In this document: piece by piece, positions 1-37,583 of the stretch | Numbering within the stretch: the stretch's first letter is position 1 | Layout of the letters: every line of letters starts with the position of its first letter | From: Acidobacteriota bacterium | GTDB taxonomy: Bacteria > Acidobacteriota > Thermoanaerobaculia > Multivoradales > Multivoraceae | Length of the DNA stretch: 37,583 bases | Direction: 5' to 3' | NCBI GenBank assembly: GCA_026708285.1 | Contig: JAPOVF010000278.1 | Location: 321-37,903 of the forward strand | Position numbers and translations under genes: made by a program | The notes under the pieces: model-generated | Told to the model about the DNA's origin: nothing | The model's input: only the letters and a program-made list of their open reading frames with translations | Database searches by the model: none

Positions 1-186
1 CGCGCCGCCGGCGCCGCGGAGCAGCAGGACGGCGACCTCGTCGTCTTCGGTCGCGGCGAGGATCTCCTCGTGGAGGCGCTCCGCCAGCGGCCCGGTCACC
101 GCATTGCGGCGGGCGGGCCGGTTCAGCACGATCTCGGCGACACCGCCTTCGCGCGTTGAGAAGACCGGATCGTCGGACGGGTTCAC
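1..186 (-). CDS. Enoyl-CoA hydratase/isomerase (crotonase) family, N-terminal part only
   Basis: The first 62 codons of a minus-strand gene are visible and the rest lies beyond the window edge. The GTG start at 186 follows the upstream SDR stop codon (188-190) with one base between, and an AGGGTGA-like ribosome site lies inside the end of the SDR gene, so the two are probably translationally coupled. The peptide contains LNRPARRNA followed by an alternating hydrophobic strand ending VLLLRGAGGA. This is the typical N-terminal signature of crotonases, which hydrate enoyl-CoA or isomerise acyl-CoA thioesters in fatty-acid-type breakdown. The oxyanion-hole and catalytic residues are not in the window, so the exact reaction cannot be assigned. 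Pairing with a dehydrogenase fits acyl-CoA degradation. Confidence 0.8.
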   Translation of the reverse strand, partial: MNPSDDPVFSTREGGVAEIVLNRPARRNAVTGPLAERLHEEILAATEDDEVAVLLLRGAGGA

Positions 187-187
187 G

Positions 188-1024
188 TCAGTCACCCTGA
201 GCGTCGACGAACCAGTCGCCCGGGAGTGGCTGCCCTTCGTAGAGCCGTCCCTGGAAGCGCCTCATGCCGTGCAGCCAGCGGTCAACGTCGGTCGCCTTGC
301 GCCGGACGTACTCCGCGACTTCGGGGTGGGGGAGGACCCAGAAGCGCTCCTGGCGGATCGCGTCGATGCAGGCGTCGGCGGCCTGTTCGGCCGTGAGGAC
401 GCCGTCGCCGGAGGCCACGCCGACGGACAGGCCCCGCCGGCGGTTCCGGTCGGGGCTGTTGGCGCCGATGTTCGTCTTCACCGCCTGCGGGCAGTGCACG
501 GAGACCCGGATGCCCTGGTGGCCATGGGTGATCGCGATCCACTCCGCCAGCGCCACCGCCGCATGCTTGGTCAGCGAGTAGGCGAGCGAGCCGATCTGGG
601 TCAGCAGACCGGCCGCGGAGGCCGTACTCATGATGTACCCCTCGCCGCGCTCGATCATCGAGGGCAGGACGGCCCGCGCGGCGTAGACGTGGGACATCAC
701 GTGGACCTCCCACTGGTCGTTGATCTCCTTGTTGGGGACCTCGAGCCCGCCCATCGTCACGAAGCCGGCGTTCGACATGAAGAGGTCGATAGGGCCGATG
801 TTCGCCTGCGTCGCCGCGACCAGGTCGCGCACCGCGCCCTCGTCCGCCACGTCCAGCCCGACGCCCGTGCCGCCGATCGCCTCGCCGACTTGCTTGGCCC
901 CCGCCTCGTCGCGGTCGGCGACGATGACGTGACGGGCCCCCTCGCGGTGAAACGCCTCGGCCAGCGCCTTGCCGATTCCAGAAGCGCCTCCGGTGACGAC
1001 CATGATCCTGTTCGCTATGTCCAC
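188..1024 (-). CDS. SDR family NAD(P)-dependent oxidoreductase
   Basis: A 278-residue classical short-chain dehydrogenase/reductase, predicted to be cytoplasmic. The nucleotide-binding motif TGGASGIG lies at residues 11-18, the NAG motif at 85-87, and the catalytic Ser136, Tyr149 and Lys153 are present (YSLTK). The length is slightly above the 250 residues usual for the family because of a C-terminal extension rich in charged and aromatic residues (about 225-278). The GTG start at 1024 is supported by AGAAGGAG seven bases upstream. The substrate cannot be read from sequence; an alcohol or 3-hydroxyacyl intermediate is plausible because a crotonase gene follows directly in the same operon. The gene is divergent from the lipoprotein gene at 1115, with about 90 bp between them for both promoters. 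Confidence 0.9.
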   Translation of the reverse strand: MDIANRIMVVTGGASGIGKALAEAFHREGARHVIVADRDEAGAKQVGEAIGGTGVGLDVADEGAVRDLVAATQANIGPIDLFMSNAGFVTMGGLEVPNKEINDQWEVHVMSHVYAARAVLPSMIERGEGYIMSTASAAGLLTQIGSLAYSLTKHAAVALAEWIAITHGHQGIRVSVHCPQAVKTNIGANSPDRNRRRGLSVGVASGDGVLTAEQAADACIDAIRQERFWVLPHPEVAEYVRRKATDVDRWLHGMRRFQGRLYEGQPLPGDWFVDAQGD

Positions 1025-1114
1025 TGTGGTTCTCCTTCTGCGTTGGCTGTGGCGTCGTGCGGGCGGGCAATCCTACGGTTTCGCAGGAAGCGCGGCGTAG
1101 GATCAGGGCCGCGT

Positions 1115-1795
1115 ATGGCAGCTTCAGGGCCACGGGCGTCGCGATGGCGGGCAGAAATCAGACGGGCAAGGTACTTGCTGCCGGTGGTCTTCACGTTTCC
1201 GATTCTCAGCTCCTGCCTCAACTCCATCTACAGTTGGGATCCTGGATGTCTCAGGTCCGCTAGCCATGGATTGCCTCGCGTGAACGTGAGCATCGGCTGG
1301 TTCCCCAGCCGCTACTACCAGTACGCCAGCTTTCGCGTACACGATGACGGTTTCACCGCGTTCTCGCGCTATGGGCCGTTGGAGCCTCCCCTGTTCTGCG
1401 GCCGGATGGCGGCGGACGATCTGGATCGGCTAAGAGCGCACTGGGAGCATCCGACCGTCGTTTCGGCCGTGCAGGAAGAGCCGTGCAGTGAGGGTTTTGT
1501 GTTCTGGACGGAAGGGCTCGCTCCGGCCTGCCCAGAAACCGTGGAGAAGTTCCTTCGCAACGACTGGGCACCACGCGGTGAAGTGGATCGGGTACCGCTG
1601 TTCCGGCTCGAGTGGTACGAGCTACCCGGTTTCACAGAGCGGCGCTTCTTCTATTGGGACCTCGAGTCGCCGCTGCCTCCGGCGATCGAAGACGCGGTGG
1701 CCAAGACCGTCAAGATCGTGTGTGCGGAGAGCAAGATCTTCCAGCGCCGGTTTCACCGGCATCTGCCGGAACTCGCGGAGACCTTCGGCTGTTGA
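1115..1795 (+). CDS. Putative lipoprotein of unknown function
   Basis: A 226-residue protein. Its N-terminus has a basic stretch (RWRAEIRRAR), a hydrophobic core and a lipobox LSSC with Cys34, so it is predicted to be a membrane-anchored lipoprotein. The mature part is rich in Trp, Tyr and Phe and mixed charged residues, as expected of a folded soluble domain. No family was recognised. The reading frame stays open far upstream (to 104), but that part is antisense to the SDR gene and looks like GC-driven artefact. The ATG at 1115 was chosen because it lies just past the divergent intergenic gap and puts the signal sequence at the N-terminus. The ribosome site is weak. The gene converges on the first repeat-protein gene with a 58-bp gap. 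Confidence 0.6.
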   Translation: MAASGPRASRWRAEIRRARYLLPVVFTFPILSSCLNSIYSWDPGCLRSASHGLPRVNVSIGWFPSRYYQYASFRVHDDGFTAFSRYGPLEPPLFCGRMAADDLDRLRAHWEHPTVVSAVQEEPCSEGFVFWTEGLAPACPETVEKFLRNDWAPRGEVDRVPLFRLEWYELPGFTERRFFYWDLESPLPPAIEDAVAKTVKIVCAESKIFQRRFHRHLPELAETFGC

Positions 1796-1818
1796 AGAGC
1801 TGGCGCAAGGGCCTCTTC
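1794..1818. terminator. Weak hairpin between convergent genes
   Basis: GAAGAG (1794-1799) can pair with CTCTTC (1813-1818) around a 13-nt loop, directly at the stop codon of the lipoprotein gene and before the convergent repeat-protein gene. There is no strong U-tract, so terminator function is only suggested by position. Confidence 0.25.
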
Positions 1819-1853
1819 CAAATCAGGTTCGATGCCGAGGACGGAGCGGGCGG

Positions 1854-4800
1854 CTACTCGGGCTGGAGCTCGATCAGGAAGCCCCCGCGGCGTTCGCCCG
1901 GTACGAGGTCGAGGGGTACGCCGAACCCGTCGTAGCCGTGCCGCTGGACCATCAGGGAGGTCGCCTTTCGAGGAGCGAATTCAAGCCGGTACTCGCCGTT
2001 GGCGTCGCTCTGGGTGAAGCCGGCCGGGATCCACTCCTCCTCGGCGCCCGGGGCGAGCTCAGCTTCGGGGTCCACGACAACGGCGACCAGGTTGACGCCG
2101 GCGAGGGGTTCCCGCGTAGCGGCGTCGATGACGGTCCCGGCCAGCACGGCCGGTGGATTCAGGTCGACGAAGATGTCCTGGTCGGCCTGGAGTTCAATCT
2201 CTCGGGAGTGGGCGACGCCACTCGGTTCCGCGATCAACACCTTGAATGAACCGGCAGCGAGGCCGTCGATGCGGAACCGGCCCTGCTGATCGATCAACAC
2301 GGTGCGCGCCGGGCCGTACCTCCTGGTGCCTTCGATCAGGTGGACCTCGCCGCCGGCGAGAGGTTGACCCTGGGATCGAACTTCGCCGGTCAGGGTGAGG
2401 CCGGGTTCGAAGTTCAGTTCGACGAACGCGTCTCCAGGGCCGGTTTCGAGAGTGACCGACCGTTCGACGGTACGGCCGTCGCGCTCTGTGGCGCTGATGG
2501 TCCACTTCCCCGGTCCGAGTTCGTTCATCTGGAAGCGGCCCTCGAGGTCGGGTGTCGTCATGCCGCCGAGGAGGCGTTCCTGCGCCGCCCTCACCGAGAT
2601 GCCGGCTAGTGCATCGGACGGCCGTCCGGTCACGACACCCCGCAGGGTGATGCCCCGGTGCAGCACGAAGTCGATGCCGGCGACCGACCCGCCCTCGACA
2701 CGCACCGGGAAACGGCCTGACGCGGCGCGTGCGTAGCCGTCCGAGTGGGCCCGCAGTTCGTATCTGCCGTCGTCCAGGCCGCCGATTCGGTAGTTGCCGC
2801 TCTGGTCGGTGACGGCCGCCAGCGGGAGCCTGGGGAGGACCTGTCGCGGAGCGTCGGCCAGTTCGTCCAGCGAAAGCGGCGGCTCGACCGGATGGGCCTC
2901 GACCCTTGCGAGCGCCACCGGCGAGCCAGCGGCGGTGCTGACGGTCCCGGAGATCTCCCAGCCAAGTTGCAGCTTGAGGTCGACCTCGTTCGTTCCGCCC
3001 TCGATCACGACCTCCGCCACACCGTCCCGGTAGTCCGGATGGCGAGCGACGATCCGTGCGGGACCCGAGGGAACCCGATGGGCCTCGTAGGCACCGCCGG
3101 CGTCGGTTCCTGCGCTCTGGTGTGTGCTTGTTACCTGACCTGCCGGGTCGAGGGGCTGAACGAGGATCTCCGCTCCGGCGACCGGCTCGCCGTACGGGTC
3201 CGTTACCACGCCGGCGAGCCGGGCCCGGGCGCGCAGGCGGAGTTCGATCTCGCGTTCTTCGCCGGGCCGCAACCGGATGGCGCCGACGTCTTCCGCCAAC
3301 TGCTCGCCGGCGATGTCGACCGTCCAGGGTCCCGCTCCGAGAGCTTCGAAGAGAAAGCGGCCGTCGCCGTCCGTCGCCGTTTGGTGTCTGGTTGGAGCGG
3401 TGCTCCAAGCCGTGCGGCTGAGGCCCGGGTTGCGGTCGAGTCGGAGCCAGATGTACGCGTTGGCGACGCCCTCGCCATCGTCATTGACAACCCGGCCCAC
3501 AAGCCTGGCGCCCTCGCCCAACTGGACCTCGATCAGGCCCCCTGCTTGCGGGCGCACCGCGGCCATCTCGAAGCGTTCGTAGCCGTCGGCCTCAACGACG
3601 AGGTCGGCCGGTTCGGCGCGCAATCCAGCGATGCGAAACGTGCCGTCCGTTTCCGTGACCGCGGTCCTGATCTCAGGTTCGAGAGGCCGGCGATGGTCGA
3701 TGTTGTTCTGATGGACCTTGACCTGGGCTCCGCCCACCGGGCGGCGCTGGAAGTCCCGCACGACGCCCTCGATCGCCGAGCCGACATCGAGCGTGAGGGT
3801 ACCGACGTCCTTCGTCCCCTCACCCGACGGCACCTCGAATGCCACTGCCCTGACACTGACGTGTTCCGGATGGCTCGCGGTCAGCTCATGGCGTCCGGGT
3901 GGGGTGCCGGCGAACTCGAACCCTCCGCGGGCGTCGCTCGTGCTGGTCCTCCTGGCCGCGATGTTCTGTGAGTAGCCGCCGGTGCCCGTCGCCGCGACCG
4001 GTAACAGGGCGACGTCAGCGCCTTCAATGGGAGTGTCCTGCGTGTCGGTGATGGTTCCCTGGACAAGCCGGCCGCGCGTGAGCACGACGCGAACGGGCTC
4101 TCGCATCGAGCCTGTGGACGCCGCCGGAATCGCGACGATTCCTGGCGCGTAGCTGTTCGCCTCGGCGTGAAGACGGTAGGCGTTCCCGGACGCGACGCCT
4201 GAGATGAAGAAGGACCCGTCGGCGGCCGAGGTTGCCTTCCAGGTTCCGGGACCGATGGTCCAGCCGCCATTTCGACCGGTCGGTTCGATCCACAGCGAGG
4301 CGCCCGCGACCGGCCGGCCGGCCGCGTCGACGACCTGACCGCCGAGGAGCGCCGCTGGCGCCAGCACGATGTCGACGCCATCCGCGGACCCGAGTCGTTC
4401 GGCCGTCACCATGGCGCTGGTCGCCTCGTAGCCGTCGGCGGCGATGCCGACCTGCGCCCGGCCCCGGTGGAGCCAGGTGCGCAGGACGAAGGCCCCGCCC
4501 GGGCCTGATCGCGTTTGCTCGCCGGGTCGGTGCCAGATCGCCGCACCGGGGACCGGACGTCCGGTGCTGGCGTCGGTGACGCTACCGGTGATCTCGGCCG
4601 GCGGCCTGAGCCGGACCTCGACGTTCGCGGGCGCGCCTGCGTCGCCGGTCTCCGGCCCCAGGGGAGCGGTCCAGGCCAGGGACTGATCCTCGGCGACCGC
4701 CTGGTAGATGAGGCCTTGGTCCGACGTGAGGCCTACCGTCGCTTCGCCGCGTTCGTCGGTCAGCGCCAGGGGCACATCCTGGCTTTCGCCGACGGTGACC

Positions 4801-5597
4801 ACGGCGCGGGGCGCCGGTCTGCCACGCGGATCCAGGACGCGGACGGTGACGCCAAACCCCGGTGTCAACTCGAAGACACCGCCGCGGTCTCCGATTGGTC
4901 CCGCGCGCAGCCGGAACCCAGGCGCCGAAACGAAGGCGTTCACGTCCGGGGTCGGCATCGAGAACGTGGCCACTCCGGCGGCATCGGTTCGTGTGGTCGC
5001 GCGCCAGAAGCGCGGGTAGATCCGTTGCCGGGGCTGATTCCATCGCGGCCGAACATCGCTCGCTTCTGCGCGTTCCGAACGCCACAGGGTGGGGTCGGCT
5101 ACGACCAGGGCGCCTTCGACGGGTTGGCCGTCGAGGTCCTTCGTGCCGACCGTCAGCGTGTGCCAGTTGGGGACTTCGATGGGCGGCAGGACGAGCGGTG
5201 CCGCCAGTGGCGCCAGGGTGTGGGACACGGGCGCAACGGCGACGCCGCGGGATTCGGGCGCCGCACTTTCTGCCGGGGCGGAGATGTCCAGCCGGTACGA
5301 CCCCACGGCTGGCGCGGTCAGCGTGAAAACGCCGTCCGGGCCGGATCGGGTCGAGTCCACGGCTGCGCTCAAGGGGCCGGATTCGCCAAGATCGTCGAGC
5401 CGGCGCTCGTAGCGGCTCGGGTAGGGCCGCAGTTCGAGATCCAGACCCGCGGCCGGTGCGCCCTGCTCGTTGACCAGGGTTCCCGTGACGGTCAGTGCGG
5501 GACCGGGCGGCTGCGCCCGCAGACGATCGGCGGTCGGGCCGGTCGCGAGACCAAGCGCCAGGCCCGTGCAAGCGGCACCGAGCAGGATTCTCCGCAT
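1854..5597 (-). CDS. Exported 13-module carboxypeptidase-regulatory-like repeat protein
   Basis: A 1247-residue protein with an N-terminal signal peptide (MRRILLGAACTG core, cleavage near AQP at about residue 28-31). The rest is about 13 tandem beta-sandwich modules of 80-110 residues each. Most begin with a strand of the type xGxVxDxxGxPVxGAxV and contain a TDxxGxFxxxGLxxGxYxLxAxxxGY core. This is the signature of CarboxypepD_reg/Cna-B/transthyretin-like folds. No catalytic domain, sortase motif, membrane anchor or recognisable C-terminal sorting domain was seen. A structural or ligand-binding role outside the cytoplasm is inferred. The ATG at 5597 has AGGAGA at 5605-5610, seven bases upstream. 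A conserved phased CCGG element lies about 70-120 bp upstream (5667-5719). It shares module order with the five paralogs to its right and ends the array. Confidence 0.85.
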   Translation of the reverse strand: MRRILLGAACTGLALGLATGPTADRLRAQPPGPALTVTGTLVNEQGAPAAGLDLELRPYPSRYERRLDDLGESGPLSAAVDSTRSGPDGVFTLTAPAVGSYRLDISAPAESAAPESRGVAVAPVSHTLAPLAAPLVLPPIEVPNWHTLTVGTKDLDGQPVEGALVVADPTLWRSERAEASDVRPRWNQPRQRIYPRFWRATTRTDAAGVATFSMPTPDVNAFVSAPGFRLRAGPIGDRGGVFELTPGFGVTVRVLDPRGRPAPRAVVTVGESQDVPLALTDERGEATVGLTSDQGLIYQAVAEDQSLAWTAPLGPETGDAGAPANVEVRLRPPAEITGSVTDASTGRPVPGAAIWHRPGEQTRSGPGGAFVLRTWLHRGRAQVGIAADGYEATSAMVTAERLGSADGVDIVLAPAALLGGQVVDAAGRPVAGASLWIEPTGRNGGWTIGPGTWKATSAADGSFFISGVASGNAYRLHAEANSYAPGIVAIPAASTGSMREPVRVVLTRGRLVQGTITDTQDTPIEGADVALLPVAATGTGGYSQNIAARRTSTSDARGGFEFAGTPPGRHELTASHPEHVSVRAVAFEVPSGEGTKDVGTLTLDVGSAIEGVVRDFQRRPVGGAQVKVHQNNIDHRRPLEPEIRTAVTETDGTFRIAGLRAEPADLVVEADGYERFEMAAVRPQAGGLIEVQLGEGARLVGRVVNDDGEGVANAYIWLRLDRNPGLSRTAWSTAPTRHQTATDGDGRFLFEALGAGPWTVDIAGEQLAEDVGAIRLRPGEEREIELRLRARARLAGVVTDPYGEPVAGAEILVQPLDPAGQVTSTHQSAGTDAGGAYEAHRVPSGPARIVARHPDYRDGVAEVVIEGGTNEVDLKLQLGWEISGTVSTAAGSPVALARVEAHPVEPPLSLDELADAPRQVLPRLPLAAVTDQSGNYRIGGLDDGRYELRAHSDGYARAASGRFPVRVEGGSVAGIDFVLHRGITLRGVVTGRPSDALAGISVRAAQERLLGGMTTPDLEGRFQMNELGPGKWTISATERDGRTVERSVTLETGPGDAFVELNFEPGLTLTGEVRSQGQPLAGGEVHLIEGTRRYGPARTVLIDQQGRFRIDGLAAGSFKVLIAEPSGVAHSREIELQADQDIFVDLNPPAVLAGTVIDAATREPLAGVNLVAVVVDPEAELAPGAEEEWIPAGFTQSDANGEYRLEFAPRKATSLMVQRHGYDGFGVPLDLVPGERRGGFLIELQPE

Positions 5598-5666
5598 CGT
5601 GTCTTCTCCTCGGTTGTCGTAGCCCGAGCGCTACACGCACTACTCTAGAGAGGCGGGGGGGAGAAC

Positions 5667-5719
5667 ACCGGACACCAGGTTGCGGATTCCGGCCATGTTC
5701 GCTCAAGACCGGCCATTTC
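5667..5719 (-). promoter_or_regulatory. Phased triple-CCGG element, copy A
   Basis: In the 105-bp gap upstream of the 13-module gene. Read on the minus strand, it holds three CCGG cores whose starts are 20 and then 21 nt apart, within GGCCGGTCT, TGGCCGGA and TGGTGTCCGGT. It aligns without gaps to copy B at 14910-14962, with 39 of 53 positions identical by hand count. Spacing of two helical turns between boxes suggests cooperative binding of a regulator on one DNA face, but no regulator gene is in view. It could instead be an RNA leader element. Confidence 0.5.
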
Positions 5720-7463
5720 TTGCCTTTCCGGGACGCAACTCGAAGACCAGGCCCTGGCGGTGCTCCGCTGGCGCAAGCTCCACTTCCCTTCGCTGTTCCT
5801 CGAACCCCGCGCGGTTGACCACGATCTCGTTGGTGCCGGGGGCGGGTCGCAGTTCGAAGCGCCCATCAGCGGCGGTCGTCGTCTTGCTGCCCGGCAGGGG
5901 CTGGGCGAGCCCCACGTCGACGACAGTGCCGACGAAGGCCTCGGCGAGCGGCTGACCAGTTTCCGCGCTCACGACCCGTCCGGCGAGCGCCGCGTGCGGT
6001 TCCAGATCGAGGAGCAGATGCCGGTTCTCGCGAAGCTCGATGCGCCGCCGGTAGACCGCGCCGGCTGGAACAGCGATCAGGGCGAGGTAGATGCCCGGCT
6101 GTAGGCCGACGACCTCGAAGCGTCCTTTGCGGTCCATGTGGGACCATCGCGGCGTGGCGCCGCCTAACCGGTTGAGTGCCAGAGTGCCGCCGTTTGCCGT
6201 CCGTCCCGCGACGGTGATCTGGCCAGTCAAGAGCACTCCCGGCTCGAAGTGAAGCTCGACGGCGGCATCGTCTCCGGGCGAAAGAGCGACCGCCTGCTGG
6301 ACGGTTTCACCGTCGTCGTCCACCGCCGACACGATCCAGTCTCCCGGCGGGAGATTGCCGATCCGATACTCGCCGGCCTCGGTGCTTTGGGCCTCACGGA
6401 ACGCGTTGCCCTGGACAGCGTGGACCTGGATGCCGGCGCGTGAAACGGAGGTTACGCAGACTGTCACCCGCGCCTCCGGCTGGAGAACGATGTCGACGCC
6501 GACAGCGGAGCGTTCGTCGAGCCGAACGGTCTCGTCGACGTCGCTCTTTGCGTACCCTTCAGCGGAGACGGTCAGTTCGTAGACGCCGGCGTTCAGACCC
6601 TTCAAACGGTAGTCGCCGTTGCGGTCGGCCTGCGCCTCGACCATGCCGGACGAACCTGGCCAGCGGTCAGCGAAAAGGTCGGGTATCGCTACGATCCAGG
6701 CGAGAGGGATGGCCGCGCCACTGCTCGACCGGATCGACCCGGCGATCTTGAGGCCTGGCTTGAGCGCCAGCGAGACCTCGTTCGGCTCCGGGCCGATCGT
6801 GAACTCGCGCACCCCGTCGCGGTAGTCGGCGTGAGTGGCGACGAGCATCGCGGGGCCGTGCGGAAGCGCCGAGATCTTGAAGCGGCCCCGCGGGTCCGTC
6901 GAGGCGCCGCGGGAAGAGGCGGGTGAGGAGGACGATCCGCCGGGGGCACCGGTACTGACGGTGATCGTGACCTCGGCGTCCGCCAGGGGGCGCCCCTGGT
7001 GGTCCGTGACCACACCGGCAACCTGAGTGCCCGAAACGCTGTCGAGATACCCGAGGACAAGTTCGATCGTCCGGACTTCGTCTCCCTGGAGGCGAATGAT
7101 CCCGCTGTTGGCTCCACCTCCATGGCCAGCTTCGCCCAACGGTCCCGAGGCAGTAGCAAGCCAGGAGCCGGCGGTCAGGGATTCGAACCGGAAACACCCC
7201 TGGGCGTCCGTCTGGGCGGTCGCCGGTTCCATCGTCGATTGGGCTGAGGCCCCGGGTTCCACGTTCAGGAGGAGCACCATGGCGTCGGGGACCGCGACAC
7301 CCTTCGAATCGACGACGCGCCCGGCCACCGTGCCGTTTCGGTTCGCCTCCGCGTCGCGCGGGCCTTCGTCGTCGTCGGCAGTCGCATTCACATCGGAGCG
7401 GACATGATCGTAGGTCCAGCGCACTACCGCGCCACGCGGGTTCGGGACCGTGGGTTTCGCCAT
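5703..7463 (-). CDS. Six-module repeat protein without a signal peptide (short paralog)
   Basis: A 586-residue paralog of the repeat proteins. Its six modules match modules 8-13 of the 13-module members: the module that begins TVAGRVVDSKG corresponds to module 8, and the last, ALAGRVVSAETGQPL, to module 13. The ATG at 7463 follows an in-frame stop directly, and the N-terminus (MAKPTVPNPRGAVVRWTYDH) is hydrophilic with no signal peptide, unlike every other member of the array. It has therefore lost, or never had, the first seven modules and the export signal. It may be a decaying copy, a cytoplasmic protein, or exported by another route. A divergent plus-strand methyltransferase unit starts 205 bp upstream, suggesting that insertion of that unit removed the 5' part. 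Confidence 0.75.
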   Translation of the reverse strand: MAKPTVPNPRGAVVRWTYDHVRSDVNATADDDEGPRDAEANRNGTVAGRVVDSKGVAVPDAMVLLLNVEPGASAQSTMEPATAQTDAQGCFRFESLTAGSWLATASGPLGEAGHGGGANSGIIRLQGDEVRTIELVLGYLDSVSGTQVAGVVTDHQGRPLADAEVTITVSTGAPGGSSSSPASSRGASTDPRGRFKISALPHGPAMLVATHADYRDGVREFTIGPEPNEVSLALKPGLKIAGSIRSSSGAAIPLAWIVAIPDLFADRWPGSSGMVEAQADRNGDYRLKGLNAGVYELTVSAEGYAKSDVDETVRLDERSAVGVDIVLQPEARVTVCVTSVSRAGIQVHAVQGNAFREAQSTEAGEYRIGNLPPGDWIVSAVDDDGETVQQAVALSPGDDAAVELHFEPGVLLTGQITVAGRTANGGTLALNRLGGATPRWSHMDRKGRFEVVGLQPGIYLALIAVPAGAVYRRRIELRENRHLLLDLEPHAALAGRVVSAETGQPLAEAFVGTVVDVGLAQPLPGSKTTTAADGRFELRPAPGTNEIVVNRAGFEEQRREVELAPAEHRQGLVFELRPGKARNGRS

Positions 7464-7667
7464 CTACCTGTCGAGCGGTATTCGTTCTCTGCGCAAGGGG
7501 ACACTCGGTGAGGCGACCCGCGACCGACTCTAGCGCTGCCGGTCGATCCCGGCATCTGGCGAGAGGCCGAAGCCGTTCCGATCCCTTGACGAAACGCCCC
7601 GGATCTGTTCGTCTTCACGAACTGTTCACAGGGGTGGCGGGCAGCGTCCCCGAGGAGTGAGACGAAA

Positions 7668-7883
7668 ATGGCGCAGAACCGAACCAGTTTGCTGGTTGCT
7701 TTGATTGTGGCACTGATCGTGCCGCAGGCGGCCCACGCCTACCTTGATCCGGCGTCGGGCAGCATGATCCTGCAGGCGGTCATCGGTGGCGTGGCCGCCG
7801 CGGCGCTGGCATTCAAGTACTACTGGCATCGCATTCAGGCCTTCTTCGGCTTCGGCAGCACCGACGAGCCCGAGTCCGAGTAG
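7668..7883 (+). CDS. Small exported/membrane peptide of the YLDP-GS type
   Basis: A 71-residue protein. It has a signal sequence ending AHA (about residue 24), then the motif YLDPASGS at 25-32, a hydrophobic Ala/Gly-rich segment at about 33-52, the basic/aromatic patch KYYWHRIQAFFGF and an acidic tail. Small proteins with this YLDPGTGS-like start are known in many bacteria, often next to methyltransferase or sulfatase-like genes of surface polysaccharide loci; no biochemical role is established as far as I know. GAGGAG lies about ten bases before the ATG. The stop codon overlaps the GTG start of the following methyltransferase gene by one base (TAGTG), so the two are translationally coupled and probably work together. 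Confidence 0.75.
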   Translation: MAQNRTSLLVALIVALIVPQAAHAYLDPASGSMILQAVIGGVAAAALAFKYYWHRIQAFFGFGSTDEPESE

Positions 7884-9295
7884 TGCGGGCCGGGGCTGCG
7901 AGCGAGTCCCAGGCCGAGCCTTCCTCGTTCCGCGATCCGGCGGGGCAGGTGATCGAGGGCCGGGACGGCCGCGTCTTCCGCAGCGTCGCGCCGGCGGCAG
8001 TAGAGGAGTACCGCTACGTGCGGAAGTGTGGCCTCGTCGATGCCCTGGTCGTCGAGGGGGGACTGGTGGCGGCGGAGGAGGTGGATCCGGTCGAGGCCGG
8101 CGTCCTGCCACCGCCCGGCGGGTTGGTCCTGGAACATCCCCGGCTGCCCTTCATCTCCTATCCGTACGAGTGGCCCTTCTCGCTGCTGAAGGAGGCGGCG
8201 CTCCATCACCTGGAAATGCAGATCCGGCTGCTCGACAGGGACATCTCGCTCTCCGACGCGAGCGCTTACAACGTGCAGTTCAAGGGCGCCAAGCCGGTGT
8301 TCATCGACTGGCTCTCGCTCCGGCGCTACCGCGAGGGCGAGTACTGGGAGGGCCACTCGCAGTTCTGCGAGCAGTTCCTCAACCCGCTGCTGCTGGCGGC
8401 GGAGCTCGGCGTTCCACACAACGCCTGGTATCGCGGGATGCAGGAGGGAATCCCGGCCCGCGAACTGGCGGCTCTGCTGCCGCGTCGGAAGCGCTGGTCA
8501 CCGAGGATGCAGGCGCACGTCCTGCTGCCGCTTCGATTCGAACGCCGCGCCGGCTCGCGGAGCGAAGCGGCGAAGCGGACAGAGAGACGTCCACTGCCGC
8601 GCAACGCGTACCGTGGTCTCCTCACCCAGCTCCGGCGCTGGATCGAGGGTCTCAGGCCCAAGGGCACGGACACGACGTGGAGCGACTACTCGCTGCTGAC
8701 CAGCTACGACACTGGCGAAGCCTCGCGCAAGGCTGAGTCCGTGCGCTCGTTCATCGCCGAGGCGCCGCCGGAACAGCTCTGGGATCTTGGTTGCAACACA
8801 GGCGAATTCTCCGCGATCGCCCTGGAAGAGGGCGTTCGGGACGTGATCGGCTTCGATGCCGATTTCGGCGCGCTGGAGAGCGCCTGCGCGCGGGCGCAGT
8901 CCGATCGGCTGCGCTTTCTGCCGCTGTACCAGGATCTGGCGAATCCATCGCCGGACCAGGGGTGGTCGCAGGTGGAGAGGCGCTCGCTGGCGCGCCGGTC
9001 GCGGAGCGCGGGCGCCCTGGTGGCGCTGGCAGTCCTCCACCACCTGGCCATCGGCCGCAACGTGCCGCTGCCCCGGATCGCGGCCTGGCTCGTCTCCCTG
9101 GCGCCGCGCGGACTCGTCGAGTTCGTGCCCCAGGGCGACCCGAGGGTCGACGATCTGCTCACGTTGCGGGGCGATCGCTTCGCCGACTACACGCCGGAGG
9201 CGTGGGAGGCGGCACTCGAGCCGTACGCCGCGATCCGCCAGGTGGAAACGGTGTCGGCGAGCGGGCGGAGGTTGTACACGTACGAGCGACGGTGA
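7883..9295 (+). CDS. Kinase-like/class I SAM-dependent methyltransferase fusion
   Basis: A 470-residue, probably cytoplasmic protein. The C-terminal half (about 260-470) is a class I methyltransferase: motif I WDLGCNTGEFS at 300-310 and the acidic ribose-binding strand GFDAD at about 323-327, with a VLHHL motif later. The N-terminal half carries SDASAYNVQF...PVFIDWLS (about 124-145), which resembles the catalytic Asp-x4-Asn and metal-binding Asp loop of aminoglycoside-phosphotransferase/lipopolysaccharide-kinase-like folds, with the first acidic position preserved. Proteins of this architecture are usually annotated only as nodulation-type or class I methyltransferases. The GTG start overlaps the stop of the upstream small membrane peptide. 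The acceptor is unknown; a surface glycan or lipid is a guess from the partner peptide. The gene lies within the repeat-protein array on the opposite strand. Confidence 0.8.
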   Translation: MRAGAASESQAEPSSFRDPAGQVIEGRDGRVFRSVAPAAVEEYRYVRKCGLVDALVVEGGLVAAEEVDPVEAGVLPPPGGLVLEHPRLPFISYPYEWPFSLLKEAALHHLEMQIRLLDRDISLSDASAYNVQFKGAKPVFIDWLSLRRYREGEYWEGHSQFCEQFLNPLLLAAELGVPHNAWYRGMQEGIPARELAALLPRRKRWSPRMQAHVLLPLRFERRAGSRSEAAKRTERRPLPRNAYRGLLTQLRRWIEGLRPKGTDTTWSDYSLLTSYDTGEASRKAESVRSFIAEAPPEQLWDLGCNTGEFSAIALEEGVRDVIGFDADFGALESACARAQSDRLRFLPLYQDLANPSPDQGWSQVERRSLARRSRSAGALVALAVLHHLAIGRNVPLPRIAAWLVSLAPRGLVEFVPQGDPRVDDLLTLRGDRFADYTPEAWEAALEPYAAIRQVETVSASGRRLYTYERR

Positions 9296-9343
9296 CTTCC
9301 GTACTGCGACTCGTCTTCGCGGGGCACGCTCGCCGCTCCAGCC

Positions 9344-11407
9344 TTAGCGGAAGCGGGCCGGAAACGGCAGTTCGATGAACGTCTCGAAGGTTCCCGGTTC
9401 GATGGTCAGCAGGTCTTCTGCGTACCTCGTCGACTCGATACCGCCGACGGTCGCGCGGACGGACCACTCGCCGGGTGTCAGGCCGTGGACGGCGAAGCGC
9501 CCCGCGACGTCCAGCTCAGGCTCTCTGACTTCCTCCGGGCTGGCCAGTGTGACGTTCGTGCGGGCCAAGTCTGCGGGAGGGAGGCCGGTGACGATGCCGG
9601 CGACGGAGCCACCCGGATCGAGCACGATGTCGATGCCGGCGACGGAGCCGTCGTCGAGCACGATCGGCTCAGGCCGCCGCGTTCGGGAGAAGCCAGGCGC
9701 CTGGGCTGTGACCAGGTAGCGACCCGGGATCAGACCGACCAGGCGGAACTGGCCGCTTCCGGTGGTGACGGCTCTGGCTGCTTCGTAGCGGGCCGGTTGT
9801 TCGTTCACGGCTTCCGACCCCGGTTCGCCGGTTTCTGTCTGCAGCGCCCTGGCTTCGACCTCCGCGAAGGTGAGGAGAGTACCGTCGGGAGCCCGGATCG
9901 ACCCGGCGATTTCCAGGCCGGGTTCGAGTTGAATCGACACGTGGTTCTCGTCTGCCTCGACAAGGACCTCCCTGAACACGTCCGCGTGCTTCGGATGGCT
10001 GACCGCAATGGTCGTGGCCCCGGTTTCCAGTGGGATCGCGACCACACCGCCGGCGTCGGTGAACCTGAAGGTGTGGCCCTGGCCTTCCGGCCAAAAGTGG
10101 ATGGTGGCTCCGGGTACGGGTCGGTCAGCATCATCGGTGACTGCGACAACGGTAGGGGCCAGGGAGTCACGGCTCTCGAGTACCAGCTCGATCTCGCGGA
10201 GTTTGCCCGCTTCGAGCAGGACCTCTTCGATCGCGGCTTCTTCGCTGGCGCGTTCCGTCTCCACATTCCAGGCACCGCTCAGAAGGTGGTCGAAACGTAG
10301 GCGACCGTCACTTCCGGTTTGTGTCTGGCGGAACAGCTCCGTCGTGATCGGGCGACGTGTCTTCATCATCAGCTCGTGGCTGGGAGCGAGGAAGACCGAG
10401 GCATCGGCTGCGGGCCGTCCCTGCTGATCCACTACGAACAAGGCGAGTGAAGAGCGTTCCGGCAGTTCGATGACAAGCGGTTCGCGCGCGTCCGGCCTCA
10501 CGTCAGGGAGTGCGGACACGGGCTCGTCATCGATCGCCAGAATCAGGTCGGTTGGCTCCGGCGCGAGACCGGTCAGGCGGAAGGCGCCGTGTTCATCCGT
10601 CGTCGCGGGCGGAATCTGTCCCCGCTCGAACCAGGGACTGTGATCGACGCTGACGGTGACGCCCGCGGCAGGCGATCCTCCGGCTTCGGTCACCGTCCCG
10701 AAGATCTCGGAACCGCGGGTCAGCGTGAAGGTACCGATGTCGACGATGTCGTCGGAATCGACGACGTCGACTCGCCGACCGTGGAGTTTCACGTGGTCCT
10801 CGTGCCAGATTCTCAGGCTGTATTGGCCTGATTCGACTCTCGGGAACTGGAACTCGCCGTCCGTGCCGGTCGTGACCATCTCGGCGGCGTCTTCCGCCTT
10901 GAGAAGCCACGTGTGCTTCTGGTCCTTTCTTGGCCAGCGCAGTCGTACATGGGCTCCTTCGACGGGTCTGCCGTCGGCGTCGACCACCTTGCCCCGAACC
11001 TGCTCGCCACGGGTCAGGACGATGCGCTCGGGATCGGCGCCCGCGCTGCGGTATGACGGCGGGAGCAGGTGAACGCTCCGGGCATAACCGGTAGCGTCGA
11101 CCAACAGGCGGTACGCCCCGTCCGGTCGGGTGGAATCGAGCGTGAACGACCCGTCGGCTCCGGAGACGGTCGCAGAGTCCGGGGCCGCTCCGGCCGGCTC
11201 CGTTCGAATGTTCGCCTCGGCCTGGACTTCCGCTCCCGCCACCGGTTCTCCAGAGTCGCCGACGAGCCAGCCCGTGCGTGGCGCGACGGTTGGCCGATCC
11301 ATGCAGCCGCCGGCCGTGAACCAGGCCAAGGCGAAGAGCAGACAGGCGGTGCCGGGTGCGGCGCGAAGCTGTCGCCCCGGCCCGTCTCCTGGGAGACGGC
11401 GAGGCAT
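9344..11407 (-). CDS. Seven-module repeat lipoprotein (short paralog)
   Basis: A 687-residue protein with a lipoprotein signal: hydrophobic core LLFALAWFTAGGC with the lipid-accepting Cys at about residue 35. It then has seven beta-sandwich modules equivalent to modules 5-11 of the 13-module members, starting GWLVGDSGEPVAGAEV. It ends ELPFPARFR, exactly where module 12 begins in the paralogs, so both the first four and the last two modules are absent. Unlike its paralogs it would be lipid-anchored. The ATG at 11407 lies 29 bp after the frameshift-corrected stop of the upstream paralog, consistent with co-transcription. It converges on the methyltransferase gene with a 48-bp gap that shows no terminator. 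Confidence 0.8.
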   Translation of the reverse strand: MPRRLPGDGPGRQLRAAPGTACLLFALAWFTAGGCMDRPTVAPRTGWLVGDSGEPVAGAEVQAEANIRTEPAGAAPDSATVSGADGSFTLDSTRPDGAYRLLVDATGYARSVHLLPPSYRSAGADPERIVLTRGEQVRGKVVDADGRPVEGAHVRLRWPRKDQKHTWLLKAEDAAEMVTTGTDGEFQFPRVESGQYSLRIWHEDHVKLHGRRVDVVDSDDIVDIGTFTLTRGSEIFGTVTEAGGSPAAGVTVSVDHSPWFERGQIPPATTDEHGAFRLTGLAPEPTDLILAIDDEPVSALPDVRPDAREPLVIELPERSSLALFVVDQQGRPAADASVFLAPSHELMMKTRRPITTELFRQTQTGSDGRLRFDHLLSGAWNVETERASEEAAIEEVLLEAGKLREIELVLESRDSLAPTVVAVTDDADRPVPGATIHFWPEGQGHTFRFTDAGGVVAIPLETGATTIAVSHPKHADVFREVLVEADENHVSIQLEPGLEIAGSIRAPDGTLLTFAEVEARALQTETGEPGSEAVNEQPARYEAARAVTTGSGQFRLVGLIPGRYLVTAQAPGFSRTRRPEPIVLDDGSVAGIDIVLDPGGSVAGIVTGLPPADLARTNVTLASPEEVREPELDVAGRFAVHGLTPGEWSVRATVGGIESTRYAEDLLTIEPGTFETFIELPFPARFR

Positions 11408-11436
11408 GGTCGGATTCTAGCTAGCAGCTCGCTGAG

Positions 11437-14400
11437 TCAGTTCTGGCTGTCGGGGAGCGGCTGAAGATGCACCAGCAGGTTGTAGTAGTCGCTCTGCAGG
11501 TCGAGCGGCTGTTCGGTAGTGATTCCGAGACGGTGTCGGAACTGCAGTTGGTAGGTGCCGGCCGCCAGTCCCTTCATCTCGAAGCGACCCTGGTGGTCGG
11601 TTCTCGTCCGTCTCGGGTTCTCCTGACCTGGCTGCGACGCCGTGACGAAACCGTTGCTAGCCGGTGCCCCGCCACGAATATCTGGCCGGTCAACTGAAAG
11701 CCCGGCTGAAAGCGTAACTCGACGGTGGCGTTTGCCGCCCCCGGATCGACCGTCACGCTCTGCATGGGCGATCGCCGTTCGCCGGTTGTCGCGGAGAGTT
11801 GCCAGGTGCCGGGCGCGAGAGCCTCGAGCGAGAAACCGCCGTCGGGGTCAGGGGAGGTGCTCCGGAACAGTGTGCCTTGCCAGGCCTCTACGCCCACGGC
11901 CGCCATGTCCCCTGCGTCGAGGCCGGTGACCAGGCCGCGAATCGCAGCGCCCGGCTCGAGCACGATCGTGACGTCGGCGACGGATCGGTCGTTGATCTCG
12001 ACCTCTCCCGGCACCTCCGCTTCGGTGTAACCGGCAAACCGCGCGACGAGGTGGTAGCGGCCGCGATCCAGACCGGTTAGGCGGAACCTGCCGTCGGCGC
12101 CGGAAGTCGTCTGGGTCGGTGGCTCGATGAGGCGGCGAAGCCTGAGGTACGTCGGATTCAGCTGAACTGCTTCGGATAGCTCAGACGCCTGACCGGCCTC
12201 GACGGTGGCGCCGGCGATTGGCCGGTCGTCGACCGACAGGACGGAGCCCTTGATCTCCCAGCCCGGATTGAGCTGCACGTGCAGCTCGTTCCGACCGGCT
12301 TCGAGCAGGACTTCGCGCGCCCGAGTCAGTAGCGCCGCATGGCTCACTTCGACCGTCGCGGTCCCGGTCTCGACCTGCAGGTTCGCCCTGCCGCCGGCAT
12401 CGGTTCGCGCTCGTTCTCTTTGCTCCGCCGGGCCTTCGGAAGTCACCTTGACTTCCGCGTTGGCGACGGGCGCGCCAAGATGGTTGGTCACGATCACATT
12501 CAGTTGATCCTGAATCTCCAACTGCAACTCGATCTCACGCGAAGCGCCCGACCCCAGTTCGATGCCTTCCAGCGTGGCCCGGGCAGTCTCGTCTGCAGCT
12601 TCGAGGGACCATTTGGCGGGAACGAGTTGATCGAACCGGAACCGGCCGTCGTTGTCCGTGCGGGCGGAGTGAAAGAAGTGCTCGCCGGATACCGCAAGGC
12701 GGCGGAACTCGGTATAGGGCACGGATAGGCCGACCTGGACACCGGCAGCGGCGCTGCCTTCGGGGCTGAAGACCCGTCCGCTCAACGAAGCGCCCCTGGC
12801 CAGCTCGATCAGAATTGGCTCGCCGGTTGCGGGCCGTACGGATTCGACAGCGGTAGGGGCGTAGCCGTTCGCGGTCGCAGTGAGATCGGCCAGTACGGTC
12901 AGCAGTCCGCCCATCCGGAAACGTCCCCTGGCATCGGTAGTTGTGGTCCGTGTCTGCCTCGACAGGCCCTGGCTCCGTTGCCTGGCGCTGACCTGCACAC
13001 CTTCCACAGGACCTTGGTCGGGGCCGGAAACGACTCCGTAGATGGCGGCGCCGGGGGTAAGGACGAAGACACCCAGGTCGAAGTAGCCGGCACCGTGAGG
13101 AATGTTCACCGGTTTCCCTTCCAGTGCGACGTATTCCGGATGGGAGATGCCGACCCCGTACTGGCCGGGAGTCACGGTTGCAAACTCGAACTCGCCGCGG
13201 TTGCTGGAGTGGACCGCCCCAACTGCCTCTTCGTCACGAAAGCTCGCACGAAGCTCCGGATACTCGGAGGGCCACGAGAGTCGGATTTCGGCGCCGGCTA
13301 CGAGAGCCCCTTCCGGATCGACGACGGTGCCCCAGGGTTGCCGTCCCTGCGTCAGCACGATGCGGATCGGATCGACCAGGGATGCTCTCTGGAAGGGCGG
13401 CAGATCGTGTTGCGCAGGAGCGTGGGAAGGGGCTTCGACGGTGAGCCGGTAGCCGCTGTCGTACACGGCATTCGGGATCCAGAACGATCCATCAGGTCCG
13501 GACGTCGCCCGCCCGTGCCGGTCTGTGCGCCATTCGAGTGGCTCGTCGTCGACTGGCTCGGATTGGACATTGGCCCCAGCCACGGGACGGCCGAAGCCAT
13601 CGACGACCCAGCCGGCCAGAGGTGCAGCCGGCGCCAGTCCGATCAAGAACACCGTCCCCGCCGGAATGCGGTCCGCGTTGACGGTCGCGGTCGCGGCAAC
13701 GTAGTCGCCGGCGACCGCCCCGAGTACGGTGTCTCGCTGAGGGAGCGGATCGGAAAGGCGGAAGCCACCGGAGCGGTCCGCAACCGTGTGGCGGCCGGGA
13801 TCGGAGCGAATCCAGACCACAGCTTCGGGCACGCCGAGCCCGGTAGTTGCGTCCGCGATCCGGCCAGTAATGACGGCGGGTGGCTGCAGCAGTAGCTCCT
13901 GGACCGACGGTTCGGAAGTGCTTTCCGGGGCGGGCTGATTCCGGGTTCTCGTGCGGATCGACGAACCGTCAAGCGCCTCCGCCACGAGCGTCGCCAGTTC
14001 GTTGGCTCCGACGCCGATCGCGGCCAGACCATCCTCGTCCGTCAGAGCGACAGGAACCTCGTCGGCGCCACTGGCTCTCCGGATCACTGCCCGGTTTGCG
14101 GGTTCACCGTCCGGGCCGCGGACACGAAGAGCGGTCTCCGCTGCGGGGTCGAGCCTGAGGGCGGCGCGGCCCGACTCCACGTTCGCGCGCCGTGCCGCGA
14201 AGCCGGACGCCGCGACGACGACGTCCGCGGCTTGCGCCGGCATCAGGAACCGAGCGATGCCTTGAGCGTCCGTGCGTGCGGCCGCGCGCTCGAACTCAGG
14301 GTAGAGGCGCTCCGGTTGCCCGTGCGGAGGATGGTGCGGAGGGTTGCCCATCCGCTGCGTGGCCTTGGGAACCGCAATCACCATGGCGCCCTCGACCGGC

Positions 14401-14870
14401 TGACCGTCGGGGTCCAGTGTCCGGATCGTCAGGGGATGACGGCCTGGCAGCTCGATGGGCTCCAGGTGCAGGGGAACCCGCAGGGGCACGATGCGCCGAT
14501 ACACGCGCGCGATGGTGGCTGGACCGGTTGCCGCCGGACTTGGCCGGATCTCCAGCCGGTATGGGCCGACCAGGGGCGCCGACAGCGAGAAGGCGCCTTC
14601 TGGACCGGAGCGGACACCGTCGACGGCTTCCGGCAGGGCTCCCGGCTCGCCCAGAAGGTCGAGGTCGCGCGCATAGCCAGCGGGGTAGGGCCGGAGGACG
14701 ACTTCCGCGCCGGCCACGGCGCCGCCGTGCTCGTTCACAAGCGTGCCCGTGACGACGAGCGGCGTTTCAGCCGTGGGCTGCGCCAAGGCACCGGCGGCGG
14801 CGAAGAGGCCGAGGCCGAGAGCCGTGACGAAACGGAGAGCGAGTGGGCCCTTGTGCTTGAAGCTGGACAT
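11437..14870 (-). CDS. 12-module exported repeat protein, interrupted by a frameshift
   Basis: The uninterrupted frame runs from 14870 (or a TTG at 14882) to a stop at 11574 and gives about 1100 residues ending in an Arg-rich nonsense tail (RRRSQVRRTRDGREP). Shifting frame at the C4 run 11667-11670 recovers the rest of module 12: TDHQGRFEMKGLAAGTYQLQ and on to PLPDSQN, stopping at 11437. Adding one base to that run restores continuous homology with the paralogs (AGAPASNG aligning with DGAPLAGA). The signal peptide is MSSFKHKGPLALRF plus a hydrophobic core ending ALAQ. Modules 1-12 are present and module 13 is absent. ATG 14870 was preferred to TTG 14882 because it gives a standard signal peptide; ribosome sites are weak for both. 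The shift may be real decay, slippage or a sequencing error. Confidence 0.75.
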
Positions 14871-14909
14871 CTCTTTGCTCAACGACTGTAGCTACTCAAG
14901 CGAGAAAGG

Positions 14910-14962
14910 ACCGGACACCACAAGGCCAAGTCCGGCCAGATTCGCACGAGACCGGTCAGATC
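14910..14962 (-). promoter_or_regulatory. Phased triple-CCGG element, copy B
   Basis: In the 105-bp gap upstream of the 12-module gene. On the minus strand, three CCGG cores start 20 and 21 nt apart, in GACCGGTCT, TGGCCGGAC and TGGTGTCCGGTCC, with GCGAA between the first two. Order, spacing and surrounding bases match copy A at 5667-5719. Both gaps are the same length, so gene and upstream region were probably duplicated together and this part was kept. The regulator is unknown. Confidence 0.5.
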
Positions 14963-14987
14963 CGCTCATGGGCCGGCACGCCGGCCG

Positions 14988-17900
14988 CTACTCGTTCGGC
15001 GATTCGGCTGGCGCCGGTTGCAGCCGGATGACCATCCCTTCGACGTGCTCGCCCGGCGCGATGTTCAGAGGAATCTGAGTACCCTCGTAGCGGTCGTGAG
15101 TGACCCACAAGCGGTCGGCGTTTCGCCGCAACTCGAGCTTGAACGTGCCCGCTTGAGTGAGAACGGAACTGACCCCAACGAGTGGGCCTCCGGTCTCTCC
15201 ACCTGCCGCGATGGCGTCTATCGTCGCCGCGTCTGCGGCCTTCAGGTTGGCGTAGTCGAGCGGCAGGCCGGTTTCGGCGTCGACGACGACGCCGGCGACG
15301 GAGGCCGTGGCGGGTTCCAGTTCGATGCGGACGCCCTCCAGATCGGTCTGCAGATCGATCGACTGGTACTGCAGGCCGCTCAAGTCCGCCCGACTGACGA
15401 GCACCTGATTCAGGCCGGGTTCCAGTCCCTCCAGGGCGAAGCGGCCTTCCCGGTCGGCGCGGGCGGACGCGTCGCCCACCCACAGGTTCGCGCCGCCAAG
15501 CGGCGCACCGTCTTCCACCACTTGCCCGGATAGCCGCAGCCCGCGCTCGAACGGGAGTTCGACGAAGACCTCGGTCATGCCGCGCTCAATCGTCACCGTC
15601 CGCTCGACGGTTCGCTCCCACTCGCCCTTGATCGCCGTGACTTCCCATGTCCCCGGGCCGATCCCTTGGATCGAGAAGTTCCCGTCGGTGTCCCTCGTCG
15701 CGTCGCGGTGTCGGGGCCAGTTCCACGCGGAGACCTGCACCTGGTTCAGATCGGACGGCGATAACCCGGTCACGGCACCGACGATCGAGGCTTCCGGCTC
15801 GAGCACGATCTCGATGCCGGCGACGGCGTCGTCGCCGATCTCGATCGGTTCGTCCGGGCCGCCGTCCGCATAGCCGGGCGCGCGTGCGGTGAGGATGTAC
15901 CGGCGTGATTCGAGCCCGGTGATGCGGAAGGCGCCGTTCTGGTCTGAGACGGTGTTCCTTTCGTGCGACTCGACGCCGAAGGCGTACTCCGTGTTGGCCT
16001 CAACGGTAGCCAGGGCCAGAGGGACGCCGTCGAACGAACGCACCGAGCCGATGAGCTCCACGCCGGACCGAAGCTGGAATCGAACCTCGTTGTCGCCCGG
16101 TTCGAGTCGCACTTGCCGCGACTCGTCGCGGAGTGTCTCGTGTCTGACCACGACCGTTGCGGTGTCGGGCGTGACGTCGATCACCGCCCGCCCGCTGCCG
16201 TCCGTCCGTCCATAGCCGATTGGCAGAGGTTCGCCTGGCGTTTCCAGGCGAATCCGCGCGCCGGCTACCGGCTCGCCGAACTCGGTCGCTACGATGACGG
16301 TCAGCCGATCCCTCGTCCGCAGCACCAGTTCGATCCCCCGTTCTCCGCCGGGAATCAACTCGATCCCGTCGAGCTTCGCGCCTTCCGCTTCTCTGCTTGC
16401 CTCGGCCGACCACGTGCCGGCCGCGAGACCGTTGAAGCGGAAGCGGCCGTCCCTGTCCGTGACTTGCGAGGGGAACGTGTCAACGGCGTCCCACAGGCGT
16501 GGGTCGCCATCCTTGCGGTAGTCGAGTTCGATCTCAAGGCGGACGGGAACGCCGCCAACACCGTTGCCACCGTTGTCGAGGACACGGCCGTGGATGGAAG
16601 CCCCGGGTCGGAGTTCGATCAGGACGGGGTCGGCCTGGTCTACGCGTACGTTCGGCTGAACGTGCAGTGGGTAGCCGGTTGCCAGCACGCCGAGGTCGAC
16701 GAGGTCCGAGGAGAAGCCCTTGAGCCGGAATCGGCCGTCCGCGTCGGTGGTGGACGTTCTGGTTGCGGATTGGACCCGATCCGGTTCCTCTGCCTGAACG
16801 GTTGCTCGGCCGACGGGCTCCCCGTCGGGGCCGGTGATGGTGCCGTGGATCGCTCCGCCGGCCGCCAGCGTGAGATCACCGAGATCGAAGTCCGACTCTC
16901 CGGCTGGCACATCGACCGGCGAGAGCGGCCGATCGGCGTAGTCCGCGTGGCGGACCTGGACCTTGTACGCGCCTGGTCCAGTGGCGGGGAGTGCGAATGC
17001 GCCCCGACCGTCGGTCGGGGCGGCAGCGGCCGGGGCTTCGAGTCCGGACCGGAATTCGGACGGGTCGAGAGGCCAGAGCAGCGAGACCTGAGCCTCCGCC
17101 ACCGGGTTCCCCTCGGTATCGACGACCGAGCCGAGAACGCGCCGGCCCTTGCTCAGCACGAGGTGAATGGGGTCGACGGGCATGCCCGGCTCAAGCGGCG
17201 GCAGGTCGAGGGCAGAAGTGGCGTAGCCCGCCGCTTCTGCGGTCAGGCGGTAGGTATGTCCGTACCGGAGCTCCAGCCGGAAGGACCCGTCGGGGCCTGG
17301 AGTGGCCGGCGTGGATGAGAGCGAGACGCTTGGCAGGACTCCGGCGGCGCGGGGTTCGGCCCGGATGCTCGCGCCGGCAACGGGTTGACCGGTGTCGTCC
17401 GTAACCAGGCCCCGAAGGGCTGCCGAAGGCGACAGTCCGATCCGCACTTCCTCCCGGTTGGCCAGGTCCGCAGCGCTGATGTCGATTCGCTCGTAGAGGA
17501 AGCCGGTCGCCGTCGCCAGCAGACGGGTTGCTCTGTCAGTGGGCCCGGTGCTCAGGTCGAAAGCGCCCGTGGAGTCGGTGAAGGCGTGGTTGCCGGGGAA
17601 CGCGTTGACCCAGATTGCCGCGCCGTGGATGGGCAGGCCGGACGCTACGTCGACGATCCGGCCTGGAATCCGGAGGGGATCTTCGAGTCGTGCGTCGACG
17701 ATGTGCTGTCGGTCCTGCGATTCGGCCGGAGTCGCCGCAGGCAGGGAAACCTGACCGAAGGCGCCGTTGGCAGCTTCGATTTCCAGGGCGGTTTCCTTGC
17801 CGGGGGTCCGGCCGATGATCGCTTCGCCGTGTTCGTCGGTGATCGCCAGAGGCGTGTCGAAGGCGCCGAGTGCGCTTGGAGCGCTGATCCTCCTTTGCGC

Positions 17901-18782
17901 GGTGGACGTGCCGGCGCTCATGATCCGCTCGCGGGCGCTTGCGGTCCGGATCACCGCACCGGGCACCGGTGCACCGGTGGCCCCGCGCACGCGCAGTCGG
18001 ACCCCGGCATCGTTTTCCAGGCGTAACGCGACGCGACCGGACCTCGTCGTTCCCATTCCGAGAGCGAAGCCCCTCGCCGAGACGAGGACTGTGGCGTTCG
18101 CGGTCGGCATGGCGAACCGCGCGATGCCCTCGGCATCGGTGTGGGAAGTGGAGGGGTGGTAGGTGGGGAACACATGCTGCGCCGCCGGCCGCAAGTAGTT
18201 TCCCGAGTTCATGGCGCGCGCCGTCCGGGCCATGACAGCGGACGTGCGAGGCGAGGCCAGGACGGAGGGATTGGCCACGACCAGGGCGCCCGCGATCGGC
18301 TGATCGTCGGAATCCAGCACCCGGACGGCGACGGGATGACGGTCAGGCACGTCAACGGTCTCCGCGACTCGCGACCCCTTGAGCGGCACGAGGACCCCCT
18401 GGACCAGCGGCATCGCGTCGCCCGGCTCGTTCGGGGGCGGCGAGCGCCCGAACTCCAGGCGATAGGGACCGGCCGCGGGCGCGGAGAGGGAGAAGACTCC
18501 GTCCGCGTCGGAACGGGTCCTGTCGACGGCCTCCGGCAGCGCGTCCGAGTGACCGAGAACGTACAGATCCGCTTCGAACGCGCTCGGATGCGGCCGCAGA
18601 ACGACCTCGATATCGGCGGCGGGAGCGCCGCTGTCGTCGACAACGGTGCCGGTGACGATGTTGGGCGCGTCGGCGGGTTGGGCCGTAAGGGGGCCGGTGG
18701 CGAGTCCGGCGAGGCCGAGGCACAGCAGTAGCCGGGGCATATCCAGGTGCAACCCGCACCCGAAAGAGGTCATTCCGAGCAT
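14988..18782 (-). CDS. Exported 13-module repeat protein, tandem copy 2
   Basis: A 1264-residue protein closely similar over its whole length to the gene directly upstream (18796-22587), with shared stretches such as APAADIEVVLRP, PSAFEADLYVLG and GSRVAETVDVP. It is thus the product of a fairly recent tandem duplication. It has a signal peptide (MPRLLLCLGLAGLATG core, cleavage near TAQPA) and 13 beta-sandwich modules. The ATG at 18782 is only 13 bp after the upstream stop and has no clear ribosome site, so translation may be coupled. Inner ATGs at 18773 and 18740 are alternatives, and 18740 gives the most usual signal peptide. No enzymatic motif was seen; a structural or binding role outside the cytoplasm is inferred. 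Confidence 0.85.
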   Translation of the reverse strand: MLGMTSFGCGLHLDMPRLLLCLGLAGLATGPLTAQPADAPNIVTGTVVDDSGAPAADIEVVLRPHPSAFEADLYVLGHSDALPEAVDRTRSDADGVFSLSAPAAGPYRLEFGRSPPPNEPGDAMPLVQGVLVPLKGSRVAETVDVPDRHPVAVRVLDSDDQPIAGALVVANPSVLASPRTSAVMARTARAMNSGNYLRPAAQHVFPTYHPSTSHTDAEGIARFAMPTANATVLVSARGFALGMGTTRSGRVALRLENDAGVRLRVRGATGAPVPGAVIRTASARERIMSAGTSTAQRRISAPSALGAFDTPLAITDEHGEAIIGRTPGKETALEIEAANGAFGQVSLPAATPAESQDRQHIVDARLEDPLRIPGRIVDVASGLPIHGAAIWVNAFPGNHAFTDSTGAFDLSTGPTDRATRLLATATGFLYERIDISAADLANREEVRIGLSPSAALRGLVTDDTGQPVAGASIRAEPRAAGVLPSVSLSSTPATPGPDGSFRLELRYGHTYRLTAEAAGYATSALDLPPLEPGMPVDPIHLVLSKGRRVLGSVVDTEGNPVAEAQVSLLWPLDPSEFRSGLEAPAAAAPTDGRGAFALPATGPGAYKVQVRHADYADRPLSPVDVPAGESDFDLGDLTLAAGGAIHGTITGPDGEPVGRATVQAEEPDRVQSATRTSTTDADGRFRLKGFSSDLVDLGVLATGYPLHVQPNVRVDQADPVLIELRPGASIHGRVLDNGGNGVGGVPVRLEIELDYRKDGDPRLWDAVDTFPSQVTDRDGRFRFNGLAAGTWSAEASREAEGAKLDGIELIPGGERGIELVLRTRDRLTVIVATEFGEPVAGARIRLETPGEPLPIGYGRTDGSGRAVIDVTPDTATVVVRHETLRDESRQVRLEPGDNEVRFQLRSGVELIGSVRSFDGVPLALATVEANTEYAFGVESHERNTVSDQNGAFRITGLESRRYILTARAPGYADGGPDEPIEIGDDAVAGIEIVLEPEASIVGAVTGLSPSDLNQVQVSAWNWPRHRDATRDTDGNFSIQGIGPGTWEVTAIKGEWERTVERTVTIERGMTEVFVELPFERGLRLSGQVVEDGAPLGGANLWVGDASARADREGRFALEGLEPGLNQVLVSRADLSGLQYQSIDLQTDLEGVRIELEPATASVAGVVVDAETGLPLDYANLKAADAATIDAIAAGGETGGPLVGVSSVLTQAGTFKLELRRNADRLWVTHDRYEGTQIPLNIAPGEHVEGMVIRLQPAPAESPNE

Positions 18783-18795
18783 CCAGCAGCCGGCG

Positions 18796-21700
18796 CTACT
18801 GGTCGTGCGGTTCGGCCGGCGCCGGTTGCAGTCGGATGACCAGCCCTTCGCGGTGCTCGCCCGGCACGATGTTCAGAGGAATCTGAGCACCCTCGTACCC
18901 GTCGAGAGTCACCCACAAGTGGTCGGCGTTCTCGCGCAACTCGAGCTTGAACTTGCCCGCTTGGCTGAGAACGAAACTGGTCCCGACGAGTGGGCCGCCG
19001 GCGTCCCCGCCCGCGGCGATAGCGCCAATGGTCGCGGTGTCTCCGGCCATCAGGTTGGCGTAGTCGAGCGGCTGGCCGGTCTCGGCATCGACGACGACGC
19101 CGGCGATCGTGGCCGCAGCCGGTTCCAGCTCGATGCGGACGCCTTCGAGGTCGGTCTGCAGATCGATCGACTGGTACTGCGAGCCACTGAAATCCGGCCG
19201 ACTGACGAGCATCCGATTCGGGCCGGGTTCGAGTCCCTCCAAAGCGAAGCGGCCTTCGCGGTCGGCGCGGACGGATACGGCGCCCACCGAAAGCCTCGCG
19301 CCGGCAAGGGGCGCACCGTCCTCAGCCACTTGCCCGGACAGCCGCAGCCCGCGCTCGAAGGGTAACTCGACGAAGACCTCGGTCAACCCCCGCTCGACCG
19401 TCACGGTCCGTTGGACCCTCCGCTCCCAGTCGCCCTTGATCGCTGTAACCTGCCATGTTCCCGGGCCGATCCCCTGCACGGAGAAGCTGCCGTCCGTGTC
19501 CCGCGTGGCGTCGCGGGACCGGGGTCCCTGCCGGGCGTACACCCGCACCTGGTTCACGTCGGCCGGCGAAAGCCCGGTTACGGTGCCGACGATCGAGGCC
19601 TCCGGCTCCAGCACGATCTCGATGCCGTCGACCGAGTCGTCGCCGATCTGGATCGGCTCGTCCGGGCCGCCGTCCGCGTAGCCGGGCGCGCGTGCTGTGA
19701 GGATGTAGCGGCGTGGTTCAAGCCCGGTGACGCGGAAGGCGCCGTTCTGGTCAGAGACGGTGTTCGTACGGTGTGACTCGGCACCGAAGGAGTACTCGGT
19801 CTTGGCTTCCACGGTCGCCAGGGCCAGAGGGGTGCCCTGGTACGAGCGGACCGTGCCGCTGAGCTCCGCGCCGGGCCGAAGCTGGAATCGAACCTCGTTG
19901 TCGCCCGACTCGAGTTCGACCCTCCGCGACTCGTTGCGAAGCTCGTCGTGGTTGACCTTTACGGTTGCTGGCCCCGGCGTGATGTCGATCACCGACCGCC
20001 CGCTGCCGTTCGTTCGTCCGTAGCCGCTTGGCAGCCGCTCGCCGGGCGACTCCAGACGAATCTGCGCGCCGGCCACCGGCTCGCCGACCTCCGTCGCGAC
20101 GATGACCGTCAGTCGGTCCCTGGTCCGCAGGACGAGTTCGATCTCCCGTTCTGCTCCCGGGATCAGCTCGATCCCGTCGAGCTTTGCCCCTTCGTTGTCC
20201 TTCCGTGTCTCCGCCGACCAGGTGCCGGCCGCCAGACGGTCGAAGCGGAACCGGCCTTCCTTGTCCGTGACCCGGCGGGGGTACGTGTCCGCGATGCTCC
20301 AGAGCCTGACGTCGCGGCTGGTGCTGAAGTCGGGTTCGAACCGGAGCCTGACGGGAACCCCTGGGGCGCCGTTGCCGCCGTTGTCGAGCACTCGGCCTGT
20401 CACGGCAGCCCCAGGCTTGAGTTGGATCAGTTCCGGGTCGGCGTTGTCTACGCGCACTCTGGGCACGACGAGCAACGGGTAGCCGGAGGCTCGCACGCCG
20501 ACGTCGGCGAGAGCGGAAGAGAATCCGTCGAGGCGAAATCGGCCGTCCGCGTCGGTCGTCGCGGTCCTGGTCGCTGAGCGGACCCGATTCCTCTCGCGGG
20601 CCTGAATCGTCGCGCGAGCAACCGGCTCCCCGTCGGCTCCGGTCACGATGCCGTGGATCGTTCCGCCGGCTACCAGCGTGAGATCGCCGAGATCGAAGTC
20701 CGACTCTCCGGCCGGCACTTCGACCCGGGAGAGCGGCCGGTCGGCGTAGTCGGCGTGGCTGACCCGAACCTCGTACTCACCTGGTCCGGTGCTGGGGAGT
20801 GCGAACGCGCCCCCACCGTCGGTCGCGGCGGCAGCGGCCGGGGCTTCGAGCATCGAGCGGAAGTCGGATGTGTCGAGAGGCCAGAGAAGCGAGACCTGAG
20901 CCCCCGCCACCGGGTTTCCGTCCATATCGACGACTGAGCCGAGGACGCGACGACCTTCGCTCAGAACGAGATGAACGGGTTCGACGGGCTTGCCTCGTTC
21001 AAGAGGCGGCAGGTCGAGGGCAGAAGTGGCGTAGCCCGCCGCTTGTGCGGTCAGGCGGTAGGTATGTCCGTACGAGGCCTCCTCCACGCGGAAGGAACCG
21101 TCTGAGCCTGAAGTGGCCGGACCGGATTCGAACGAGAAGCTGGGCGGGACTCCGGCGCCGCGCGGTTCGGCTCGGATGCTTGCGCCGGCAACGGGTTGAC
21201 CTGCGTCGTTCGTGATCAGACCCCGAATGAGCGCTGAAGGCGTCAATCCGATCCGTACTTCCTCCCCGCTGGACAGGTCCGCAGCGCCGATGTCGATTCC
21301 TTCGGGAAGAAAGCCGGCCGCCACCGCCTGCAGACGCATTCCTCCGGGAAAGGGTCGGGTGTTCAGGTCGAACGCGCCGGTGGGGCCGCTGAACGCGTGG
21401 TGACCGGGGAACGACTGGACCCAGATTGCCGCGCGGTCGATTGGCAGGCCGGACTCCGCATCGACGATCCGGCCTGGAATCCGGAACGGGGCATCGAGCC
21501 GCACGTCGATGATCCGCTGACGTTCCTGCGATTCAGCAGGATCCGCGGCCGGCAGGGAGACCTGCGAGAAAGCACCGTCCGCTGCCTCGACTTCCAGAGC
21601 GGTCTCCGCGCCGGGCATCCGGCCGAGCACTGCCTCTCCGTTCTCGTCGGTGATCGCCAGAGGTGTGTCGGAGCCGCCCAAAGCGCCGGGTGTGGTGAGG

Positions 21701-22587
21701 GTCCTCAGGGCGGCGGACGTGCCGGCGTTCATGATCCGGTCGCGGGCACTGGCCGTGCGGATCACCGCACCGGACACCGGTGCGCCGGTTGAACCACGCA
21801 CGCGCAGTCGGACTCCGGGATCTTCTTCCAGGCGCAACGCGACGCGGCCGGATCTGGTCCTTCCCTTGCCGAGAACGAAGCCCGCCGCCGAGACGAGGAC
21901 GGTGGCGTCCGCGGTCGGCATCGCGATGCTCGCGATCCCCTCGGCATCGGTGCGAGAGGCGGAGGGGTGGTAGGCGGGGAAGACCTGCTGCGCCGCCGGT
22001 AGCGAGAAGTTCCCCGTGCTCATGGCGCGGGCCATACGGGTCAAGGCAGCGGAGGTGCGAGGCGAGGCCAGAACGGACGGGTTGGCAACAACCAGGGCGC
22101 CCGCGATCGGCTCATCGTCGGTATCCAGCACCCGAACGGCAACGGGATGGCGTTCGGGCACGTCAACGGTCTCCGCGACCCGAGACCCCTTGAGCGGTAC
22201 GAGGATTCCCTGGACGAGCGGCATGGCGTCGCCGCGCTCGTTCGCGGGCGTCGAGCGCCGGAACTCCAGGAGATAGGGGCCGGCTGCAGGCGCCGACAGG
22301 GAGAAGCCCCCATCGACGTCGGAGCGGACCTGGTCAACGGCCTCGGCAAGCGTGTCCGACTGGCCGAGAACGTACAGATCCGCTTCGAATGCGCTCGGAA
22401 AGGGTCGTAGAACCACCTCGATGTCGGCGGCGGGCGCACCGCGTTCGTCGACGACCGTACCGGTGATCGTGGGTGGCGGATCGTTGGCTGGTTGGGCGAA
22501 CAGACCGGGGACGACAGAACCGACCAGGAAGATCGCCGGCAGCCATCGGGGCGTTCGTTCTCGGAACCGGAGGCTTGAGCGGGTCAC
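18796..22587 (-). CDS. Exported 13-module repeat protein, tandem copy 1
   Basis: A 1263-residue protein with a signal peptide (basic N-region, hydrophobic core AIFLVGSVVPGLFAQ) and 13 modules that account for the whole mature chain. They start at about residues 41, 146, 258, 369, 453, 547, 643, 728, 825, 908, 998, 1081 and 1159. Modules 2 and 3 are the longest and carry inserts (SVLASPRTSAA region; SARDRIMNAG region). Module 9 begins RLTVIV instead of the usual xGxV strand, a feature shared at the same position by the tandem copy and by the 12-module paralog. The GTG start at 22587 lies 9 bp after the amidase stop, so this gene appears to be transcribed from the upstream hydrolase/CoA-transferase operon. 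Function unknown; exported beta-sandwich repeat scaffold. Confidence 0.85.
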   Translation of the reverse strand: MTRSSLRFRERTPRWLPAIFLVGSVVPGLFAQPANDPPPTITGTVVDERGAPAADIEVVLRPFPSAFEADLYVLGQSDTLAEAVDQVRSDVDGGFSLSAPAAGPYLLEFRRSTPANERGDAMPLVQGILVPLKGSRVAETVDVPERHPVAVRVLDTDDEPIAGALVVANPSVLASPRTSAALTRMARAMSTGNFSLPAAQQVFPAYHPSASRTDAEGIASIAMPTADATVLVSAAGFVLGKGRTRSGRVALRLEEDPGVRLRVRGSTGAPVSGAVIRTASARDRIMNAGTSAALRTLTTPGALGGSDTPLAITDENGEAVLGRMPGAETALEVEAADGAFSQVSLPAADPAESQERQRIIDVRLDAPFRIPGRIVDAESGLPIDRAAIWVQSFPGHHAFSGPTGAFDLNTRPFPGGMRLQAVAAGFLPEGIDIGAADLSSGEEVRIGLTPSALIRGLITNDAGQPVAGASIRAEPRGAGVPPSFSFESGPATSGSDGSFRVEEASYGHTYRLTAQAAGYATSALDLPPLERGKPVEPVHLVLSEGRRVLGSVVDMDGNPVAGAQVSLLWPLDTSDFRSMLEAPAAAAATDGGGAFALPSTGPGEYEVRVSHADYADRPLSRVEVPAGESDFDLGDLTLVAGGTIHGIVTGADGEPVARATIQARERNRVRSATRTATTDADGRFRLDGFSSALADVGVRASGYPLLVVPRVRVDNADPELIQLKPGAAVTGRVLDNGGNGAPGVPVRLRFEPDFSTSRDVRLWSIADTYPRRVTDKEGRFRFDRLAAGTWSAETRKDNEGAKLDGIELIPGAEREIELVLRTRDRLTVIVATEVGEPVAGAQIRLESPGERLPSGYGRTNGSGRSVIDITPGPATVKVNHDELRNESRRVELESGDNEVRFQLRPGAELSGTVRSYQGTPLALATVEAKTEYSFGAESHRTNTVSDQNGAFRVTGLEPRRYILTARAPGYADGGPDEPIQIGDDSVDGIEIVLEPEASIVGTVTGLSPADVNQVRVYARQGPRSRDATRDTDGSFSVQGIGPGTWQVTAIKGDWERRVQRTVTVERGLTEVFVELPFERGLRLSGQVAEDGAPLAGARLSVGAVSVRADREGRFALEGLEPGPNRMLVSRPDFSGSQYQSIDLQTDLEGVRIELEPAAATIAGVVVDAETGQPLDYANLMAGDTATIGAIAAGGDAGGPLVGTSFVLSQAGKFKLELRENADHLWVTLDGYEGAQIPLNIVPGEHREGLVIRLQPAPAEPHDQ

Positions 22588-22596
22588 TTCGTCAGT

Positions 22597-24042
22597 CTAG
22601 GAGCTTGCGCCGCAGGGAGCTACTGCCTCGAATGCCCGAGCGATGGCCAGGGTCTGGCGGTCGGTGCCGCGGGGAGTGGCGATTTGCAGGCCGACCGGCA
22701 GGCCCGTGGGACCGACGCCGCAAGGGACCGAGATGGCCGGGCAGCCGGTGACGGTGATCGAGTAGCAGGAGGCCATCCAGTCGGTGTAGGTCGACATGGT
22801 CTGCCCCTCGATCTCGGTCGGGTAGGGCTGGTCGACGTCGAAGGGGAGGACCTGGACCGCCGGCAGAATGAGTGCGTCATAGCGCTCGAAGAAGGAGACA
22901 ACCCGGCAGTGGAGGCGGGTGCGTTCGGCTTGGGCCTTGGCGACGTCCGCACCAGTGAGCGCCAGGCCGCGTTCGATCTCCTCGATCACGGCGTCCTTCA
23001 TCTGGTCCCGGTGTCGCGGGAAGAGCGGCGCCAGCTTGTCGGCGAACAGGTTGGCGCGCAGCGTGCGGAAGATGTGGCCGGCGCCGGATAGGTCGGGTGC
23101 GGCTTTCTCAACCTCGGCGCCCAGGTTCCGGAACACCGGCAGGGCCGCTTCACAGACCTCGACGACCTCGCGTTCGACCGCGTAGCGGCCGAGGTTGGGG
23201 GTCCAGGCGAGGCGGAGGCCGCGGAGATCGGCAGGTTCGACCGGGTGGAAGGGCGTGGCTGACGAAGGCAGCGAGATGGGATCCCGCGCGTCCGGGCCGG
23301 CAATGACCGAGAACAGGAGCGCCGCGTCGGCGACGTTGCGACCCATCGGCCCGAGCACGGCGAGATCGTCCCAGCCCTGCTCTGGAGGTACTCGCGGTAC
23401 GCGCCCGGGCGTCGGCCGGAAGCCGACGACGCTGCAGAAGCTGGCCGGGTTGCGGAGCGAGCCGCCGAGGTCGCTGCCGTCGGCGATGGGCAGCATGCAG
23501 CTCGCCAGCGCGGCAGCGGCACCGCCACTCGAACCGCCGCAGGTCCGGCTGGAATCCCAGGGATTCCTCGTCTTGCCGAACACGGGGTTGAAGGTCTGCG
23601 ACCCGGCGCCGAATTCGGGCGTGTTCGTCTTGCCGATGACGACGGCCCCGGCGTCGCGGATCCGTTCGACGAGGAGGGCGTCGAAGTCGGGGACGTTGTC
23701 CGCGAAGACCGGCGAGCCGAACGTGGTGCGGATGCCCTTCGTCGGCACCAGGTCCTTGATGGCGGTCGGCAGGCCGAGGAGGGGTTTCGCGGCCGCGACC
23801 TCCGGATCGCCGCGGCGCAGGTCGTCCGCGGCGCGCGCCTGTTCGAACGCGTGGTCGCGGTCGAGCGTGCAGATCGCGTTGAGTTCCGGGTTGCGCTCGT
23901 CGATCCAGCCCAGGTGCGCCTCGAGCACCTCGACCGCGGAAGCCTCACCGCGGGCGAGAAGCGCGGCGAGGTCGATGGCGGTGCGGGCGCAGAGGTCGGG
24001 AGCGCCGGCCGCTGGGCCGCGGCGCCCGGTGGCGATGGTCAC
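22597..24042 (-). CDS. Amidase signature family hydrolase
   Basis: A 481-residue amidase signature enzyme, which hydrolyses carboxamide bonds. The Ser-cisSer-Lys triad is complete: Lys96 in AIKD, Ser171 in CGGSSGG and the nucleophile Ser195 in DLGGSLR, with the family's usual 24-residue spacing between the serines. There is no signal peptide, so it is cytoplasmic. A role as the GatA subunit of tRNA amidotransferase is unlikely because no gatB or gatC is nearby; small-molecule amide hydrolysis fits better. The GTG start at 24042 overlaps the esterase stop codon by four bases (GTGA), giving tight translational coupling. The repeat-protein gene starts 9 bp downstream. The substrate cannot be assigned. 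Confidence 0.9.
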   Translation of the reverse strand: MTIATGRRGPAAGAPDLCARTAIDLAALLARGEASAVEVLEAHLGWIDERNPELNAICTLDRDHAFEQARAADDLRRGDPEVAAAKPLLGLPTAIKDLVPTKGIRTTFGSPVFADNVPDFDALLVERIRDAGAVVIGKTNTPEFGAGSQTFNPVFGKTRNPWDSSRTCGGSSGGAAAALASCMLPIADGSDLGGSLRNPASFCSVVGFRPTPGRVPRVPPEQGWDDLAVLGPMGRNVADAALLFSVIAGPDARDPISLPSSATPFHPVEPADLRGLRLAWTPNLGRYAVEREVVEVCEAALPVFRNLGAEVEKAAPDLSGAGHIFRTLRANLFADKLAPLFPRHRDQMKDAVIEEIERGLALTGADVAKAQAERTRLHCRVVSFFERYDALILPAVQVLPFDVDQPYPTEIEGQTMSTYTDWMASCYSITVTGCPAISVPCGVGPTGLPVGLQIATPRGTDRQTLAIARAFEAVAPCGASS

Positions 24043-25016
24043 TCGGCGCCGGTGCTCGCGGCTCCCCCGGCGGTCACGTGCTGGTTGAGGAAGGCGCGGA
24101 TGACCCGGAAGATCTCCTGCTGCTCGTCGGGGCTGAAGTTGCCATGTCCCTTGCCCGGTACGGTGTGGATCTTGTTCGCAACGCCGGCCTCGTCGAGCTT
24201 CGCGTGCAGGTCCAGGGCGTGCTGGTAGGGGACGATGTTGTCCACGTCGCCGTGGATGGTCAGGATCGGCGGCAGGCCACCGCGGACGTAGGTCATCGGC
24301 GAGACGCGCTTGGCGAGTTCCATGCGGTCGGACCGCGAACCCATCCAGGCGACCGCGTAGCTCTTCGCGTTCACGCCGTCGAGCAGGTCGCCCACGTCCG
24401 TGATGCCGAACCAGTTGACGATCGCGGCGACCGGCATCTCGTACTCGTCCGCCGCGGCCCAGCCTGGGCGGCTGGCGTCCCGGCCGGGGCAGAGCCGGTC
24501 CAGACCGGCGGAGGCCGGCAGCATGCCCGTGGTCAGCGACAGGTGGCCGCCGGCCGAAGCGCCCGTCACGACGATGCGGTTTGTGTCGATGTTGTAGTCC
24601 TCGGCGTTCTCGTACACCCAGCGCAGCGCGCAGCGGCAGTCCTCGACGGCGCCGGGCGCGAGCGCGTTGCGGCCAAGGCGGTACTCGACGTTGACCACCG
24701 CCCAGCCCATCTCGAGGTAGGGGAGGGTGCGCAGCACGTTGCTCTCCTTCGTGCCGCCGACCCAGCCGCCGCCGTGGATGTAGATCAGAGTCGGGACGGC
24801 CGTCTCGCCCCGGGGCGCCATCACGTCGAGTTTCGACTCGTAGCCGTCGGCTACGAGGTAGGTGATGTTCGGCGCCACCCGGTACCTGCTCATGATGTCG
24901 ACGGTCACGGAGTCGCCGTCCTGCTGGGCGGGGACCGGCGTGGCGGCGAGCAGGACGGCTGCGGTGATCGCCGCGACGATCGCGGCGCTGCGTGGAGTTC
25001 GGGTGAGTCGGGTCAC
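24039..25016 (-). CDS. Exported alpha/beta hydrolase (BD-FAE/HSL-like esterase)
   Basis: 325 residues. The signal peptide (MTRLTRTPRSAAIVAAITAA, ending VPAQQ) is followed by an esterase/lipase domain with the oxyanion motif HGGGW at 81-85 and nucleophile elbow GASAGG with Ser154. Asp259 (HGDVDN) and His291 (GKGHGNF) complete the triad. A longer open frame reaches 25172, but the GTG at 25016 was chosen because AAGGGAGGTCC lies just upstream and it places the signal peptide at the N-terminus. It probably cleaves carboxylic esters of small or polymeric substrates in the periplasm. It follows the CoA-transferase gene by 52 bp and overlaps the amidase start, so it belongs to one hydrolytic operon. 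Confidence 0.88.
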   Translation of the reverse strand: MTRLTRTPRSAAIVAAITAAVLLAATPVPAQQDGDSVTVDIMSRYRVAPNITYLVADGYESKLDVMAPRGETAVPTLIYIHGGGWVGGTKESNVLRTLPYLEMGWAVVNVEYRLGRNALAPGAVEDCRCALRWVYENAEDYNIDTNRIVVTGASAGGHLSLTTGMLPASAGLDRLCPGRDASRPGWAAADEYEMPVAAIVNWFGITDVGDLLDGVNAKSYAVAWMGSRSDRMELAKRVSPMTYVRGGLPPILTIHGDVDNIVPYQHALDLHAKLDEAGVANKIHTVPGKGHGNFSPDEQQEIFRVIRAFLNQHVTAGGAASTGAE

Positions 25017-25021
25017 AGCGG

Positions 25022-25027
25022 ACCTCC
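25022..25027 (-). promoter_or_regulatory. Ribosome binding site deciding the esterase start
   Basis: GGAGGT on the minus strand, five bases before the GTG at 25016 and within a longer match AAGGGAGGTCC. It supports this start over the upstream in-frame start at 25172. Confidence 0.7.
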
Positions 25028-25068
25028 CTTGTTGGACCGGGATTGGATGGAGACGCAGAGTGTAGCGA

Positions 25069-27510
25069 TCAGCCGACGATGCCGCGGCGACGGTAGTCGG
25101 CGAGTTCGTCGTTCGACAGGCCGAGCAGGTCGCCGAGGATCGCGTCCGTGTGCTCGCCGAGAAGCGGAGCACGGCGTGGTGTGAGGTCGCGGCCCTCGAT
25201 GCGGAACGGGGGTCCGACGAGTTCCAGATCGCCCCATTCCGGGTGCTCGACGGTGACGAAGGAACCGCGGGCGCGCAGGTGGGAGTCGGCGTAGAGGTCC
25301 CGGGCGTCGCGCGAGGGCGCGGCGGCGACCCCGGCGGTGCAGAGTTCCCGGGCCATCCAGTCGCGGTCCCGCTCCCGGGTCCAGGCGCCGACGATCTCGT
25401 CGAGTTCGGCTTCGTTCCGCTTCCTGGCCGCGGCGGTGGCGAAGCGGTCGTCCTCCTTCAGCTCCGGTCGGCCCATCGTCGCCGCCAGACGGCGGAACTC
25501 GTCGTCGCTATGCACTTCGATGGCAAGCCAGCGGTCGATGCCCCAGCAGCGATAGACGCTGTGCGGCGCGGAGGTCCGGTGCGCGTTGCCGGCCCGCTCG
25601 GGAATCCTGCCGGTCATCTCGTACTCCAGGAGCACCTCACCAAGAATCGAGCTGACGCCCTCGCACTGGGAGTAGTCGATGAACTGGCCCTCGCCGGTCT
25701 GTCGGCGGTGATGCAGCGCCGCGACGATCGAGAATGCCAGCGTGATCGCGTTCATCAGGTCGACATCGCCGCCGCTGTGGGTCGGATGGTCGTCCGGGTA
25801 GCCGGAGATGTACGCGCCGCCGGCAACGCCCTGGTGGACCATCGCGTAGCCCAGGTACTCGGTTTCCGGGCCGCCGTGGCCGCGGCCCGACGAGGAAGCG
25901 ACGATCAGCTCGGGGTTCGCCCGGCTGAGGTTCTCGTAGTCGAGGCCGAGCTTGACCATTGCCCCGGGGCGCATGTTGTCGTAGACCACGTCGCACTCGG
26001 CGGCGAGGCGGAGGGCGAGTTCGCGGCCTTCGCGCTGGGAGAGGTCGAGCGTCAGCGAGCGCTTGTTCAGGTTCATCGTGTTGAACGCCATGCCGGCGTC
26101 CGGGCCGATCTTCCGCGGCGTTTCGTTTGATCGCGGCCAGACGACGGAGCGGCGAGTCAGATCGAGACGTCTGGGCCCCTCGACCTTGATCACGTCGGCG
26201 CCTAGCGCCGAGAGCAGGACGCCGGCGTAGGGGCCGGCCCAGACCCAGGCGAACTCGGCGACGCGGATGCCCTCGAGCGGCAGCGAAGGGGGCGATGGCG
26301 CGGCAGCTGTCTCGGCGTGTGCCGAGGCGACCGAAGTTCCGGCCCCGGCAGGAGCGCCGCCGTTCAGTTCGCTCCGGATCTCCGCCGAGTGCTGGCCCAG
26401 GAGCGGCGCCGGGCGAGAGACGCGCGGCTTCGAGGCGCCCATCCGGTACGGCCAGCCGGCGTAGCGTTTCGTTCCGGTTCGGGGGTGGTCGACCTCGGTG
26501 AAGTAGTCACGCGCCTCGTACTGCCGGTAGGCCATGACGTCCGCGGCGTCGTGGATCGGACCGACCGGAATGCCGAGCTGCGCGGCGCGGTGGTAGAGAT
26601 CGTCGCGTTTCTGATCGAGCGCCCAGGCATCGACGTGGGGTGCGATCTCCATCATGTGGTGGCTGCGGTAGGCCATGTCCAGCCACTCGTCCCCCTCGCA
26701 CCAGGAGGGAGAGCCCATCAGTTCGCGGAAGAGCGCGAAGTGGTGGTCGTCGAAGGCGTTGAGGATCACGTAACCGTCGCTGGTCTCGAGACGACCCATC
26801 GCGGGCGGGCGGTCCGGCACCCGCGACCATGTCGTCTCGTGGTAGCGGGCGCTGGCGAGAAGCGGCGCGACCAGGCTGAGCATCACGTCCTGGATCGAGA
26901 CGTCGACCCGGCCGCCGGCGGCGCCGCGGCGGCGCTCGTAGAGCAGTGCCGCGACCGCGAGCGCCGTGACCAGGCCGCCGTGGTAACCGGCCTGCTGTCC
27001 GCCCAGGGTGACCGGGGCGCGGTCGATGTCGCGTGACCGGGCGGGCATCTGATTGACGAGACCGCCGCCGTGGGCGAGCGTCAGCTCCCCGGCGGGCGCG
27101 GCGGCCCTGGGGCCCTCGAGGCCGTACGGTGTGACCGCGGCGACGATCAAGTCGTCCGGCGTTTCGACCGGCGGCTCGCGGTCGGCGATCAGGACGGCGG
27201 CGTCGCCCAGCAGCGCGGCGAAGGTCTCCCGGTCGCGGCCGTCGTCCAGGTCGAGGACGATGCCGCGCTTGCTCGTGTTGCAGTAGAGGAACAGCGGCGA
27301 GCCTTCCGGGTCGAGGGTTTTCGCGGGGTCCGTGCCGTTCAGCCGGCGGGTTCGGTCACCGGCCGGCGGTTCGACCTTGATCACGTCTGCGCCGAGATCG
27401 GCCAGCAGCTTGCCGCAGTAGGGGCCCGCGACGCCCTGGGCGAGTTCGATCACACGGAAGCCGCTGAACGGTCCCTCCATCGCAAGTTCTTCCCGCGCTG
27501 AATCCGTCAT
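25069..27510 (-). CDS. Fused double-domain family III CoA-transferase (CaiB/BaiF)
   Basis: 813 residues containing two complete family III CoA-transferase domains in tandem, at about 14-390 and 415-810, joined by an Ala/Pro-rich linker. Each begins with the family signature: FRVIELAQGVAGPYCGKLLADLGADVIKVE and the matching IRVAEFAWVWAGPYAG...LGADVIKVE. Each retains the catalytic Asp region, GGRVDVSIQD in domain 1 and GQFIDYSQCEG in domain 2. Family members move CoA between carboxylic acids and normally act as interlocked dimers of about 400-residue chains, so the fusion would supply a dimer in one polypeptide. The ATG at 27510 overlaps the upstream hydrolase stop by four bases (ATGA), which decides it over the start at 27546. 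Donor and acceptor acids are unknown. Confidence 0.9.
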   Translation of the reverse strand: MTDSAREELAMEGPFSGFRVIELAQGVAGPYCGKLLADLGADVIKVEPPAGDRTRRLNGTDPAKTLDPEGSPLFLYCNTSKRGIVLDLDDGRDRETFAALLGDAAVLIADREPPVETPDDLIVAAVTPYGLEGPRAAAPAGELTLAHGGGLVNQMPARSRDIDRAPVTLGGQQAGYHGGLVTALAVAALLYERRRGAAGGRVDVSIQDVMLSLVAPLLASARYHETTWSRVPDRPPAMGRLETSDGYVILNAFDDHHFALFRELMGSPSWCEGDEWLDMAYRSHHMMEIAPHVDAWALDQKRDDLYHRAAQLGIPVGPIHDAADVMAYRQYEARDYFTEVDHPRTGTKRYAGWPYRMGASKPRVSRPAPLLGQHSAEIRSELNGGAPAGAGTSVASAHAETAAAPSPPSLPLEGIRVAEFAWVWAGPYAGVLLSALGADVIKVEGPRRLDLTRRSVVWPRSNETPRKIGPDAGMAFNTMNLNKRSLTLDLSQREGRELALRLAAECDVVYDNMRPGAMVKLGLDYENLSRANPELIVASSSGRGHGGPETEYLGYAMVHQGVAGGAYISGYPDDHPTHSGGDVDLMNAITLAFSIVAALHHRRQTGEGQFIDYSQCEGVSSILGEVLLEYEMTGRIPERAGNAHRTSAPHSVYRCWGIDRWLAIEVHSDDEFRRLAATMGRPELKEDDRFATAAARKRNEAELDEIVGAWTRERDRDWMARELCTAGVAAAPSRDARDLYADSHLRARGSFVTVEHPEWGDLELVGPPFRIEGRDLTPRRAPLLGEHTDAILGDLLGLSNDELADYRRRGIVG

Positions 27511-29288
27511 CTCAGCTTGTACGCCTCCCGTGCCGAGCGCAGCCACTCGTGGTCGTCATCGTCTCCGAAGTAGTAGAAGACCGCCCCGTTGGGGAGCATC
27601 AGGACGCCGATGCCACCGTAACCGAGCATCTGACGCACCCAGATCTCCTTCGTGCCGGTGCCGCCGTCCGGAACCTGGATCTGCCGGGACCAGACGGAGT
27701 TGTTGTACTTGTTCGGCTTGGTCTGGTGGACGGCGTCGAGACCGCGGTCGTCGGGGTCCTCCTGCATGGCCGCGGCAAGCAGGTCGGGATGAAGCAACTG
27801 CCGGTCACCGATCCGGCCGCGGTTGGCGTTCAGCAGGTTGGCGATCTTGAGGATGTCGTCCGGCGTCCAGAACATGCCGTAGCCGCCGAAGGGCCGGCCG
27901 TCGGCCCGATTGTCGGTGCGCACGGCCTGAAGCGCGCCCGCCGACAGCCCCAGCGGCCGGTAGACCTCGTCGGCGATGAAGGCCAGCAGGTCGGCGGGCT
28001 CCTTCTTCGTGGCGCCCACCAGACGGCCGAGGTATTCGGTCATCGCGTACGTGAGCAGGTACGTATCGGTCGTGTGGTACACCCAGCGGCGGCCGGGTGG
28101 CTCCTTTCTGGCGTAGGCCAGAGCGCCGCGGAGCCTGCGGTTCTGGTTCTCCACGACGAAGAAGTTCAGTTCGGTCGTCGTGTCCTTCTCGTCCTCCTGG
28201 TCGGCGGGATCCCAGTAGTGGCCCGTGGCCATGTCCAGGGCGTGCTCGAAGGTCACGTCCTGCCACGCGTTCTTCGGCGGCTTCGGCAGATAGTCCCGGA
28301 GGAGCGACTGCGCCACATCTTCGCCGTGAATCTGTGCCAGCCGCATCAGGGCCACCGCGGCAAACGCGGTCTTCGCGGTCGAGTAGGAGGGCAGGCGAAT
28401 CTGGTCCGGGTAGGGGTAGTCGCCATGGCGCGTGCGGACGGGGCCCGCGTAGTGGACACCCCCGAAGGCGACGCCGTAGGCGGTCAGGTGCTCGCGGTCC
28501 ATGCCGGCGCCGAACGACTGCGGATAGACCTGCGAGCGCGGGTGGTCGTTTCGGATCTCGTCGATCGGTCGCACGGGTAACCGGGCGCCGAGTTCGGCCG
28601 CATAGGCGGCGGCGACCGCTTGGGCGTTCGGCGCTTCACCGGCCGCGTAGCGTGACGGGCCGGCGCCCCACAGATCGAACTTGAAGTACTTGCACGTCTC
28701 CTGCGTCACCTGGAAGGCGGCGGGCGAGGTTCCGCTGCCGTCGAAAAGAAAGGTCACGACACCGTGGTACGCGCAGTTCTGATTGCGCTCGACCAGCGTG
28801 ATCGGCAGCGACGCCCGGCTGCTGCCGCCGTCTCCGCGCTCGCTCCAGATGCGTCCGGCGCCGACGATCGCGTTCCAGTAGGCGTCACCGGTAAAGCGGA
28901 GCGCGCGGTTCGCCGGGATCAGGCGGGAGCCGCTCTGGGTGAGGACGATGTCGAGCCGCGGAACGCGGCGCAGCGCGGCGACGATCGGCGGCTCCTGGGC
29001 TCGCGAGTGGAAGTCGTGGTGGACGGTCCACGAAGACGGGCCGCCGCCGAACAACTGCAGGGTCCCGCGCATCTCGTGGCGTGGAGATGCGGCGTTCTCG
29101 GGCAGCGCGAAGGCCGCGTTGTCGATCGGCGATGGAAGCTCACCTGCCTGCAGTTGCGCCGCCGGCAACAGGGTCCGCGCCACGTCCCCGGAGCCGGTGA
29201 GAGGGTCGCCGGGCAGGTTCGCGGCCGTCGCCGGCACCGCCGCGCTCACCGCGAAGGCGAGCACGAGCAGGGGAGAGGTAGCGGCCAT
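27507..29288 (-). CDS. Exported serine hydrolase, beta-lactamase/PBP-like family
   Basis: 593 residues. The N-terminal hydrophobic signal sequence (LLVLAFAVSAAVPATAA) is followed by a long unassigned region and a C-terminal beta-lactamase-related domain. The nucleophile motif is STAK at about 303-306, and YHTTDTYLLTYAM may carry the second catalytic element. Such proteins are esterases, amidases or peptidases acting outside the cytoplasm rather than true beta-lactamases. The open frame extends to 30254, but that part is antisense to the exonuclease gene, so the ATG at 29288 is preferred; no strong ribosome site is visible. It is the first gene of the operon, with its stop overlapping the CoA-transferase start (ATGA). 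It diverges from the exonuclease gene by 36 bp. Confidence 0.8.
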   Translation of the reverse strand: MAATSPLLVLAFAVSAAVPATAANLPGDPLTGSGDVARTLLPAAQLQAGELPSPIDNAAFALPENAASPRHEMRGTLQLFGGGPSSWTVHHDFHSRAQEPPIVAALRRVPRLDIVLTQSGSRLIPANRALRFTGDAYWNAIVGAGRIWSERGDGGSSRASLPITLVERNQNCAYHGVVTFLFDGSGTSPAAFQVTQETCKYFKFDLWGAGPSRYAAGEAPNAQAVAAAYAAELGARLPVRPIDEIRNDHPRSQVYPQSFGAGMDREHLTAYGVAFGGVHYAGPVRTRHGDYPYPDQIRLPSYSTAKTAFAAVALMRLAQIHGEDVAQSLLRDYLPKPPKNAWQDVTFEHALDMATGHYWDPADQEDEKDTTTELNFFVVENQNRRLRGALAYARKEPPGRRWVYHTTDTYLLTYAMTEYLGRLVGATKKEPADLLAFIADEVYRPLGLSAGALQAVRTDNRADGRPFGGYGMFWTPDDILKIANLLNANRGRIGDRQLLHPDLLAAAMQEDPDDRGLDAVHQTKPNKYNNSVWSRQIQVPDGGTGTKEIWVRQMLGYGGIGVLMLPNGAVFYYFGDDDDHEWLRSAREAYKLR

Positions 29289-29324
29289 GGCGGCTGATGG
29301 TAGCTTGCCGGCGGCGGCGCGCTC

Positions 29325-30212
29325 ATGTATGTCCACCTGATCGACGGCACCTACGAGCTCTTTCGCCATCACTTCGGCGCGCCGAGCTACCGGAACGACG
29401 ATGGGCTCGAGGTCGGTGCGGTGCGCGGCGTCGTGTTCTCGGTGCTCGGCATGTTTCGCGACGGAGCGACCCACGTCGCCGTGGCAACGGACCACGTGAT
29501 CGAGTCGTTTCGCAACGACCTCTGGCCCGGCTACAAGACCGGCGAGGGGATCGACCCGGAGCTTCTGGCCCAGTTCCCGCTGCTCGAGGAGGCGCTGGAC
29601 GCGCTCGGGGTCACCGTCTGGCCAATGGTGGAGCACGAAGCGGACGACGGGTTGGCCAGCGGCGCCGCGATGGCTGCCGCCGCCGAGCGGGTGGTCGAGG
29701 TCCGCATCTGCACGCCCGACAAGGATCTGGCGCAATGCGTGGACTCCGGCCGTGGCGGCCGGGTGGTGCAGGTCGACCGTCGCCGCGGCCTGCGCTGGGA
29801 CGCCGACGGTATCCGGGAGAAGTTCGGTGTCGAGCCGGAGTCGATCCCGGACTACCTCGCCCTGGTCGGTGACAGCGCCGACGGTTTTCCGGGACTGCGA
29901 GGCTGGGGCGCCAAGTCGGCGGCGACCGTGCTGGCGCACTATGTCCACCTGGAGGAGATACCGAACGAGCCCTGGAAGTGGGCGGTCAAGGTGCGGGGAC
30001 GGGACCGGCTGGCCGCCACTCTGCGGGAGGAACGGGAGGCGGCGGAGCTCTTCCGCGAACTTGCCACGCTGGTCCGTGACGCCCCGGTGAGCGGGTCGGT
30101 GGACGAGCTCCGATGGCGGGGCGCCGAACCGGGGTTGGCGGCCATGGAGGAGCGGCTCCGGGCTCCCGGTCTCGTGCGTCAGGCGGAGCGGGTGGCTAGC
30201 GAGTCGGCGTAG
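29325..30212 (+). CDS. Stand-alone 5'-3' exonuclease (DNA polymerase I N-domain/FEN family)
   Basis: 295 residues corresponding to the 5' nuclease domain of DNA polymerase I without a polymerase. Metal-ligand positions are kept: Asp7 (LIDGT), Glu105/Asp107/Asp108 (EHEADD), Asp132/Asp134 (TPDKDL) and Asp183/Asp186 (VGDSADG). A helix-hairpin/H3TH segment follows (about 181-201, GFPGLRGWGAKSA). The family removes 5' flaps and RNA primers during replication and repair. This copy is either a supplementary nuclease like ExoIX/Xni or works with a polymerase lacking this domain. The ATG at 29325 has only a weak purine-rich site. The MTHFR gene follows by 13 bp, so they are probably co-transcribed, though no functional link is apparent. 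Confidence 0.88.
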   Translation: MYVHLIDGTYELFRHHFGAPSYRNDDGLEVGAVRGVVFSVLGMFRDGATHVAVATDHVIESFRNDLWPGYKTGEGIDPELLAQFPLLEEALDALGVTVWPMVEHEADDGLASGAAMAAAAERVVEVRICTPDKDLAQCVDSGRGGRVVQVDRRRGLRWDADGIREKFGVEPESIPDYLALVGDSADGFPGLRGWGAKSAATVLAHYVHLEEIPNEPWKWAVKVRGRDRLAATLREEREAAELFRELATLVRDAPVSGSVDELRWRGAEPGLAAMEERLRAPGLVRQAERVASESA

Positions 30213-30225
30213 GATCCGCTTCGCC

Positions 30226-32004
30226 GTGAAACTGATCGACAAGCTCCACTCCACGATCTCGGAAGGAAGGCCGTTCTACTCCTTCGAGTACTTCCCGCCG
30301 AAGACGGAAGCCGGGATCGAGAACCTCTACGCGCGCATCGAGCGCATGGGGCGGCTGGAGCCGGCGTTCGTCGACGTCACCTGGGGTGCCGGCGGCAGCA
30401 CGGCGGAACTGACATTCGAGCTGGCGAACACGATCGAGAACGTGCTCGGCCTCGAAACGATGATGCACCTGACCTGCACCAACATGCCGCGGCGCCGGAT
30501 CGCGGCGGTGCTGGACGACTGCCGCGCCCGCGGCATCGGCAACATCCTCGCGCTGCGGGGCGATCCGCCCCGCGGCCGTGGTGCCTGGTCGCCGATCGCC
30601 GACGGCTTTTCGTACGCTTCGGACCTCGTGCGCTTCATCCGTGAAGAGCATGGAGATCACTTCGGGATCTGCGTCGGTGGCTACCCGGAAGGCCACCCGG
30701 AGGCCCCTAGCCGGGAGCGGGATCTCGACCATCTGGCCGCCAAGGTGGCGGCCGGCGCCGACTTCGTGATCACGCAGATGTTCTACGAACCGGAGCTGTA
30801 CTTCCGCTTCCTGGAGGATTGCAGGGCACGCGGCATCGACTGTCCGATCGTTCCGGGACTGGCGCCCGTCAACGGCTACCAGTCCTTTCAGCGCATCACG
30901 GGCTTTGGCGCCAGCGCGCCGCCCGAGATCGTCAACGAGATCGAGGCGCGCCGGTTCCACGACGCCTCGGTCCGCGAGTACGGCCAGGATCTGCTGACGG
31001 GCATCTGCCGCCGCCTGCTGGACGGCGGCGCCCCCGGTCTTCACTTCTACACCCTGAACCTGGAGCGATCGGTGCAAGTCATCCTGGACCGGCTCGGCAT
31101 CGTGCCGGAGCGGGTCGAGCGGGTTCTGCCGTGGCGGAGCGCGACGGCCGTTCCGCGCCCCAAGGAGGACGTGCGTCCGATCTTCTGGGCCAACCGGCCG
31201 AAGAGCTACCTCGCCCGGACGTTAGCTTGGGACGAGTTCCCGAACGGGCGCTGGGGCGATGCCGGTTCTCCCGCGTTTGGCGATCTCGGCGATCACCATC
31301 TCGCGTTTCGCCCGGTCAAGGCCGATGTCGCGCGTGAGCGTTGGGGCCGTGAGCTGCGCTCGATCGACGAGGTACGGGAGGTCTTCGCGGGATTCTGCCG
31401 GGGCGATGTCGACGGGATCCCCTGGTACGACTGGCCGCTGGACCTGGAGAGCGAACCGCTGCGCAACGCGCTGGTGCGGTTGAATCTGGCGGGGCTGCTG
31501 ACGATCAACTCGCAGCCGCGGGTGAACGGCGCTCCGTCCGACGATCCGGCGGTCGGCTGGGGCGGCGCCGGAGGCCGCGTGTACCAGAAGGCGTACCTGG
31601 AGTTCTTCGTGTCGCCGGAGCAGGTGCCGCCGCTGCTGGCGGCGCTGGACGGCAAGCCGAGCGTGACGTACCACGCGATCGACCGGTCCGGCACGTCTTA
31701 CAGCAACTGCGACACGGTCAATGCGGTGACCTGGGGCGTCTTCCCGGGTGAGGAGATCCGCCAGCCGACGATCGTCGATCCGCGCTCGTTCGAGGTCTGG
31801 AAGGACGAGGCCTTCGACCTGTGGCTGTCGTCCTGGGCGGCGGTGTACGAAGAGGACAGCCAGTCACGCCGCCTGCTCCAGCGCATCCACGACACCTACT
31901 TCCTGGTCAACGTGGTCGACAACGACTACGTCGACGGCGACCTGCTCGGCTACCTGCTCGAAGCGGTCGCCGACGCGGACGACCGTCGCCGCGCCGAACT
32001 CTGA
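30226..32004 (+). CDS. Methylenetetrahydrofolate reductase, eukaryote-type two-domain form
   Basis: 592 residues. The N-terminal FAD-binding barrel (about 1-300) has SFEYFPPKTE with the catalytic Glu21, a TWGAGGST motif and the GGYPEGHPEA loop. It reduces 5,10-methylenetetrahydrofolate to 5-methyltetrahydrofolate for methionine synthesis. Unlike ordinary bacterial MetF (about 300 residues), it continues through the eukaryotic linker EDVRPIFWANRPKSY (about 314-328). A complete C-terminal domain follows with WDEFPNGRWG, LTINSQP, VGWGGAGG, QKAYLEFF, NAVTWGVFPG, WKDEAF and NYFLVN-like motifs of human MTHFR and yeast Met13. In eukaryotes that domain binds S-adenosylmethionine and inhibits the enzyme; the same allostery here is inferred. 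GTG start 13 bp after the exonuclease stop. Confidence 0.93.
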   Translation: MKLIDKLHSTISEGRPFYSFEYFPPKTEAGIENLYARIERMGRLEPAFVDVTWGAGGSTAELTFELANTIENVLGLETMMHLTCTNMPRRRIAAVLDDCRARGIGNILALRGDPPRGRGAWSPIADGFSYASDLVRFIREEHGDHFGICVGGYPEGHPEAPSRERDLDHLAAKVAAGADFVITQMFYEPELYFRFLEDCRARGIDCPIVPGLAPVNGYQSFQRITGFGASAPPEIVNEIEARRFHDASVREYGQDLLTGICRRLLDGGAPGLHFYTLNLERSVQVILDRLGIVPERVERVLPWRSATAVPRPKEDVRPIFWANRPKSYLARTLAWDEFPNGRWGDAGSPAFGDLGDHHLAFRPVKADVARERWGRELRSIDEVREVFAGFCRGDVDGIPWYDWPLDLESEPLRNALVRLNLAGLLTINSQPRVNGAPSDDPAVGWGGAGGRVYQKAYLEFFVSPEQVPPLLAALDGKPSVTYHAIDRSGTSYSNCDTVNAVTWGVFPGEEIRQPTIVDPRSFEVWKDEAFDLWLSSWAAVYEEDSQSRRLLQRIHDTYFLVNVVDNDYVDGDLLGYLLEAVADADDRRRAEL

Positions 32005-32014
32005 GGTCGGCCGT

Positions 32015-32509
32015 TCAGGCCGACGAGCCGCCGTCCATGACGATCGTCGCGCCAGTCACGTAGCTGCCCATCTTCGAGGCCAGGAACACGGCGGCGCCGG
32101 CGATCTCGTTCGGCTGGGCGTGGCGACCGACCGGCGTCCGGCTGGCGATCGCCTGCCGCTTCTCCTCCGTGTCGACCAGGACGCTGGCGAAGTACGTCTC
32201 GACCACGCCGGGCGCGATCGCGTTGACCCGGATACCGAACTGACCCAGTTCCTTGGCCCAGCCGCGGGTCATGTTGAGGACGGCCGCCTTGGTCAGCGCG
32301 TAGGTCAGCTCGTTCGGGCCGGGGCGCAGGCCGGCGATCGAGGCGACGCTGATGATGTTGCCCGAGCGCTGTTGCTTCATCAACCGGGCAGCCTGCTGGA
32401 TGTGGACGAAGTAGCCCTTGAGATTCACTTCCAGGGTCTTGTCGAAGGCCCACTCGGGCATGTCGATCGCGGGCCCGAAGTACGGGTTGGTGGCGGCGTT
32501 GTTGACCAG
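32015..32509 (-). pseudogene. SDR oxidoreductase, C-terminal fragment of a split gene
   Basis: About 163 codons forming the second half of a classical SDR. It begins at the NNAATNP motif and includes VASIAG (catalytic Ser), YALTK (Tyr and Lys), and a C-terminal GATIVMDGG typical of FabG-like enzymes. There is no nucleotide-binding motif. The frame continues upstream into foreign sequence (MMGMASDS). Joined at the shared CTGGTCA to the fragment at 33893-34169, it would restore a normal SDR of about 254 residues. Whether the fragment is expressed is unknown. It converges on MTHFR with 10 bp between stops. Confidence 0.85.
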
Positions 32510-32571
32510 ACTGTCAGAGGCCATCCCCATCACCCACGCCTACAGGACGCGCACCCCGCCGGTGGGTAGGA

Positions 32572-32603
32572 TGGCTTAGGGCCGAGAAGCGCGGCCCTAG
32601 CCA
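32572..32603 (+). other. Strong hairpin upstream of the tRNA-like gene
   Basis: TGGC, a bulged T and TAGGGCC (32572-32583) pair with GGCCCTA and GCCA (32593-32603) around a 9-nt loop, giving 11 base pairs. No U-tract follows. It lies 8 bp before the tRNA-like sequence; it may be a processing, terminator or recombination structure. Confidence 0.5.
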
Positions 32604-32611
32604 TGTTGGTT

Positions 32612-32684
32612 GCGGGTGTAGCTCAATGGTAGAGCGCCATCCTTACCAGTTCGGAGGTCGCGGGTTCGAGTCCCGTCACCCGCT
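32612..32684 (+). tRNA. tRNA-Gly-like gene with an abnormal anticodon arm (possible pseudo-tRNA)
   Basis: The acceptor stem GCGGGTG/CACCCGC, D arm GCTC-AATGGTA-GAGC, T arm GCGGG-TTCGAGT-CCCGT and discriminator T73 are intact and match bacterial tRNA-Gly. The 24 bases between the D and T arms (32636-32659) do not form a regular 5-bp stem with 7-nt loop. CCATC can pair only partly with GTTCGG, with a mismatch and a bulge, leaving CTTACCA as the loop. Compared with a tRNA-Gly(UCC) loop CTTCCAA it looks as if an A was gained and another lost. CCA is not encoded (CTCCC follows). It is either a decayed tRNA carried by the inserted segment or an unusual isoacceptor; the anticodon is left unassigned. 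Confidence 0.55.
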
Positions 32685-32799
32685 CCCGCATGCTTGACCA
32701 CCATCCGCTCCTGACGACGCGCTATCGGGACTGGCCCCGCGCTAAGCTGCCAGAAACGCTAGCACACCTACTGAACAGCCTCGGCGAGAACTATCGCTC

Positions 32800-33021
32800 T
32801 CATTCTAGCCGCTCCGGGTCGAGAAGAGCCGTAAGTAGATCCATCGCCAGATCGTCGGCGATGTCCCGGTCGAGTCTGAGTGTCAGCATGGCCGGAGGGT
32901 AGGTGGAGAACACAGGGGCGCAGATGATGTCCCCGTGTTCGTCGATGGAGACGATCACGTCGTCGGGCCGGAAGTCGATGCAGTGACGCTGTAGGTGTTC
33001 GCCCGTCTCTTCGGGTGTCAC
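32800..33021 (-). CDS. Small hypothetical protein, 73 residues
   Basis: Not recognised. The GTG start at 33021 overlaps the stop of the upstream lipoprotein gene by four bases (GTGA), so it is translationally coupled. The protein is acidic and has no signal peptide: MTPEETGEHLQRHCIDF, then a strand-rich middle (VIVSIDEHGDIICAPVF) and a helical C-terminus (DDLAMDLLTALLD). The longer open frame to 33123 lies within the partner gene and was not used. It is carried by the segment interrupting the SDR gene. A cytoplasmic partner or regulator of the lipoprotein is possible but unsupported. Confidence 0.5.
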   Translation of the reverse strand: MTPEETGEHLQRHCIDFRPDDVIVSIDEHGDIICAPVFSTYPPAMLTLRLDRDIADDLAMDLLTALLDPERLE

Positions 33022-33437
33022 GACGCGACGCAGCGCCGACCGGCTTCGGCGTTGAGCGCGGCGACGTAGCCCTTGGCGCGAGCTATCCGGTGTTCGTAGT
33101 TGTTCGTGTCGCGGGCAGACCAACGGGCCGCTTGCTGGAGGTCCATGAGTTCGTCGAGTTCATCCTGCATGGACAGCGTGGACTCGACCAGTTGATCGCA
33201 GGTCAGCGTCCGCATCGAACTCAGAACGAGGTCTGTAGGCGGTACGGGCGCGATCGAAACCGCGGCGGGCGTGGACAGGCTCACGCATCCGGTGAGCAGC
33301 AGGAAGCTGAGTATCCAGCCAGTTGGATAGAGTACGGAGTTGGCGGGGGCTGGAGCCGCGCCGGGCTTGCTACAGCCAGCCTCGTTGGCATGAAGGCGCG
33401 TCTCCACGCCCCCGCCAGAAATCATCGGCTTCCGCAA
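33018..33437 (-). CDS. Small putative lipoprotein on the inserted segment
   Basis: 139 residues from a TTG start at 33437 that has a near-perfect ribosome site (AAGGAGG at 33444-33450, six bases upstream). An ATG at 33425 is an alternative. A hydrophobic stretch WILSFLLLTGC at about residues 41-51 with a lipobox-like LTGC indicates a lipoprotein, although the 34-residue N-region is unusually long. The mature part is helical and charged (SMQDELDELMDLQQAARW) and has a Cys near each end. No family recognised. It forms a two-gene mini-operon with the 73-residue protein. Confidence 0.55.
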   Translation of the reverse strand: MRKPMISGGGVETRLHANEAGCSKPGAAPAPANSVLYPTGWILSFLLLTGCVSLSTPAAVSIAPVPPTDLVLSSMRTLTCDQLVESTLSMQDELDELMDLQQAARWSARDTNNYEHRIARAKGYVAALNAEAGRRCVAS

Positions 33438-33443
33438 TGGGAG

Positions 33444-33450
33444 CCTCCTT
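33444..33450 (-). promoter_or_regulatory. Strong ribosome binding site before a TTG start
   Basis: AAGGAGG on the minus strand, six bases before TTG at 33437. It is the best Shine-Dalgarno match noticed in the window and the main evidence that the small lipoprotein gene is real. Confidence 0.65.
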
Positions 33451-33892
33451 CCCTGGGTGCTGGCTGTAGCGTCGCCAGCGTACCACGGACAAGGCGGAGG
33501 CTGCGGCCTTTCTCTGTTGGCGCGGCAGGGAAGAATGCCGGGCCGTTGTCACGCTGGCGCGAGTGGCTCAGGGTCCGGTCTATTCGCCTTCATGGGCGGG
33601 ATACGCTCCCGTCTACACGGCTCTTGTATTCGACCAGCGACCCGACGAAGCGGGCCACTCGCGCGTGACTACGGCAGGGTATCAGGAAGCTCAGGATGGG
33701 CGCAAACAGCGTTGGAAAAACGGGAAATCTGCGGAATGGGCCGTGATAGTGGACGTTTCAGACCGGTAGTACCCACCCCACCGTAAGTCACCAAATCATC
33801 TTCCACCCGCCCCATCCGTCTGCACCGCAAGGGCTTACGGCGTATGGCGGTCGGACCACGCGCGCCGAGGATGACGGCGAAAGTGTACGTCC
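33451..33892. other. Stretch of the inserted segment without a confident gene
   Basis: About 440 bp with no convincing coding sequence. A plus-strand open frame to a TAG at 33767-33769 (from GTG 33563, 68 residues, including VYTALVFDQRPDEAGHS) could be a small gene or the end of a decayed one. The SDR fragment's frame runs in from the right for about 74 codons of unrelated sequence. Confidence 0.4.
33781..33840. repeat. Inverted repeat near the right edge of the insertion
   Basis: CCGTAAG at 33781-33787 and CTTACGG at 33834-33840 form a perfect 7-bp inverted repeat with 46 nt between. The right arm also lies in an imperfect palindrome, CCGCAAGGGCTTACGG. It could be a recombination or regulatory site. 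Confidence 0.35.
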
Positions 33893-34169
33893 TGACCAGG
33901 ATGTCGAGCCGCCCGAACTCGCTCTCGATGCGTTCGAACAGGCCCGCGATCTGCTCCACGTTGCCCGCATGGCAGGCGATCGGCACCGCCTTGCCACCGT
34001 CGGCCTCGATCGCCTCGGCGACCTGGTCGAGCCCTTCCTGCTTCCGCGACGCGAGGACCACGGTCGCGCCCTGCTCGGCGAAGCCGCGCGCGATGGCTTC
34101 TCCGATGCCGCGAGAGGCGCCGGTTACGAGGGCGATCTGGCCGGTGAGAGTGAAGTCGAGAATGGGCAT
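33893..34169 (-). pseudogene. SDR oxidoreductase, N-terminal fragment of a split gene
   Basis: 92 codons with the nucleotide-binding motif TGASRGIG at residues 16-23 and the strand FGRLDILV that precedes the NNAA motif in SDRs. It then runs into the inserted segment and reads unrelated residues to a stop at 33669. The ATG at 34169 has GGAGAC upstream, so the truncated protein could still be made, but it lacks the catalytic Ser, Tyr and Lys, which are on the fragment at 32015-32509. Joined, the halves make a normal FabG-like SDR with no residue lost. Confidence 0.85.
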
Positions 34170-34327
34170 GGGCGGAGTCTCCTGTGTGCCATCCGTGCGT
34201 CCGATGACTGCCGCACAGAGTGGTTCGCCGGTAGCGCGAGCCGCGCCACCTGGGTTCGGGTTCGGCGCGTGAGCATACGCCGAGCGCCGGCGACGACAAC
34301 GGTCGCGGGTCGGCTACAGCGCGTCCT

Positions 34328-35227
34328 TCACGGCTGGTCTGGCGGTTCGCCGAGCGACTTCTTGAACAGGTCGATCTCGCCCCGGACATCTCCCGGCTCG
34401 TCGATGGACTCTCCCCGCGCGGCCCTCAGGTGGAGTCTCAAGCTGCTTTCGCAACAGGAGGCGACGAACTCGATGAACTCCCTCAGGTCCCCGGCGACCG
34501 GCGAACGCCCGGTTCGCTGCCCTCGCTCCAGGATGTCGATGTATAGGCCCCGGTCCTCTGCGCGGATCATGGCCACCGCAAAACCGTGCCGGCTGAGAAT
34601 CAGATTCATCAGCAGGCGGGCCATGCGACCGTTGCCGTCGTCGAAGGGGTGGATCGCGACGAAGCGATAGTGAAGGACCGCCGCCAGCACGATCGGGTGT
34701 TCGCCCCTCTGTTCGCCGTCGTGGTACCAGTCGAGCAGGTCGGTCATCTCGGGCTTCACGACTTCGGGCGCCGTGAAGTAGTGGACCTCGCCGGTGGTGG
34801 TCAGGACGTTGTTCGGCGCCGTCTTGTAGCTGCCGATCGAGATCCGGCGCTTGACGATGCGGCCGCCCGGTGCCCTTGCGTCCATGTCGTACGGCTCTCT
34901 CAAGAGCACCCGGTGCAGATTTCGGATGAAGACCTCGTTCAGGGCCTCCTCGTTCTGCGCCGCCTCTTCGACCGCCTTGACGGCGTCGTCGTGACCCTGG
35001 ATGTCCAGGTGGTCCCGCATCGGCTTGCCGTGAGCGGTGATGCCGTGGAGGATCAGGCTCCTCGTCTCGCCCAGCGTCAGCGAGTTCCCTTCGACGGCGT
35101 TGGAGTGATAGTTCCACTCCAGACGTAGCTTCTGACCGACCTGCCCGACGACATCAGGCGGCAGCGGCCGGAGCGTGTCGAGTTCCGACTTGAGCTGATC
35201 GATCCTCTCAAGGATGTTGGCGGCCAC
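34328..35227 (-). CDS. Fic domain protein (class II, N-terminal inhibitory helix)
   Basis: 299 residues. The Fic active-site motif HPFDDGNGR is at 193-201, with His193 the general base that transfers AMP (or a related phosphate group) from a nucleotide to a target hydroxyl. The N-terminal S42-NAV-E46-G fits the inhibitory motif (S/T)xxxE(G/N) of class II Fic proteins, whose Glu blocks productive ATP binding. The enzyme is therefore expected to be self-inhibited. The C-terminal segment (about 240-299) is helical and charged. No signal peptide, and no antitoxin-like gene next to it. The GTG start at 35227 lacks a clear ribosome site. Targets are unknown. Confidence 0.88.
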   Translation of the reverse strand: MAANILERIDQLKSELDTLRPLPPDVVGQVGQKLRLEWNYHSNAVEGNSLTLGETRSLILHGITAHGKPMRDHLDIQGHDDAVKAVEEAAQNEEALNEVFIRNLHRVLLREPYDMDARAPGGRIVKRRISIGSYKTAPNNVLTTTGEVHYFTAPEVVKPEMTDLLDWYHDGEQRGEHPIVLAAVLHYRFVAIHPFDDGNGRMARLLMNLILSRHGFAVAMIRAEDRGLYIDILERGQRTGRSPVAGDLREFIEFVASCCESSLRLHLRAARGESIDEPGDVRGEIDLFKKSLGEPPDQP

Positions 35228-35304
35228 GGTGGATTATCGCCGATCGGGCGTCCACGTTCGTCCCACAGGCGCTGCCGCCGGTGGCGCCCCGTGAGTTGCG
35301 TCGA

Positions 35305-36516
35305 TCAGCTTTCCGAGGCGTCGGCGACGGCCGCTTCAATCAAGGACACAAGTTCGTCAGACAGTTCGTGCGTTCTGGCGAGAATCCGGCCTCGGTGGTC
35401 GGCGAGCAGGTACGTGGGGAACGTCTCGACGTCGAGTTGCCATTGCACGGCGCTTCCTACGCCGACATGCCAGTTCGCCCAGGGTACGGGCTTCTCGTCG
35501 AGGAGTTGGACGACGTGGTCCTCGCCGAAGAACGTGGTGGCTGTTCGGAGATCGGCATCGACGCTGATCGCAAGGAGAGCGAACCGATCGGACGGCAACC
35601 GGTCGACTAGCTCGCGCAGCTCGGGCAGGGCTGCCACGCAGGGCCCGCACCAGGTGGCCCAGAAGTCGAGGAGCAGCACCCGTCCGAGGTAGTCGTCGAG
35701 GGCCTCCTCGACGCCATCAAAGCGGGTACCGGTCAGGTCGGGCAGTGTGCCACCCACGGTCGCGTGGTGTATCCGGTGGACGAGGTCCGCTTCGGCAATC
35801 TCGAACGTCCTGGTTGCCGAGCCGCCGAATGCCGGTACGAGGAGTTCTTCTTGTTCCACTCCCCGCATCAGTCCGGTGGCCGTCTTGAGGGCCTGACGGC
35901 GCCGGTCGTCGCGCTGTTCCGGCGACAGCGAGAGGTCGTCCGTGGACCGCATCAGTCCAGCCGCGAGGAAGTAGCGCGCGGCGGATCGGAGCAGAGGATC
36001 GTCGGCCTCGGAAGCCGCCTTTCGAAGGAACTCATCAGTAGCGGGCCGAGCAGAGCCCATGACCATCATGACCTCACCGAGGCGGTGTGCTTGAAGCAGC
36101 ACCTGTGGCCATTCCTGGTAGTCGGGAGCGTGGATGAGAAGGCCCTTCGCACCCTCGTAGACTTGCTTGTCGATTCCCGGCAGGCCGGGGTTGTGGAGCC
36201 TGAAACGAGTCAGATTGGCGAGGAATTCCGCGGCCTCGACGGTCTTCTCGTGCTTGCCGTCCCGTTCGAGGATCGCCCTCGCTGCGGCTGCGGCATGGTA
36301 GATGCTGGAGTCTTCGGCCTCATCGATGTAGTTCTGTACGGCTTCCCAGTCCGGACCTGGGTTCCGGAGTGGGGACCAGAACTCCTCGGGATCCCGAGGG
36401 CCACTGTGGTCGATGCGCTCGCACGCGGAAGCCGACAGGAGTAGCCCGAATGCGGTGAGAGTGACGGCAATCGACGCGGCGAAGCCGGGTGGCTTGATCT
36501 CGTTGGTGTGCGCCAC
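35305..36516 (-). CDS. TlpA-like thioredoxin-fold lipoprotein with a helical N-domain
   Basis: 403 residues. The signal peptide ends SASAC, with lipid-anchored Cys32. Residues about 40-250 form an Ala- and charge-rich, probably helical region with no recognised family. The C-terminal 150 residues are a TlpA/ResA/AhpC-TSA-type thioredoxin domain with WCGPC at 289-293 (redox Cys290 and Cys293) and a cis-Pro region ETFPTYLL. Predicted to act as a membrane-tethered thiol-disulfide oxidoreductase outside the cytoplasm, where such proteins reduce cytochrome c apoproteins or other thiols. GTG start. It is divergent from the partial CoA-transferase gene with 44 bp between them; the Fic gene follows by 77 bp and could be co-transcribed. 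Confidence 0.87.
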   Translation of the reverse strand: MAHTNEIKPPGFAASIAVTLTAFGLLLSASACERIDHSGPRDPEEFWSPLRNPGPDWEAVQNYIDEAEDSSIYHAAAAARAILERDGKHEKTVEAAEFLANLTRFRLHNPGLPGIDKQVYEGAKGLLIHAPDYQEWPQVLLQAHRLGEVMMVMGSARPATDEFLRKAASEADDPLLRSAARYFLAAGLMRSTDDLSLSPEQRDDRRRQALKTATGLMRGVEQEELLVPAFGGSATRTFEIAEADLVHRIHHATVGGTLPDLTGTRFDGVEEALDDYLGRVLLLDFWATWCGPCVAALPELRELVDRLPSDRFALLAISVDADLRTATTFFGEDHVVQLLDEKPVPWANWHVGVGSAVQWQLDVETFPTYLLADHRGRILARTHELSDELVSLIEAAVADASES

Positions 36517-36560
36517 GGTGGTTGTCGCACTCTAGCTGGTGGCTGCTACCGTGCCGATTC

Positions 36561-37583
36561 GTGGCGGATCCGCCCTGCTCCAACCTGCGCGTGATCGAAG
36601 TCGCCGGTTCGCCGGCGGGTGCTTATGCGGGACGGCTGCTTGCCGTTTGCGGCGCCGACGTGCTGCGACTTGAGCCGCCGGATGGTGATCCTTGGCGGGC
36701 TGTCGGTGAGCGCTGGCGTGGCACAGGAGCGGAATTCGCGTACCTGAATGTCGGCAAGCGTGCTGCGCGGCTGCGGTCGAGCGAAGACGGTGGGCGAGCG
36801 CAGATCCTCGAGTTGGTCGAACGTCGTCGTGCCGAGGTCGTGATCGAGAGTGCCGCGCCGGGGCCGCTAGAGCCGTTGATCCACGAGACCGATGCGCCGC
36901 ACGCCGTGCTGCTGCGGATTTCGCCGTTCGGTCGGGGCGCGGGCGTAGAGGGGGCTTGGGGTGAAGATCGCCCACCGCGTTCGAACGGCTTCACGGACGA
37001 CGCCTGGTCCGGCCATCTCTACCTCAACGGCGCTCCGGACCGGGAACCCATCGCGCGGCCGGGACTGCACCCGGCCTGCCAGGCCGGCGCCCACGCGGTG
37101 ATCGGCGGTCTGGCCGCGCTCCTCGCACGGCCAGCGATCGAACGAGGTCAAACCATCGATGTATCCCACGTCGAGGCCCTGGCCGCTCTGCACCAGTACA
37201 CGACCGTGATGTGGACCCAGGCCGGATACATCCTCGGCCGGGTCGGCAACTCCCAGGGCGGTCCGTGGCATCCGGTCGGCGTCCACCGCTGCAAGGACGG
37301 CTACGTGGCTCTCTCGATGCCGAGCCGGGAGATGCTTCAGCCGTTCCTCGATGCGGCCGATCTGGCTCACGTTCTGGAGGACCCGCGCTTCGATGAGGAT
37401 GCCGACCGCGCCGAACACCGCGAGGAGTTCGATCGGGCGATCGATCCGTGGATGATGGCCCACACCGCGGCCGAGGTCATCGAGCTGGGCGAGCGGGTAC
37501 GGGTTCCGATCGGCCCGGTGCTCGACGGGCTGGAGGTGCTGGACGATCCGCACTTTCGGGCCCGCGGTTTCTTCGTGCCGATC
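36561..37583 (+). CDS. Family III CoA-transferase (CaiB/BaiF), 3' end beyond the window
   Basis: The frame is open from GTG 36561 to the window edge, 341 codons of an expected 380-400. The N-terminus LRVIEVAGSPAGAYAGRLLA, followed by CGADVLRLEPPDGDPW, is the family signature. The region GQTIDVSHVEAL carries the likely catalytic Asp. Later motifs GNSQGGPWHPVGVHRCKDGYV and VPIGPVLDGLEVL are typical of the middle and C-terminal parts. It is a single-domain enzyme, unlike the fused protein at 25069-27510, and transfers CoA between carboxylic acids of unknown identity. The start is uncertain because no good ribosome site is visible; GTG 36591 is an alternative. Confidence 0.85.
   Translation, partial: MADPPCSNLRVIEVAGSPAGAYAGRLLAVCGADVLRLEPPDGDPWRAVGERWRGTGAEFAYLNVGKRAARLRSSEDGGRAQILELVERRRAEVVIESAAPGPLEPLIHETDAPHAVLLRISPFGRGAGVEGAWGEDRPPRSNGFTDDAWSGHLYLNGAPDREPIARPGLHPACQAGAHAVIGGLAALLARPAIERGQTIDVSHVEALAALHQYTTVMWTQAGYILGRVGNSQGGPWHPVGVHRCKDGYVALSMPSREMLQPFLDAADLAHVLEDPRFDEDADRAEHREEFDRAIDPWMMAHTAAEVIELGERVRVPIGPVLDGLEVLDDPHFRARGFFVPI

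Follow-up and report, generated by a model that had tools for sequence, protein, structure and literature searches.

A bacterial MTHFR with a eukaryote-type SAM-binding regulatory domain in a genus of Acidobacteriota

The whole stretch of Acidobacteriota DNA considered here (the window; 37,583 nucleotides) carries a gene for a methylenetetrahydrofolate reductase (MTHFR) made of two domains, located 13 bases past a 5'-3' exonuclease gene with which it is probably co-transcribed. The features concerned are the following:

29325-30212, plus strand: 5'-3' exonuclease gene (PF02739 and PF01367), whose end lies 13 bases ahead of the MTHFR start
30226-32004, plus strand: gene for the two-domain MTHFR (592 aa), open over 592 codons from a GTG start, stop codon included in the coordinates
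30241-31098, plus strand: catalytic TIM-barrel domain, residues 6-291 (PF02219, E 4.5e-105)
31120-31959, plus strand: linker and SAM-binding regulatory domain, residues 299-578 (PF21895, E 4.4e-96)

Both domains are nearly complete as judged from Pfam, the match to PF21895 ("MTHFR, SAM-binding regulatory domain") spanning positions 2-293 of the 301 in the profile. Ordinary MetF proteins such as those of E. coli and Thermus thermophilus, whose catalytic domain aligns with the window MTHFR over its entire length, stop after this domain, whereas the window protein continues for approximately 290 residues. Of the NCBIfam models, TIGR00677 (fadh2_euk) scores 364 bits against a cut-off of 310, and TIGR00676, the ordinary bacterial model, falls below its own cut-off. 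These matches bear out an earlier sequence-only reading of the locus, which had proposed a bacterial MTHFR with the eukaryotic AdoMet-regulatory domain and had pointed to the linker motifs RPKSY and NGRWG, found here at residues 324-328 and 340-344, respectively; chance cannot account for matches of this strength. The GTG start is common to the genus copies examined and always lies 19 codons upstream of a FEYFPP-type motif. The gene is intronless with a host-like GC3 of 0.88, similar to that of its neighbors, and purifying selection on its catalytic and regulatory domains is similar (dN/dS of 0.08-0.12 and 0.09-0.13).

Among the known enzymes resembling the window protein is human MTHFR (6fcx, 8qa4-8qa6), which has the identical domain order over 576 residues and shares with it the SAM contacts and the FPNGRW linker motif. 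The alignment to 6fcx covers residues 3-578 (E 1e-177) and equates the catalytic residues E21, D50, T52, H81 and Y275 with human E63, D92, T94, H127 and Y321. Full-length identity is 49% (46% in the catalytic and 53% in the regulatory domain), which is about equal to that between the human and fungal enzymes (44% and 49%). The serine-rich phosphorylated N-terminus of the human enzyme is missing from the window protein, and the residues of its helix alpha-8 (Lys270-Lys273) that are tied to NADPH preference are not kept, one of them being deleted in an alignment that crosses the deletion; the sequence gives no indication of a choice between NADH and NADPH. The MTHFR of Chaetomium thermophilum (8uy1, 8uy2) shares the architecture with 48% identity; its Arg326 corresponds to Ala322 in the window protein. 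A predicted monomer model of moderate confidence (mean pLDDT 75, linker below 50) superposes on the complete human and fungal enzymes across approximately 590 columns with a TM of 0.75, active-state structures being the closest and the fungal active state the nearest of all. Regulatory residues 370-479 (window positions 31333-31662) also give a sub-threshold match (25.8 bits for a cut-off of 27) to DUF6919 (PF21897), a stand-alone bacterial domain of unknown function that is not fused to MTHFR and whose SAM-binding fold is related to that of the MTHFR regulatory domain (PMC11701544).

The genus carrying this gene includes Candidatus Multivorans thiocomprendens. PF21895 was found in 19 of its 21 genomes but not in the remaining 69 genera of the class; in three genomes the gene sits on contigs of 4.63, 3.88 and 3.06 Mb. 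One further Acidobacteriota genus with PF21895 was found in a sample of the phylum (G189, G222). In the window genome and almost every member of the genus, PF02219 matches nothing but the two-domain protein; a second, weak match to this family occurs in G003, and the MTHFR gene of G020 is broken up at contig ends. In G015 (95% complete) and G008 (86% complete), MTHFR was not found in any form, which may reflect assembly gaps or loss, perhaps accompanied by methionine auxotrophy.

In the same family, three sister genera encode instead a very divergent one-domain MetF (approximately 206 bits; L073, L076, L077), without the regulatory domain and starting with SFEIIPPLRGG, which belongs to the same PF02219 family as the window protein and is expected to catalyze the same reaction. 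The gene for this native enzyme adjoins metH in three sister-genus genomes (L129, L130, L131). It is missing from the Multivorans genus, where metH is retained without metF (L126, L127, L128, L133) and is 66-70% identical to that of the sister genera (genus metH from G019), while the two-domain MTHFR gene is located elsewhere, behind the exonuclease gene. A search for a metF remnant around metH in four genus genomes, allowing E values up to 1, yielded none. The two-domain MTHFR has replaced the native one-domain enzyme in this genus and, since the native metF was lost, transfer into the lineage, a question raised by the earlier reading, is well supported. MetH and SAH hydrolase are both encoded in the window genome, and the methyl cycle that the MTHFR would serve is therefore present.

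Between 2018 and 2026, reviews and structural papers have described the SAM-sensing domain of MTHFR as existing only in eukaryotes (PMC5995969, PMC11183114, PMC13001107). We found no description of a bacterial two-domain MTHFR and no publication on Multivorans or Multivoradales in the open-licence literature. Two short motifs, scanned across 84,980 species genomes, produced 30 loci, those outside Acidobacteriota being labelled Neomarinimicrobiota, Oligoflexales (Bdellovibrionota), Planctomycetota and Myxococcales/Deltaproteobacteria. A more sensitive search located the two-domain MTHFR in 13 of 245 genomes of Neomarinimicrobiota, in 7 of 58 from the phylum to which the Oligoflexales belong, in 3 of 5 from the small phylum labelled Deltaproteobacteria and in 1 of 6 from the class containing the planctomycete; for one phylum, it returned 13 cases where the motif scan had returned 4. 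In all 15 bacterial genomes examined through their loci, the two-domain protein is the only MTHFR, and its flanking genes are bacterial (tilS and folP in L045, lon in L050, a SpoU methylase gene in L042). No relative was detected in a scan of viral_contigs, and no match over 80% of the query in phage and plasmid records, in which the matches were MetF-sized only. One apparent bacterial case, in a Verrucomicrobiaceae bin (L052:3897-5947), was rejected as an intron-interrupted eukaryotic contaminant of a genome with its own one-domain MetF. We note that in the Neomarinimicrobiota locus L045 (5855-10685) the MTHFR gene is immediately followed by tilS and, at some distance on the same strand, by a folP-like gene for dihydropteroate synthase.

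In trees in which eukaryotes were represented by four sequences (human, Chaetomium, the catalytic domain of yeast Met12, and one pieced together from exons on a contaminant contig), the two-domain enzymes of bacteria and eukaryotes all fell into one clade relative to nine one-domain MetF sequences (100/99, catalytic domain), the catalytic domain of the window protein grouping with eukaryotic MTHFR rather than with one-domain bacterial MetF. Within this clade, the copies of Neomarinimicrobiota, Bdellovibrionota, Planctomycetota and the second Acidobacteriota genus grouped together (90/97), with the eukaryotes, the Multivorans genus and the Deltaproteobacteria group branching at the base in no supported order. 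The eukaryotes did not form a single clade in the free trees, although such a clade was not rejected (p-AU 0.08 at full length, 0.30 for the catalytic domain), and neither was one holding the bacteria together (p-AU 0.27). Because the closest relatives of the genus enzyme among the sequences compared are bacterial (56-60% identity, versus 46-53% for human), the donor of the genus copy was, judging from these identities, most likely another bacterium.

Where the bacterial copies ultimately came from is a separate matter. Their derivation from eukaryotes, through one or more transfers, is a possibility to be taken seriously, if a doubtful one: the two-domain architecture, said to be general among eukaryotes (PMC13001107, PMC11701544), is patchy in bacteria, but divergence among the bacterial phyla is about as large as that between human and fungus, the copies of four of the bacterial groups cluster together as described above, and no bacterial copy falls within a resolved eukaryotic group. 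We regard as rather unlikely the converse scenario, in which the enzyme arose in bacteria and was acquired early by eukaryotes. Suggestive of it are the deep branches formed by two-domain enzymes of at least five bacterial phyla, the stand-alone bacterial relative DUF6919 with its sub-threshold match (PMC11701544), and the free trees in which a single eukaryotic clade is missing, albeit not rejected; the base of the two-domain clade, however, lacks resolution, with only four eukaryotic sequences and long branches meeting there. More speculative, and unlikely in our estimation, is the extended proposal that a SAM-feedback MTHFR of bacterial origin, with two domains, persisted here and there in mostly uncultured phyla and gave rise to the eukaryotic enzyme, its blocking plug being rebuilt from other residues in different lineages.

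Turning to regulation, two SAM molecules bind the regulatory domain of human MTHFR, upon which the linker shifts and the active site takes in Tyr404; disruption of either SAM site or of Tyr404, as in Tyr404Ala, abolishes inhibition, Gln509 bridges the two SAM molecules, and the FPNGRW region shapes the second SAM site (PMC11018872). Human SAM-site and plug positions were mapped onto 29 bacterial sequences. In the window these positions are:

31237-31254, plus strand: FPNGRW motif, residues 338-343 (human F384-W389), invariant in the bacterial rows bar one F-to-Y
31294-31299, plus strand: His357-His358, aligned with the auto-inhibitory plug Tyr403-Tyr404 of the human enzyme; two histidines in every genus sequence compared
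31447-31449, plus strand: Glu408, human Glu463 (SAM site 1) in the residue map
31510-31515, plus strand: Ser429-Gln430, human Ser484-Gln485 in the residue map
31585-31587, plus strand: Gln454, human Gln509 in the residue map
31768-31800, plus strand: Thr515 and Trp525, human Thr573 and Trp583 in the residue map

The equivalents of Glu463, Ser484, Gln485, Gln509, Thr560, Thr573 and Trp583 are invariant in the 29 bacterial sequences. All 13 SAM-site residues checked match the human enzyme, as compared to 139 of the 268 regulatory-domain positions overall (hypergeometric P 1.5e-4), and 12 of the 13 are invariant in every bacterial row, as compared to 58 of 268 (P 4e-8), both P values being comparisons of columns that take no account of relatedness. 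A mutation of the AdoMet-binding residues, which the earlier reading had named as evidence against itself, was looked for and not found among the SAM contacts of the regulatory domain, and SAM binding by the window MTHFR is likely.

The tyrosine plug of eukaryote-type MTHFR, on the other hand, is not present. The human Tyr-Tyr-Leu-Phe segment reads His-His-Leu-Ala in the genus, and human Asp289-Asn290, two residues in contact with the second SAM or next to it, are replaced by Phe-His in the catalytic domain of the window protein. The tyrosine plug differs between human and fungus and was not taken as decisive for family membership: Chaetomium has Tyr-Gly-Val-Gly at the aligned segment and uses Tyr361 as its plug (PMC13001107). 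In other bacteria the segment opens with Tyr-Tyr, Tyr-His, His-Tyr or His-Pro. By sequence, the window protein is a eukaryote-type MTHFR, with one mechanistic residue changed, in organisms where this type was said not to occur.

The architecture, the distribution, the replacement of the native gene, the conservation of the SAM sites and the purifying selection on both domains are established. We consider it quite probable that the two-domain protein is the only, working MTHFR of the genus, a SAM-sensing enzyme gained horizontally with loss of the native metF, which feeds MetH and is slowed by SAM. The enzyme would most likely make 5-methyl-THF for MetH. At high SAM, two SAM molecules would bind the regulatory domain and slow the enzyme, the linker shifting and the catalytic site becoming blocked, with the His-His segment presumably standing in for the human tyrosine plug. 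SAM inhibition of the window MTHFR is probable in these terms, with a histidine in the role of the tyrosine or with an altered strength.

The AdoMet feedback put forward in the sequence-only reading is partly supported: the SAM-contacting residues are conserved (13 of 13), and one element required for inhibition of the human enzyme, Tyr404, is a histidine in the genus. Because of this histidine and of the change of Asp289-Asn290 to Phe-His, inhibition could be weak, absent or different in the genus, and it is conceivable, if improbable, that the regulatory domain is kept for folding and dimer formation, SAM feedback having been lost or changed. The presence of His-His-Leu-Ala in all genus sequences, the effect of Tyr404Ala on the human enzyme (PMC11018872) and the formation of the eukaryotic dimer through the regulatory domain (PMC13001107) are suggestive of such a loss or change. 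Against it, the SAM contacts and FPNGRW are retained, and constraint on the regulatory domain is similar to that on the catalytic one. In addition, a histidine could stack on the flavin as a tyrosine does, and the plug varies in other lineages, a single tyrosine one alignment position earlier being sufficient in the fungal enzyme (PMC13001107).

Taken with its conserved SAM sites, the enzyme of the Multivorans genus suggests that SAM feedback of the MTHFR type also exists, or even began, in bacteria, in which case some bacteria would control their methyl supply through enzyme feedback on MTHFR. With their SAM site intact and their plug naturally varied, the bacterial homologues from at least five phyla provide material on the origin of the switch and on its essential parts.

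An origin of the gene in a eukaryotic host or an alga, by contamination of the assembly, is extremely improbable: the window assembly (4.99 Mb) does consist of 402 contigs with an estimated contamination of 4.7%, and the Verrucomicrobiaceae bin mentioned above does hold a eukaryotic gene that is truly spliced, together with its own one-domain MetF, but the window gene recurs in nearly the whole genus, on closed or near-closed bacterial chromosomes (contigs up to 4.63 Mb), is free of introns, host-like in GC3 and flanked by bacterial genes, and is the sole MTHFR there; the eukaryotic contamination that the earlier reading had named as a refutation was not found.

Two other observations were made in the window. 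Downstream of the MTHFR gene, a short-chain dehydrogenase (SDR) gene on the minus strand (32018-34169) is split into an N-terminal part (34169-33894) and a C-terminal part (32512-32018). The approximately 1.4 kb between them had no blastn match in 16 other genus loci, in which both parts lie side by side in almost every case, and may represent an insertion or an assembly join. Positions 1854-18782 of the minus strand encode at least five large proteins in a row (586-1264 aa) with arrays of carboxypeptidase-regulatory-like (PF13620) repeats, followed by a sixth open reading frame of 1263 aa at 18796-22587.
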